Below, piece after piece: positions 1 through 64,000 of a stretch of 64,000 bases of DNA. Position 1 is the stretch's first letter. Each line of letters starts with the position of its first letter. The position numbers and the translations under genes are program-made. The stretch is from Mytilus galloprovincialis (taxonomy: Eukaryota; Mollusca; Bivalvia; Mytilida; Mytilidae): the NCBI RefSeq assembly GCF_965363235.1, contig NC_134843.1, forward strand, positions 2,356,001 to 2,420,000. Reading direction: 5' to 3'. The notes under the pieces were generated by a model that saw only the letters and a program-made list of their open reading frames with translations, was not told where the DNA came from and searched no databases.

Positions 1-108
1 TGTTTGCCGTTTCCTTCGAATATCGTAGTAATATAAAGGGTCCCCTTATTTTCTTCCTCAATATTGCAAAAACTAGACGTCAGCGAGTATAACTAAATGT
101 AGTGTTCA

Positions 109-114
109 TTTATT
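109..114 (-). terminator. Polyadenylation signal AATAAA
   Basis: AATAAA on the minus strand about 30 nt after the TAA at 147-145. It would end the small two-exon gene inside the window. In such AT-rich DNA the hexamer is common, so it supports the model only by position. Confidence 0.35.
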
Positions 115-144
115 AGCCCAATTATTAATTTAAATAAAAATATA

Positions 145-665
145 TTATAAATCTATTTGAAATCTTGAAGTTATCAATGCGGCGAGTATTTTGACGCATA
201 AGGTAACACAAGCGTTAATGTAAGTAACAAAATCATTTCCCGAAACTTTTATCTCTGGCGCTGTTAAGAGATCGTATTTGGCGTGTTTAAATAAGATTAC
301 TAGTATGCGGGTTTGCATCTTTCTTCTCTCGAGAGAAAATTGTAATAGTATGATGCTAATGAGGTCAAAATAGAAAATAAGCATGATTTTTTTAAAAAAT
401 CTTATTCATAGAATATATAAATTGCGTATTGATGGCAGTAATTATTAAAAAAAATGTTAAAAGGAATTTATGTATTCCATGTTAAAATAGGTATAACAAT
501 AGAACATCATAATAAAATAAATTCGGAAAAAAACCACAACATAATGTTTTACATTATCACAATTAAAATTATTAAATATAATTCCATATTTTTTTTTAAA
601 TAAAAAAGTAAAAAAGAGCACTCACCAATGGCAAAAACTGCCAAAAGCAAAACTTTAGAAATCAT
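145..665 (-). CDS. Predicted two-exon gene for a small secreted peptide (51 aa)
   Basis: Coding exon 1 is 665-626 and coding exon 2 is 260-145. Exon 1 encodes a start Met and a hydrophobic leader (MISKVLLLAVFAI) and ends at a consensus donor (G|gtgagt, phase 1). The best acceptor in the right phase is ctcttaacag at 270-261; it joins to give a leader ending A-I-A, a classical signal-peptidase site, then about 37 residues ending in TAA at 147-145. The mature part has two cysteines spaced C-x3-C, a hydrophobic C-terminal half and a roughly neutral charge. A TATA box lies about 55 bp upstream of the ATG, and an AATAAA lies about 30 nt past the stop. The family is not recognised. The exon 1 signal (leader plus donor plus TATA) is the stronger part. 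The exon 2 choice is inference, and a longer gene running off the left edge is the main alternative. Confidence 0.42.
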
Positions 666-718
666 GATTAGTCCCAGTCCAATGACGAAATGTACAATTA
701 TTGTAGACCCAAATTTAC

Positions 719-724
719 TTTATA
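719..724 (-). promoter_or_regulatory. TATA box of the small secreted-peptide gene
   Basis: TATAAA on the minus strand, placed so that transcription about 30 bp downstream would give a short 5' leader before the ATG at 665. Position and spacing fit, but no other core element is distinctive. Confidence 0.35.
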
Positions 725-725
725 T

Positions 726-1124
726 GGGAACGGTCCATTAATTACAGTTATATTTTATGACTGGTCGTAGGAAAATCATAACCCTTGACAGCTTTCCTTT
801 TATGTATTTATTATGAATGATCTGTCTTAAATCGTCATGTACTAAACCGAACAAAGTTATTAAATTATTTAGTTGTCATAAATCTGACAAAAAAGACAAT
901 ACATGTATTTCTAATGTTGCGGGCACCTGATATCGTTAACCTGTTATGGTATTTGGTACCGGAAATGGCAACGGTTTAATTGTCGCGTGTCCAGATTCAA
1001 ATTTCATTAATAACTATTGACACACATGTATATCTTGGAACAGTTTATTTTATACATATATATGTTCCTGTCTATATATAAGTATGTAAAGTATAAGGCT
1101 AACAATGTCTTCAACAATACCTGG
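726..1124. other. Intergenic, nothing recognised
   Basis: AT-rich DNA without a supportable exon, repeat or RNA gene on either strand. Confidence 0.6.
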
Positions 1125-1616
1125 GGCCTGGTTTTCGAAAGTATCATAAGATATGTCATAAGATATATCTTGGATTCGGTACATTGAGTACCCGCTTAAC
1201 GGAATGCCCGTGCACATACGTTAATACAGTACTATTTTAAATATACTAGGAACGAAATAATATGTATATTTATTATACAAAACCATGAGTTAGAAAAAAA
1301 TCCAAATTGTATGTCACAGGAGATTAAAATTTTAATTAAAGTAGTTGAGAAAAAACCTTTACTTTTTAGCTAACTGAGAAACACAACTAATATTTTTATT
1401 GCAATGAACATGAAATTATACATGAAAAGTAATTAAATTTTAGTTGACAATCATATGACCATCATAAGACATATCGCGAGGGGTCTTAAGTTTACGACAA
1501 AAGTTATGACAAATCGTTACTTGGGACACTTTCGAAAACATATCTTACGACTATGACATGTCCTAAGACCATCATAAGACATGTCTTAGTCATAAGATAC
1601 TTTCGAAAACCAGGCC
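1125..1616. mobile_element. Non-autonomous inverted-repeat element (MITE-like, 492 bp)
   Basis: The left end reads GGCCTGGTTTTCGAAAG and the right end is its reverse complement; both continue into degenerate copies of 'cataagacatgtctta'. The interior holds further copies of 'actttcgaaaaca' and 'atcataagacat', so subterminal motifs are repeated. No coding capacity. A target-site duplication is not clear. Confidence 0.7.
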
Positions 1617-2435
1617 ACTGAGGATAACTGATCTTGAGGTGTCAGTTTCAAACTTAATTTTAACATAATGTTATTCAATTGTTAAAATGTTATGAAGCCA
1701 TGAACTTTTAATAATAATAATAATAATTGAGCTTTATTAATAGTCGGCAAAGTATGATAACAGAGACAACATAAGATCTAATGAGCTTTTAATCACCATA
1801 CAAGACATTTGTGACAATACAACACAAATTACACATGCAATAAATTACACAGCACAAAAATAAAGCACTAAAAGCATTATGGTAATAATATAAGCCATGT
1901 GTTGCAATGTCGTTTGATTTTTTTGTTGCACTTCAGTGTTTCTGTTGTTTCGTTATTTTCCTCTTATTGTTGATGTGTTTCCCTCAGTTTAAGTTTGTTA
2001 TCCGGAGTAGTTTCCCCTTATCGATTTATGACTTTCCTCCTTTCGAACAGCGATATACTACGATTGCCTTTATTTAAAGCTAAAGGTAGAACCGTTGTAT
2101 TTTCATTTCAGAATTTATGTTGATCTTCTGAGTGTGATTGGACAAAAAAAAAATACAGTATCAACTGAACATACTTTCCCAAACTGAGGGATGAATCAGG
2201 TGTAGTAAAATATGAGATAATTTTACATACAGATGAAAATGAATTTTTGAGAATTTTTTTAAATGCACGAAAAAAGACCTAAACGCACTACTGGCCTTAG
2301 GTTTTTAAAAATAGCAAAAAAAGTAAACGGTCATGATACACATTAAAATTGATTTCTGAGTAGTGATCTGTTTATGTAAAATTTTTGGCAGTATCGGAAG
2401 TGATGAAAATTCTAAAAAGACTATCATTATCCCTA
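1617..2435. other. Intergenic; short (TAA)n tract
   Basis: A trinucleotide run ataataataata lies at about 1709-1729, followed by 'gagctttattaatag', which resembles the A/T-rich tail of a retroelement. The rest shows no gene. Confidence 0.45.
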
Positions 2436-2719
2436 AGGCAGCAACCATTTGATTTTCTGGGGGGGGCTATGGTTTTTTTTTCTGTACAAACTTTTTTTTT
2501 CGCCTGCGGCGAAAAACAATCTATTTTTTTCGCGACAAGTCGAAACCAATTTTTTTCTTTCAATTTTAGCATTACATATAGTGGCAGCTGAGGGTGAAAC
2601 AAACAATTTTTTTTTCTCAGAATCAAAAACAAATTATTTTTTTCTCCAAAAACTGGAAACAAACTTTTTTTTCCAAAAAAAACCATAGCCCCCCCCAGAA
2701 AATCAAATGGTTGCTGCCT
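2436..2719. repeat. Palindromic element with poly-T hairpins (284 bp)
   Basis: Ends are inverted: AGGCAGCAACCATTTGATTT on the left and its complement on the right, extending inward through a G-run, 'gctatgg' and a T-run for about 45 bp. Between the arms are about five short units, each a T-run followed by a small stem-loop (for example cgcctgcggcg, and cgcgacaagtcg). Open frames crossing it on both strands come from low complexity and are not genes. Confidence 0.75.
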
Positions 2720-3304
2720 AATGGGCCAGGAAATACTACCGTGCCACCTAAAAGCGCATAATCCTTCTCTGGCTTTCAATCAATAAGGTTTGAGTGTTCC
2801 GGGTGAAAGCGAAGTCCCAAAAAATGCTTTGATATTCCCTTTAATTACAACTGCTGATGATGATGGGAGCTCGGATTGGATTTTTTAAAACGATATTCAC
2901 TGGCTATACAGCTCTCGCAAGATCGGTGCTTTACGGCTACCGTTATCTGAATTGGATTTTTACAATTTTAAGATATATGACCGATGGTTCATGGTCATCG
3001 AAAGAAGTCTTAGCTTGATGGCCGACATTGGCAGTTAAATCTATAACAACATGTTTTCTTTATGTAGAAGAATACTTTTACAGAATATCCCATTGATTTA
3101 CTGTAAATACGTATAGTCTTTAAAAAAGGCTGATTTCAAATGAAAGGTTACTAAGAAAATAATAATTCTACTAGTATATTTGTTGCTGACGGAACGGACG
3201 AAAAGATACAAAAGAATGGATGCCAATAAATGACTTCTTTAGTCACTCTACCGGTTTGATTGAAATTTTGATTTACCAAATTAAGTTTTTAAAGTTTAAT
3301 CAAT
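2720..3304. other. Intergenic, nothing recognised
   Basis: A more GC-balanced patch at 2860-3040 was checked for an exon on both strands. Open stretches are short and lack paired splice sites. Confidence 0.45.
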
Positions 3305-3800
3305 AGTTATCAAAGATACCAGGCTTATAATATAATATGCCAAACGCGCGTTTCGTCTACATGAGACTCATTAGTGACGCTCAGATCAAAATAGACAGAA
3401 GGCTTGCAAACAAATACATTTTAGTTGAAAAGCATTGATGACCCAAATTTCCCAAAACTTGTGCCAAATACGGCTAGGTTTATCTATGCCTTAGATACGA
3501 AAATCCTTAGTTTTTCGATTAATTCATACATTTTCATATTTATACAGTTAATTTATAAAAATTAATCAAAAGTAACATGCTTATAATTCAATACACAAAA
3601 ACGCGCGTTTCGTTTAGATAAGACGCACCAGTGACGCTCAGATCAAAATAGTTAGATAGCCAAGTTGAAAAGCATAATTGATGACCCAAATTTCCAAAAA
3701 GTTGTGCCAAATACGGCTAAGATAATCTATACCTGGGATAAGAAAATCCTTAGTATTTCGAATAATTCATACATTTCCATACAGTAAATTTATAAAAACG
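3305..3800 (+). repeat. Two copies of a dispersed mussel repeat
   Basis: Copies at about 3318-3520 and 3575-3775 share 'acgcgcgtttcgt', 'gtgacgctcagatcaaaata', 'gatgacccaaatttcc', 'ttgtgccaaatacggcta' and 'aaaatccttagt' in the same order. They are direct repeats about 260 bp apart. I recognise the family as dispersed in mussel genomes; no coding. Confidence 0.7.
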
Positions 3801-4021
3801 ATAAGATTTTTTTGGTAAATTGTAAAATGAAGACAACATCTCTGCAAAGACATATAACAGTTGTTTCGGTACTTGAAGAAAAAAAAAATACATATATATA
3901 TTAACGTTCCAATACTTTATTTGAACTAAGTTGTGAGTTCTGGTACAAATACGTATTACATATAGATCGGATAATAAAACGATTTTTTGTTTAATGCTGT
4001 TTCAATTAAAATTCAGCAACA

Positions 4022-4620
4022 TACGGTGACTTATAGTTGTTAATGTCTGTGTCATTTTGGTCTTTTGTGGATAGTTGTCTCATTGGCAATAATATCACAT
4101 CTTCTTTTTTATATGGAATTAAATATTTAAAAAATAAACATAACCAAGAAAACTGGGCCAGACATGGGCCTCATATTGAATTTCCACGGGCAATATGCAA
4201 TCAGTTCTGAAATGGTATATACAGCGCTATAAAGCATAAAAAGTGCATGTTTATGATTGTCAGTGAAACAACTGTCCGCCAGAAAGCAAAAACATATAGA
4301 TGATATATAAGAGCTCTGTATACGGCCTTTACTGGCAAAGATCCATACCGTGTATCGTACGTACAGTAAGCTATAAAATGCCCCTAGCAAAGAAAACAAA
4401 ATAAAAGGGAGAAAACCAATATCATGATTCATACAAAGAACAACAAACGAAAAGCAAAAAAGGCTGACAGAAAAAAACGAAAATATCTGAATAACAGGTT
4501 CCTGGCTAGGGAAGGCACATTCAAATCATCGGATTTAAACATTTTTTCTGAGCGCTAAACCCTACTCTTAAATGGGACAGTGGTGGGACAGTGATGTAAC
4601 AGTACATCATAATACACATC
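4022..4620. repeat. Dispersed repeat: a 3' end copy followed by a degenerate inverted copy
   Basis: 4022-4112 carries the family end 'acggtgacttatagttgtta' through 'cacatcttctttttt' on the plus strand. 4130-4620 is a much degraded copy in the opposite direction, keeping the order of 'gtgaaacaactgt', 'gtatacggcctt', 'agctataaaa' and 'gggacagtg'. Better copies are at 5815-6180 and 34360-34795. Confidence 0.6.
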
Positions 4621-4990
4621 TCATAAGATATATAAAGACTAAAAAGGGTCAGATGAGAGAGAGACAGAGACTTTTAATCAACTCGAGATGGAATGTATGT
4701 TTTATCATTCCAATAACTTATAACCAGTATCAACATATGCAACAAAATATTTCCATGAACGAATGAGACTTAACAGTATATAGTTCTTTGACATCTTGAA
4801 AATAGGAAGCCAATGACCCAGCTTCCATATGGGGGTCATATTTGTAAGTCACTTTACAGTCCTCATTTTTAAGAAAACAAAATTTGTAGGATTTCAGAAA
4901 AAAAAATCTGGATCAGTTATTGATAATTTTGATGTATACAGTCACACGTAACGTCTAGTTTAAAACGTAGACTGAAATTAACTCGGTGTT
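4621..4990. other. Intergenic, nothing recognised
   Basis: No repeat or exon could be supported here. Confidence 0.5.
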
Positions 4991-5450
4991 TTACATCAAA
5001 CTTCCGTACTCCCTAGTTCTTTACTAAGCTGCTACCATGGTTTAAAGCTTCGAGATTGCATCAGCTGTTACTCTGGCGTTACAAGTTCCATACGTCGTAA
5101 CTACAATCCCCTTCCCTTTTATGAATGTGACCTACCAAATTAGACTATTTACCGAATTTGTTATAACATGAGCATCACGACGGGTGCCACATGTGGAGCA
5201 GGATCTGCTTACCCTTCCGGAGCACCTGAGGATAACCCGAAGTTTTTGGTGGGGTTCGTGTTGCTTATTCATTAGTTTTATATGTTGTGTCATGTGTACT
5301 ATTATTTGTCTGTTTGTCTTTTTCATTTTTAGCCATGACGTTGTCAGTTTATTTTCGATTTATGAGTTTGACTGTCCCTCTGGTATCTCTCGCCCCTCTT
5401 TTACATATGACGTTGCGCTTTCATCCATCACCACCCTCCGTATCTAAATA
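4991..5450 (+). repeat. Dispersed repeat copy
   Basis: It contains 'ccacatgtggagcaggatct', 'ccatgacgttgtcagttta' and 'gagtttgactgtccctctgg'. The same blocks occur in reverse complement at about 22110-22430, so this is an interspersed element. Reading frames across it are incidental. Confidence 0.6.
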
Positions 5451-5814
5451 AATCATGTCGCTGTGGCATGGTAATACATTTGATTGTTTAAAAGATGTCA
5501 TTTATAATTATATACGGCGTTTGCGAGTGTAATTATCAAGTAAGACCATGAATTACATTCAATGTTGCAGAAGGTTAGCCTATACTCTAACGTATTCGAC
5601 ACTATTTATTGTCGTGTAGTCAGGTCAAATAGTGGTCAAGTTTAATTATGTGTCAAATTACGTGGACACTTTTGTCATATCCACTTGATGTATGTTCAAT
5701 TATATGGTTGGACAGACTCTGGTTCAGTTTATTAGGGATGCACTTCTTAACCAGTCCACTGCCATTGTTTCAAGGGTTATACAAGTTAGCTAAGAATAAA
5801 CATAATATATATAA

Positions 5815-6182
5815 AAAAAAAGGTGTTGTATGATTGCCAATGAGACAACTGTTCACAAGAGACTAAAATTACACAGAAAGTAACAGCTATAGGTCACCGT
5901 ACGGCCTTCAACAATGAGCCCATACTGCATAGTCAGCTATAAAAGGTCACGATATGATAATGTAAAACAATTCAAACGAGAAAACTAACGGTCTTGTTTG
6001 TATAAAAAAATGTGAACGAAAACAAATATGCAACACATAAACAATGACAACCACTGAATTACAGGCTCCTGACTTGGAACAGGCACATACATAAATAATG
6101 TGGCGGGGTTAAACATGTTAGTGGGATCCCAACCATCCCCCAAACCTGGGACAGTGGTATAACAGTACAACATAAGAACTTG
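5815..6182 (-). repeat. Dispersed mussel repeat, near full-length
   Basis: Runs from 'ttgccaatgagacaactgtt' through 'ggtcaccgtacggccttca', 'agctataaaagg', 'caattcaaacgagaaaacta', 'caggctcctgacttggaa' and 'gggacagtggtataacagta'. The reverse complement of this order is seen at 34360-34795. No coding capacity. Confidence 0.75.
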
Positions 6183-7640
6183 TTAACACATTTTTTTTTG
6201 TCTCGGGTTATAATATTTCAATATTTCGAGGGTTATACAAGTTGGTAATAATTAAGAATTAGCATAAGTATATTAAAATAGCTTCTGTTTTATCTCAGGG
6301 ATATAATAGATATGAATTAATACAATCCATTACAAATATAATTGCTATAATTACATGTGAACAGAATATATCAAATTAAATTAGATAAATCACAAATCAA
6401 AAGTATTTTATTTAATATTGCGTAGAAAAAAATAGAGTTTGTTAGAAAATACGCCGACCAAAATCTACAAATACCTTACTATTTTAGTAATATGACTATA
6501 TAAATATGCGGCCACTGTTTGCTGAAATCCATGTTTCTTTTCTGTGAAAAAAAAAAGAAAAACAGTTTTTTTTCTTCACGAAAAAAATTCGTTAAAAATC
6601 TATTTTACAGAATTTTAAGTGAATGAACGCTCGGAAACACGGAGATGTACTTTTTTGTTGGGGGTTCTAAGAGATAACAAACCAGACAGCAACACACAAA
6701 AAGACGTTTCTTAGAGAACAAACAAACGTTTCAAAGTCAACCGCTGTTTATTGTCAATCAGCAATACTGGCGTCAGATGAAGCAAGTTTTCTTTTACGGA
6801 CAGTGGGCGTGGCATTTAATTTAATTCAGCAACCTTCATTAAGCATCCGGGAGCTTATTCTGACACCAGTATTGTTGAAATTTTGAAAGGAAAAAAGTGC
6901 CAATGTTAAATGTATGAAAAGTTTAGAGAGAAGCATTTCTCGCTGAAATTTCAATTGATATTGACTGTCTCAGAATAAAGGACGCCAACCTATCATTTTT
7001 CAGTTTTCTAGGTTCCTTTGCATATTAAGACTATTACTTGATAATAATCTTTTAAAAAACGAGTATTTTATAAGGTTTTCAAAAATGACTTTTTAAAACT
7101 ATATGCAATATAATTGTGAACATAAACGTTTAGGTTAACGGACACTTTTTTGGGGGGATTCTACATGAATTAAATTTTAAACTAGAAATAAAAGGATTCC
7201 AAAGATATCAAAAAGTCAACAAAAAAAAATAGTAGCGAAATTTTAACTCGTATCGCACCCAATAAATGTTCCAAATCTTCTTCCTGTATTTAATGAAAAG
7301 ATGAATTAAAATCTTAAAAAGCCTACGACACGATCTACACATAATCTTTGTTATGCCAAAATGAGGAATTAAGGAACTTCCCTAGTTATGAAAGGGTGCA
7401 AAGATATGTTGTCCTTTGTAGTCTGAGATTAAAATTTTCTTTTGAAAGGCTTAAACTGTGTCTATTTCGAGAAGAATTGTGTTATTTAGACATACATAAG
7501 TAGAATGGTTATTTTTTTTAGATTCAGTGGCAATAAGTCCTTGTATATTGCCTTATTACAATTAACTTTGACTGACGGAAAGAGATATAGATGCACTTAA
7601 ATGTACTCCTGGATAAAACAAAGCACAATCAATAAATATT
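6183..7640. other. Intergenic; one small inverted repeat
   Basis: At 6762-6874 the arms 'caatactggcgtcaga' and 'tctgacaccagtattg' are inverted around a loop of about 80 nt, like a very short MITE. The rest shows AT-rich DNA without exons. Confidence 0.5.
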
Positions 7641-7647
7641 TCATTAA

Positions 7648-7705
7648 AAATGCCCCCCCCCCCTGCTTTATTAAAAATGCCCCCCTCCTGCTTTATTAAA
7701 AATGA
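7648..7705 (+). repeat. Short tandem repeat with C-runs
   Basis: About two copies of a unit of roughly 30 bp, 'attaaaaatgccccccc' followed by 'ctgcttt', and a third partial copy. Confidence 0.6.
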
Positions 7706-7945
7706 GCATCTTTTTGTCGTTTAATTGGGACTTTTTCTCAAATACTCTAGCTGTTGCAATACATACTTAATCAAGTAAGGGAACAACCATTTAATATTCT
7801 GATCAAGCAGATGACAAAAAATATTATTGTACTACATGTTGATTTTGATAGCGAAATCAACAATTTATTGGTTGAAACTGTCACACGTGACGTCGAACTA
7901 AACTTCATATTCACCTCAGAGTATCATATTCCCCTCTGAACTGTC

Positions 7946-8108
7946 CAGGGGCGGATGCAGGAATTTTCGAAAGGGGGGGTGCTAACCCAGCTAACCCAGG
8001 GCAAAGGGGGGGTGCAAAACATATGTCCCGATACAAATGCATTGATCGGCAAAAATAAAGGGGGGTGCGCACCCCCGGAACCCCCCCCCCCCCCTGGATC
8101 CGCCACTG
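7946..8108. mobile_element. MITE with 6-bp target-site duplication
   Basis: Ends are CAGGGGCGGATGCAGG and CCTGGATCCGCCACTG, inverted copies of each other with few mismatches. The hexamer actgtc lies on both sides (7940-7945 and 8109-8114). The diverged sister copy at about 8760-8790 lacks the insertion and shows the empty site. The interior is rich in G-runs and C-runs, which explains a spurious Gly/Pro-rich frame on the minus strand. Confidence 0.8.
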
Positions 8109-8357
8109 ACTGTCGGGACTAAATCGTGCGACGTTACGCGAGGTTTATGTACATAACGTCTTGAACTTCTTATTTTCTACATAGCTTTAGCAAATATCAT
8201 AACGTGTTCAAATGTATTTCAGATGTTAAAATAAAAAGACTGAATGAATAATTAATGTTAATCCGTACTGTTTTTCAATATGTTTATCGTGTTTAGTAAT
8301 AAAAACAAACGGATAAGAAGAAATGCCGGTATGCAAACTAATATTTGGAGTTTAAAG

Positions 8358-8519
8358 AGTATACAAAGCTTAAGCAGTGGAATAACACATTCATTTCCCT
8401 TGGCCTCAGATAGTATACAAAGCTTAAGCAGTGGAATAACACATTCATTTCCCTTGGCCTCAGATAGTATACAAAGCTTAAGCAGTGGAATAACACATTC
8501 ATTTCCCTTGGCTTTGGGA
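8358..8519 (+). repeat. 54-bp tandem repeat, three copies
   Basis: Near-identical units start at 8358, 8412 and 8466 with 'agtatacaaagcttaagcag'. The unit is a multiple of three, which produces an artefactual repeating peptide frame. Confidence 0.85.
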
Positions 8520-9080
8520 GATATGAAGATTTGTTCACCCTCGAAAAATCATATTTCCCTCGGGCTCGGGCAGAGCCCTCGTGAAATATGAATATTCTTG
8601 TGTGAACAAATCTCCATATCTCCTTCAGGCACGGGAAATAAATGTATATTATTCCACTGTTGATACGTATTGATAGTTCAATCAATATTTTATTGGTCGA
8701 GACTATCACACATGTCATTGAACAAATCTTCATATTCCCTTCTTCTGATGATCATATTCTCCTCTGAAATGTCTGGATTACATCGTGCGACGTTACGCGC
8801 GGTTAATGTGCATAACATTTTGAACTTCTTATTTTTCTTTTTAAAAGTCGTGATAATAACTCGAAGAAAAAAATATATGCACAATAATAATTAATGTATT
8901 GGTAGTAAACAAAGCATAGGCAGTTAAATAAAACATTCATTTCCCTTTGCCTCGGGAGATATGAAGATTTGCTCACCCTCGAAAAATCATTTTCCCCTCG
9001 GGCAGAGCCCTCGTGAAATATGAATATTCTTTGGTGAACAAATCTTCATATCTCCCTCAGGCACGGGAAATAAATGAATT

Positions 9081-10420
9081 ATATTCTAAATGCAGATTCT
9101 GCCATGCCTTATAGTGCTAAATTTGGATAGAAAAAAATATTTGATGTAAGCGTTGGAAAACGAAATATATTTTTTAGCTGACTCAAAAAAAAAAAAAAAT
9201 CACACCATAACCCACCCTTGAAGTTAAATGGATGCTCCCAAATATGGAAAGCGTCAGTTGTCATACTAGTATATTAACAAAACGCTGGAAAAAAATTACT
9301 ATGCAAAAAACGTTATGTATTTAAAAACAAATAGTTGTTTTAATATGATAAACTACATTATTTTCTTTATTGAGATGCGTATTACATATTAATTACTAAC
9401 CTCTCTCAAAATTTGTATTTTTTTTTATAGATAAAGACAGATTATGTTGTGCTAATCGATCATTTAGAATAGCATCTACACTGAGGGAACTCTCTCTCTC
9501 TCTCTCACGAGGCAGAAATTACTGATTTCGGTCACGTCGATTTATTTGTATATCTCATTTTTTAGAAAGGGTTTCTGGTTTTTTTCTATCTTAGGTACCC
9601 AAATTTAAAACGGACTATTTGACAAACCAGCTCTAAAATTCTCTGGAAATTCAGACCACATTGCTTTAAGTCTAGCTTCTTTTGTTTTATTTCGGGAAAA
9701 AAGGATGTAAAGAAATTCAAATTTTATATGCCGCTAAAATGGATGAGATATTACGAGTAAAAATTTACCCTCTCAGCCGTCTCAGACAATATATGTAAAT
9801 TTCTGGTCAGTGATGTCTTGTATTCAATATGTCGCTGAATGTTCAGCCTTCATTCATATCAATAATTCAGAATTTTGATATTTGTCAGATGGTCAGAATT
9901 GTGAGCGAATCAGAAATTCGGGCAAATCAGGCAATCTTGCCTATGACTGGATAACTGCTATATTCTACCCTCTCTCCACCTAATTGTAGGAAGCTGTTAT
10001 TTATAAAATGGACAAAAACTACACAAGCAACAGCCGAACATGAATATAATGTTCGCAAAATTTCAAGTTATCGTTTGTCTGTGAAATAATAAATAAGCGG
10101 CAACAGATCTTTTAAGGTCCTTTTCATGATCATAAAAATGCTGTACACTGTCCTTTTTTACAAACATTACGGTTTTTACAAAGTTTCTGATTAAAAAAAT
10201 CATCAAGTTAACGATAAGAACTATTTAAACAATAATATTGAATGATATTGTTAATAAAAGTAGTTTATACTTTAAAATATGAAAAAATATATGTTAGTTT
10301 ACATTGTTTCTCTTTAAAATTTTGTAGTTTTGTAAAAACGGTGTATTTTGCTATTTAAAAGGTTCACTGTGTGGTCATTAATTGCAATTATATCATGTGA
10401 ATCATGCTCTTTTTTCACCA
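9081..10420. other. Intergenic; (CT)n microsatellite
   Basis: A (CT)n run is present at about 9489-9506. No exon, RNA gene or recognised repeat elsewhere in this stretch. Confidence 0.5.
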
Positions 10421-10640
10421 AAATCTATATTATAAATGAAAATCTATATTATAAATAAAAATCTATATTATAAATAAAAATCTATATTATAAATTATTGT
10501 ACAAGATATAAGTGGGTTTTGGTCATATATTTTGTACAGGCACGTTTTGTACAAATTGTAATTTGTACAAAGTCAAAATACAAATTATAATTTGTACAAT
10601 ATATTTTTGTACAAACTATAATTTGTGATAACTTGTACAC
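10420..10640. repeat. AT-rich tandem repeat followed by TTGTACAA palindromes
   Basis: Four copies of a unit of about 19 bp, 'aaaatctatattataaat', run to about 10494. From 10497 to 10640 the motif TTGTACAA or its half TTTGTACA recurs about eight times, together with 'attataatttgtacaa'-like inverted units. Confidence 0.65.
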
Positions 10641-10980
10641 AACATATACATTGTGTGTGCCATAGAAAGATTAAAACTTAAAAAGCATGTTATAATAGGA
10701 GTGGTTTGTGCAGAAGGTTTCGGATTTTGTTTCTTTTTGTCAGTAGAAACATAATTTGAATTAATTCTCGTGCGCAGCTATAACTTTTACTATTTACAAT
10801 TTTTATATATCATTGACATCTGAATGCGACTTCAATGTGCTTCAAAAAGAGGAAAACAATATGAGGGTATGTTGGAAAGAAGAATATGTTCCTTGCTATA
10901 TAAGCTTTGGATCCTCTAGTAATTGTTGGAAGGCACGGATTGATATGATTCCCACGAGAGATGCAAGCTCGCTACAACCA

Positions 10981-11279
10981 TATAGGTTCTTGGGAACAGG
11001 ACAATTTTTGTTTTGCCCTTCCCTTTTTTCCAAAATCCATTATTTGTTTGGTTTTCCATTAATTTCAATTTATATTATTTCGAGAGTAATATGTCAGTGA
11101 CCGCTGTGGATAATAAACTTAAAATTGATAGTAAACAGCAAATACAAGTTATTTCTAGTATATTTATGTTCATATTATAGTTGTAAAACACGAAAATAAT
11201 AAAAATTCATGGAAAAAAAAAATGACGGATTTTTGAAAATAGGGGGAGGGGGAAATGGTCTTGTTCCCAAGTACCTATG
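10981..11279. mobile_element. MITE-like inverted-repeat element (about 300 bp)
   Basis: The left arm 'ataggttcttgggaacagg' matches the complement of the right arm 'cttgttcccaagtacctat' for about 27 bp with a few mismatches. No clear duplication of the target and no coding. Confidence 0.6.
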
Positions 11280-11885
11280 ACTACTACCACTAAAATATTA
11301 AATAAATGAACACAAATACCACCAAGACTCAGTTATTTAATTGCATGTAGACATGATTATGCAGAAATTTTGTTACGCATATCTACGGAAAAAAAATAAC
11401 ATTCCCTGTTATGATAGTTTCACATGTAGAAAAACTACTATTGCTGTAAAAGTGGGGGTGGAGAGGAACTACTTCTCATAATAGAGGATATATGAAAGTT
11501 AATATTGTGTACAAATATATCAATAGATTTCTAAACAAAGGAGACATTCATCATTCATACTTAACCAAGGAAACAATTAAGTTCAAAATTACAATTAATT
11601 ATGACAATGTAAAAGCACATCCTCGGGGTTTCCCATACAATCATAATAATAAAAAACATTATATAAGTAATAATTCAATAGATAATTAACTTGTTTATGT
11701 CTATTCAGTGATTTTATTAGGAAGGAAGTAAACAATTGATACATTGTTTGTTTTTACGTTTCTATTAAAAAGAATTTTTCATATTCTAAAACACATTGCA
11801 TATATAATGATGGTATTTATTTTGAAGTATATTTTGCATGATAATTGATGCGGTGAATTAATAAGAATATATAAGCGGTTTTATA
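11280..11885. other. Intergenic, nothing recognised
   Basis: AT-rich DNA; a 65-codon frame on the plus strand lacks any protein-like composition or splice context. Confidence 0.5.
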
Positions 11886-11889
11886 ATTA

Positions 11890-12258
11890 AACTAGAGGCC
11901 CAAAGGAGCCTTTATTGCTCACCTGATATTTTTTATTTACAATTGATGCATGAAATAATGCAACTGTTATACAATTGTTTTTTTGAAGTTTCAGAGATAT
12001 AAACCAAAATCTACATTTTACCCCTATGTTCTATTTTAGCCATGACAGCCATCTTGGTTGGTTGGCCGAGTCATCGGACACATTTTCTAAATAAGAGACC
12101 CCAATAATGATTGTGGACAAGTTTGGTTAAATTTGTTCCAACAGTTTCAGAGAAGATATCTGTCAAGTTAACGGACCACGGACGCCGACGGACGGACGAC
12201 GACGGACGACCGACGCCAAGTGATGAGAAAAGCTCTTGGCCCTTTTGGGCCAGGTAAG
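11890..12258 (+). mobile_element. Hairpin-ended element, short complete copy
   Basis: It begins with 'ctagaggcccaaaggagcct' followed by 'gctcacct', and ends with 'aagtgatgagaaaagctctt' and a stem-loop 'ggcccttttgggcc'. The same two ends bracket much longer copies at 19993-21243, 36517-39271 and, on the minus strand, 29598-31226. This copy has one short interior segment and an acggacg-rich stretch before the 3' hairpin. Class uncertain; a Helitron or Helentron-like derivative is one possibility. Confidence 0.6.
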
Positions 12259-12428
12259 CTATAAAGATGTGCAAATATTGAATAGAATAATGTGAATCCT
12301 TGATGGAAAGTTCAAATAAAACACAAGTACATCTAACTTTCCGAATTATCGATTTTGGTAGAGATGTGATGGCAAGAATGTCATATATAGTTACTGGTAG
12401 GTACAAATGAACAAAATTAAAACATATA

Positions 12429-13616
12429 GGGGCGTATGATATTTGCGCCGATTTTTAAAATTGTCATTCTTTCATTTGCGCCGATTTTATATTTGCTCCT
12501 AATTGCATTTGCAGCTTAACACAGGTGAGTAAATACTTATACATGTACTATACCTTGAAAGTATATTGGTAAAATTTAGTAATAAACGTCCGCATCAGTA
12601 CGTAAAGCTAGAGATAGAAAAGATGGACTTTGTTATTTATAATTGACAATTACGACAAATATAGAAGAGACGAAATCACAAGAAAGGAATTTATAAGTTG
12701 TGTTGCCTATACATACTCGGCAAGAACATATTTATGGTTTTAATGTATTCCGTTTTTATGGATTTAAATGTTGTAACTAGATTTTTAATTCGCCATTTTA
12801 ATATAAACAGAGTTCTTTTATCTTAGGTTTTTACTTCTTGGCTTAAAAGTATGTGAATATAGTGCGTTTGAATTGATTTATCCTGCTCGAGATACTTCCC
12901 CCCGTGGTTAACATAGGACAACAGTCATACCGTCGCTGGGCTTCCAAAATGTCGTACTTGACTTTTTTGGCTAAAAATACTTTTTGACACCAATGGTCTG
13001 GGGAGGAAATCTTTGGTATTACAAAATAGCATACAGTTAGACCAATCAAAACATTTGAATTAAGACATATTACAAAATTGCCAATGTCAGTTGTTTGTAA
13101 AGTTTGCTTCCAAAATGTTGTATGAAAACTTGAAAATCGTTGTATATTGACTTTGGGAATGAAATAATTGTACATTTCTTTATTTCTGTAAAATAATTTA
13201 AGTTCTCGGTTAATCCAGAAATGTCAAAGTTTTTATTTTACTGCTATTTGAAAAAATGTTCAAGTTCACATACGACATTTTGGAAACATGCGTTTTGTCA
13301 AAATTTTCAAAGCCTGTTTGTGAGATATTTTTTTCTTGAAAAATTTGTAATTTACAACGTTTTGGAAGCCCAGAGACGATACACATGTTATGATTGACAA
13401 TTCATATCATTTGTACGACTGGCTAATGGAAGAGGTTAATAAGGATGAATGTATGTATGATGCCAGAATAGACACACTCCTTGATTGACTGCAGGGGTAC
13501 AGCGGATGAATGAAAAATAACATTTACCCGAAATTTACCTGTAAAAAAATCGGCGCAAATGAAAGAAAAAAATCAGCGCATATGAAATGCAGATCGGCGC
13601 AAATGCAAAACGCCGG
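12429..13616. mobile_element. Non-autonomous DNA element with TTTGCGCCGATTTT repeats at both ends
   Basis: The left end has two copies of 'atttgcgccgattttt'. The right end has three or four copies of the complement (aaatcggcgcaaat). A second inverted pair lies inside: 'gctgggcttccaaaatgt' at about 12937-12954 and the complement of a near-identical sequence at about 13354-13376. The nested inverted pairs suggest a foldback element. No transposase found. Confidence 0.65.
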
Positions 13617-14562
13617 TTTGTTCAAGCAGGATTACAAAAAGAGCATAATTATTTAAAATAAATGGTTTATCTATTAATTTGTTTGATTTTTCTAATTATA
13701 TTTGTTGGTATAAATCATGATCAGACCACGATTAGATTCTTATAAAGTATTACAGTTAGTAGGTTAAATATAATAATTCATTTAATTTCCACAAAAAAAC
13801 CAACAAAAATACAAATTCTGTTGTTTTAACATTTTTGGTTACGAATTAAGAAGGGGACATTGACAATAAGAAAACCGAAGTTATTGTGTTTCGCATAAAC
13901 AATAACTGTTACAGTTTTCAGTTGTCTAGATCTGTCAGCAGTTTTTTCAAGGAAAATATTAAAATATGCAGCTGATTGTTTTGCTTTTTTTCTTCCTTTG
14001 TTAATACGACGAAATTTTAATTTATTTTTTTTCATTCTGAACTTTCCATTCTTACATAGCAACAATGTAGCTTCAGAAATGGAAATTGCTGTACAAAAGA
14101 ACATGCGATAGAGATGACGGACGCAAAAATGCTGAAATAAATTAGATCAGATGGGTCCAACGAGATTATAACTGCAACATGAGACTTGTACCGTTTTATT
14201 TTGATATGAGTTACCATAGTAATATCAAAAAACTCAACTCAACTAATGTAAGCAAAACATTTCAGCACATTTTATTTACTAGTACTAGGGATTTGTATAC
14301 AAATCCTTGCTAGTACCTTAAAATTTCTGATGTAAAATAAACATCAAAAACAGTTCAAGAAATTACAATTTTTGTACTGTGAATGAAAGGATTTATAATA
14401 CATTCATAATAGATTGTTGCAATGATGTGAATACCAAATATGGCCTTGATTAACAATGATAAATTACATTTAAGATAATATCAAAACATATGTAAAATTC
14501 AGCTTAAATTCACATGACCTGAAACATTTATCCCAGTGAAGGTCATGCATTTCCATTTCCAG
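13617..14562. other. Intergenic, nothing recognised
   Basis: A 92-codon minus-strand frame (13826-14104) is Lys/Arg-rich in the middle but has no splice or family support, so it is not called. Confidence 0.45.
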
Positions 14563-17500
14563 AGGTTGACAGTATGAGGTTTATGAGTATATTCTAAGGA
14601 GATGTGTGTTAAGGTTGACAGTATGAGGTTTATGAGTATGTTCTAAGGAGATGTGAGTTTAGGTTGACAGTATGAGGTTTATGAGTATGTTCTAAGGAGA
14701 TGTGAGTTAAGGTTGACAGTATTAGGTTTATGAGTATGTTCTAAGGAGATGTGAGTTTAGGTTGACAGTATGAGGTTTATGAGTATGTTCTAAGGAGATG
14801 TGAGTTAAGGTTGACAGTATTAGGTTTATGAGTATGTTCTAAGGAGATGTGAGTTTAGGTTGACAGTATGAGGTTTATGAGTATGTTCTAAGGAGATGTG
14901 AGTTTAGGTTGAGAGTATGAGGTTTATGAGTATGTTCTAAGGAGTTGTGAGTTTAGGTTGACAGTATGAGGTTTATGAGTATGTTCTAAGGTGATGTGAG
15001 TTTATGTTGACAGTATGAGGTTTATGAGTATGTTCTAAGGAGATGTGAGTTTAGGTTGACAGTATTAGGTTTATGAGTATGTTCTAAGGAGATGTGAGTT
15101 TAGGTTGACAGTATGAGGTTTATGAGTATGTTCTAAGGAGATGTGAGTTTAGGTTGACAGTATGAGGTTTATGAGTATGTTCTAAGGAGATGTGAGTTTA
15201 GGTTGACAGTATGAGGTTTATGAGTATGTTCTAAGGAGATGTGAGTTTAGGTTGACAGTATTAGGTTTATGAGTATGTTCTAAGGAGATGTGAGTTTAGG
15301 TTGACAGTATTAGGTTTATGAGTATGTTCTAAGGAGATGTGAGTTAAGGTTGACAGTATTAGGTTTATGAGTATGTTCTAAGGAGATGTGAGTTTAGGTT
15401 GAGAGTATGAGGTTTATGAGTATGTTCTAAGGAGATGTGAGTTTAGGTTGAGAGTATGAGGTTTATGAGTATGTTCTAAGGAGATGTGAGTTTATGAGTA
15501 TGTTCTAAGGAGATGTGAGTTTAGGTCAATGAGACAGAGGTTGACAGTATGAGGTTTATGAGTATGTTCTAAGGAGATGTGTGTTTAGGTTGAGAGTATG
15601 AGGTTTATGAGTATGTTCTAAGCAGATGAGTTTAGGTTGACAGTATGAGGTTAATGAGTATGTTCTAAGGAGATGTGAGTTTATGAGTATGTTCTAAGGA
15701 GATGTGAGTTTAGGTCAATGAGACAGAGGTTGACAGTATGAGGTTTATGAGTATGTTCTAAGGAGATGTGAGTTAAGGTTGACAGTATAAGGTTTATGAG
15801 TATCTTCTAAGGAGATGTGAGTTTAGGTTGACAGTATGAGGTTTATGAGTATGTTCTAAGGAGATGTGAGTTAAGGTTGACAGTATTAGGTTTATGAGTA
15901 TGTTCTAAGGAGATGTGAGTTTAGGTTGAGAGTATGAGGTTTATGAGTATGTTCTAAGGAGATGTGAGTTTAGGTTGACAGTACGAGGTTTATGAGTATG
16001 TTCTAAGGAGATGTGAGTTTAGGTTGAGAGTATGAGGTTTATGAGTATGTTCTAAGGAGATGTGAGTTTATGAGTATGTTCTAAGGAGATGTGAGTTTAG
16101 GTTGACAGTATGAGGTTTATGAGTATGTTCTAAGGAGATGTGAGTTAAGGTTGACAGTATTAGGTTTATGAGTATGTTCTAAGGAGATGTGAGTTTAGGT
16201 TGAGAGTATGAGGTTTATGAGTATGTTCTAAGGAGATGTGTGTTAAGGTTGACAGTATGAGGTTTATGAGTATGTTCTAAGGAGATGTGTGTTAAGGTTG
16301 ACAGTATTAGGTTTATGAGTATGTTCTAAGGAGATGTGAGTTTAGGTCAATGAGACAGAGGTTGACAGTATAAGGTTTATGAGTATGTTCTAAGGATATG
16401 TGAGTTTAGGTTGACAGTATGAGGTTTATGAGTATGTTCTAAGGAGATGTGAGTTAAGGTTGACAGTATTAGGTTTATGAGTATGTTCTAAGGAGATGTG
16501 AGTTTAGGTTGAGAGTATGAGGTTTATGAGTATGTTCTAAGGAGATGTGAGTTTAGGTTGACAGTATGAGGTTTATGAGTATGTTCTAAGGAGATGTGAG
16601 TTTAGGTTGAGAGTATGAGGTTTATGAGTATGTTCTAAGGAGATGTGAGTTTATGAGTATGTTCTAAGGAGATGTGAGTTTAGGTTGACAGTATGAGGTT
16701 TATGAGTATATTCTAAGGAGATGTGAGTTTGGGTTGACAGTTTGAGGTTTATGAGTGTTCTAAGGAGATGTGAGTTTAGGTTGACAGTATTAGGTTTATG
16801 AGTATGTTCTAAGGAGATGTGAGTTTAGGTTGAGAGTATGAGGTTTATGAGTATGTTCTAAGAAGATGTGTGTTAAGGTTGACAGTATGAGGTTTATGAG
16901 TATGTTCTAAGGAGATGTGTGTTAAGGTTGACAGTATTAGGTTTATGAGTATGTTCTAAGGAGATGTGAGTTTAGGTCAATGAGACAGAGGTTGACAGTA
17001 TGAGGTTTATGAGTATGTTCTAAGGAGATGTGAGTTTAGGTTGACAGTATGAGGTTTATGAGTATGTTCTAAGGTGATGTGAGTTTATGTTGACAGTATG
17101 AGGTTTATGAGTATGTTCTAAGGAGATGTGAGTTTAAGTTGACAGTATTAGGTTTATGAGTATGTTCTAAGGAGATGTGAGTTTAGGTTGACAGTATGAG
17201 GTTTATGAGTATGTTCTAAGGAGATGTGAGTTTAGGTTGACAGTATGAGGTTTATGAGTATGTTCTAAGGAGATGTGAGTTTAGGTTGACAGTATTAGGT
17301 TTATGAGTATGTTCTAAGGAGATGTGAGTTTAGGTTGACAGTATTAGGTTTATGAGTATGTTCTAAGGAGATGTGAGTTAAGGTTGACAGTATTAGGTTT
17401 ATGAGTATGTTCTAAGGAGATGTGAGTTTAGGTTGAGAGTATGAGGTTTATGAGTATGTTCTAAGGAGATGTGAGTTTAGGTTGAGAGTATGAGGTTGAT

Positions 17501-17930
17501 GAGTATGTTCTAAGGAGATGAGTTTAGGTTGACAGTATGAGGTTTATGAGTATGTTCTAAGGAGATGTGAGTTTAGGTTGACAGTATGAGGTTTATGAGT
17601 ATGTTCTAAGGAGATGTGAGTTCAGGTTGAGAGTATGAGGTTTATGAGTATGTTCTAAGGAGATGTGAGTTTAGGTTGAGAGTATGAGGTTTATGAGTAT
17701 GTTCTAAGGAGATGTGAGTTTAGGTTGACAGTATGAGGTTTATGAGTATGTTCTAAGGAGATGTGAGTTCAGGTTGAGAGTATGAGGTTTATGAGTATGT
17801 TCTAAGGAGATGTGAGTTTAGGTTGACAGTATGAGGTTTATGAGTATGTTCTAAGGAGATGTGAGTTCAGGTTGAGAGTATGAGGTTTATGAGTATGTTC
17901 TAAGGAGATGTGAGTTTAGGTCAATGAGAC
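14563..17930 (+). repeat. 49-bp satellite array, about 68 copies
   Basis: The unit starts 'aggttgacagtatgaggttt' and ends 'aaggagatgtgagttt', 49 bp in most copies. Variants recur in patterns (gacag/gagag, atgagg/attagg, gtttagg/gttaagg/gttcagg). A short unit lacking about 20 bp appears several times. A linker 'ggtcaatgagacagagg' recurs at about 15525, 15713, 16346 and 16975 and in truncated form at the right edge, which indicates higher-order segments duplicated as blocks. No reading frame of note. Confidence 0.95.
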
Positions 17931-18118
17931 AGAAACCCAAAGACATAAAGCGGGAGGTCAACAATCAAACTTTTACAATAGACAGTAATAAAATTGAGAA
18001 TGGAAATGGGGAATGTGTCAAAGAGACAACAACTCGACCATAGAGCAGACAACAGCAGAAGGTCACCAACAGGTCTTTAATGGGTCTTTATTTCATTTGT
18101 TTTTCAACTTGAAGACAT
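17931..18118 (+). repeat. 5'-truncated retroelement 3' fragment
   Basis: From about 17988 it reads 'ataaaattgagaatggaaat' to 'cagaaggtcaccaacaggtc'. The same end, starting at the same base, occurs at 29279-29505 and 52866-52992 with different far limits. The sequence is the reverse complement of the 3' region of the element at 54046-54900. Confidence 0.6.
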
Positions 18119-18545
18119 AACTAGAGGCTCTCAAGAGCATGTGTCCTTCACCTATGTCTACTGTGGTTTTGGAAATGGAAAATAAGGTTTAAGTGATAAT
18201 AAATAGCATTTGATAAGCCATGGGGGCCTTGTTGGTTGGATGCCTAGGTCATCAGATACAATCAATATCCCCTTTTGAATTTTTTTGCTAAGTTTAATTC
18301 TTTTTGGCTAAGTAGAATAAGTGGAGAACATTTTTGTAAAAGATAGTAACAAGAGGTTCTCAATAGCTTGTGTCGCTCACCTAATTCTACTTTGGTATGG
18401 AAATCATGAAAAAATAGATTGAAATCATAACAGATACGCTAATAATGATTGAGGCAAAATTTGGTTTAATATTGGTCCTGTAATTAAATAAATATCATGG
18501 TGGCCATCTTGAACAGTAAAACAGCAACAAAATAGCAACACAGCA
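18119..18545 (+). repeat. Two 5' ends of the hairpin-ended element
   Basis: 'ctagaggctctcaagagcat' at about 18121 and 'aagaggttctcaatagcttg' at about 18350, each followed by 'tcgctcacct'-like sequence and the conserved 'gccatcttg'. No matching 3' hairpin follows, so both are truncated. Confidence 0.5.
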
Positions 18546-18635
18546 TCAGCATCTCACAAGGAACATTTATGCTATGTTAGGTTTCATTTCATTAAGCAGT
18601 TATCTAGAAGAACACATTTTTACTGTTTTCCCTTA

Positions 18636-19802
18636 AGCCTCGGTCACACCTTACCGGATAGCTCGAACGGACGCCTAACGGATAACTTTTTTTCAATCCG
18701 TTAGACGTCCGTCCATATCCGTTGCATGTCCGTTAAGCGTCCGTTTTATCCGTTGCATGTCCGTTAAGCGTCCGTTTTATCCGTCGACGTCCGTTCTGTC
18801 CGGTAGAAAATTTTGAGCATGTTCAAAACTTTGAACGGACGTCTAACGGATAAAATGTCCGTTGAACGTCCGTTAGACGTCCGTTAGGCGTCCGTTTTGT
18901 ACGGTACTCGTCCGTTTCGTTTCCGTTTTGTATCCGTTACGTGTCCGTTATACATCCGTTGGAGGTCTGGCAGATAAATTCACCAACGGACTTCTAACGG
19001 ACGTCTAACGGATAAAACGGATGAGAAACGGACTTCTAACGGACGTATAACGGACATAACGGATGATGAACGGATCTGAAACGGATAAAATTGATGGCAA
19101 TTGAAAATTTCTCGTCAGAAATGCCAAAAATATTTCTTAAGGTTCATGAATTCTTATTATTCATAATCGATCTTAGAGTAAGGACACATCTTCACAATCA
19201 ATCAGCTGTTAAACTTATTCAGGTCAGACACTACCCTTTAGCGGCATTTTGAAGAACAAACAAAAACCAGTTACACAGAACTTTGACAAATAGATTTGCT
19301 TTCATTATATTGCATGTTTTTTCAGTTTTGTTTGGTAGGATTTGCATGATTTTTTATGTGATAGTCGGTTAAAAAGTTCATCAGAGCTCATGTTTTGTCT
19401 GTTATTATGTATATATATGCCGACTCGAAATAAAATCAACTTACTTAATTACTTAACTAGAACATTTTCAATATTAATGCGATTGACATGTATTATTATT
19501 GTCGCCTTTAATTTTTTCGTATATCTTGTTTATCCGTTTTATCCGGTACGCTTCCGTTAGGTGTCCGTTTTATGCGGTACTCGTCCGTTGGATGTACGTT
19601 CGACATCCGTTCTGTCCGTTACGTCTCCGTTTCTCGTCCGTTGCATATCCGTTGCATGTCCGTTATGCATTCGTTAGGCGTCCGTTTTAGTTGGTCAGTA
19701 CATCAACGGACGCCCAACGGATAACAATTTTGTCAACGGACAACTTTTATTTTCATCCGTTAGGCGTCCGTTCGTCTTATCCGGTAAGGTGTGACCGAGG
19801 CT
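18636..19802. mobile_element. DNA transposon relic with TTA duplication and dense CCGTT subterminal repeats
   Basis: Terminal inverted repeats read AGCCTCGGTCACACCTTACC on the left and the complement on the right, for about 25 bp. TTA flanks both ends (18633-18635 and 19803-19805), the duplication expected of PIF/Harbinger-type elements. Inside both ends are dozens of 'cgtccgtt' or 'aacggacg' motifs about 10 bp apart, in changing orientation; a middle section (about 19090-19530) is unrelated AT-rich DNA. No transposase frame. The superfamily is inferred from the 3-bp duplication only. Confidence 0.75.
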
Positions 19803-19992
19803 TTAGGAACTTAGTTCCCCATTGTCAGCTATCTTTGTGCTGGATTTTCTATAAATTGACAAATGATAGATCAGCACCTGTACAATAGAAAAGACTTAAT
19901 TCAATATTTTGTGTTCAAAGAAATAAAAACAGAGGTAAAAAAAAGTTTTTAAGAATAGGTAAGTTTTTATTCAAATTTTGTTCAAAGACATA

Positions 19993-21243
19993 ACTAGAGG
20001 CTCTCAAGAGCCTGTGTCGCTCACCTGTTACAGTATTTACTGATGTTGGCCATCTTGGTTGGCAGGCAGGGTCATTAGACACTTTTTTAAATAGATACCC
20101 TAGTAATGATTGTGGCCAAGTTTGGTTAAATTTGGCCCATAGTTTTAGAAAAGAAGATTTTTGTACAAGTTACAAAAATGATGAAAAGTTGTTCAATATT
20201 GACTATAAAAGACAATAACTCCTTAAGGAGTTCTTTGACAATTTTGGTCATGTTGACTTATTTGTAGATCTTACTTTGATGAACATTATTGCTGTTTACA
20301 GTTTATCTCTATCTATAATAGTATTCAAGATAATAACCAAAAACTGCAAAATTTCCTTAAAATTACTAATTCAGGGGCAGCAACCCAACAACCAGTTGTC
20401 TGATCTATCTAAAAATTTCAGGGCAGATAGATCTTGACCTGAAAAACAATTAAATCCCGTCAGATTTGCTCTAAATGCTTTGGTTTTTGAGTTATAAGCC
20501 AAAAACTGCATTTTACCCCCTATGTTCTATTTTTAGCCGTGGCGGCCATCTTGGTTGGATGGCCGGGTCACCGGACACATTTTTTTAACTAGATACCCCA
20601 AAGATGATTGTTGCCAAGTTTGGTAAAATTTGGCCCAGTAGTTTCAGAGGAGAAGATTTTTGTAAAAGATTACTAAGATTTACGAAAAATGGTTAAAAAT
20701 TGACTATAAAGGGCAATACTCCTAAAGGGGTCAACTGACCATTTCAGTCATGTTGACTTATTTGTAAATCTTACTTTGCTGAACATTATTGCTGTTTACA
20801 GTTTATCTCTATCTATAATAATATTCAAGATAATAACCAAAAACAGCAAAATTTCCTTAAAATTACCAATTCAGGGGCAGCAACCCAACAAAAGGTTGTC
20901 CGATTCATCTGAAAATTTCAGGGCAGATAGATCTTGACCTGATAATCAATTTTACCCCCATGTCAGATTTGCTCTAAATGCTTTGGTTTTTGAGTTATAA
21001 ACTAAAAACTGCATTTTACCCCTGTGTTCTATTCTTAGCCGTGGGGGCCATCTCGATTTGATGGCCAGGTCATCGGACACATTTTTTAAACTAGATACCC
21101 CAAGGATGATGGTGGCCAAGTTTGGTTAAATTTGGCTTAGTAGTTTCAGAGGAGAAGATTTTTGTAAAAGTTTACGGACGACGGACGCCGGACGACAAGT
21201 GATAAAAAAAGCTCACTTGACCTTTCAGGTCAGGTGAGCTAAA
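19993..21243 (+). mobile_element. Hairpin-ended element with two internal units
   Basis: The 5' end 'ctagaggctctcaagagcct' forms a perfect short hairpin. The 3' end 'agctcacttgacctttcagg' forms a hairpin with 'tcaggtgagct'. Between them are two diverged copies of a unit of about 490 bp marked by 'gccatcttggttgg', 'actagatacccca', 'gaggagaagatttttgt', 'cattattgctgtttacag' and 'ggggcagcaacccaac'. An A-run flanks each end. Confidence 0.75.
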
Positions 21244-22060
21244 AAGTGGTCCCATAGACAAGTCTTTAAGACATATTTGGTCTTAAATACATAAAAAAGG
21301 TCAACAAACTGATTCCATATAAAATAATATTTTTGATATAGTTTTTACTCAAATTCACAAAAAGGGAAGTCAACAAACTGTCTTGCAATACAATGGAATT
21401 TGATGCGACTGTCATACAAGTGATAGGTTTAGCTAGCTATAAATGCATGTTTAATCCATGTTTAATCCACCATTTTCTGCATAAGAAAATACCTAAACCA
21501 AGACAGCAATATGACAGTTGTTATCCATTTATTTGAAGTGTTTGAGCTTTTAATTTTTCCATTTGGTTACAGACTTTCCGCTTAGAATTTTCCTCTGAGT
21601 TCAGTAGTTTTTGTTATTTTACTTTTTCTATAATAAAAGAGTCCTTATTTTATTTTTTTGTTTTATATTAAAAGTCAAAATAGAGTTTACACAACTGATA
21701 TAACAGAGGAAATATAAAGCCAGAAAGTGATTCTGTATAGTGGTAAGATTTCCTGGTAGTAAATATATATATTTCCTATTTGAAAGTATGTCAAATTTAA
21801 TATATTTTGTATCATACTTTTCATTATACCAAAAGTAATATAACAAAAAGACAGGGAAATTCAATGACAAATTTAACAATGACTGGATTGACTTCCTTTT
21901 TTAGAAGGTTAATGGTATTTTTAACCATAATGAGACGGCATTTTTTTTTTCAATGCATTCTGAAATTGATTTAACCTTGATTAAAAGTACATTTAAAGGA
22001 AATTTTTATTCACTTGATTTGTCAACTGTAGAATTGCAGTTGCCTACGTGATCATTATCT
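21244..22060. other. Intergenic, nothing recognised
   Basis: AT-rich DNA with no supportable exon or repeat boundary. Confidence 0.45.
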
Positions 22061-22470
22061 TGTGCACACTTGATGTTGCGAGTTGGAATCTTTCATTTGG
22101 CAAAGAAAAAGAGGGGCGAAAGATACCAGAAGGACATTCAAACTCATAGATCAAAAATAAACTGACAACGCCATGGCTAAAAAATAAAAAGACAAACATT
22201 TAATAGTACAAATGTTTGCAAATATTCTTGTACTAAGGGTTACCTAAACTTGGGTTATACACCATAGGCTTAATCTTTTAATCCATTTTTTGGGATGAAA
22301 AGCATGTGGCTACTGTGTGGAGTTTGACCCCAATTTAAGGGTCACAAGGAACTGGTATTGCCCCTTATGAATTAAACAAAATCCTTCCAATCCGTAGGAA
22401 AGTAAAAAGATCCTGCTCCATATGTGGCATCTGCCTTGTTGCTGATGTAATTGATCTTCCTTCACTAAAT
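22061..22470 (-). repeat. Dispersed repeat, inverted copy of 4991-5450
   Basis: 'gaaagataccagaaggacat', 'ctgacaacgccatggct' and 'agatcctgctccatatgtgg' are the reverse complements of blocks at 5185-5405, with rearranged spacing. Confidence 0.55.
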
Positions 22471-23615
22471 CTTGACTTTAAACAACACAATCCATGTTGT
22501 ATTAAAACTTATTTTTTTTGACATGTTGTTATGCTTTGATTTTTTTTTTTTCTGTCTATAAGAAGCGTAGCCATTGCTCTGTTTCAAAATGATGACGGGA
22601 GGTTTGAACAACCTTGACTGGCTATATAGCCATCACACAGTTGGTTTCAAAATGCCATTATTTTCCAAGTACATCAACAACATAATTTTTCAAATTACAT
22701 AAAATATCTGTCTTGTGGAGAGTTATCTCATTGGTAATCATACCACATCTTCTTATTTTTATGTATTAGTTCTATGGATAATTAGTTAGAGTGATGAAGG
22801 GTGGTTATTTTAATACGCACATAATATTTCTATGTCAGTGTGACAACCTAAACTTATCAAAACTGACACAATTGACCTAAAATTGCCCTTTTACATAAAG
22901 CTATATCATATTTTGTCTTCATCAATTAAAATATATTATTTTTAATGCCTAACTTCCAATAGACAAAGTATATTTGTTATTAAATATTTAATTAATATTC
23001 AAGGAGCCAGTCATAAAAGCTTTATTTAAAATGTAATCATTTCAACACTCATGAAAATAAATGCATATTTAACTGTTTTTAATTATTATTCCTTTAAGAA
23101 CAACAATCATTCATTTCTGTTTTCTTTCATTTTTCTCTCTCTCTACAGCTCAGGTAAAAACTGAAATTCCATTTTGTTGGACAAAGCGTTTAACAATAAT
23201 ACATCATGGTCACTAATTAAAAGTAAAGAGACATAACTGTAATAATAATTATGACATATTATTTCCATAAACAATTATTGATTAATATTATTGGATAATA
23301 CAACAATATTGTCATAAATAACATATACTTTGTAGACAATGACATCACTCACACAAATTTATTTTAGGGATTACAACCTAATAACAAATTAACTTAAATC
23401 ATGGACGTCCGGTCATTAGTTTTCCTTCAAACATTAAAGGACACCTGAGATTAATCTCAGATCTAGTAGACATCTGGAACAAGCTACTGCAAATTCAGAA
23501 ATTATTGCGAAAAATGTGTCTGGGTTATAACCTCAATAATTCAAAATTGCATTTTGAAATTCTTTTATATGAATTAAACAGGATTTTTCTCAATATTGCA
23601 AAAATTTAAATAGAT
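22471..23615. other. Intergenic; fragment of dispersed repeat
   Basis: Only 22715-22765 ('gtggagagttatctcattgg' to 'cacatcttctta') is recognisable, as the 3' end of the repeat family at 4022-4112. No genes seen. Confidence 0.45.
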
Positions 23616-23955
23616 ATAGGAAGATGTGGTGTGAGTGCCAATGAGACAACTCTCCATCAAAATAACAATTTAAAAAAAGTAAACCATTATAGGTCAATGT
23701 ACAGCCTTCAACACGGAGCCTTGGCACACACCAAACAACAAACTATAAAGGGCCCCAAAATTACTAGTGTAAAACCATTCAAACGGGAAAACAAACGGTC
23801 TTATCTATATAAAATTAAAAAAAAAGAGAAACGAGAAACACGTATAAATAAAATAAACAAACGACAACTACTGTACATCAGATTCCTGACTTAGGACAGG
23901 CACAAAAAATTTGCAGCGGGATTAAACGTTTTAATGGATCAAAACCTTCTCCCTT
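23616..23955 (-). repeat. Dispersed mussel repeat
   Basis: Ordered blocks 'gatgtggtgtgagtgccaat', 'gagacaactctccatca', 'ccattataggtcaatgtac', 'actataaagggccccaaaat' and 'attcctgacttaggacagg'. A related pair lies at 25508-25990 and a fragment at 35505-35725. Confidence 0.7.
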
Positions 23956-25507
23956 TTTCTGAAACAATAGCATAAATCCCACTTTAGCCCAAAATGACAA
24001 AATTGCAATAATAAATGCAGGCAATAATTTTGAATTAACAGTATTGGTACCAAAAGTATCAAGTCTAACCGTTTGTATTTCTACAACTAAAAATATATTT
24101 ATTGAACATATTATAGCAGGAAATCTTTTTAAAATAACTACAAAATTTAAATTGAAATTCACAATAAGTTTCCCTATAAATGAGGAAAAAAATTGTGGAA
24201 ACAGTTTTTCAATATATAAATGAATAAAAGAGACATAATTGAGAAAAATGTAGAAACTAAGTTAAACTATTCAGTTCATTTTTAATAAGGAACAAATCTA
24301 ATCAAAAACACATTGTTGAATTCTCATAACCAACAATACCAATGCTATAAACTTGTAAAGCAATTTAAACTATTCCAACCAAAATTAAAACAAGTACATT
24401 AAATTCAGAATTTATTGCAATGATTTAATTTATGCAAAAAATGCTACAGTATTGGTTTCCCAAAAATAAAAACTGGCATTCATAATTTCAGTAGTGATTT
24501 TTCTTCATAAAATATTGCATTTGCATTAATTAGATCCTACTCTGAATGCATAAATTAATTTCTGAATTTACAGTATTGGAATATCATGAACATGAAACAA
24601 AATAGTAAGAATGTCCTGCAATACTCAATGCAGCATAATATGTTTGTCAAATAAAACACTTAGAAATAAATTAACATAATATCATTTACAGATGTATTTG
24701 TATACCAGTTAAGATGCTAGAAAACAGATGAAGATGGATAGCACTAAAGAATAAGATGCTAAAAATTAAAGTACAAGTACACAAATATAACAAGATGATA
24801 CATCAACATAATATCATTTACAGGACAAGGACGTCTGGTTTATTTTAAGTGTTTGAAGCCCTAAAGCAGATATGTTGGACAAATTCAATCATATACACAC
24901 AAACAGCTGACAGACTAACGTACTGTAAACATTTGAAGAATGTTTATTAATAGTTTTATATCACATCAAAGGGCAATAGATTGACCTTATTAAATCCTTC
25001 CCTTTGTTTTGATCAGAGAGTGTGTCCAGAAATTTATAGACCAAAAAATATCTAAAAATATATTTCATATGCATAAAATCTACAATAAAATTAACTATTA
25101 ATAAGGAAAAATTTCTGTCTCACTTGATTTATAAAGTATTTAAAGATTTTGAAAAAAATTAACAATAAAATTGACTATTATAGGAAAATTTTCTCTCACA
25201 GGATCTATAAACCATTGAAAGATTATGTATAACATGTTGTATGTGTCAATAAAAAGTCATCCCAACAAAACAAAAATCCCAGACTCCTAAAGGTCAGCAT
25301 ATGGTTGTTTTGCATTAAACTAATGGCATAATTAGGGCTTTTATGGACAATCCACTTTGTGGAGAATTGAAAAAAGGACAAAAAATCTGATTTTTACCAG
25401 TTAGAACATGGAACATTGCAGCAATATCACGTAAATATTTAATAAAATAATAACGTCTGCATCTTAAAAAAAAAATCCATATTTTTTTCTCTTTTCTAAA
25501 TTTTGGA
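23956..25507. other. Intergenic, nothing recognised
   Basis: Very AT-rich. Short duplicated phrases such as 'cataatatcatttaca' recur, but no element boundaries or exons can be drawn. Confidence 0.45.
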
Positions 25508-25990
25508 GATATAAATGGTAGATATAAGAAGATGTGGTATGAGGCCAATGGAAAAATTCTACATCTAAGTCACAATTTAATGTTAAAGTTAACCATTATA
25601 GGTCAAAGTATGGTCTTCAACATGGAGCCTTGGCTCACACAAACAGCAAGGTAGTCTTTCTATGTTGTGATGTTACAGTTAGGTTAGGGTAAAGGGTGGC
25701 GGCTATTAAAACATTTAAACAGTCTGCATTTGTTTACACCTGTCCTAAGTCAGGAATCTGTTATTCAGTGGTTGCTGTTTGTTGATTTGGTTCATAAGTG
25801 TTTCTGGTTTCTTGTTTTTTATATAGATAAGACCATTGGTTTTCCTGTTTGAATGGTTTTACACTAGTCATTTTTGGAGCCCTTTATAGCTTGCTGTTAG
25901 GTGTTGAAGGCCGAACTTTGGGATACTTATACAAATTGTAACTTGTATGGAGTGTTGTCTTATTGGCACTAATACCACATATTCTTATAT
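25508..25990. repeat. Dispersed repeat in head-to-head inverted arrangement
   Basis: 25508-25650 is a minus-strand copy ('gatgtggtatgaggccaatg' to 'gccttggctcacac'). 25665-25985 is a plus-strand copy of the same family ending 'ttggcactaataccacata'. Together they could fold back on themselves. Confidence 0.65.
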
Positions 25991-26551
25991 CCATAGAAGA
26001 CATTGCATATGAAGTATTATTTAGGCATAACACCTACGATGTAGGTAATACAGCTGATTTGATGTTACCTGAAATGTTGAAACGAAGCATTGAAAATAAT
26101 TTCAATAAACCTTACCAGTTACTGTACATTAAATACAGACTAACCACTATAAAAGCATGAATAAAATCAACCAAAACATATTAAACCATAATACAACAAA
26201 GTTAATATCTTAACAACTGTTTTAGATAATATATATATTAGATTTTGAAACTTGCCCTCATTCTTTTATTAACAACCATCTATCAAAAAATCTGAATGAG
26301 CCTCTGTCTCAAAGTGATTTAACTAGTTGGTCTATATATATCTATTTGATAATATCAACTTTTCAATTCTTTCTTTTTTGGAAACTTGCCAAACTTATTT
26401 ATAAATAAGGCAATCCATGTGTAATGAGGCAGGCCAATTACTTCCTGTAAGACCTATGGTGCTCAATGTTTGTGGAAAACCCTCTCATTAAATATTAAAA
26501 CTCCTTTGTCATAAAATTGTATAAATCTGTAAAAAAGTGACATTAAATCTT
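25991..26551. other. Intergenic, nothing recognised
   Basis: No gene or repeat recognised. Confidence 0.45.
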
Positions 26552-28824
26552 AACCAGGTGCTCCACAGGGCGCAGCTTTATACGACCGCAGAGGTCGAAC
26601 CCTGAACAGTTGGGGCAAGTATGGACAAAACATTCAAGCGTGATACAGCTCTGAATTTGGATTGTGATCAAATTTTTGACATTACATGGTTTTTTTTTAC
26701 ACAAAACAAATGTCAAGATTTTACAAATCAATTAAAGATTTCTTCTTCAAACTTTTTAAATCTAAAATTAAATAGTTGACACAGCATAGGTTTCTGACAC
26801 AGAATGAATGTGGTCTAATGAACTTAAAAGTTTTTTTTTGCCTTTGAGCAATTCACTATGCTGTTGAATATTAATCCTCTCAAAAAAATGTTTGAAGAAA
26901 TTTTCTTTTTATTTATGAAATCTGAAATGAGAAAAATTTAACCCCCCCTTTTTTTTCACATCCCCGTTTCCCTTTTTCCAAAACTGATATCAATTCAAAT
27001 TTCTAATGGAGTTTGCAACAATAACTACTCTTTTAAATACATCATAAAATATTAAAATGTAAAATAAAGTGCTTGTTATCACTGAATGGTAAAGATTGGT
27101 TGGTAGTAAAAGTGAATATACATTGTTTATTGTATAAAACAATAAAAAAAACTTCATCAGCAACATTTTATATTGGCAAATTTCCAATGAAGTTATTTAC
27201 ATAAAGTAATTGGCAAATAAAAATAGAAAATGACATCATAGTCATGTCTGGCAAATGTCCAACATACATTATCTAAAAACATTTTAGATAAGATAAGGAA
27301 AAAAAGCTTCATCAGCAACATTTTATATTGGCAAATTTCCAATGAAGTTATTTACATAAAGTTATTGGCAAATAAAAATAGAAAATGACATCATAGTCAT
27401 GTCTGGCAAATTTCCAACATATAAAAAAATATCAACTACTATTCTATACAAAGAAAGATAACTCCAATTGAAAATTAATTGCTATTGCACAATATTGTGC
27501 AATTAGATATTTCTTGCTATTGTGCAATACTGTGCAATTGAAAATTTCTTGCTATTGCACAATACTTGATATGGAATCCTGATTTGGACCAACTTGAAAA
27601 CTGGGCCCATAATCAAAAATCAAAGTACATATTTAGATAAAGCATATCAAATAAGCCCAAGAATTTAATTTTTGTTAAAATCAAACTTAGTTTAATTTTG
27701 GACCCTTTCGACCTTAATGTAGACCAATTTGAAAACTGGACCAAAAATTAAGAATCTACATACACAGTTAGATTTGGTATATCAAAGAACCCATTTATTC
27801 AATTTTTGATGAAATCAAACAAAGTTTAATTTTGGACCCCCATTTGGACCAACTTGAAAACTAGGCCAATAATTAAAAATCTAAGTACATTTTTAAATTC
27901 AGCATATCAAAGAACCCCAAGGATTCAATTTTTGTTAAAATCAAACTAAGTTTAATTTTGGACCCTTTGGACCTTAATGTAGACCAATTTGAAAACGGGA
28001 CCAAAAATTAAGAATCTACATACATAGTTAGATTCGGCATATCAAAGAACCCCAATTATTCAATTTTTGATGAAATCACACAAAGTTCAATTTTGGACCC
28101 TTTGGGCCCCTTATTCCTAAACTGTTAGGAACAAAACTCCCAAAATCAAACCCAACCTTCCTTTTATGGTCATAAACCTTGTGTTTAAATTTCATAGATT
28201 TCTATTTACTTATACTAAAGTTATGGTGAAAAAACCAAAAATAATGCTTATTTGGGACCCTTTTTGGCCCCTAATTCATAAACTGTTGTGACCTCAACTC
28301 CAAAAATCAATCCCAACCTTCCTTTTGTGGTCATAAACCTTGTGTTAAAATTTCATTGATTTCTATTTACTTATACTAAAGTCATTGTGCGAAAACCAAG
28401 AATAATGCTTATTTGGGCCCTTTTTTGGCCCTTAATTCCTAAACTGTTATAACCAAAACTCCCAAAATCAATCCCAACCTTCCTTTTGTGGTCATAAACC
28501 TTGTGTCAAAATTTCATAGATTTCTATTCACTTAAACTAAAGTTATAGTGCGAAAACCAAGAAAATGCTTATTTGGGCCCTTTTTGGCCCCTAATTCCTA
28601 AAATGTTGGGACCAAAACTCCCAAAATCAATCCCAACCTTCCTGTTGTGGTCATAAACCTTGTGTTAAAATTTCATTGATTTCTATTCACTTTTACTAAA
28701 GTTAGAGTGCGAAAACTAAAAGTATTCGGACGACGACGACGACGACGACGACGACGCAGACGACGACGCCAACGTGATAGCAATATACGACCAAAAAATT
28801 AAAATTTTTGCGGTCGTATAAAAA
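26552..28824 (+). mobile_element. Large dispersed repeat with inverted ends and internal tandem blocks (2.3 kb)
   Basis: The 5' portion contains 'tttatacgaccgc' (26577-26589) and the 3' end carries its inverse 'gcggtcgtataaa' (28810-28822). Internal tandem blocks: a unit of about 170 bp twice (about 27125-27420), 'tattgcacaatattgtgcaa' inverted motifs near 27483-27560, a unit of about 240 bp twice ('gaccaacttgaaaactgg', about 27590-28110), and a unit of about 145 bp four times ('cccaaccttccttttgtggt', about 28110-28710). A (GAC)n run closes the array. No coding. I recognise the ends as a common mussel family; its class is uncertain. Confidence 0.7.
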
Positions 28825-29129
28825 CACCAAATCAATACAACAATATTTTCAAATAAATACTTTCATTTTATCTATTGTTGTGCCTAAATATCATTCAAAA
28901 TTTCTTTTATTTTTTACTGTAACCTTTTTCCCAAATCCACATAATGTCTGCCAATGCACAATACTTTCTAGCAGAAATGATTATAATCATTCTCTGAAAC
29001 ATTCGCTAAATTATGGCCATCATATTTTTTCCTTTACAGAAATAATGTATTTCCATTGTCAGGTTTTTTTACAATTTAAAAAAACTAAGATCATTAGTTT
29101 AACTAATTGTTAAGTCTTTGGTTTAAGAA
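28825..29129 (-). other. Downstream region and likely 3' UTR of CLPTM1L
   Basis: This follows the CLPTM1L stop codon on the minus strand. The clearest AATAAA on that strand is at 28911-28906, about 220 nt past the stop. The transcript end cannot be fixed from sequence alone. Confidence 0.35.
28906..28911 (-). terminator. Candidate polyadenylation signal of CLPTM1L
   Basis: AATAAA on the minus strand, about 220 nt after the stop codon. Chosen by position; chance matches are common in this DNA. Confidence 0.3.
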
Positions 29130-29214
29130 TTATTTTGTCTTTTTGGTTTCTCCGTCTTCATCATCATAAGACACACCAAATTCATTGACTCTCTTCATAT
29201 CAACAGGGTATAAC
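29130..29214 (-). CDS. CLPTM1L: CLPTM1L exon 17 (terminal coding)
   Basis: Completes W498 and encodes [20 protein letters not shown] and a short basic tail, stop TAA at 29132-29130. Acceptor ctttttcag. The acidic-then-basic C-terminal tail is cytosolic by family topology. Confidence 0.95.
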
Positions 29215-32200
29215 CTGAAAAAGAATATTGTAAATGTTAGGTAAAGTATAAATGTTGACTATTGATTATTTTGCAATTATAAAATTGAGAATGGAAATGG
29301 GGAATGTGTCAAAGAGACAACAACCAGACATAGAAACAGACAACAGCAGAAGGTCACCAACAGGTCTTCAATGCAGCGAGAAATTCCTGCACCCAGAGGC
29401 GTCCTTCAGCTGGCCCCTTAACAAATATATATACTAGTTCAGTGATAATGAACCTCATACTAAACTCAGAATTGTACACAAGAAACTAAAATTAAAATAA
29501 TACAAGGTTTTTAATAGATGTTTTCAAAAATGTATGCTTCTTTCGATGGCAAATTGTGAGCGTAAATGAACGGTGACCCCTTTTTTTTATTTCATTTTTA
29601 GCTCACCTGGCCCAAAGGGCTCAGTGAACTTTTCTCATCACTTGGCGTCCGTCGTCCGTTGTCATCCGTTGTCGTCCGTCATCGTCCGTCGTCGTCATTG
29701 TTAACTTTTTACATTTTGAACTTCTTCTAGAGAACCATTGAATGGAATGAAACCAAACATAACATGAATGTTCCTTATGAGGTGCTGACCAAGTGTTGTT
29801 ACTTTGTAGCCTATCCATCATCCAAGATGGCCGCCAGCGGGGGACTTAGTTTAACATAGGACCCTATGGGAAATGCATACAAATGACTTCTTTTAGAGAA
29901 CCACCTAATGGAATGAAACCAAACATGGCATGAATGTTCCTTATGAGGTGCTGACCAAGTATTGTTACTTTGTGGCCGATCCATCATCCAAGATGGCCGC
30001 CAGCAGGGGACTTAGTTTAACATAGGACCCTATGAGAAATGCATACAAATGACTTCTTTTAGAGAACCACTGAATGGAATGAAACCAAACATGGCATGAA
30101 TGTTCCTTATGAGGTGCTGACCAAGTGTTGTTACTTTGTAGCCGATCCATCATCCAAGATGGCCGCCAGCGGGGGACTTATTTTAACATAGGACCCTATG
30201 GGAAATATATACAAATGTCTTCTTTTAGAGAACCACTGAATGGAATGAAACCAAACATGGCATGAATGTTCCTTATAAAGTGTTGACCAAGTGTTGTTAC
30301 TTTGTAGCCGATCCATCATCCAAGATGGCTGCCAGCGGGGGACTTAGTTTAACATAGGACCCTATGGGAAAGATATCCAAATGTCTTCTTTTAGAGAACC
30401 ACTGAATGGAATGAAACCAAACATGGCATGAATGTTCCTTATGAGGTGCTGACCAAGTGTTGTTACTTTGTAGCCGATCCATCATCCAAGATGGCCGCCA
30501 GAGGGGGACTTAGTTTAACATAGGACCCTATGGGAAATATATACAAATGCCTTCTTTTAGAGAACCACTGAATGGAATGAAACCAAACATGGTATGAATG
30601 TTCCTTATGAGGTGCTTACCAAGAGTTGTTACTTTGTAGCCGATCCAACATCCAAGATGGCCGCCAGCATGGGGACTTAGTTTAACATAGGACCCTATGG
30701 GAAATGCATACAAATGACTTCTTTTAGAGAACCACTGAATGGAATGAAACCAAACATGGCATGAATATTCTTTATGAGGTGCTGACCAAGTGTTGTTACT
30801 TTGTAGCCGATCCATTATCCAAGATGGCTACCAGCGGGGGACTTAGTTTAACATAGGACCCTACGGGAATTACAAACAAATGTCTTCTTTTAGTTAAACA
30901 CTAAATGGAATGAAACCAAACATAGCACGAATGTTCTTAATGAGATACTGACCAAGTGTTGTTACTTTGTCGCCATTGCAACATCCAAGATGGCCGCCAG
31001 TGGGGGGACTTAGTTTAACATAGGACCCTATGGGAAATGCATACAAAAGTCTTCTTCTAAAGAACCACTGAATTGAATGAAATCAAGCATAGTATGAATG
31101 TTCCTTTCCTTATGAGGTGCTGGCCAAGTGTTGTTACTTTTAGCCAAATTTTATATTTTTTTATATGATTTCAAAAACCCAAGTAGAATCAGGTGAGCGA
31201 TACAGGTTCTTGAGAGCCTCTAGTTTTATTAAGTATAAGATAAAATTTATTTATAGAAAAATAAAGCGAAATCCTATATTAAATTAAAAAGGATTTAGAC
31301 CCCCTTAAATGTATGAATCTTGCTGATTTAACTTACCATCTTTGGTATAAATAAACAACAAAAACAAGATCATCTCTAAAACAGGCAAGTCTATGAGCTG
31401 TTGGCATGGTGATTATAAATGCAAATATGTCATCTATAAATGTGTTGAAAGCCTGAAATATTAAGTAGGTCAAGTTTCTTCCAAGATCTCATTTTCAAAG
31501 TTTTTTTCAGGAGACAAAGATATAATTAAATTCTTTCTGATAAAATATTTATAACTTCTGATTTTTTTTTCTCTCACTCAGACAAAATGTTGACTTTTAC
31601 TTTGTAACTTATATTGTAAAAAAAAATTAACATTGAAAACAAGCAACTGAAATTTTTCCCAAATAAAAAATATATTTTAAGAATGCATTATGCAATTTTC
31701 AAAATTTTCAACGATTACACAATTTATAATAAGGCACCTTATCAAAGACAAACAATGTGGTGATATCATGTAAAATATCAAAGAATATCTGATTAACTAA
31801 TTTACCTTATACATGAAGGCTCTCCATGGTAGATGTGCTACTGACTTCAACTGAAATGGAAAAGGTACTTCAAAAAAGTAATAATAAAATATAAATAGTG
31901 AAAAACTGTTCACCTATCGATACATTTGTAAAATAAATATTACTACTTAGCATTAAAAATTTGGGGCACATAAATGTTAAAAATATGCTGCATTGTCCTA
32001 CGTTTTGACCTTAGAATAGTAGCAATATCAACTTTTCATTCTAGGATATATATTTTTTTTACAAAACTTCATAGTAAAATTGACAGTTTTACCCCTAAAG
32101 GGACTTCCTATAGGAATTACCATTGTCTATATTTACAGAAGTGCAAACTAAAACCTATTTTATACCTTGTTTGTTTGTATCAATGTAATGCCAAAAGTTA

Positions 32201-35200
32201 TATACACTTTAATATAGGGTATTGTAGTTTGTTCCAAAAGTAAAGGAATTTATATTACTGGGTTATATGATATACATATACATATACTTACTTTATAATT
32301 AACAAACAATTGTGGTAACATAAATAAAAATCCAAAGGCATATACACCTAAAAAAACAACAGTACCGTTATTATATATGTCACTAAATAAAGGTAAATAG
32401 CTATAGTGCTGTATCAACCAGCTGTGATGATATCGATATCAGTCAAGTTAACAAAGGCTTTACCATACCCCTAATCTGTATGACGTCACATCACTGATAA
32501 AAGTCACAGTTAATTTTAACTATTTATTCATTTAGATGAAAGGATTGTCAACAGCCAGAGTCTATGTGTGGATCTCCTCTCCTCAATGTCTCCTCTAAGT
32601 CATGGTTGCAAGGCTAATTCAACACCCTAATCTGTTTAATATTTTACAATGTACAAAATATCAATATTTGTACTTGATGAATTAATTAAGTGCATATGAT
32701 ATGGCTTTTCAATATCCCTCACCGTACTAACCCTTAACATATATAATCCAAAGAGACCTGCAAGAAGGGTTTTATTGGTTAAAGGGTTTATACAGATATG
32801 ATATTGAAAAACCAATATGATATTGTCTATTTATTCTATATATTACTTTATTTTAACAGATATTATTTAACATAAACCATAATATCTTCCAGGAATATAA
32901 AAGTACAATCATTGGTTTTAAAAAATTCTAGTCAAGTATTAAGGCAGTCATAAAATTCATTCATACATTTAAATATTTACAAACTTTGTCAAAATGAAAT
33001 TATCCCTGATTGATTGTTGATTTCTTAAAGTACAGTGACAATTAAATGTTATTTTGTTATGCTATTAAAAAAAACATAATTAAGAGATATATCAGCGTCT
33101 TTGTCAGATTATAGTTAATATGATTGATTAACTGTTTCTAGCTTAACGCCCAATGGCAATATAAGTACACGTAAATATGTTATGCGTTTTAAAAATTTTT
33201 ATTAGAATATATGTCTTTAAAACTACAGAAAATCCCCATACTGTGAATTCATTTTTCTTCCTGGAATACCAAATTTTGGTGATTTCTATGGTACAAGCTT
33301 AATGAACCATGAAATTTGTATGTTCAATGAAGTATCAATTTGCTCTTGTATGTAAAGTAACCATGAAATCATATATCCATGAAAGATTTCCTCAATCAAC
33401 AAAAAATGGTACCCATGAAAATGAATTAATACTGTACATTATTCTGTTAGGAATGCATATTGAAAAACACAATCATGAAAAAAAAATTCACAAGAAAACT
33501 AAAAAGAAAGAGCATTTTTTAAAAAAAAAAGTATGAAAAGATAGTTGATATTTAATGTTTTCAACTAAACAAAAAATTGAAGTCTTCAATTATCTTTTCT
33601 TGCAAATCTTCTTCAATTAAAAGGTAAATGTTTCTGATTATATAATGTTTTATTCAGTCTCCTTTGGAATCCCTTATGACTACATGTATATCAGATTTCA
33701 GGATGTCCTTAGGTGAGGTTTTGGAAATTGTGTTAGATTTTCGAACTCCATAGTTTTTACAGGGTTAAATTATGCCCCATAACACCCATTTATCTTTTCA
33801 TAGAAGACTTCAATAGATGATAAAGGTCATTTACTAAAATTTAAGCAGATTCTAGATTTTTTTGTCATTTGATTCAAGACACAAATAATACCAATGCAAA
33901 TATAAGGAAAAAGTAAGAGTCAGCCTTTTCTCGCTTTTTTTAAAACTCAAATATCTCAGAAAGGACCTCTATAACCTATCAATATTTTTGGCTTATTTTG
34001 TTTCTTAACTAATGCTCTTTCCACTTATAGCATCAATTTCAAAATCTTGATTTATTCATTTTTACATATAAAGTACATCCTTGAAATACCAATATATATT
34101 TTCTGCTCTTTGGTTGGGTTGTTGTCTATGACATATTCCCCATTTCTATTTACAAGATATTCACAGTTGACAATACCACTATAGAGGGGGTAAAGGACCA
34201 TTGGATGTTGGATGTGTACGGATTGATAGTTTAATCTTAGATGCATGATTTTTTATTATTTGTTAGTGGCTTTGAACTAGCTGTCAGATAACTACAAGTA
34301 CTCTCAGATCTGTTCATTGTGTCTTTTTGTGTCGGGATGTATAAGTACCCGGCCACTTCCACTTGTATTTTTGTCCATCTGATGAGTTAAGCCTTTTTCA
34401 ACTGATTTTTATCATTCGTTCTTATGTTGTACTGTTCTACCACTGTTAGGTTAGGGGGAGGGTTGGGATCCTGCTATCATGTTTAACAATGCCACATTAT
34501 TTATGTATGTGCCTGTTCCAAGTCAGGAGCCTGTAATTCAGTGGTTGTAGTTTGTTTATGTGTTACATATTTGTTTTTCGTTCATTTTTTTACATAAATA
34601 AGGCCTTTAGTTTTCTCGTTTGAATTGTTTTACATTGTCTTATCGGGGCCTTTTATAGCTGACTATGCGGTATGGGCTTTGCTCATTGTTGAAGGCCGTA
34701 CGGTGACCTATAGTTGTTAATGTCTGTTTCATTTTGGTCTGTTGTGGATAGTTGTCTCATTGGCAATCATACCACATCTTCTTTTTTATATTTATCAAGA
34801 CTTCAGGATCTGTTTTTTTTTAGCCCGGGATTTCAGGATCAGGACTACTCCTACCCCCTTCACTATATACTTACCGTTAACCAGACTTTGTATACACCAG
34901 GAATACCAACTGAAAAACATATCAAAACCAATTAAAATCCAATCATAATTAAAAATTTATCTAATCTTACATTTTCTTACTAGTGAACTAGTGATAAAAT
35001 GAAATGCATAAGTACAGTCAAAATAAAATCTCCTTTACAAAAGTAATATATACATGTATATCTTTTCAGTAAAGCTTTCATTCAAATGTTTAGTATTATT
35101 TTATTGGTATTTAGCAAAGAAAGATAACTTCATTTTTTCTCACGTTTTATTTTATACTACAGTTAGTGCGCTTGATTTAACAACCCAACTTTCCATTGGA

Positions 35201-38200
35201 GTTGAATGAAAAAAATATTGTTTTCACAAACGCTGAACTGGAAAACATTGTGAATGTAAAAAATAAAAATATTACATTTTTTAGGACATCAAACTATGAA
35301 AGTAGAAGGATGTTATGTTTACTGGAAGCTGTGTGACATTATGAAGACAGAAAATAAAAAGTATATAAAAATGTTATTTCGACTTAAAACTTTCATTCCT
35401 TTTTTTTCATTCCTCTTTGTGGCTTGTGTCACTTTTTAAACTTCAAACTTAAAATATCACTTAACTGCATGGTGTGCACATGAATTTTTTTCAATGATGC
35501 ATTTTATTGTTTCGGGTGTTGCTTGTTTTTCGTTGCATATAAATTAGACCATTGGCTTTACATTAGTCATTTTTGGGGCCCTTTATAGCTTGCTGTTTGG
35601 TGTGAGCCAATGCTCTGTGTTGAAAACCTTATTTTGACCTAGAAATGTTTACTTTTTACATATTGTGACTAGGATGGAGTGTTGTCTAATTGGCACTCAA
35701 ACCACATCTTCATATATCTATGAAGATTATCTCCCTTTGAAGGTTTCTATGATAGAATTCAATGTCAAGAGAAGCTACTATTGTTTAACTGAGTAGTTAT
35801 TATTTACCTTTTATGTGGAACATAAAATAAAGAGTAGATCGCACCACCTATCACTAATGGCAACAATACAAAGGATAAATACTTCATTGCCTGTAAAACA
35901 ATATAAAGAAGATATAATGTTTTCTTGTACATATTTCAAAGATGCTAAAAATGTCAATTTGATAAACATGCAACACCAAAATTAATAAATACAAAAACGT
36001 TATTTTGCATCACATATTTGTTTCAAGGCAAACTCAAGAATCAGAGTTTGTAACCATCTCCCTAGAAGAATAGCTCCATTAATAATAAATAGGGAGTGTG
36101 TCTATTGGACACAGATGATGCTCCCACTTGTCTATCATATAAATTTAAACTTGAGGCTCTTTAGAGCCTGTGTCGCTCACCTTGGTCTATGTGCATATTA
36201 AACAATGGACACAGATGGATTCATGTTTTGGTGATGGTGATGTCTTTGTAGATCTTACTTTACTAAACATTCTTGCTGCTTACAATTATCTCTATCTATA
36301 ATGAATTTGGCTCAATAGTTTTAGTGGAAAATGTTAGTGAAAATTTACAAATTTTATGAAAATTGATAAAAATTGACTATAAAAGGCAATAACTCCTTAG
36401 GGGGTCAATTGATCATTTTGGTAATGTTGACTTTTTTTGGGGGTCTTACTTTGCTGTACATTATTGCTGTTTACAGTTTATCTCTAACTATAATAATATT
36501 CAAAATAATAACAAAACTAGAGGCTCTAAAGAGCCTGTGTCGCTCACCTTGGTCTATGTGCATATTAAACAAAGGACACAAATGGATTCATGACAAAATT
36601 GTATTTTGGTGATGGTGATGTGTTTGAAGTTCTTACTTTACTGAACGATTTTGCTTCTTAAAATTATATCTATAATGAACTTTGCCCATTAGTAACAGAG
36701 AACTATATTTGGTAAAAATTTACATATATTTACCAAATTAATGAAAATTGTTAAAAATTGACTATAAAGGGCAATAACTCCTTAAGGGGTCAATTGACCA
36801 TTTAGGTCATGTTGACTTATTTGTAGATCTTACTTTGCTGAACATTATTGCTGTTTACAGTTTATCGCTATCTATAATAGTATTCAAGATAACCAAAAAC
36901 GGCAAAATTTCTTTAAAAATTACCAATTGGAGGGCAGCAACCCAACAACCAGTTGTCCAATTCATCTGAAAAATTCAGGGCAGATAGATATTGACTTGAT
37001 TAACAATTTAACTTCTTGTCAGATTTGCTCTAGATGCTTTGAATTCATAGTTATAAGCCAAAAACTGCATTTTACCCCTATGTTCTATTTTTAGCCGTGG
37101 CGGCCATCTTGGTTGAATGGCCAGGTCATCGGACACATTTTTCAAACTAGATACCCCAAAAATGATTGTGGCCTAGTAGTTTCAGTGGAGATTTTGTAAA
37201 AGATTACTTAGATTTATGAAAAATGGTTAAAGATTGACTATAAAGGGCAATAACTCCTAAAGGGGTCAACTGACCATTTTGGTCATGTTGACTTATTTGT
37301 AGATCTTACTTTGCTGAACATTATTGCTGTTTACAATTTATCTCTATCTATAATAATATTCAAGATAATAACCAAAAACAGCAAAATTTCCTCAAAATTA
37401 CCAATTCAGGGGCAGCAACCCAACAACCGATTGACCGATTCATCTGAAAATTTCAGGGCAGATAGATCTTGACCTGATAAACATTTTTATCCCATGTCAG
37501 ATTTCCTCAAAATGCTTTGGTTTTTGAGTTATAAGCCAAAAACTGCATTTTACCCCTATGTTCTATTTTTAGCGGTGGCGGCCATCTTGGTTGGTTGACC
37601 AGGTCACGCCACACATTTTTTAAACTAGATACCCCAAAGATGATTGTGGCCAAGTTTGGATTATTTTGGCCCAGTAGTTTCAGAGGAGAAGATTTTTGTA
37701 AAAGATTAATTTAATTTATGAAAAATGGTTAAAATTGACTATAAAGGGCAATAACTCCTAAACGGGTCAACTGACCATTTTGGTCATGTTTACTTATTTG
37801 TAGATCTTACTTTGCTGAACATTATTGCTGTTTACAGTTTATCTCTATCTATAATAATATTCAAGATAATAACCAAAAACAGCAAAATTTCCTCAAAATT
37901 ACCAATTCAGGGGCAGCAACCCAACAACCGATTGACCGATTCATCTGAAAATTTCAGGGCAGATAGATCTTGACCTGATAAACATTTTTATACCGTCAGA
38001 TTTCCCCAAAAGATTTGGTTTTTGAGTTATAAGCCAAAAACTGCATTTTACCCCTTTGTTCTATTTTTAGCCGTGGCGGCCATCTTGGTTGGTTGACCAG
38101 GTCACGCCACACATTTTTTAAACTAGATACCCCAAAGATGATTGTGGCCAAGTTTGGATTAATTTGGCCCAGTAGTTTCAGAGGAGAAGATTTTTGTAAA

Positions 38201-41200
38201 AGATTACTTTAATTAACGAAAAATGGTTAAAAATTGACTATAAAGGGCAATAACTCCTAAACGGGTCAACTGACCATTTTGGTCATGTTGACTTATTTGT
38301 AGATCTTACTTTGCTGAACATTATTGCTGTTTACAGTTTATCTCTATCTATAATAATATTCAAGATAATAACCAAAAACAGCAAAATTTCCTCAAAATTA
38401 CCAATTCAGGGGCAGCAACCCAACAACCGATTGACCGATTCATCTGAAAATTTCAGGGCAGATAGATCTTGACCTGATAAACATTTTTATACCGTCAGAT
38501 TTCCCCAAAAGATTTGGTTTTTGAGTTATAAGCCAAAAACTGCATTTTACCCCTTTGTTCTATTTTTAGCCGTGGCGGCCATCTTGGTTGGTTGACCAGG
38601 TCACGCCACACATTTTTTAAACTAGATACCCCAAAGATGATTGTGGCCAAGTTTGGATTAATTTGGCCCAGTAGTTTCAGAGGAGAAGATTTTTGTAAAA
38701 GATTACTTTAATTAACGAAAAATGGTTAAAAATTGACTATAAAGGGCAATAACTCCTAAACGGGTCAACTGACCATTTTGGTCATGTTGACTTATTTGTA
38801 GATCTTACTTTGCTGAACATTATTGCTGTTTACAGTTTATCTCTATCTATAATAATATTCAAGATAATAACCAAAAACAGCAAAATTTCCTCAAAATTAC
38901 CAATTCAGGGGCAGCAACCCAACAACCGATTGACCGATTCATCTGAAAATTTCAGGGCAGATAGATCTTGACCTGATAAACATTTTTACCCCATGTCAGA
39001 TTTGCTCTAAATGCTTTGGTTTTTGAGTTATAAGCCAAAAACTGCATTTTACCCCTTTGTTCTATTTTTAGCCGTGGCGGCCATCTTGGTTGGTTGACGG
39101 GTCACGCCACACATTTTTAAAACTAGATACCCCAATGATGATTGTGGCCAAGTTTGGTTTGATTTGGCCCAGTAGTTTCAGAGGAGAAGATTTTTGTAAA
39201 AGTTAACGACGACGGACGACGGACACCAAGTGATGAGAAAAGCTCACTTGGCCCTTCGGGCCAGGTGAGCTAAAACCGGCAAAATTTCCACAAAATTACC
39301 AATTCAGGGGCAGCAACTTAACAACCGGTAAACCGATTTATCTGAAAATTCTAGAGCAGACAGATCTTCACCTGATAAACAATTTCACCTTCTGTTAAAT
39401 TTGCTCTAAATGCTTTTGTTTTTGAGTTATAAGCCAATAAAAACTGCATTTTACCCCTATGTTCTATTTTTAGCCATGGCGGCCATCTTGGTTGGTTGGC
39501 TGAGTCAAGGGACACATTTTTTAAACTAAATACCCCAATAATGACTGTGGCCAAGTTTGGTTTAATTTTGCCCAGTAGTTTCAGAGGAGAAGATTTTTCT
39601 AAACGATTACTAAGATTTACGAAAAATGGTTAAAAATTGACTATAAAGGACAATTACTTCTAAAAGGGTCAATTGACCATTTTGGTCATGTTGACTTATT
39701 TGTAAATCTTACTTTGCTGAACATTATTGCTGTTAACAGTTTATCTCTATCTATAATAACATTCAAGATAATAACCAAAAACAGCAAAATTTCCTTAAAA
39801 TTACCAATTCAGGGGCAGCAACTTAACAACAGGTTGTAGGATTCATCTGAAAATTTCAGGGCAGATATATCTTGACCTGATAAACAATTTCAGCTCCTTT
39901 CAGATTTGCTCTAAATGCTTTGGTTTTTGAGTTATAAGCCAAAAACTGCATTTTACCCCTATGTTCTATTTTTAGCCATGGCGGCCATCTTGGTTGGTTG
40001 GACGGGTCACTGGACACATTTTTTAAACTAGATACCCCAACAATGATTGGGGTCAAGTTTGGTTTAATTTGGCCCAGTGGTTTCAGAGGAGAAGAATTTT
40101 GTAAAAGTTTATGACGACGGACGAAGGATGCAAAGTGATGACAAAAGCTCACTTGGCCCTTTGGAAGAGTTTGAGCTAAAAAGTGTTCTGTAAAATCTAG
40201 TAAGGTTTTTAATTTGGATTTATTTATCTTAAGCTGAAATCAGATGGTATGCAGGGTTGTCAGATTAAAAAAATAAATTCTGCTAAATACTGCTATAATC
40301 AATTTCGTTCAGTTATTGTAAAATGTCTTACTAGAGAATCAAATGCTTCTGTTTCCTTTTCTTTGTCTGATGTCGAACCAATCTAAAATGTAACATTAAA
40401 ACTCAGTTAATCAAAGCTACAGAGATTGATATCTATTTAAAAAATAAACACCCAGAGTATTCATCAATGTAATTTCAAGGATTGGTTCCTCATCTTTTTA
40501 TCCATCTTTTCATAATACATGAAAAAACATACAGTCAAACCTGATTAAACCGCCCCCCTGAATAAACCGGCTTCCAGTCCATTCCGGCCGAAAATGAAAG
40601 TCCCATATTTTTCCATTCAAAGTCTTTGTTAAAAAACCCTTTGTAAACCGGACCCTGTGTATTACGAATTCCGGTCTAATTATGAAGTCCCAATACTCTT
40701 AATTACATTAATTATTACCTGTCAAAACCGGTTTGTCTAATTAGTTTCAATGATCGATATGCAATCAAAAAATATTTTTTTTTATACAATATGGCTTTTC
40801 GTGAAAATCAATTAGTCAGGTGTCAAACTGTGAACCTACAATCGTACAGTAGTGAGCTGTATTATTTATTAAAACATTATAAACATGTCAATTAAACGAA
40901 AGACACACCGAATATATCTCGGATTGAACTTACGTTTTAACTTGGATAAACAAATTCAAATTCCGGAGTAAGAAATTCGCATCGTGATTTCGAAATCCTG
41001 AGTTCCCTGTTATGAACCCCTAAACAAATGACCTTGATAATGAAAAACACCGGATGACAACAATCAATGGATATTGTATACTGAACGACAACGTTTCGAA
41101 AGGGATGAAATTACGTTTGATAATATTCTGGTTTTTAATCGGCCATTCAAACATTTCAAATTATTGATCATGGGAGTACAATTCAAACAATGCGAGCATT

Positions 41201-44200
41201 ATGATGCAAATGCAAACAATGAAAAACGAAGTGAAAGTATTTTAATTTATCAGATATAGTTTACAATCAGAGAGAACTTTTACATGCAAAATGTCGGACG
41301 TCACAAGTCATTAACTTCCGGTCAAAACGGAAACCTGAATAAACCGGCTCACTGTCCAAACCGGCCCTTTTTCATAATCCCGTAGCCGGCCGGTTTATAC
41401 AGGTTTTACTGTATAAGTATACGTAAAAAGCTTACTATTTCTAAATTGAAAGCTTAGACATATAAGTTCAAATTGTTGTTGATTTATCATTGCAAATCTT
41501 ACACTTCTGGGGAATCATATAAAAACAAAGCCCGTTATTTACCCACTAGAAAATTTGGATTTTTTGTCATAAATATAAATATACCATATCACTTCTTTAC
41601 AATTATAAAATAACTTACATCAAACTTTGGTTTTCCATTTTCAAATCTAAATGAAACTTTGAAAGCTTTCTTTACTTTCCATCCCTACAAAAGAAACAAG
41701 AATGGCATAACTTCGAAAACAGATAGAACCATAATGTATACTTATACTTGCTAACATCAATTGTTCATTTTACAGGCACAAATATCATTCATCTGGCTAT
41801 GCTGAGGCAGTGCTGGAGCCAGTAAAACTCATTTGTAACAGTAAAATCAATAACTTACTTTGACAAACATCAATATACAATACAGTTATTACCTAAATAT
41901 TCTTTCTTTTAAAAAAAATAATCAAAATGTCAAAATGTTCCAGATTGACAAATTTATAAAAAGACTTCTAGTACTGTGAAAGTACTTTTGTTTGTGGGTA
42001 TCAATTTTCATGGTTTTATCAAAAGTTACAAGACCCTAATCAAGAAAAAACCTAACCTCTATGTAGGTATCAGTACCAGTAAACTGGGTTCCCGATCACA
42101 TTAACACCTACCTCTATGAACGCTCCAATTCCAGTTGGTATCAGTACCAATAAACTGGTTTCCTGATCACATTAACACTTACCTCTATGAACGCTCCAAT
42201 TCCAGTTGGTATCAGTACCAATAAACTGGTTTCCTGATCACATTAACACCTACCTCTATGAACGCTCCAATTCCAGTTGGTATCAGTACCAATAAACTGG
42301 TTTCCTGATCACATTAACACCTACCTCTACGAATGCTCCAATTCCAGTTGGTATCAGTACCAATAAACTGGTTTCCTGATCACATTAACACCGACCTCTA
42401 TGAACGCTCCAATTCCAGTTGGTATCAGTACCAATAAACTGGTTTCCTGATCACATTAACACCTACCTCTATGAACGCTCCAATTCCAGTTGGTATCAGT
42501 ACCAATAAACTGGTTTCCTGATCACATTAACACCTACCTCTATGAACGCTCCAATTCCAGTTGGTATCAGTACCAATAAACTGGTTTCCTGATCACATTA
42601 ACACCTACCTCTATGAACGCTCCAATTCCAGTTGGTATCAGTACCAATAAACTGGTTTCCTGATCACATTAACACTTACCTCTATGAATGCTCCAATTCC
42701 AGTTGGTATCAGTACCAATAAACTGGTTTCCTGATCACAAAGGTAGAAAAATATAATAACAGTTGACACACATCTCCATACAACTGAAATAAACAAAAAG
42801 AGATAAAAATATAATTAACATTTATCTCACAAATCAAAAGAATGACAGAAAATAGATAAATGACCAAAATACACAATTGTTCTGTACAGAGCAGTGAGAT
42901 ATACAATAAGCAACATCAATATCAAAACACAAACAATTGCTGGGTCAAGGACAATGTCGATATATGCAATTGATTCATTTCATACAAAACCATTATGCTT
43001 CATCGCCAAACAGAAAATAGCTACACAGAAGATAATAAAATTGCCTACAAGTATGATTTAACATTATCAAGTTGCAAATTAAAATTAAAATGTTCAACTA
43101 ATGACAAATTTTCTATAGGCATGTATAAAGGTTTTGGCAAAACCACGATATTATATATCAACGATAATGCAAGTTGTCCTTAATCCATGAAAAATGGTAC
43201 CCACGAAAATAAATGAATCCACACTACCTAAGTTTTTTTTCCTATTGCTGTTAAACAAGGAAACATATCTTAGTCTCTTCATGAAAATCTACTAACCTGC
43301 CCTTGTAGACAAACCAACCATAGTTTTTCTCTGTCTCCAGTAGCTACTAACCTGCCCTTGTAGACAAACCAACCATAGTTTTTCTCTGTCTCCAGTAACT
43401 AATATCATTCTTAAAGGCCAGAAATCTACTAACCTGCCCTTGTAGACAAACCAACCATAGTTTTTCTCTGTCTCCAGTAACTAATATCATTCTTAAAGGC
43501 CAGAAAATCTACTAACCTGCCCTTGTAGACAAACCAACCATAGTTTTTCTCTGTCTCCAGTAGCTAATATCATTCTTAAAGGCCAGAAAATCTACTAACC
43601 TGCCCTTGTAGACAAACCAACCATAGTTTTTCTCTGTCTCCAGTAGCTAATATCATTCTTAAAGGCCAGAAATCTACTAACCTGCCCTTGTAGACAAACC
43701 AACCATAGTTTTTCTCTGTCTCCAGTAACTAATATCATTCTTAAAGGCCAGAAAATCTACTAACCTGCCCTTGTAGACAAACCAACCATAGTTTTTCTCT
43801 GTCTCCAGTAGCTAATATCATTCTTAAAGGCCAGAAAATCTACTAACCTGCCCTTGTAGACAAACCAACCATAGTTTTTCTCTGTCTCCAGTAGCTAATA
43901 TCATTCTTAAAGGCCAGAAATCTACTAACCTGCCCTTGTAGACAAACCAACCATAGTTTTTCACTGTCTCCAGTAACTAATATCATTCTTAAAGGCCAGA
44001 AATCTACTAACCTGCCCTTGTAGACAAACCAACCATAGTTTTTCTCTGTCTCCAGTAACTAATATCATTCTTAAAGGCCAGAAAATCTACTAACCTGCCC
44101 TTGTAGACAAACCAACCATAGTTTTTCTCTGTCTCCAGTAGCTAATATCATTCTTAAAGGCCAGAAAATCTACTAACCTGCCCTTGTAGACAAACCAACC

Positions 44201-47200
44201 ATAGTTTTTCTCTGTCTCCAGTAGCTAATATCATTCTTAAAGGCCAGAAAATCAAATAATAACTGAAATGAGAAAAATAAACAATAAACAGATGCACTGT
44301 TAAATAACTACCACATAAGAATGCATGTCAATAAACAATAAACAGATGCACTGTTAAATAACTACCACATAAGAATGCATGTCAACATACAAGATATTTA
44401 TATTTAAGTGAAGGAACATTAACCAGGATATGAAACATGAAACATGAAAACTTAATTAAACGCCTATTTCTACATATACAATATGTATTCAATGGTGTTG
44501 TACATAAATGACATATAAAATACAAAAATAATATACCAAAATACAATATGTATGTACTATACCAAAAATTGAAAATATACACTGTGATACACAAGAAAAA
44601 AGTCAGAAAAGTTCAAAATAATTTTCGAAATACAATGTTTTCACCCGACATTTAAAAGTATCCAAAGATTCAGAGTTTCATACATTTGTACCTAGTTCAT
44701 TCCACAATTTTGGCCCAATAGTACTAAAGCTTCTATCTGAAAAAGTTTCTTTTTGTTATATGGGACTGCATAACAACCAATAGATGACTCTGACGACCTT
44801 AATGAACGTTTCGACACTTGAGGATTTAACAAATTGATCAAATATGACGGTGCATTACCTATATGACAGTTGTACATATATGTTAAGATTTTGAATGTAA
44901 TTCTGGCTTTGATCGGAAGCCAATGTAAGTCAAACAATGCCTGCTTGGCATTATCATACTTAGAATGGTTTAACACAAGTTTGGCACACATATTCTGTAT
45001 ACGTTGCAATTTATATAAATCAGTTTGTGAAATTCCAAAAAGTATAACATTGCAATAATCTAAATGTGATATAACCAAAGATAAGACCAAAGTTTCAGTT
45101 GCTTCTTTCGATAGATAGGATCTTATGCACTTTATTTTGTAGTAGTTCATCATTGCTGTTTTACATTTTTTAGTAATATGGTCTTTGAAGTTTAGAGTCT
45201 CATCCAGAAAAGCTCCTAAGTACTGTATACATGTTCTTGATTTTATAACATCTCAACAAATGATTATTTCTTTTGTCTGACATTTAGAGAGTTGGTGTCG
45301 ACTGCCAAAGAGAATGAACTCTGTTTTCGCATTGTTCATTTTTAGTTTGTTACTGTTCATCCAGGTGTTTATATGAACAGCGCAGTCCTGTAAGTCACGA
45401 ATTGCATCCATCTCATTCGTTAATGTTGGCATGAAACGTTTATTAGCAGTATGGTCGTCGGCAAATTCGTACACAGTAATGGATGATAGAATAATGTCGA
45501 ATAGAGTTCCGGCGTAGACTAAATAAAGCCAGGGACCTAAGCAACTTCCCTGTGGTACGCTACACTCAAGTTGTCGCTCTGATGATGTTGTAGAGCTGAC
45601 ATTTACACGACAGCTTCGAGGTCTCAAATAGGAATCGATCCATTTAAGTGCGGTTCCATTTACACCGTACTGATATTCGAGTACTTTTATCAAAATACTA
45701 TGATCTACAGTATCGAATGCTGCACTTAAATCAACGGCGATCATAGCGGTGACTTCTTGATGCTCCATCCCATCAAGTATGTCATTAACGAGTCGTAGAA
45801 GGGCCGATTCGCACGAATGGAATTGACGATACGCAGATTGGTTTGTAGGAAGGAGATCATGATCTTTCACATGTTCATTCAGTCTATATAGCGCCCATTT
45901 TTCAATTAATTTAGACAGGAAAGACAAGTTGCTTACTGGTCTATAATTTGAGTAAATTAGTTCAAGACCAGCCTTTTTCAGCAGAGATATCTCTTTTAAA
46001 AGGGGCATAATTCTGGAATTTTATAAAATGTCTGATTTCTTTAGGCAATTAATACAAGAATGAGTAGAGGATCAAATGAAAGTATTGTTTTTGTGTGCAC
46101 TAAAAAGATTCAAATAAATATCAAAGTGCTTTCATTTTTCAGTGAGGCTGTTTTATGATTTGGTTTCACTTCAATTATGGACAAAGGAAGATAACTTCTA
46201 TTTTACCAATCAATTTAACAATTCCATCATTGATAATTTTGAATAGATATTAGATATGCCATTCATGCACCACACACAATTCAAGTAAGGTTCCTGACAA
46301 GTGTAGTTATACATATACACATCATTTTGTAACTTGAATATCTGAGTATATATTTCTTGAAATGTCCCTGATATGATGCATAGAATCATGTTCTCAATGT
46401 CTGGAAAATTAATAACTATCAAGCCAGACAAGAATAGCTGTTTTCCATTTTATAGAAAAACAAACTTACATGAAAAGCAGATACAGCAAATGTTAACATC
46501 AGAAAATAAAAATTTGTGTCAACAAATATACCCTTCAGTTCATCTGAATCTTTCTCTGAAAATCCTGAAATGATATAATACACAGAAAATTACATTAACT
46601 TAAAATGGTTTAAGATCTATTCTTATATCATGTTAAATTCTATTCTATGACAGTCACTCTTTGCTACTCAAACCTAGAGGTTCATTTTTAGCAATAGTTA
46701 AACTTAAAATCAACTGATTTATAAATTTTCAAATATCTATCAAACATTTTTTGTGCTTATCATCTGTAAAATAAATTGGACCTCGTGATGAAGACTTTAT
46801 TTGACCTATAATGATTTACTTTTACAAATTGTGACTTGAATGGATGGTTGTCTCATTTGCACTCATGCCACATCTTATATCTAATTACAATGATAATTAC
46901 CATAACTATGTAACTGGTCTATTGCTTGTTGCATGTGTTCCCAAAACCTCAATTTTCCAACAGATATAGGTGAGTATACTACTGTTAGAGGTAATGAATG
47001 ACTAGATTTGTTTATTGGCTGAAAGGTAAAGGTAAAATACTGTAAATACACAAATTATTACATTCATTTATTACGGCCATTTTATCATTTTATACTAAAC
47101 TGTGATTTTATTTTTTATGATATTGAGGAAAATCCTAGTTAATCCATATAAAAAGTTTACTATATTGCAATTATTACTCAGTTGCATTTTTCGCAATAAT

Positions 47201-50200
47201 AACAACATCGCAATCATTTCTGAATTTACAGTAATCTATCATTTGTTACCTCCTCTACTGAATAATGTAAGCAGGGAGGGCCAGTTTAACTCCTCCACAT
47301 GTACAAAGTTTCAAGTTAATTGGACTTCAACTTCCTCAAAAACAACCTTGACCAAAAACTTTAACCTGAAGCAGGACAGACGGAGGGATGTACGAATGAT
47401 CGAATGGACAAACAGACCAGAAACATAATGCCTGTAAATGGTGCAAAAGAATTACAACATATTTGAGCGTGCAAGAGATCAAACCTTTAACCTTCTGCGC
47501 TCCAGAGGAATACCCTACCAGACTTTTTAGTAAATTCATTCATTTGGTAAATCCCCCTTTAAAAATAAACCCATAACATGCAAAAGTAATATCTAAAATT
47601 TATAAAAAACAGACCATTAAGGGCATACGATACAGTTACAGGGAAGATAATGACGTTGCTAACGTAAAATGTTATTTTCGTGACGTCAAACTATGACATA
47701 TCATGAAAAGATGCATTTTTCGACTGATTTTTATCATTCAAACTGATTTAATTTGAAAACGAGTGCATGGACCCCTATTTTTTTAAAATAGCGATTTGTT
47801 TCATTTTGCAAGGAGATTATGTGACCCAAATTTTATAAAACTGTAAACTGTTTTAATTTTAATAAACATGCAGCAAAAAATGACATTTGATAAATATAGA
47901 GTTATTTCGGAATAAAAATTGCATAATTTCTAATGATACTTATAAAATACAAAAATTACCGATTATTTAACAAAAAACAATTTGTGTTTATCTTTTAAAG
48001 CAAAAAAGTTATGTCGTTCTTTCGAAAAAGAAAATACGGACACAAATCTGAATTTTGAGCAAATATACAAAATTTCGACCTCATTTTACTCAAAAAGTAG
48101 CACATGAAGGTATATTTTTTATGACATATTTGATTTAATCAGGTAAAAAATAGCCTATATGCAAATTTTCATCAACTTGTAAATACAGGTTCAAAACTGT
48201 ATCGTATGCCCTTAAGTAGATTCATTCATATGGTGAATGTGAAATATTAATAAATGGATGACAACTAACTCACCACTAAATCTTTTGTACGGAAAGCTAA
48301 CTGATCAATGTACAACATTGGTAGATAATCTCCATCAGGTGAGGGTCTGTAAAGTCAAATTATATATATTAACTGTATTTAGCTTCCTGTCATGAGTTTT
48401 TGCCTAGCATTTTTTGTTTTTGTTTTTTTTGTTTAAAAAATCTTATTCCCAAAACAATGATTGGTTAATTAACAGTAAAAATGAGTGTTACATAATAAAA
48501 AAGTAAAATTAAATTTACATGAAAAAATTTGCTAAACAGATTTTTTTTTAAATACAACTAATTGTAAATCTATAATTTCTTTCAATCTTTGAGATGTTCA
48601 CTATGCATCCTATGACCAAATTAATAGCCCAATTTAAAAATCTATTTGGTTCATTTATCCAGGGAAAAACACATCTATTTTAAAGAATGTATGCCTTTTT
48701 CTATGGAATAAACAAAATCAAGTTTTCTTTTTTTTGGAAAAGTTTGCCTTTAGATAGACATGTAAATGATACATTTACTTTATAAGTCTATGAATCTCCA
48801 TGGGCATGGCTCTCCTGTCAAACTGAATAGAATCAGCCATCACAGATATAATGACTCTCTGTCTCAGATGTGTGATAGGTATGTCAGGACTAGTTTTATT
48901 CTGAAATGGAATACAAAAATCACCTGATAAGAATTTACTTGTGTATATGCGCATTTACATATAATGTCCTCATTAACTACAAAATTTCATGAAATTCTGT
49001 CGTGTGGTTTCAGAGAAGTTGCGATAGTATAATAATTCTAAGTTCAAAGGAGCATTATTTCTAGAAAAAAAAATATATCGTAATTTCCAGTTGATAGACA
49101 CATCTACATAGTACAATGTAGTATGTCCTTATTGTCTACAAAGTTTCATGAAATTTGGTTGTGTGGTTTAAGGGGAATTGTGATGACATACTGTTGCAGT
49201 AGTATATTGTGACCAAAATTCTTAGTTAAAGGGGCACAACTCCTAGAAAAATTTTTAATAGTACTTTCCTGTCGATATGCACATCTTCATATTAATAAAT
49301 GTGTCATTATTTACAAAGTTTCATGAAATTCTGTTGTGTGGTTTCAGAGGAGTTATGATGACAAGAACAGGACCGATGAACAGACAGACGGACCGGTCAA
49401 AAACATTATACCCTTTGAAACTTGTTGAGGTGGGTTTAATTACTTGTGAAATGAATTTGAGTTTTAAGTGTGTATAGTTGTTTTTTGTGAGTGTATGTAT
49501 ACTGTATTATCCCAACCTTTGCTGTGTCTGTCACCAAACTGAAGAACTCTGACTCACTGTGGCAGAGAGTATGTAGTTATAGGTGTGTGTGTGTAGGTGT
49601 GTTTTTCCTGTATTATTCCTACCTTTACTGTGTCAGTCATCAAACTGAAGAGCTACGACTGGGGGTGAGAGTATGTAGTTATAGGTGTGTGTGTGTAGGT
49701 GTGTTTTTCCTGTATTATTCCTACCTTTACTGTGTCAGTCATCAAACTGAAGAGCTACGACTGGGGGTGAGAGCATGTAGTTATAGATGTGTATGTGAAT
49801 TGTGTGTAGGTGTGTTTGTCCTGTATTATCCCTACCTTTGCTGTGTCAGTCATCAAACTGAAGAACTCTGACTGGGGGTGAGAGTATGTAGTTATAGATG
49901 TGTATGTGAATTGTGTGTAGGTGTGTTTGTCCTGTATTATCCCTACCTTTGCTGTGTCAGTCATCAAACTGAAGAACTCTGACTGGGGGTGAGAGTATGT
50001 AGTTATAGATGTGTATGTGAATTGTGTGTAGGTGTGTTTGTCCTGTATTATCCCTACCTTTGCTGTGTCAGTCATCAAACTGAAGAACTCTGACTGGGGG
50101 TGAGAGTATGTAGTTATAGATGTGTATGTGAATTGTGTGTAGGTGTGTTTTTCCTGTATTATTCCTACCTTTACTGTGTCAGTCATCAAACTGAAGAGCT

Positions 50201-53200
50201 ACGACTGGGGGTGAGAGCATGTAGTTATAGATGTGTATGTGAATTGTGTGTAGGTGTGTTTGTCCTGTATTATCCCTACCTTTGCTGTGTCAGTCATCAA
50301 ACTGAAGAACTCTGACTGGGGGTGAGAGTATGTAGTTATAGATGTGTATGTGAATTGTGTGTAGGTGTGTTTTTCCTGTATTATTCCTACCTTTGCTGTG
50401 TCAGTCATCAAACTGAAGAGCTACGACTGGGGGTGAGAGCATGTAGTTATAGATGTGTATGTGAATTGTGTGTAGGTGTGTTTGTCCTGTATTATCCCTA
50501 CCTTTGCTGTGTCAGTCATCAAACTGAAGAACTCTGACTGGGGGTGAGAGTATGGAGTTATAGATGTGTATGTGAATTGTGTGTATGTGTGTTTGTCCTG
50601 TATTATTCCTACCTTTGCTGTGTCAGTCACCAAACTGAAGAATTCTGACTGTGGAAGTGAGTACATAGTTATAGGTGTGTATGTGTATGATCCATACAAA
50701 GTTTGAAATGGATCCTGTCCCTTAGGTACTACAAAGGCATGTAGATACATTGTTCCATTGTTTCTCACTTTGTACGGTATAGATATATTAACTGTCCTGA
50801 AATATACAAGTTAAAACATCATGCATACGGTCAAATATTGCTCTTCATCAAAGATATAACGCCATACAAACAGTCTCGGTCATATAATTTTCAAAAATAT
50901 AGGGAGACACTATATACATGATATATATATATGCTATATATACATAAAACCTTAACCTTATATACATATATATGATATAGGGATTCTGTGATTACAGGTT
51001 TCACTTTACTATCTTTCATTTAAAGACTGTCATCCATAAAGTTGTTCAGTTAAGATATAACGTAACCAAACCCCATCCCATACATCTCCAAATGTTAATG
51101 CATGAAGCTTGAGGTATGGAAATATGGTCATTAGTTAGTGTTCTTGACACTTGCAATAAAGCTGTTTGATAATGTATGACTTACAAAGTCTGAGTCAAAT
51201 CCAGGCAGAATGGGGACTTCAAATATGTTCTCTGATGTACATTGTTGACAGAATAGTGCCAGGTTCTCTACACATTTAGAACCCTTGCAACAACTTTTTA
51301 TAGAGGTCTTATGGTAAGCTTGTAGCAAGACTAAATTTCTATCCCTATCCAATGTATCCTCATTTTCCAGTGACAATCAGAATTGCATGTCCTTCATCCT
51401 GGTTGTAGGACCTACAGATAAAATTGTTGATATGTTCTTGTCTAGAACATGGATGAAGTATTTGCCACTGGACATAAATCAAACAACAATTAACTAATTT
51501 CAATGTAAGAAAACAAATGATTTTTTTCCCATATATAATAAGGAAATCTTCACTAAGATAACAGTTTTGTTGAAACCATGACACTATAATACCATCTTTA
51601 CCTTAGAAAAGTTCCCTTAATTATGACACTCTTCCAAATTTATTTCATAAAACCAAGATAGGGATCAACGTTTTATAGATTTTACACTTTTTGATGGTAC
51701 ACTTACAATGACGTATTGTGGAGTGGGCTACCAACTTTTTGTTGATTTCGTGGTAAGAGTTTAACCACGAATTCAAATGTTCAAAAGTGCAAAATTTCTT
51801 TCTGCTTGTATCATGTGTATGCAAACTTTTGCAAAACCACAAAATCAAATACTCACATAAATAAATTTTTCTTGGGTCGACGAAAATAAATGAATCCACA
51901 GTACATTGTACTTACTTTTCCACTGTGTCATGGACATCAAATGTAGTATTCATCCAGACAAGTTTTAAATCAGATTCCTTGGCTCCCATTCCTCTTGTAG
52001 ATGTATAAACTTTAATCTGTAATACATAAAAAAAGATAAACAATTCTTCATAAACATGATTAAATCAGATAATAACAAGAGGCTGTCACAACAACAGCAA
52101 ACCGGATTTATTAACATTTATTTGTGTCCTGGCAATATGACAAAAACCATAACTGATGAACGGTGAAAGTGAAAATCGTTAATATCAAATTTGACCTCCA
52201 TTTTGCCATCAGTACCAACATATTAAAATTTGAAAAGCTTAGGTTGAATGGTTCATGAGCATGATGAGTAAATGCAACAACATGAACGGAAACACCATTT
52301 TTCAATCTTTCATAACCATAACTCCTGAACGGTAAAAGTCAAAATCAAAATTATTGAACTTGACCTCCATTTTGTCATCATTCAGTAACAAGTTACTAAC
52401 AACATATTGAAATTTGAAAAGCTTTGGTGGAACAGTTCACAAGTAAATGCATGGACACGACTGGAAACACCATTTTTAAATCTTTCAAGAACCATAACTC
52501 CTGAACGGTAAAATTCAAAATCATCATTATTGAACTCGACCTCCAATTTGTCATCAGTAACAACATATTAAAATTTGAAAAGCTTTGGTGGAACAGTTCA
52601 TGTGTAAATGCACTGACACGACTTGAAACACCATTTTTCAATCTTTCAAGAACCATAACTCCTGAACGGTACAAGTCAAAATCGTCATTATTGAACTTGA
52701 CCTTCATTTTATTGTCAATAGCAACATATTAAAATTTTAAAAGCTTTGGTTGAGCAGTTCATAAGTAAATGCACAGACAACATTTGGTTGTTGGCCGCCA
52801 GACAGCCATAAATCCCCAAATCTATAACCGACATTTTTTCACAAAAATCCGGTTAAAAATTCTACATAATAAAATTGAGAATGGAAATGGGGAATGTGTC
52901 AAAGAGACATCACCCAACCAAAGAGCAGAAAACAGCTGAAGGTCACCAATGGGTCTGCAATACAGCGAGAAAATCATGCACCTATGGCATGCTTCAGCAG
53001 TAAAAATGTATAGATAGAGGTTATTTATTTCACATCAGCATTGACATACATGACTGATAAATAAGGGGCAACAATTCTATATTATGGATAAAAAAGGACT
53101 GAATCTCTTCATAAGCATGAATAAACAAGGGACTAATATTCTACATAAACATGGGTACATAAAGGACTTTAATTCTACATAAACATGGATAAACCAAGCG

Positions 53201-54025
53201 CTAAAATTCTAAGTCAGATTTTTTCACTACTTACTTTTCTTATTCATAAAACTTAACATGACAAAGACTCCAGGCTGAAAGTCTGATGATTGTTTTCTTC
53301 TATTAAATATCTACATGATCTACATGGGAATTAATAAAACACAAGTTCACACAGAACCATGTTAACAAATCTCTTTAATTAAACATTGAATTGTATTGTT
53401 TTATCAAAACTTGTCTTAAGGATGTACTTAGGTGAGGTTAGGTGAAAATTAATAAATAAAGAATTTAAAATTGATACTTTAAGCCGGTAGAGCATCCGTT
53501 AGGGATAAACATAAGCTAAAAATATTGATAGGTCATGGACCTCCTTTTCGAGATATTTGAGATTTAAATTATGGCGGGAAAAACTTGTCTTAATTCAAAC
53601 TTCCATTATTTTGAAATGTGATCTATAACTTTGGTTCAGATTGCCTTCAGATGATGCTATGCTTTAAGCAGTGGTTAAAAAAAATGATAAATAAAATAAC
53701 AAAAATACCAAACTACAAATAAAATTCTAAACGGAAAGTCCTTAAGTAAATGACAAAATCATAAGCTCAAACAAGTAAAACGAATCGATAACTACTGTCA
53801 TATTCCTGACTTTGTACAGGCATTTTCTTATGTAGAAAACAGTGGATTAAGTTACAAGTTACTTACTTCTAATTTTGGTTCTGGTTTCCGATCTAAGTAT
53901 GATGGTATACAAGATTTTGAATCTTTACATGGTGTTGGGAAGAATATACCAACTATAACCCACATGGAATGTGCTATGTAAGCTAGAAATATGACTGAAA
54001 CAATGGCAGTAAATGATGGCTTCAT
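29130..54025 (-). CDS. CLPTM1L: CLPTM1L: ER multipass membrane protein, complete 17-exon gene (525 aa)
   Basis: The orthologue of animal CLPTM1L (CRR9), an ER membrane protein reported to act in GPI-anchor biosynthesis as a glucosaminylated-phosphoinositide scramblase. Exons (transcript order): 54025-53867, 52016-51916, 50796-50613, 48900-48779, 48346-48274, 47018-46901, 46564-46470, 44262-44178, 42783-42680, 41684-41619, 40382-40332, 35890-35808, 34909-34875, 32347-32292, 31850-31806, 31452-31337, 29214-29130. Every join is GT-AG, and the phases give one frame of 525 residues (the human protein is 538). An N-terminal membrane segment (about 6-28) precedes a lumenal domain with sequons at N90 and N100. 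Further hydrophobic segments lie near 270-292, 316-347, 390-410, 424-444 and 461-476. Landmarks: [63 protein letters not shown]. Oddity: exons 3, 8 and 9 are each followed by tandem copies of their own 3' end and splice donor. The orthology is very secure. Confidence 0.96.
29279..29505 (-). repeat. 5'-truncated retroelement 3' fragment in CLPTM1L intron 16
   Basis: Runs from 'ataaaattgagaatggaaat' to 'aagaaactaaaattaaaata'. Its reverse complement matches 54640-54880 ('ggggccagctgaaggacgcc', 'cactgaactagtatat'). Confidence 0.7.
29598..31226 (-). mobile_element. Hairpin-ended element with a 166-bp tandem interior, in CLPTM1L intron 16
   Basis: On the minus strand it starts at about 31226 with 'ctagaggctctcaagaacct' and 'tcgctcacct', and ends at 29598 with 'ccaggtgagct'. 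The interior is about eight copies of a 166-bp unit ('ggaatgaaaccaaacatggc', 'caagatggccgccagc', 'gacttagtttaacatagg'). Repeating 62-residue frames on the minus strand come from this array and are not genes. Confidence 0.75.
31337..31452 (-). CDS. CLPTM1L: CLPTM1L exon 16
   Basis: Residues 460-497 plus two bases of Trp498 ([20 protein letters not shown], then [18 protein letters not shown]). Acceptor atatttcag, donor gtaagt. Confidence 0.96.
31806..31850 (-). CDS. CLPTM1L: CLPTM1L exon 15 (45 nt)
   Basis: Residues 445-459, [15 protein letters not shown]; vertebrates have [15 protein letters not shown]. Acceptor ccatttcag, donor gtaaat, phases 0 and 0. Confidence 0.96.
32292..32347 (-). CDS. 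CLPTM1L: CLPTM1L exon 14
   Basis: Completes Gly426 and encodes [18 protein letters not shown] (427-444), nearly identical to vertebrates. Acceptor tttttttag, donor gtaagt. Confidence 0.96.
32348..34359. other. CLPTM1L intron 13, mostly unrecognised
   Basis: AT-rich intron DNA. About 33690-34035 resembles, in rearranged form, the element at 53416-53745 (shared 'gatgtccttaggtgagg' and 'cctatcaatatttttggctt'). No further exons are needed here, because the exon 13 to 14 join is in frame. Confidence 0.5.
34360..34795 (+). repeat. Dispersed mussel repeat, near full-length, in CLPTM1L intron 13
   Basis: The reverse complement order of 5815-6182: 'ttatgttgtactgttctacc', 'caagtcaggagcctgtaatt', 'gttttctcgtttgaattgtt', 'ggccgtacggtgacctatag', 'ctcattggcaatcatacca'. 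Confidence 0.75.
34875..34909 (-). CDS. CLPTM1L: CLPTM1L exon 13 (35-nt micro-exon)
   Basis: Completes codon 414 and encodes [11 protein letters not shown] plus one base of the next Gly; the human protein has WYSWLINSFVNG. Acceptor tttttcag, donor gtaagt. A dispersed repeat copy ends about 80 bp away (34360-34795). Confidence 0.93.
35505..35725 (+). repeat. Dispersed repeat fragment in CLPTM1L intron 12
   Basis: 'gggccctttatagcttgctg', 'tgactaggatggagtgttgt' and 'ttggcactcaaaccacatct' match the plus-strand half of 25665-25985. Confidence 0.6.
35808..35890 (-). CDS. CLPTM1L: CLPTM1L exon 12
   Basis: Residues 387-413 plus two bases ([20 protein letters not shown], then LFYVPHK). Membrane segment. 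Acceptor ttttacag, donor gtaaat. Confidence 0.95.
36148..36516 (+). mobile_element. 5' part of an older hairpin-ended element, split by a nested copy
   Basis: Begins 'cttgaggctctttagagcct' and runs through part of the internal unit to 'ataataacaaaa'. Its continuation resumes at 39276 after the nested element. The split point falls inside the conserved string 'aataaccaaaaacagcaaaa'. Confidence 0.75.
36517..39271 (+). mobile_element. Hairpin-ended element with about five 0.5-kb tandem units, nested in CLPTM1L intron 11
   Basis: Starts 'ctagaggctctaaagagcct' and ends in 'ggcccttcgggcc' plus 'aggtgagct'. Inside are about five units of roughly 500 bp, each with 'gccatcttggttgg', 'actagataccccaa', 'gaggagaagatttttgtaaa' and 'ggggcagcaacccaacaacc'. 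Units from about 37560 to 39000 are almost identical, so their amplification is recent. AAAA occurs on both sides (36513-36516 and 39272-39275). Confidence 0.8.
39276..40176 (+). mobile_element. 3' part of the older hairpin-ended element
   Basis: Resumes with 'ccggcaaaatttccacaaaa' and continues through two diverged units to a degraded 3' hairpin ('gctcacttggccctttgg', then 'ttgagct'). Joined to 36148-36516 it gives one continuous element. Confidence 0.7.
40332..40382 (-). CDS. CLPTM1L: CLPTM1L exon 11
   Basis: Residues 370-386 ([17 protein letters not shown]), an acidic stretch like SESERKTEEYDTQ in the human protein. Acceptor cattttag, donor gtaaga, 51 nt, phases 0 and 0. Confidence 0.9.
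40532..41411. mobile_element. Pogo/Tigger-like MITE (880 bp) in CLPTM1L intron 10
   Basis: The left end CAGTCAAACCTGATTAAACC and the right end (read inward) CAGTAAAACCTGTATAAACC are inverted copies. The dinucleotide TA lies on both sides (40530-40531 and 41412-41413). CAGT-type ends with a TA duplication are typical of pogo-like Tc1/mariner elements. No transposase frame is present. Confidence 0.75.
41619..41684 (-). CDS. CLPTM1L: CLPTM1L exon 10
   Basis: Residues 348-369 ([17 protein letters not shown]...); matches LWKVKKALKM of the family. Acceptor ttttgtag, donor gtaagt, phases 0 and 0. Confidence 0.94.
42050..42679 (-). repeat. Tandem array of CLPTM1L exon 9 end plus splice donor (71-bp unit)
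   Basis: Read on the minus strand, each unit holds the last 59 or so bases of exon 9 (encoding [17 protein letters not shown]), then the donor (gtaggt in most, gtaagt in one, gtcggt in one) and about 12 intron bases. Eight clean copies plus one degenerate copy follow the native exon. The unit start 'gtgatcagg' is present both in the exon and 12 bases into the intron, so the duplication joint shows microhomology. Confidence 0.95.
42680..42783 (-). CDS. CLPTM1L: CLPTM1L exon 9
   Basis: Completes codon 313 and encodes 314-347 ([17 protein letters not shown], then [17 protein letters not shown]). Acceptor atttcag, donor gtaagt. The last 59 or so bases plus the donor are repeated in the array at 42050-42679. 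This copy is the functional one because only it carries the unique upstream half. Confidence 0.95.
43284..44177 (-). repeat. Tandem array of CLPTM1L exon 8 plus splice donor (82-83-bp unit)
   Basis: Eleven further copies of 'ctggcctttaagaatgatat' to 'gtctacaagggcag' followed by gttagt and a few intron bases. The exon's 'gattttctggcc' recurs directly after 'gttagta' in the intron, which is the repeat joint. The unit is not a multiple of three. The copy nearest the array's far end is shorter (53 bp spacing). Confidence 0.95.
44178..44262 (-). CDS. CLPTM1L: CLPTM1L exon 8
   Basis: Residues 285-312 plus one base ([19 protein letters not shown], then TMVGLSTRA). Acceptor ctcatttcag, donor gttagt. 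All but the first 13 or so bases, plus the donor, recur eleven more times in the array at 43284-44177. A 54-bp direct duplication lies just outside the acceptor (44276-44383). Confidence 0.95.
44276..44383. repeat. 54-bp direct duplication next to the exon 8 acceptor
   Basis: 'aataaacaataaacagatgc' to 'aagaatgcatgtc' occurs twice in a row, identical, starting about 14 bases into intron 7 from the exon 8 acceptor. Confidence 0.9.
44600..46010 (-). mobile_element. 5'-truncated LINE (non-LTR reverse transcriptase) in CLPTM1L intron 7
   Basis: Minus-strand frame 46008-45253 encodes reverse transcriptase: [17 protein letters not shown] (fingers), [11 protein letters not shown] (palm motif A), [18 protein letters not shown] (motif B), FADDHT (catalytic FADD box) and KTEFILFG. 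After one in-frame TGA at about 45252 the same frame continues (45249-44692) with the LINE C-terminal region ([31 protein letters not shown]). A frameshift near 44740 moves the conserved GPKLWNEL into another frame. The endonuclease and most 5' sequence are missing. Dead copy, in the same orientation as the host gene. Confidence 0.92.
46470..46564 (-). CDS. CLPTM1L: CLPTM1L exon 7
   Basis: Completes codon 253 and encodes 254-284 ([17 protein letters not shown]..., then the start of a membrane segment ending FAVSAFH). Acceptor catttcag, donor gtaagt, exit phase 0. Confidence 0.95.
46785..46885 (+). repeat. Dispersed repeat 3' fragment
   Basis: 'tttgacctataatgattta' to 'ctcatttgcactcatgccac' matches the 3' end of the family at 25665-25985; it ends about 16 bp from CLPTM1L exon 6. 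Confidence 0.6.
46901..47018 (-). CDS. CLPTM1L: CLPTM1L exon 6
   Basis: Residues 214-252 plus one base ([19 protein letters not shown], then [12 protein letters not shown]). Matches LPLTVSYDKVSLGRLRFW. Acceptor ctttcag, donor gtaatt. A fragment of a dispersed repeat lies immediately downstream (46785-46885). Confidence 0.94.
47265..47455 (+). repeat. Dispersed repeat in CLPTM1L intron 5
   Basis: 'caaagtttcaagttaattgg' followed by 'caggacagacggagggatgt' has the layout of a known molluscan interspersed repeat. It resembles the 49310-49440 unit in its 'acagacggac' tail. Recognised from memory only. Confidence 0.4.
47617..48215. mobile_element. TTAA-flanked inverted-repeat element (piggyBac-like MITE) in CLPTM1L intron 5
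   Basis: Ends GGGCATACGATACAGTT are inverted at 47621 and 48211. TTAA lies at 47617-47620 and 48212-48215, the target used by piggyBac transposons. The interior is non-coding. Confidence 0.75.
48274..48346 (-). CDS. CLPTM1L: CLPTM1L exon 5
   Basis: Completes codon 189 and encodes 190-213 ([16 protein letters not shown]...), matching YLPILFIDQL of the family. Acceptor tttacag, donor gtgagt, exit phase 0. Confidence 0.94.
48779..48900 (-). CDS. CLPTM1L: CLPTM1L exon 4
   Basis: Residues 149-188 plus two bases of 189; contains [13 protein letters not shown], the counterpart of LALNVMADNFVFD in the human protein. Acceptor ccatttcag, donor gtaaat. The phase 0 entry fits the exon 3 donor at 50612. 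Confidence 0.94.
48965..49440 (+). repeat. Diverged tandem repeat (two to three units of about 180 bp)
   Basis: Each unit carries 'caaagtttcatgaaattctg', 'gtgtggtttcagagga' and 'tcctagaaa'. The last unit ends with 'gaacagacagacggaccgg'. Confidence 0.65.
49490..50612 (-). repeat. Tandem array of CLPTM1L exon 3 end plus splice donor (about 111-bp unit)
   Basis: Read on the minus strand, each unit holds about 67 bases from the exon 3 end, a donor (gtaggg or gtagga; gttggg in the last) and about 40 intron bases rich in 'cacctacacac'. Ten copies follow the native exon. Two versions alternate: one reads [16 protein letters not shown], the other has TAG after SHPQS. Long open frames on both strands across this region are artefacts of the 111-bp period. 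Confidence 0.95.
50613..50796 (-). CDS. CLPTM1L: CLPTM1L exon 3
   Basis: Completes codon 87 and encodes 88-148, including the conserved [12 protein letters not shown] with sequons N-I-S (90) and N-G-T (100). Acceptor atatttcag, donor gtagga. The last 67 or so bases plus the donor are repeated downstream as the 111-bp array at 49490-50612. Confidence 0.93.
50797..51915. other. CLPTM1L intron 2, unrecognised
   Basis: Contains two minus-strand frames of 74-84 codons with cysteines (around 51131-51376) but no consistent splice sites. The exon 2 to 3 join is already in frame without them. A small AT-repeat-rich patch lies at 50910-50980. Confidence 0.45.
51916..52016 (-). CDS. CLPTM1L: CLPTM1L exon 2
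   Basis: Residues 54-86 plus two bases of codon 87 ([11 protein letters not shown]...). Acceptor ttacag and donor gtaag. Matches the lumenal domain start of the family (VYTTTR in the human protein). Confidence 0.93.
52078..52857 (-). repeat. Tandem repeat block in CLPTM1L intron 1 (four units of about 165 bp)
   Basis: Each unit carries 'accataactcctgaacggta', 'tgaacttgacctccatttt', 'atattaaaatttgaaaagct' and 'gaaacaccatttttcaatc'. The block is bracketed by 'aaaccggattt' at the left and 'aaaatccggtt' at the right, an inverted pair, so it may be an element with a tandem interior. Confidence 0.7.
52866..52992 (-). repeat. 5'-truncated retroelement 3' fragment in CLPTM1L intron 1
   Basis: 'ataaaattgagaatggaaat' to 'ggcatgcttcagc', the same fixed end as at 29279 and 17988. 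Confidence 0.65.
53416..53745. mobile_element. Possible TTAA-flanked MITE in CLPTM1L intron 1
   Basis: TTAA followed by 'ggatgtacttaggtgagg' on the left, and 'ggaaagtcc' then TTAA on the right. The inverted match is short. Related pieces occur at 33690-34035 and near 55070 ('acctgagtacatccttaa'). Confidence 0.45.
53867..54025 (-). CDS. CLPTM1L: CLPTM1L exon 1 (coding)
   Basis: Residues 1-53, starting [11 protein letters not shown]; it holds the first membrane segment and a conserved Cys pair (TPC, SC). It ends at gtaagt, phase 0. The ATG at 54025 aligns with the family start. A good acceptor (tattttatttcag) lies just upstream, with AG at 54057-54056, and the frame is open to it, so this exon may be internal with a separate 5' UTR exon further upstream. 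Confidence 0.92.
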
Positions 54026-54045
54026 TTTGGATTTCTGTGAGTTAA

Positions 54046-54905
54046 ATGGTGGTTTCTGAAATAAAATATGTATGCAGACTTCTTATACGTTCAGGTATTT
54101 CACATCCAATTTTTCATGGAAATATTCTTTATAAAGCACAAAGGTGTCAGTATTCACCTCAAAAACTAACAAAACCTTTGAATAGACTTATTAAAAAGGG
54201 ATATAGTTACGATACTGTTGTCAGGTCATTAAAGATTGCATATTTTGGCGTTAATATTGATTCACTTATAGGGTCTTTGCATCGGAACTAAACACATTTA
54301 TTCAAAAACCAGTTGTTGGCATGACACGGGTTACGTTCTTCTCATATATGTTATGATGGTATGATACTAAACCCCTAACGGGAAGGATTGTGCCTGATGT
54401 TCATATGATGAAATCATAATCTTTCAGTCAGTTTAATTGAAGTCTGGATCTGGCATGTCAGTTAACTGCTAGTAGTCTGTTGTTATTTATGTATTATTGT
54501 CATTTTGTTTATTTTCTTTGGTTACATCTTCTGACATCAGACTGGGACTTCTCTTGGACTGAATTTTAATGTGCGTATTGTTATGCGTTTACTTTTCTAC
54601 TTTGGCTAGAGGTATAGGGGGAGGGAAGAGATCTCACAAACATGTTTAACCCCACCGCATTTTTGCGCCTGTCCCAAGTCAGGAGCCTCTGGCCTTTGTA
54701 AGTCTTGTATTATTTTAATTTTAGTTTCTTGTGTACAATTTGGAAATTAGTATGGCGTTCATTATCACTGAACTAGTATATATTTGTTTAGGGGCCAGCT
54801 GAAGGACGCCTCCGGGTGCGGGAATTTCTCGCTACATTGAAGACCTGTTGGTGACCTTCTACTGTTGTTTTTTTCTATGGTCGGGTTGTTGTCTCTTTTA
54901 TTTAG
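54046..54905 (+). mobile_element. 3' end of a retroelement, abutting CLPTM1L exon 1
   Basis: A plus-strand frame to 54291 reads RSGISHPIFHGNILYK and LIKKGYSYDTVVRSLKIAYFG. It weakly resembles the C-terminus of retroelement proteins that I recall from bivalves. After the stop comes a long untranslated stretch; from about 54590 to 54900 ('caagtcaggagcctctggcc', 'ggggccagctgaaggacgcc', 'gaagacctgttggtgacctt') it is the complement of the fragments at 17988, 29279 and 52866. The coding assignment is tentative; the repeat identity is firm. Confidence 0.55.
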
Positions 54906-55184
54906 TTCTTCAAAGCTACATTGTATCAATCAAATTATTTTGTTCAATATTCAACATGTTCAATACTTTTTAGGTTAGGGGAAAATCAGATTTTTTTTGT
55001 TTCTCTGCATCATGTGCATTCTAGGAAAAAACTCAAGAAGTCCCAACATCTGACAAAAATTCATAAACATGACCTGAGTACATCCTTAACATTCAGTGGC
55101 AAATATTTCATGTCTAATACAGGACTAAAAAACGTTAGCGATATACAATAGGTACATTGTAGGTCTTGTAATAGAAGTCACCCA

Positions 55185-55380
55185 GTATGATTGATTGATT
55201 TTTGGTGTTTTAACACCACTTTTAAGAGCCACTTTTTTGGGGCTATTTAAGTTGGTCAGTTTTCAAGGGGGGGTGTAAGACGGAGTGTACGGTGAAAGCC
55301 ACTGGCCTTTGATAGGAAAACTGACAATCCTAGTCAATTAAAATTTGAGTAGAGTGTTGACTGGCTAGTGGTTACAATAG
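55185..55380 (+). repeat. Molluscan SINE-like dispersed repeat
   Basis: 'ttgattgatttttggtgttt', 'gtgaaagccactggcctttg', 'aggaaaactgacaatcctag' and 'gactggctagtggttac' match the layout of a SINE-like repeat that I recognise from molluscan genomes. No RNA polymerase III promoter boxes could be fixed. Confidence 0.5.
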
Positions 55381-55941
55381 TAGAACTACTTAGACCCTCA
55401 CCCAATTTGAAGGTACAACATGTACAATGTATGTTGGCATAATGTTGCACTTTCAAACTTGACCAATACTCAACGCTTTCGGTGGGTGCAAAAAACAGAG
55501 TAATTTTGTAAGATAAACCAAAAATATACAAGCAAGTATAAAGTATGATAGAAAAAAAAATAATAATGCAAAACTATGAAAAGGGGTGGGGGTGGGGTGG
55601 GGGTGCTCCATTTTATTTTCGTTCATCTGGTATGGGCATGATGAGGGTATATCGGATAGGAACAGAAATTTTGACTTGAAACAGGCCACCTACAAATCAT
55701 GAAAGTGTTGATGTAAGGTTATTAAGACACCCTCTTTGAATGAGGGATCAGATTTGAGTGACCAGATATAAAGGCTACTGAAAAAGGGCCTCATAGAAAA
55801 ATAAATTAGTGATTGGTGCATTTTTACATATATCCTGTCAAATGTTTTACTTTTCAGATTTCATAAATGATCTACATAAAGGCTGTCTAAGATGCAAATG
55901 TAAACTTTGACATTCAAAACTGTAAAATGTGTAAACAAATC

Positions 55942-55964
55942 ATTGGCCACTCAATCCCGGAAGT
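55942..55964. promoter_or_regulatory. Candidate TATA-less promoter motifs (inverted CCAAT and ETS site)
   Basis: ATTGG at 55942-55946 and CCGGAAGT at 55957-55964 sit close together in otherwise AT-rich DNA, as in housekeeping promoters. They could serve CLPTM1L (minus strand) if its 5' UTR is split, as the acceptor at 54057-54056 suggests. No first exon could be proven. Confidence 0.22.
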
Positions 55965-55980
55965 AAATTTAGAAATTAAA

Positions 55981-56520
55981 TTATTATCTAAATTGAGTCT
56001 TCGGATCCGATACTGTAGTGCTAAAACAATGAGTGTAAGTTTCGAGAACATGTTATCCCTTTTATAAATTATAAAATGTTTTAATCAGGATACATTTTGA
56101 CTAGAGGGTCTATAAAAACTCAACTTGTTGAATTTCTAACTATATTTCACATTTTTTTTGTCATTGTTTTGAAAAAAAGTGGATGTCCAACAACTTTATC
56201 ATAATAGATGATAGAAGATTGGAAAATAACTTTAAATCGAATTTAATATAATCTTTTGGAAAGCAAGTTATTTAAAACAGCTTGCATGTTACTGGACAGC
56301 TGGTTATATTTTCAGTTATTGGCAATCAGCGTCTTAAAATGATTGTCGCGGCAAGCGTAACAATGACGGCTGTCGGTAATGTGTTTGTGTACATCCATCT
56401 TCTTTCTATATTGGGCATATAACTGAGAAGAAAGATGATAGGGAACTTCAGGGACAACAAGGATATCCTTTAAAATAAATCCGCACCTCTACGATGTCTA
56501 CACACATCATAGATATGTAA
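55981..56520. other. Intergenic; slightly CpG-richer patch
   Basis: Around 56330-56400 ('attgtcgcggcaagcgtaac') CpG is denser than its surroundings; it may be promoter-proximal. A 27-codon hydrophobic frame there is too short to call. Confidence 0.3.
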
Positions 56521-57903
56521 GACTCTAAAGTGCGATGGTACTCTAAAGTGCGATGGTCACGCTAAAGTGCGATGGTCTACGCTAAAGTACGATGATGTCT
56601 CACGCTAAAGTGCGATGGTATAACACACAGCGGCTAACGTAAGATTGTTTTAAATTTTAAGAGGCTAAATTACAATGAATTAAAACGAAAAGTACGGTGT
56701 TTGACCAAAACACTGTGATGGTCACATTACAGAAGTTAGTTTGCTAGTGGGGTATAGCACAGTTATGTTTAAAACAGATGTTTTTAAATTGAAGTTTTTC
56801 TACTATGCTGACTTTATTTATGCAGGTAAATGACATGAGTTTTGAAATATGAAAAAGAGTTTCCAAATCGAATTCGAGCGTACTAAATGAAGTGCTTGGA
56901 TAATTGATGTATCTTGCCGTTCACGCAGCTTTCTAACAGTAAACACCTTCCTTTAACAATCTTCAATTTCAGTCTAAATTAATTTCATTTTATGTACAAA
57001 AAGTATACAATATTTGTACATTCTCTGTCCGAAATATCACTATGATTTGTACTTTGAGAAACGGAGAAAATAGGCGAGGTTTTTCTCCTGTTTCGAAGCG
57101 AGTAGGGGGCCTACACATAACTTTTATAATTTACGAATACTGTTTTAGGCTACAATTTTAAATTTTATTCGCTTTGAACGTATGTTTTTTTTTTTTTACT
57201 GACGTTGATTTTCAATTATATCAACATAATTTAAACGATGAACGACTTTAACAGTATTGTATATATATAAATGTACCCAATAGCCAGCAACAGAAACAGG
57301 ACACAAGAAGACTAGTATTTAGGCATATGCATACTATATATATGGTGTGTGGATAGGATTTACAGAATAGAGAATAATGGGCCAAAATATTAAAGAATAG
57401 AAATCAATTAGTGGGATGCTAAAATAAAAAGAATAGAGAATAATTGCCAAAATGTATAAAGACTAGAGAAAAGTGTCTGAAAAAATAAAGAATACAGAGT
57501 TGAATTACCACCTATCAAGACTCTCTACTATTCTTCACCTTTACTGTAAAGTAAAATGGTCGATTGTAGGAAAGTTTCCAAAAAGAAATACATTTGGTTC
57601 CGCCGGTATAACACAGCTAGTTTTAAAATTCAGTAAGCCCGGTTGTTCATCTCTTGGTTAAACTTTAACCTATTGTTAAATATCGTAACCCTTGGTAAAA
57701 GAAGATTGTCAAAAATACTTAATTTATTTTCAGGCATGTCCATTTTTGTATGTAAAAAAGATGTTAACGTCATAATGAAATAACGTCGCTTTCATCTATG
57801 CTTTCGCAGACCATCGCACTTTAGCGTATGGGGGCATCGCACGTACACCAACGCACTTTAGCGTGGCCATCGCACTTTAGCGTCCCCATCGCACTTTAGA
57901 GTC
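56521..57903. mobile_element. DNA transposon relic bounded by inverted arrays of CTAAAGTGCGATGG
   Basis: The left end has five copies of 'ctaaagtgcgatggt' in direct order (56524-56620). The right end has four or five copies of the complement (57808-57900). The outermost 18 bp on each side, 'gactctaaagtgcgatgg', are perfect inverses. The 1.1-kb interior has no transposase. Arrays of this kind usually are transposase binding sites near the ends. Confidence 0.8.
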
Positions 57904-59099
57904 CTACAGATATATGGACGCGCTTACACTATATAACTCTGGAACTTTCAAATTTTGAGATTTTAGAAAGATATTTTGTAGAATGGGAATCATTGGCGAA
58001 TCGTGGACTTTCCAAATTTTCTACTGATTTTGCCGCGGTATCTGTGATTTGTATATATTCTTGAAACCCGTTATTTACATATTTGAGATAGTTCTTTTTT
58101 CGTTATTTTCTTTTTGTATTTCATTATTTTTTTTTACATTTGTTTTTATTTATGTTTAATTAATTGAGATCTATGTATATAAAATACAAACACTAATATT
58201 TTTTCTCCTTTAAATCATGTATATAGGTTTATGTCCATATTCAGTTGAAGTATAAAATACATAAGGAACCATAGCGACTACTTTTTATTAATGTCGAAAG
58301 TTCTTGTGATGATATTTTCCGCTACAACGAGATCACGAATCTCCAAGTCTTAGCGCGTTTCTTTTTTAATATTTATTGCGTGCACAATTATTTCACTCGG
58401 TAGATGTTGATTGAAAATTTTGACAGCTATTCAATCTCTGAGTTTAGGTGACGAAGTTTACCGATTGTTACCTTGAATTTTTTTTTCTATATTGTATATA
58501 AAAAAAACTATATTATTCATGGCCTTGCATTTACTAACTGAACTTCATCATAACTGTTTGTTCAATTATTTGGTTTATCTTAGAATCAATTTACACTTTC
58601 TAACTGAATCACAGTTTTCCATCACACTTCGCTGTGCGGTTGGCAAAGTTCGATCGAAATGCCTCATGGCGAAATCGAGAAAGGGAAGACAATATAAAGA
58701 AATAGCGGTATATTTCTAAAGATTTTTATAATAAGATACAGATTTTTCTTTTTTTTATAAAAGTAACTTCATGTACACATTTTTAATAGTAAAAGTTTGT
58801 CCTTTTCATTAAATTAGCATGTGACTTTAAAAAAGATTGTACACGTGCTAATAATGAACCACTATTAAGTTACGCATGCGTAGAGTTTGCAAAAAATATT
58901 AAGACGAGTTTTGACCAGTAGCTGATCAATAACTCACCAAACAGTCACATCAAATTTGGTATTTTTTACAAGGATTTACCCTTATCTTGCTCACTTGCAT
59001 TTCATAAAGAAGAATTTGAACTCAAATACTAGTATCATATGGTTATATGATTCCACTAACATAACCTTCTATGAATAGTTTAGTGGAGGCGCTAAGACC
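57904..59099. other. Intergenic; no secure gene
   Basis: A short open stretch at 58664-58716 (MAKSRKGRQYKEI) in a good start context is followed by a possible gtatat donor, but no continuation was found. Confidence 0.35.
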
Positions 59100-59350
59100 A
59101 AGAGCCTGTCGTTCATTAGTTTACATTATTTGTTTGTTTCGTTTTTTTTTAAGCTGACACCAGATCTTTGATTCTCTCGTTTGATTTTTTCCCCTTTTGC
59201 TAGGGCTTTTATACAGTTCATTATACGTTGCGGATTTTGTTCATTGTTGAAGGCAGTACGATGACTATATTGTTGTTAACATCTTGGTCCATTTGGAATT
59301 TGGTGGATATTTGTCTCATTTGGCAATCATAAATTCTTATTTTTATATGT
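59100..59350 (+). repeat. Dispersed mussel repeat, 3' half
   Basis: 'tctcgtttgattttttcccc', 'gttgaaggcagtacgatgac' and 'tctcatttggcaatcata' follow the order seen at 34600-34795, with more divergence. Confidence 0.6.
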
Positions 59351-59621
59351 TTATTCATTAAAGAGTTTTCGGAAAGAAAGTTGATTTCAATTGCCAAAAT
59401 GGTAGATCGTTTATAAAAAACCCTATTGGAATGGTGAACTTAAATCTAAAATGGTTACTCAGTATCATCATATTAAGTAATTAGTATCACAGTCATATTA
59501 TTTATAGGTATACACATATGAGGGGAAATATAGCAAATCGATTTACACCTGGTTACTATGACAATAGCTACAAGAAACATGTATTGATTCCAAATACACC
59601 TGTAACTGTTTTTGATGTAAC

Positions 59622-59640
59622 ATGGCTAGAAATGGCTTAG
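59622..59640 (+). CDS. Cys-module gene exon 1
   Basis: Encodes M-A-R-N-G-L plus one base, donor gtaaga. Chosen because its phase and its hydrophobic continuation fit exon 2 exactly. Confidence 0.7.
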
Positions 59641-59884
59641 GTAAGATTAAGTAATGTCTTACATATTTGATGTCAAATTGATGTATTCCTATTGATAACT
59701 TATTTGTATTTTGTTTCTCCTTTATATTTTTATGTATTTATTTCAAATTTTTGAATGAAGGTTACCCACAGAAATTCCAACAAAAGTAGCAATACATTTC
59801 TTAGCAGAAAATAATATCTTTTATATTTGATGCGACTGTCGTAATCTGTCTCTGTACCATTGTACTTTGGTCTACGATAATAAA

Positions 59885-59946
<62 letters not shown>

Positions 59947-62900
59947 AGTGAAAGGTTTATCTAGCTATAAAACCAGGTTTAATCCACAATTTTCTGAATA
60001 AACTCGTGCAATTATATATTTTTTTGGTCTATTTGATTTCATATTATAGGTTTAAAAGATATGTACGAGAATGAGTTTTTGTAGATCGAATCAGTCTACT
60101 AAAAGGTTTGACCTAGCTTGTTTCACTTCCAATGCTCACATTGTTTTCTTTTTTGAAAAGCCGAACACGTGTAGTTGATGCGTAAACCATCTTTAGCTAA
60201 GGAGTTCAATGGAAGTTCACATGGACACGGAATTAATAAGATCGGATTTTTTACTTGCAGTGAATAATTCATAAGCGATGTTTCTTTGCTTATTTTTACT
60301 GAACCAAACTGACTGCCAAAAGGGAATTATTATATCACTATTTCACTTTCATTAAAGATTTAACAAATACAATCATATTTCATTATTTTCTTTTTCTCGT
60401 AACTTAAGCTTATTTAAAGGTAACATTGAACAACCGATGAAACGTATATTAATATCACGAATGCTGTTATTATAGTTTCATATTTTATGGTTTGATCTTT
60501 CAGTTGTACTAGTTATACTGGTATGTCCAGCAATGGTCAGTTGTTACATGCAATGTCGAGATGATGAGGTGACTATATATTTTCAATATCGTAGATAAAA
60601 TAGAAACGTCTTTGTGTTTGTTTGTTTTTGTTGTTGGGGATTAGTTTATTAATCATATTTTATATTTTTTTTTACGGAGAGGGGGAGGTATTTTCTCTCT
60701 TATATTAGCAGGCCAATGTTTGATTTCTTAGTTTTCTTATAACATCATCATCATTCCAGGATTTTCATATAACACTTATTGCATAAACCAAATTTTATTT
60801 ATTTTGTTATACATTTCGAACAGCGGTATACTATATTAAATGTTCTTCTACTATTTGGAATAACTATTAAAACTATTAACCAGGACTGTTTATAACAATT
60901 GTTTCAAAATAATCATCGGTTTTCAACTTTCATATATCTAAAGGTTTCTTAATTTAAGACTCGAACGTACTCGATGACAGTTAATTGAGACACAACACAA
61001 AAGAAATAACTACATAGCTGTCTTTTTTTTATTTTATTAAATACTAAACAAATATTAACATACCAAGGATACACATTAAATGCATTTCTTTTTTTTCGAC
61101 CAGATATTTTGTATCAGAACTGGGCAGTGCATTAAACAGAATTCAGATTGTTTCAAAGAAAATCAGAATATAATTGGTGGTTGCCAACGGGACGAAGTAT
61201 TTTGCCTAGAAACGGGCAAGTGCATCAAAGTTGATAGGTCGTGTTCTGATGGCAATACAAACCACCAGTGTGCTGACAACGAACAATTCTGTCTATTTTC
61301 TGGTGAATGTGTGAAAAGGGACGTTAATTGTTTCCCAGCGACCGCAGATATATGTCCGTTTGGTACCACAAAATGTCTACAAACTGGTGAGTGTAACGTA
61401 ATAGAGCATACATTTTGTGATCAAGACAAAAGTTCCAAGAGTATTATGTGTTTAGATCATGAAGTATTTTGTTTGCAGAAAGGACTGTGTGTTTCCAATA
61501 CTGATATTTCTTGCGAAAACGATAAAGATACAGATATAAACCAAATATGCCCAGAAGGTACAACAAAATGTCTTCAATCGGGTGAGTGTATTGCCATGAA
61601 CAGCAACTGCAACAATGATCAGTCACCTTCGACTCTCATGTGCAATGATAAAGAAATGCTTTGTCTCAACTCTGGACAGTGCAGACCAAAAGAAGACTCA
61701 TGTGAAACAAACAATGTGGGGACGTCATGTCCAGAGGGCACTGTATATTGTCTCCTTTCTGGAATGTGTATTCATTTACACAAAAATTGTAACGATCACA
61801 GTAAACAGTGTTCGGAGAACGAAATATTCTGTCTTGAAAGGGGTTATTGTATAGACAAGGACGCACTTTGCGACTCTCATATTAGTGAGAGCAATGACAA
61901 GTTTTTCTATCAATGCAAAACTAATGAAATTTTCTGTATTCATTCAGGCCATTGTGTACCAAAAGATATGACCTGTGACTTTCAGCCTGGCGAGGGAACT
62001 AACCACCAATGTATTGAGGGAGAATTATTTTGTCTACAGAGAGGTATATGTGTAACAACGGAAAAGACATGTGAGCACAATTCTGGCACAACCACAAGCG
62101 ATCAATGTAACGAAGGCGAATTATTTTGCCTAAATGAAGGAAAATGTGTATCAAAAGAAAATGTCTGTGACTCTCCGTCTATAGGTGATCATTCAAGCCA
62201 TCAGTGTATAGAAGATGAAATGTTTTGTTTACAAAGGGAACAGTGTGTTCCTAAGCTACCAGAATGTAATCAAGAACTGGATGATGACCAAGTCACAATA
62301 TGTCCTATTGGAAAAATCAAATGTTTACAAACTGGTAAATGCGTTAACATTTGTCATGATGATTTAATCGATTTGTCGAACGCAGGACCGTGTCCTTATG
62401 ATCATGTAAAATGTTTGTTAACAGGAGAGTGCGTTAAGCTTACGGAACAGCCTAGTATCTGTGAGGATATAAATACGAGTACCAGGAGTTGTCCACGTGA
62501 CCAAATAATGTGCCTTCAAACTGGAAAATGTGTTCCGACTCCCAAAATATGTGATACCAATGCAAATAGCATCGTGTCGAATAAATGTCATGACGGCGAC
62601 ATTATGTGTTTACAAAGTGGAAAATGTGTTTCAGCAACAAATGGATGTAAAGATGTAATAGAAGATGCAAAAACGTCAACATCAGAAGACAGCAGACTTT
62701 CAACAACGGAAAGCTCAGACTTTACAGCTACAGGAGATACACAACCAACAAATGATGAGGTGTCTGTTACACAAGAAAACAACTCTTCAATGAGTGGATG
62801 GAACGCAACACATTCTGAAATAACATCTTTGGAGACAACAACTTGGACAATGACAACCACTGATCCAGTTCTTCCAATTACTGATGTGTATCATAAACTG

Positions 62901-63399
62901 CTACCAGAGCCTTTGTTCCTATACGAGGATTACCTCTTTATAGTTAATGATACTCTAGGAGAATATGGCATCGAGTCTGAAATGAAAATCAACTGTACAG
63001 ACAATGTGAAATTACAAAATTCTACAGGTATGTTCAAAACGTAACTTCCCAGCTCAAATGGCAACGCTTTTAAAAATTAAAAATAATGTTTGATCGTTTT
63101 CTCTAAATTTGAATATATCAACCAAAAAAAATAAAAATAAATAAATAAAAAAAAAAAATCGCTCAGTGATAGGAAAAGATATGACATAAGGTAGATGTTT
63201 AAACCGCTGATATCGTTTTTCTGTACCATAAAGCTTTTTTACATCGTTGTATTGTGTATGTATTAATTAGTTACTACCGATAACCATTATTTTGAAGGTG
63301 CTTCATTGATAACCGCAGGTACGCCAGTTACCACTCAAAGCTACGTAATACTGACTTTGATATCAGGAGGAGACGGCTTGTGTAGGATACATTCACAAG
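59622..63399 (+). CDS. Secreted or membrane protein with tandem four-Cys modules, 5' part (697 or more aa)
   Basis: Exons: 59622-59640, 60504-60568, 61104-63027, and a probable fourth at 63319-63399 (or from 63298); the gene continues beyond the window. Exon 1 (ATGGCTAGAAATGGCTTAG|gtaaga) joins exon 2 to give the signal peptide MARNGLVVLVILVCPAM. Exon 2 ends CRDDE and joins exon 3 at IFCIRTGQC, which completes the first module and proves the join. Seventeen modules of about 30 residues (24 to about 540) follow the pattern C-x(3)-[ED]-x-x-C-L-x-x-G-x-C-[VI]-x(5-7)-C. They resemble the first half of an LDL-receptor class A repeat without its last two cysteines and acidic calcium cage. A Ser/Thr-rich stretch (about 545-605) and several N-glycosylation sequons come next. 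Function unknown; extracellular is the only safe inference. Confidence 0.8.
59887..59944. repeat. (TA)n microsatellite in intron 1 of the Cys-module gene
   Basis: About 28 uninterrupted TA dinucleotides. Confidence 0.95.
60504..60568 (+). CDS. Cys-module gene exon 2
   Basis: Acceptor gatctttcag, donor gtgact. Encodes the signal peptide core (VLVILVCPAMVSCYMQ) and CRDDE, the start of module 1. Confidence 0.78.
61104..63027 (+). CDS. Cys-module gene exon 3 (large)
   Basis: Acceptor at a strong pyrimidine tract (tttttttcgaccag), donor gtatgt after AATTCTACAG, phase 1. It holds the rest of module 1 and modules 2-17 plus the Ser/Thr-rich linker. All modules sit in one exon, so module number can change by unequal exchange. 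The ATG at 61080 lies in the acceptor tract and is not a start. Confidence 0.9.
63319..63399 (+). CDS. Cys-module gene exon 4 (probable)
   Basis: Phase 1 in and out, encoding TPVTTQSYVILTL and GGDGLCRIHSQ. A second in-frame acceptor at 63297 would add seven residues (63298-63318). The donor gtattg is weak. No stop in the frame. Confidence 0.5.
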
Positions 63400-63402
63400 G
63401 TA

Positions 63403-63573
63403 TTGAAGATGTTATTTGATTGCCAATAAGACACCACTCAACCAGAAACCAAACGGCATATAATTAGAGAACAACTATAGGTCAACGTACGGATTTTTTT
63501 AATTTCTGTGTCCTTTGGTCTCTTGTGGAGAGTTGTCTCATTGGCAATCATACCACATCTTCTTTTTTATATT
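63403..63573. repeat. Inverted pair of dispersed-repeat ends
   Basis: 63403-63490 is a minus-strand copy ('gattgccaataagacacca' to 'aggtcaacgtacgg'). 63495-63573 is the plus-strand end ('ttggtctcttgtggagagtt' to 'ataccacatcttctttttt'). The two can pair over most of their length. Confidence 0.7.
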
Positions 63574-64000
63574 CAATAGTGATCAAATCCAACACCGTAT
63601 AGTAAGCTATAAAAGGCAGGGAAATGACAAATATAAATAAATAGTCCAATCAATCTAGCATGAAAGTAATTGGAGAAGATTTCTAAGTTATGATCTTTAC
63701 CATTATACCCCAAATATACACAGAAAAAAGTACCATAAAATCTTATTTGAGGAAGACTAAAAAGATCACCATTTATAAAAATTCCTATGGAGATTCGCAT
63801 TGAAAAGGGAGATAACTCTGGCAAAAAAGGCAGAAATATTAATAAAAATTGATACAAAATTATAGCTTACCGCTTCTATTCATCAGAATGTATTGATTCT
63901 TGATTTTTTAGCGGTCTTTAGGGTATAACAAACAACTCCAAAGGTGTTTTCATATCTTTTATCAAGCTATAATATAGATTTTGTAATTCATTAGGGACAA
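63574..64000. other. Intronic or intergenic, nothing recognised
   Basis: 'gtataaagtaagctataaaag'-like fragments hint at old repeat DNA; no further exon of the Cys-module gene could be supported before the window ends. Confidence 0.4.

Follow-up and report, generated by a model that had tools for sequence, protein, structure and literature searches.

Minisatellites, or VNTRs, are arrays of head-to-tail units of about 10–100 bp, fairly uniform inside and altered in their end copies. The arrays of a CLPTM1L-like gene described here share this organization, with units of 71, 83 and 111 bp, of which the 111-bp one slightly exceeds the usual size, and with end copies that depart from a more uniform interior; they differ in that arrays of this kind are concentrated at exon edges. 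The IFI6 minisatellite is, by title, a tandem array that supplies several splice donors; in the CLPTM1L arrays every unit carries a GT donor at the exon end (33 donors). IFI6 reportedly concerns one locus with a much shorter unit of 12 bp, whereas the present arrays have units of 28–111 bp, occur in many genes and involve acceptors too. Intron gain by tandem duplication, which in the parts of the literature considered here includes ATP2A1 and fission-yeast cases, likewise duplicates a boundary-crossing or AGGT-bearing exon segment and re-uses its splice signals. In contrast, no new intron would have to arise here, judging from the DNA: an ordinary 17-exon structure yields the full CLPTM1L open reading frame, that frame is open in full only with the native donor (for exon 3 also with donor 2), and the copies number at least 10.

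Human CLPTM1L also carries intronic minisatellites, one of them in intron 3 (PMC10815179). The gene family is the same, but the portion of that paper considered here describes these arrays as intronic, with no mention of donor-spanning, and on that portion the likeness is most likely a coincidence. Splice sites are not mentioned in the corresponding portion of a Daphnia tandem-repeat paper (PMC3152781), and a literature search of titles and abstract openings gave no description of a class of exon-edge arrays.

Within the window, a 64,000-nt stretch of Mytilus galloprovincialis DNA, the 1578-nt, 17-exon CLPTM1L model forms one open frame whose length equals that of its nearest relative, P0001 (Table 1). 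A 421-aa part-concatenation of its exons matched the Pfam CLPTM1 family (PF05602, E 7e-99), of which we take it to be a member, and full-length orthologues were found, the values over this concatenation being 93% for P0001, 69% for Saccostrea and 68% for Crassostrea. The interval 51181–51376 was considered as an exon and ruled out because its frame fails, the true exon 2 lying at 51916–52016. No relative was found in the PDB, Rfam gave no match at gathering scores, and one 31-base exon 8 pattern had zero exact matches in genome-contig and viral-contig collections.

Table 1. Features of the CLPTM1L-like gene and its exon-edge arrays (window coordinates).
Feature	Position	Strand	Description	Basis
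CLPTM1L-like gene	29130..54025	-	17 exons, 525 aa	Pfam match and full spliced model
Exon 3	50613..50796	-	Native copy 1 at 3' end; acceptor CAG, donor GTAGGA	Open in 525-aa model
First array unit after exon 3	50502..50612	-	In frame, stop-free; use of donor 2 would add 37 aa (562 aa)	
Array 3	49502..50685	-	11 donors; unit 111 bp (distal end 102 + 106), ~73 nt exon + 38 nt intron	
Exon 8	44178..44262	-		Spliced model
Array 8	43289..44253	-	12 donors; 82/83-bp unit (final one 55 bp) of 76 exonic and 7 intronic nt	
Exon 9	42680..42783	-		Spliced model
Array 9	42056..42739	-	10 donors; 71-bp unit (final one 55 bp) of ~60 exonic and 11 intronic nt	

Exons 3, 8 and 9 are each followed by an array of the exon's 3' end, its GT donor and a short intron piece. 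The original prediction had named these exons and put their donors, native ones included, at about 11, 12 and 10. Both points were confirmed, the counts by cutting the minus strand at donors and the numbering by the 17-exon model. Tandem Repeats Finder (TRF) placed the exon 9 array at 42066–42739 (period 71, 9.5 copies), the exon 8 array at 43344–44253 (period 83, 11.0 copies) with an adjoining repeat at 43289–43401 (period 55, 2.1 copies), and the exon 3 array at 49690–50685 (period 111, 9.0 copies), which periods of 222 and 333 extend to 49502–50685. Donor-to-donor gaps are eight of 111 bp followed by 102 and 106 at exon 3, 82 or 83 followed by 55 at exon 8, and 71 followed by 55 at exon 9; no unit has lost its GT, every gap being about one unit, in a search whose pattern required GT. 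The end copies of the exon 9 and exon 3 arrays carry extra point variants, and that of exon 8 shows shortening only. Arrays are present at three of the 16 CLPTM1L donors, and none was seen at the 16 acceptors by TRF or by an exon self-search (best six matches per exon). Units comprising a whole exon, acceptor and donor together, were ruled out, as exon 9 starts well upstream of its unit. Tandem arrays are error-prone in assemblies, and copies might have been collapsed or expanded; such an artefact is extremely improbable given the point variants among copies, a three-unit pattern, the altered end copies and the recurrence of the class on contigs C1 to C7.

When six arrays of the gene (hand-picked TRF rows of period at least 50 and at least three copies) were placed at random in the gene, three or more of them spanned a donor in 1.7% of the placements, and three or more spanned any boundary in 5.4%, so that CLPTM1L alone is weak evidence, the more so once the gene has been picked, and genome-wide counts are stronger. 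Pattern searches of the 1.385-Gb genome found the same donor-array geometry at 25 other exon-like sites in unrelated genes: the geometry stands beside many genes, and CLPTM1L is not special. These data come from one genome assembly, with exon status read from the DNA letters, exon calls made by eye and unblinded, and distinct arrays grouped by eye from match listings. Among the AGGTWRGT matches listed, seven of nine distinct arrays had exon-donor geometry (the misses being L014 and L019), as did 18 of the 20 further CAGGTAAGT arrays listed, or 19 of 21 with L035. The two misses here were L039 (with L081), where the array start was not reached, and L044, which has no exon.

Exon-like donors thus lay at 19/21 arrays of the donor 9-mer CAGGTAAGT against 4/20 single 9-mers (Fisher p 6e-6), or against 7/20 (p 3e-4) when the ambiguous single sites L098, L099 and L100 were scored leniently, the 20 singles all coming from one end of contig C1 and being unmatched to the arrays. 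Over the same interval there were 21 CAGGTAAGT arrays and five of the reversed 9-mer (p 0.0014 normalized by single counts, 0.0025 without); the single motifs were about equally frequent (10,610 vs 10,824). Genome-wide, the reversed 9-mer gave seven arrays, two of them exon-donor arrays and five not at exon edges. The original prediction had called for a test of such enrichment, which is supported here in a small sample. The contrary reading, that ordinary minisatellites fell at donors by chance in one unlucky gene, could appeal to the random placements above and to AGGTWRGT matches, which exceed their reversed control only 1.4-fold (4162 vs 3023). These are counts of matches and not of arrays, and we set them aside, since most of the matches listed belong to a few large arrays; the CAGGTAAGT array counts and the exon status of arrays and singles make chance of this kind very unlikely. 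As an observation on the two motifs, AGGTWRGT match counts favour enrichment less than array counts do.

Curated Pfam cut-offs were passed by six of the 16 donor-array exon peptides scanned (GDE_C, CCDC24, tyrosine kinase, TSP_1, Ras and carbonic anhydrase), the other ten falling below every cut-off; the L102 and L107 peptides passed none. Arrays bearing an acceptor motif were exon-like and acceptor-spanning in 11 of 22 cases, the other 11 not being exon-edge arrays, and L071 was counted as an acceptor array despite a unit that is nearly all intron. Three of the seven acceptor-array peptides scanned passed Pfam cut-offs (FKBP_C, Cation_efflux and Hamartin). The original prediction had envisaged a shared mechanism, for example repair or slippage focused at the donor, or selection on splicing. 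A recurrent process is supported by the many unrelated genes and the contrast between arrays and single sites, but a donor-only mechanism is unsupported given the acceptor-spanning arrays, and the donor and acceptor rates are un-normalized. An idea in which donor arrays outlast acceptor arrays since the first site always wins is weakened by the same 11 acceptor arrays; in the corresponding model donor survival was true by construction, and a two-copy case was used to compute the failure of acceptors.

The intron part of the units has a median of 16 nt, the units being ~75% exonic on average, and of 100,000 simulations that drew breakpoints uniformly, not one reached the observed mean intron breakpoint distance. 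Such proximity, and the marked surplus of arrays at exon-like donors compared with sites matched for the motif, is what one would expect of a mutational process targeted to exon edges, splicing- or transcription-coupled. Splice sites in this lineage would then undergo short tandem duplication, for instance through breaks or template switching close to edges that bind U1 or form R-loops. We regard this hypothetical process as unlikely: the 7 bp of homology at the joint of exon 8 are in keeping with generic duplication, and the acceptor arrays would require action at both edges.

More broadly, and as a speculation that we hold to be possible though doubtful, exon–intron edges in this bivalve lineage may be a hotspot for short tandem duplication, with splicing- or transcription-coupled copying of the edge and its splice site giving 1–2% of tested-motif donors (a rough estimate) at least three tandem splice sites that the splicing machinery tolerates wholesale. 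Provided that the genome-wide rate matches this estimate, no gene-specific cause is required for the presence of three arrays in a single gene. Duplicated splice sites have, to our knowledge, been described chiefly in artificial constructs and at single loci. A genome that naturally carries many arrays of near-identical donors or acceptors would be a natural test of how cells handle decoy splice sites, in which RNA sequencing could show which of the sites is used, over what distance exon definition acts and under what conditions decoys fail. Whether mutation is concentrated at exon edges could be learned from such a genome as well, a question relevant to the growth of introns and to their gain by tandem duplication. 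The arrays also serve as a caution that exons of this kind may be mishandled by gene predictors and short-read assemblies.

With up to 12 donors per CLPTM1L array, the extra donors could have been selected, as U1 sites shielding long introns from premature polyadenylation, to slow splicing, or for alternative products such as the in-frame, 37-aa longer product predicted from donor 2 of exon 3. The full 525-aa protein comes from donor 1 only, however, and 29 of the 30 extra donors lead to a stop; no protein with the 37-aa insert was found in the protein database, which is weak evidence. Unit lengths are divisible by three in 9 of 28 arrays, the chance expectation, and use of the second donor would leave the frame open in 5 of 28. 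One unit folded per CLPTM1L array (z -1.24, -0.18 and 0.20) showed no excess RNA structure and no signal of structure hiding decoys. Selection for alternative products, one of the original suggestions, is not supported, and selection for donors in any of these forms, which also leaves the acceptor arrays unaccounted for, is quite improbable.

Each array repeats an exon edge, its splice site and a short intron piece on the intron side of an intact exon (exons called by eye), beside many unrelated genes and at donors as well as acceptors. Our preferred reading, which we consider probable, is that these are near-neutral exon-edge minisatellites, which make up a class spread through the genome of this bivalve and would stay silent so long as the shortest exon is the one that splicing retains. 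The founding duplication at CLPTM1L exon 8 may have used a 7-bp stretch, GATTTTC, present both in the exon at the repeat joint and in the intron beyond the final array copy; exon 3 is compatible with such a route and exon 9 fits it imperfectly. Strings of 8 bp are shared at the array-free exons 10 and 14 too, so that the length of a shared string alone is no proof. Later copies would have arisen as in an ordinary minisatellite, as the more uniform interior and altered ends suggest. Exon definition would pair the nearest acceptor and donor, the native pair in both geometries, leaving the extra sites mostly silent, and if decoys are mostly silent the arrays would be nearly neutral and free to expand. 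Against such silence, in duplicated-donor reporter work the intron-proximal donor of two is reported to win in some settings.

The enrichment at edges might, more tentatively, reflect seeding that prefers exon-like, GC-richer sequence, together with purging of arrays wholly within exons that leaves the edge-straddlers. Neutrality alone predicts no edge excess, and a putative mutational preference is required; GC is a weak cause for the excess, and this reading does not account for the exonic skew of the units. Of eight arrays measured in the window, two have GC below their own flanks, and the three CLPTM1L arrays stand at 38–42% GC against 31–33% in theirs.

CLPTM1L was reconstructed as a 17-exon model with GT-AG introns, which reads as a single 525-aa frame when each array is spliced from its first donor. 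The closest protein, P0001 (unnamed at source), is 525 aa long and 93% identical, relatives from the oysters Saccostrea and Crassostrea are 69% and 68% identical, and a 421-aa part-concatenation matched Pfam CLPTM1 at 7e-99. These identities indicate a bivalve host, with which the label of mussel agrees. The original prediction that exons 3, 8 and 9 are each followed by tandem copies of the exon 3' end, the GT donor and a short intron stretch was borne out by Tandem Repeats Finder and by dividing the minus-strand sequence at the donor, which yielded 11, 12 and 10 GT donors past the three exons respectively (Table). When each exon was searched against itself with 100-base flanks, tandem copies occurred only at these three among the matches listed (at most six per exon; six of eight for exon 6). 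As in ordinary minisatellites, the interior of each array is more uniform than its distal end, where copies are shortened in all three and, at exons 3 and 9, carry more variants as well.

Table. Arrays and other features in the window and in the genome-wide samples
Feature	Position or loci	Strand or location	Basis
Exon 9 array	42066-42739	-	Tandem Repeats Finder, period 71
Exon 8 array	43289-44253	-	Tandem Repeats Finder, two rows, periods 55 and 83
Exon 3 array	49502-50685	-	Tandem Repeats Finder, period 111 and its multiples
166-bp array, 8.6 copies	29720-31145	intron 16	Tandem Repeats Finder
Reverse-transcriptase fragment	44692-46020	-, inside CLPTM1L intron 7	RVT_1, 4.8e-27
654-aa open frame, cysteine-rich repeats (FCLxxGxCV / KCLQTGECV motifs)	61080-63041	+	Pfam, no match at 0.001
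Exon-donor arrays, AGGTWRGT sample	L004, L032, L034-L038		inspection
Single sites resembling a dispersed repeat	L085, L088, L089, L093, L101	C1:0.5-2.7 Mb	by eye

When six long-unit arrays were placed at random within the gene, 1.7% of trials had at least three on a donor and 5.4% at least three on any boundary. Because the gene was picked after the fact, this excess over chance is weak evidence, and we therefore extended the analysis to the complete genome of 1.385 Gb, in which the window spans C6:2356001-2420000. Three AGGTWRGT motifs separated by gaps of 60-90 bases matched 4162 times, compared with 3023 for the pattern backwards (counts of matches, not of arrays). Seven of the nine distinct arrays among the matches listed (C1:0.48-7.69 Mb) show an acceptor, an open exon, and then an array of exon 3' end, donor and short intron; inspection of the other two, L014 and L019, did not reveal this geometry. 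One such exon (L035) matched GDE_C, glycogen debranching enzyme, at 1.2e-10 and another (L038) CCDC24 at 7.9e-7, while exon peptides of L004, L032, L036 and L037 gave nothing above the Pfam cut-off and that of L034 was too short for the scan. Two exon-donor arrays are very long: at L004 (C1:479767-482922) a 37-bp unit occurs 39 times, and at the glycogen-debranching exon (C1:7066749-7069966) 78-bp units extend over about 3.2 kb.

Three copies of CAGGTAAGT gave 248 matches and the backwards motif 80. The matches listed contain 21 arrays between C1 and C7:5.84 Mb, an interval of about 678 Mb provided that they are complete in contig order. With flanks inspected for all 21, 19 are exon-donor arrays; L044 is not, and L039, whose array start lies outside the sequence inspected even with L081, was counted as a miss. 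Ten of these exons were scanned with Pfam: tyrosine kinase, TSP_1, Ras and carbonic anhydrase passed the cut-offs, DHHC and VWC fell below them, and four exons gave nothing useful. The backwards motif forms seven arrays genome-wide, five within the same interval, although single motifs are similarly frequent (10,610 forward, 10,824 backwards); 21 versus 5 arrays corresponds to p = 0.0014 normalised by single counts and 0.0025 unnormalised. Among the first 20 listed of the 10,610 single sites, four are clear exon donors, or seven leniently, so that exon donors are over-represented among arrays (19/21 versus 4/20, p = 6e-6; versus 7/20, p = 3e-4). Exon-likeness was called by eye on the acceptor, the open frame and, for some, a Pfam match, with the hypothesis known, and the samples are small and were drawn in contig order from one end of a single assembly. 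At least five of the 20 single sites resemble, by eye and unaligned, one dispersed repeat with a donor-like 9-mer. Two of the seven backwards-motif arrays (L102 and L107), picked irrespective of donors, are exon-donor arrays too; their exon peptides had no Pfam match.

Exon-edge arrays are not confined to donors. TTTTCAGR in triplicate gave 758 matches versus 349 backwards (match counts, not normalised by single motifs), and 11 of the 22 arrays among the matches listed, on C1 and C2, span an exon acceptor, the intact exon lying at their 3' edge; FKBP_C, Cation_efflux and Hamartin passed Pfam cut-offs among seven peptides scanned. Of the original proposal of a shared mechanism, for example one focused at the donor, these small samples support the enrichment of arrays at donors and do not support a focus on donors alone. 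By a hand estimate that assumes 20-35% of the 10,610 motifs to be real donors, about 1-2% of real-donor CAGGTAAGT motifs in the interval bear arrays of the tested spacing; the corresponding estimate for backwards-motif sites is about 0.09%. If 1-2% held for donors generally, a 16-donor gene would have at least three arrays with probability of about 0.0006-0.004, and several such genes would be expected among tens of thousands.

The placement of the joint just inside the intron, first noted in CLPTM1L, proved general across 28 donor arrays (25 elsewhere and the three in CLPTM1L). The intron part has a median of 16 nt in a median 75-nt unit and is at most 27 nt in 23 arrays; the whole exon lies inside the unit in two. 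With breakpoints drawn uniformly, 100,000 simulations never attained the observed mean intron part; the sample is of arrays already called exon-like, a choice that may have biased it towards units whose exon part is easy to recognise. In CLPTM1L, GATTTTC is an exact 7-bp match between the exon 8 joint and the intron past the last copy, the exon 9 joint shows an imperfect likeness (TGATCAGG versus TGATTAGG), and exon 3 shares ACATACAC and ATACACAC with the terminal intron within an AC-rich stretch, so that its joint is not exactly placeable. Array-free exons 10 and 14 likewise share 8-bp strings with the intron, and the length of a shared string alone is therefore unremarkable. Folding of one unit from each CLPTM1L array revealed nothing unusual.

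The extra donors had also been put forward as a possible source of alternative products. Donor 2 of exon 3 is predicted to insert 37 in-frame residues, and 29 of the 30 extra CLPTM1L donors would meet a stop inside the extension. The exon 3 insert was absent from three relatives of 525 aa each (22 candidates scored), weak evidence because the protein database is clustered at 90%. We see no sign of selection for alternative protein products: unit length is divisible by three in nine of the 28 arrays (the first-unit length of L045 differing here from that in the unit-shape tally), and splicing from donor 2 would leave the frame open in five. At L107 (C7:38745600-38748900) the 75-bp unit is open in the exon frame over the 330 bases shown, and read-through would yield a repeat protein.

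After a tandem duplication over an exon edge, an intact exon flanked by its two native sites still lies at the edge of the array, and splicing may pair the closest acceptor and donor across the exon. The native pair would then win in donor and acceptor arrays alike, so that both should be nearly neutral. A rule by which the first site always wins predicts, from exhaustive placement in CLPTM1L, a frame break for most acceptor duplications, and the acceptor arrays found argue against it. Exon-edge arrays also occur in CCDC24, tyrosine kinase, Ras and Hamartin family genes (L038, L043, L049 and L067, the last at the acceptor), where decoys are thus presumably tolerated. Neutrality leaves the enrichment at exon edges unexplained: either seeding may favour exon-like sequence, with arrays inside exons purged, or exon edges may be a true hotspot for arrays. 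GC content is 38-42% in the three CLPTM1L arrays versus 31-33% in their flanks and 41.5% versus 30% in the intron 16 array, which starts about 190 bp past the exon 16 donor and does not span it; GC is below the flanks in two of eight window arrays measured.

Tandem duplication over an intron-exon boundary is a known route of intron gain (PMC4974935). Full-text searches of a largely open-access collection listed no description of a genome-wide class of splice-site-spanning arrays. Elsewhere in the window, the cysteine-rich frame has no Pfam match at 0.001, and a second ORF adjoins the reverse-transcriptase fragment within CLPTM1L intron 7.
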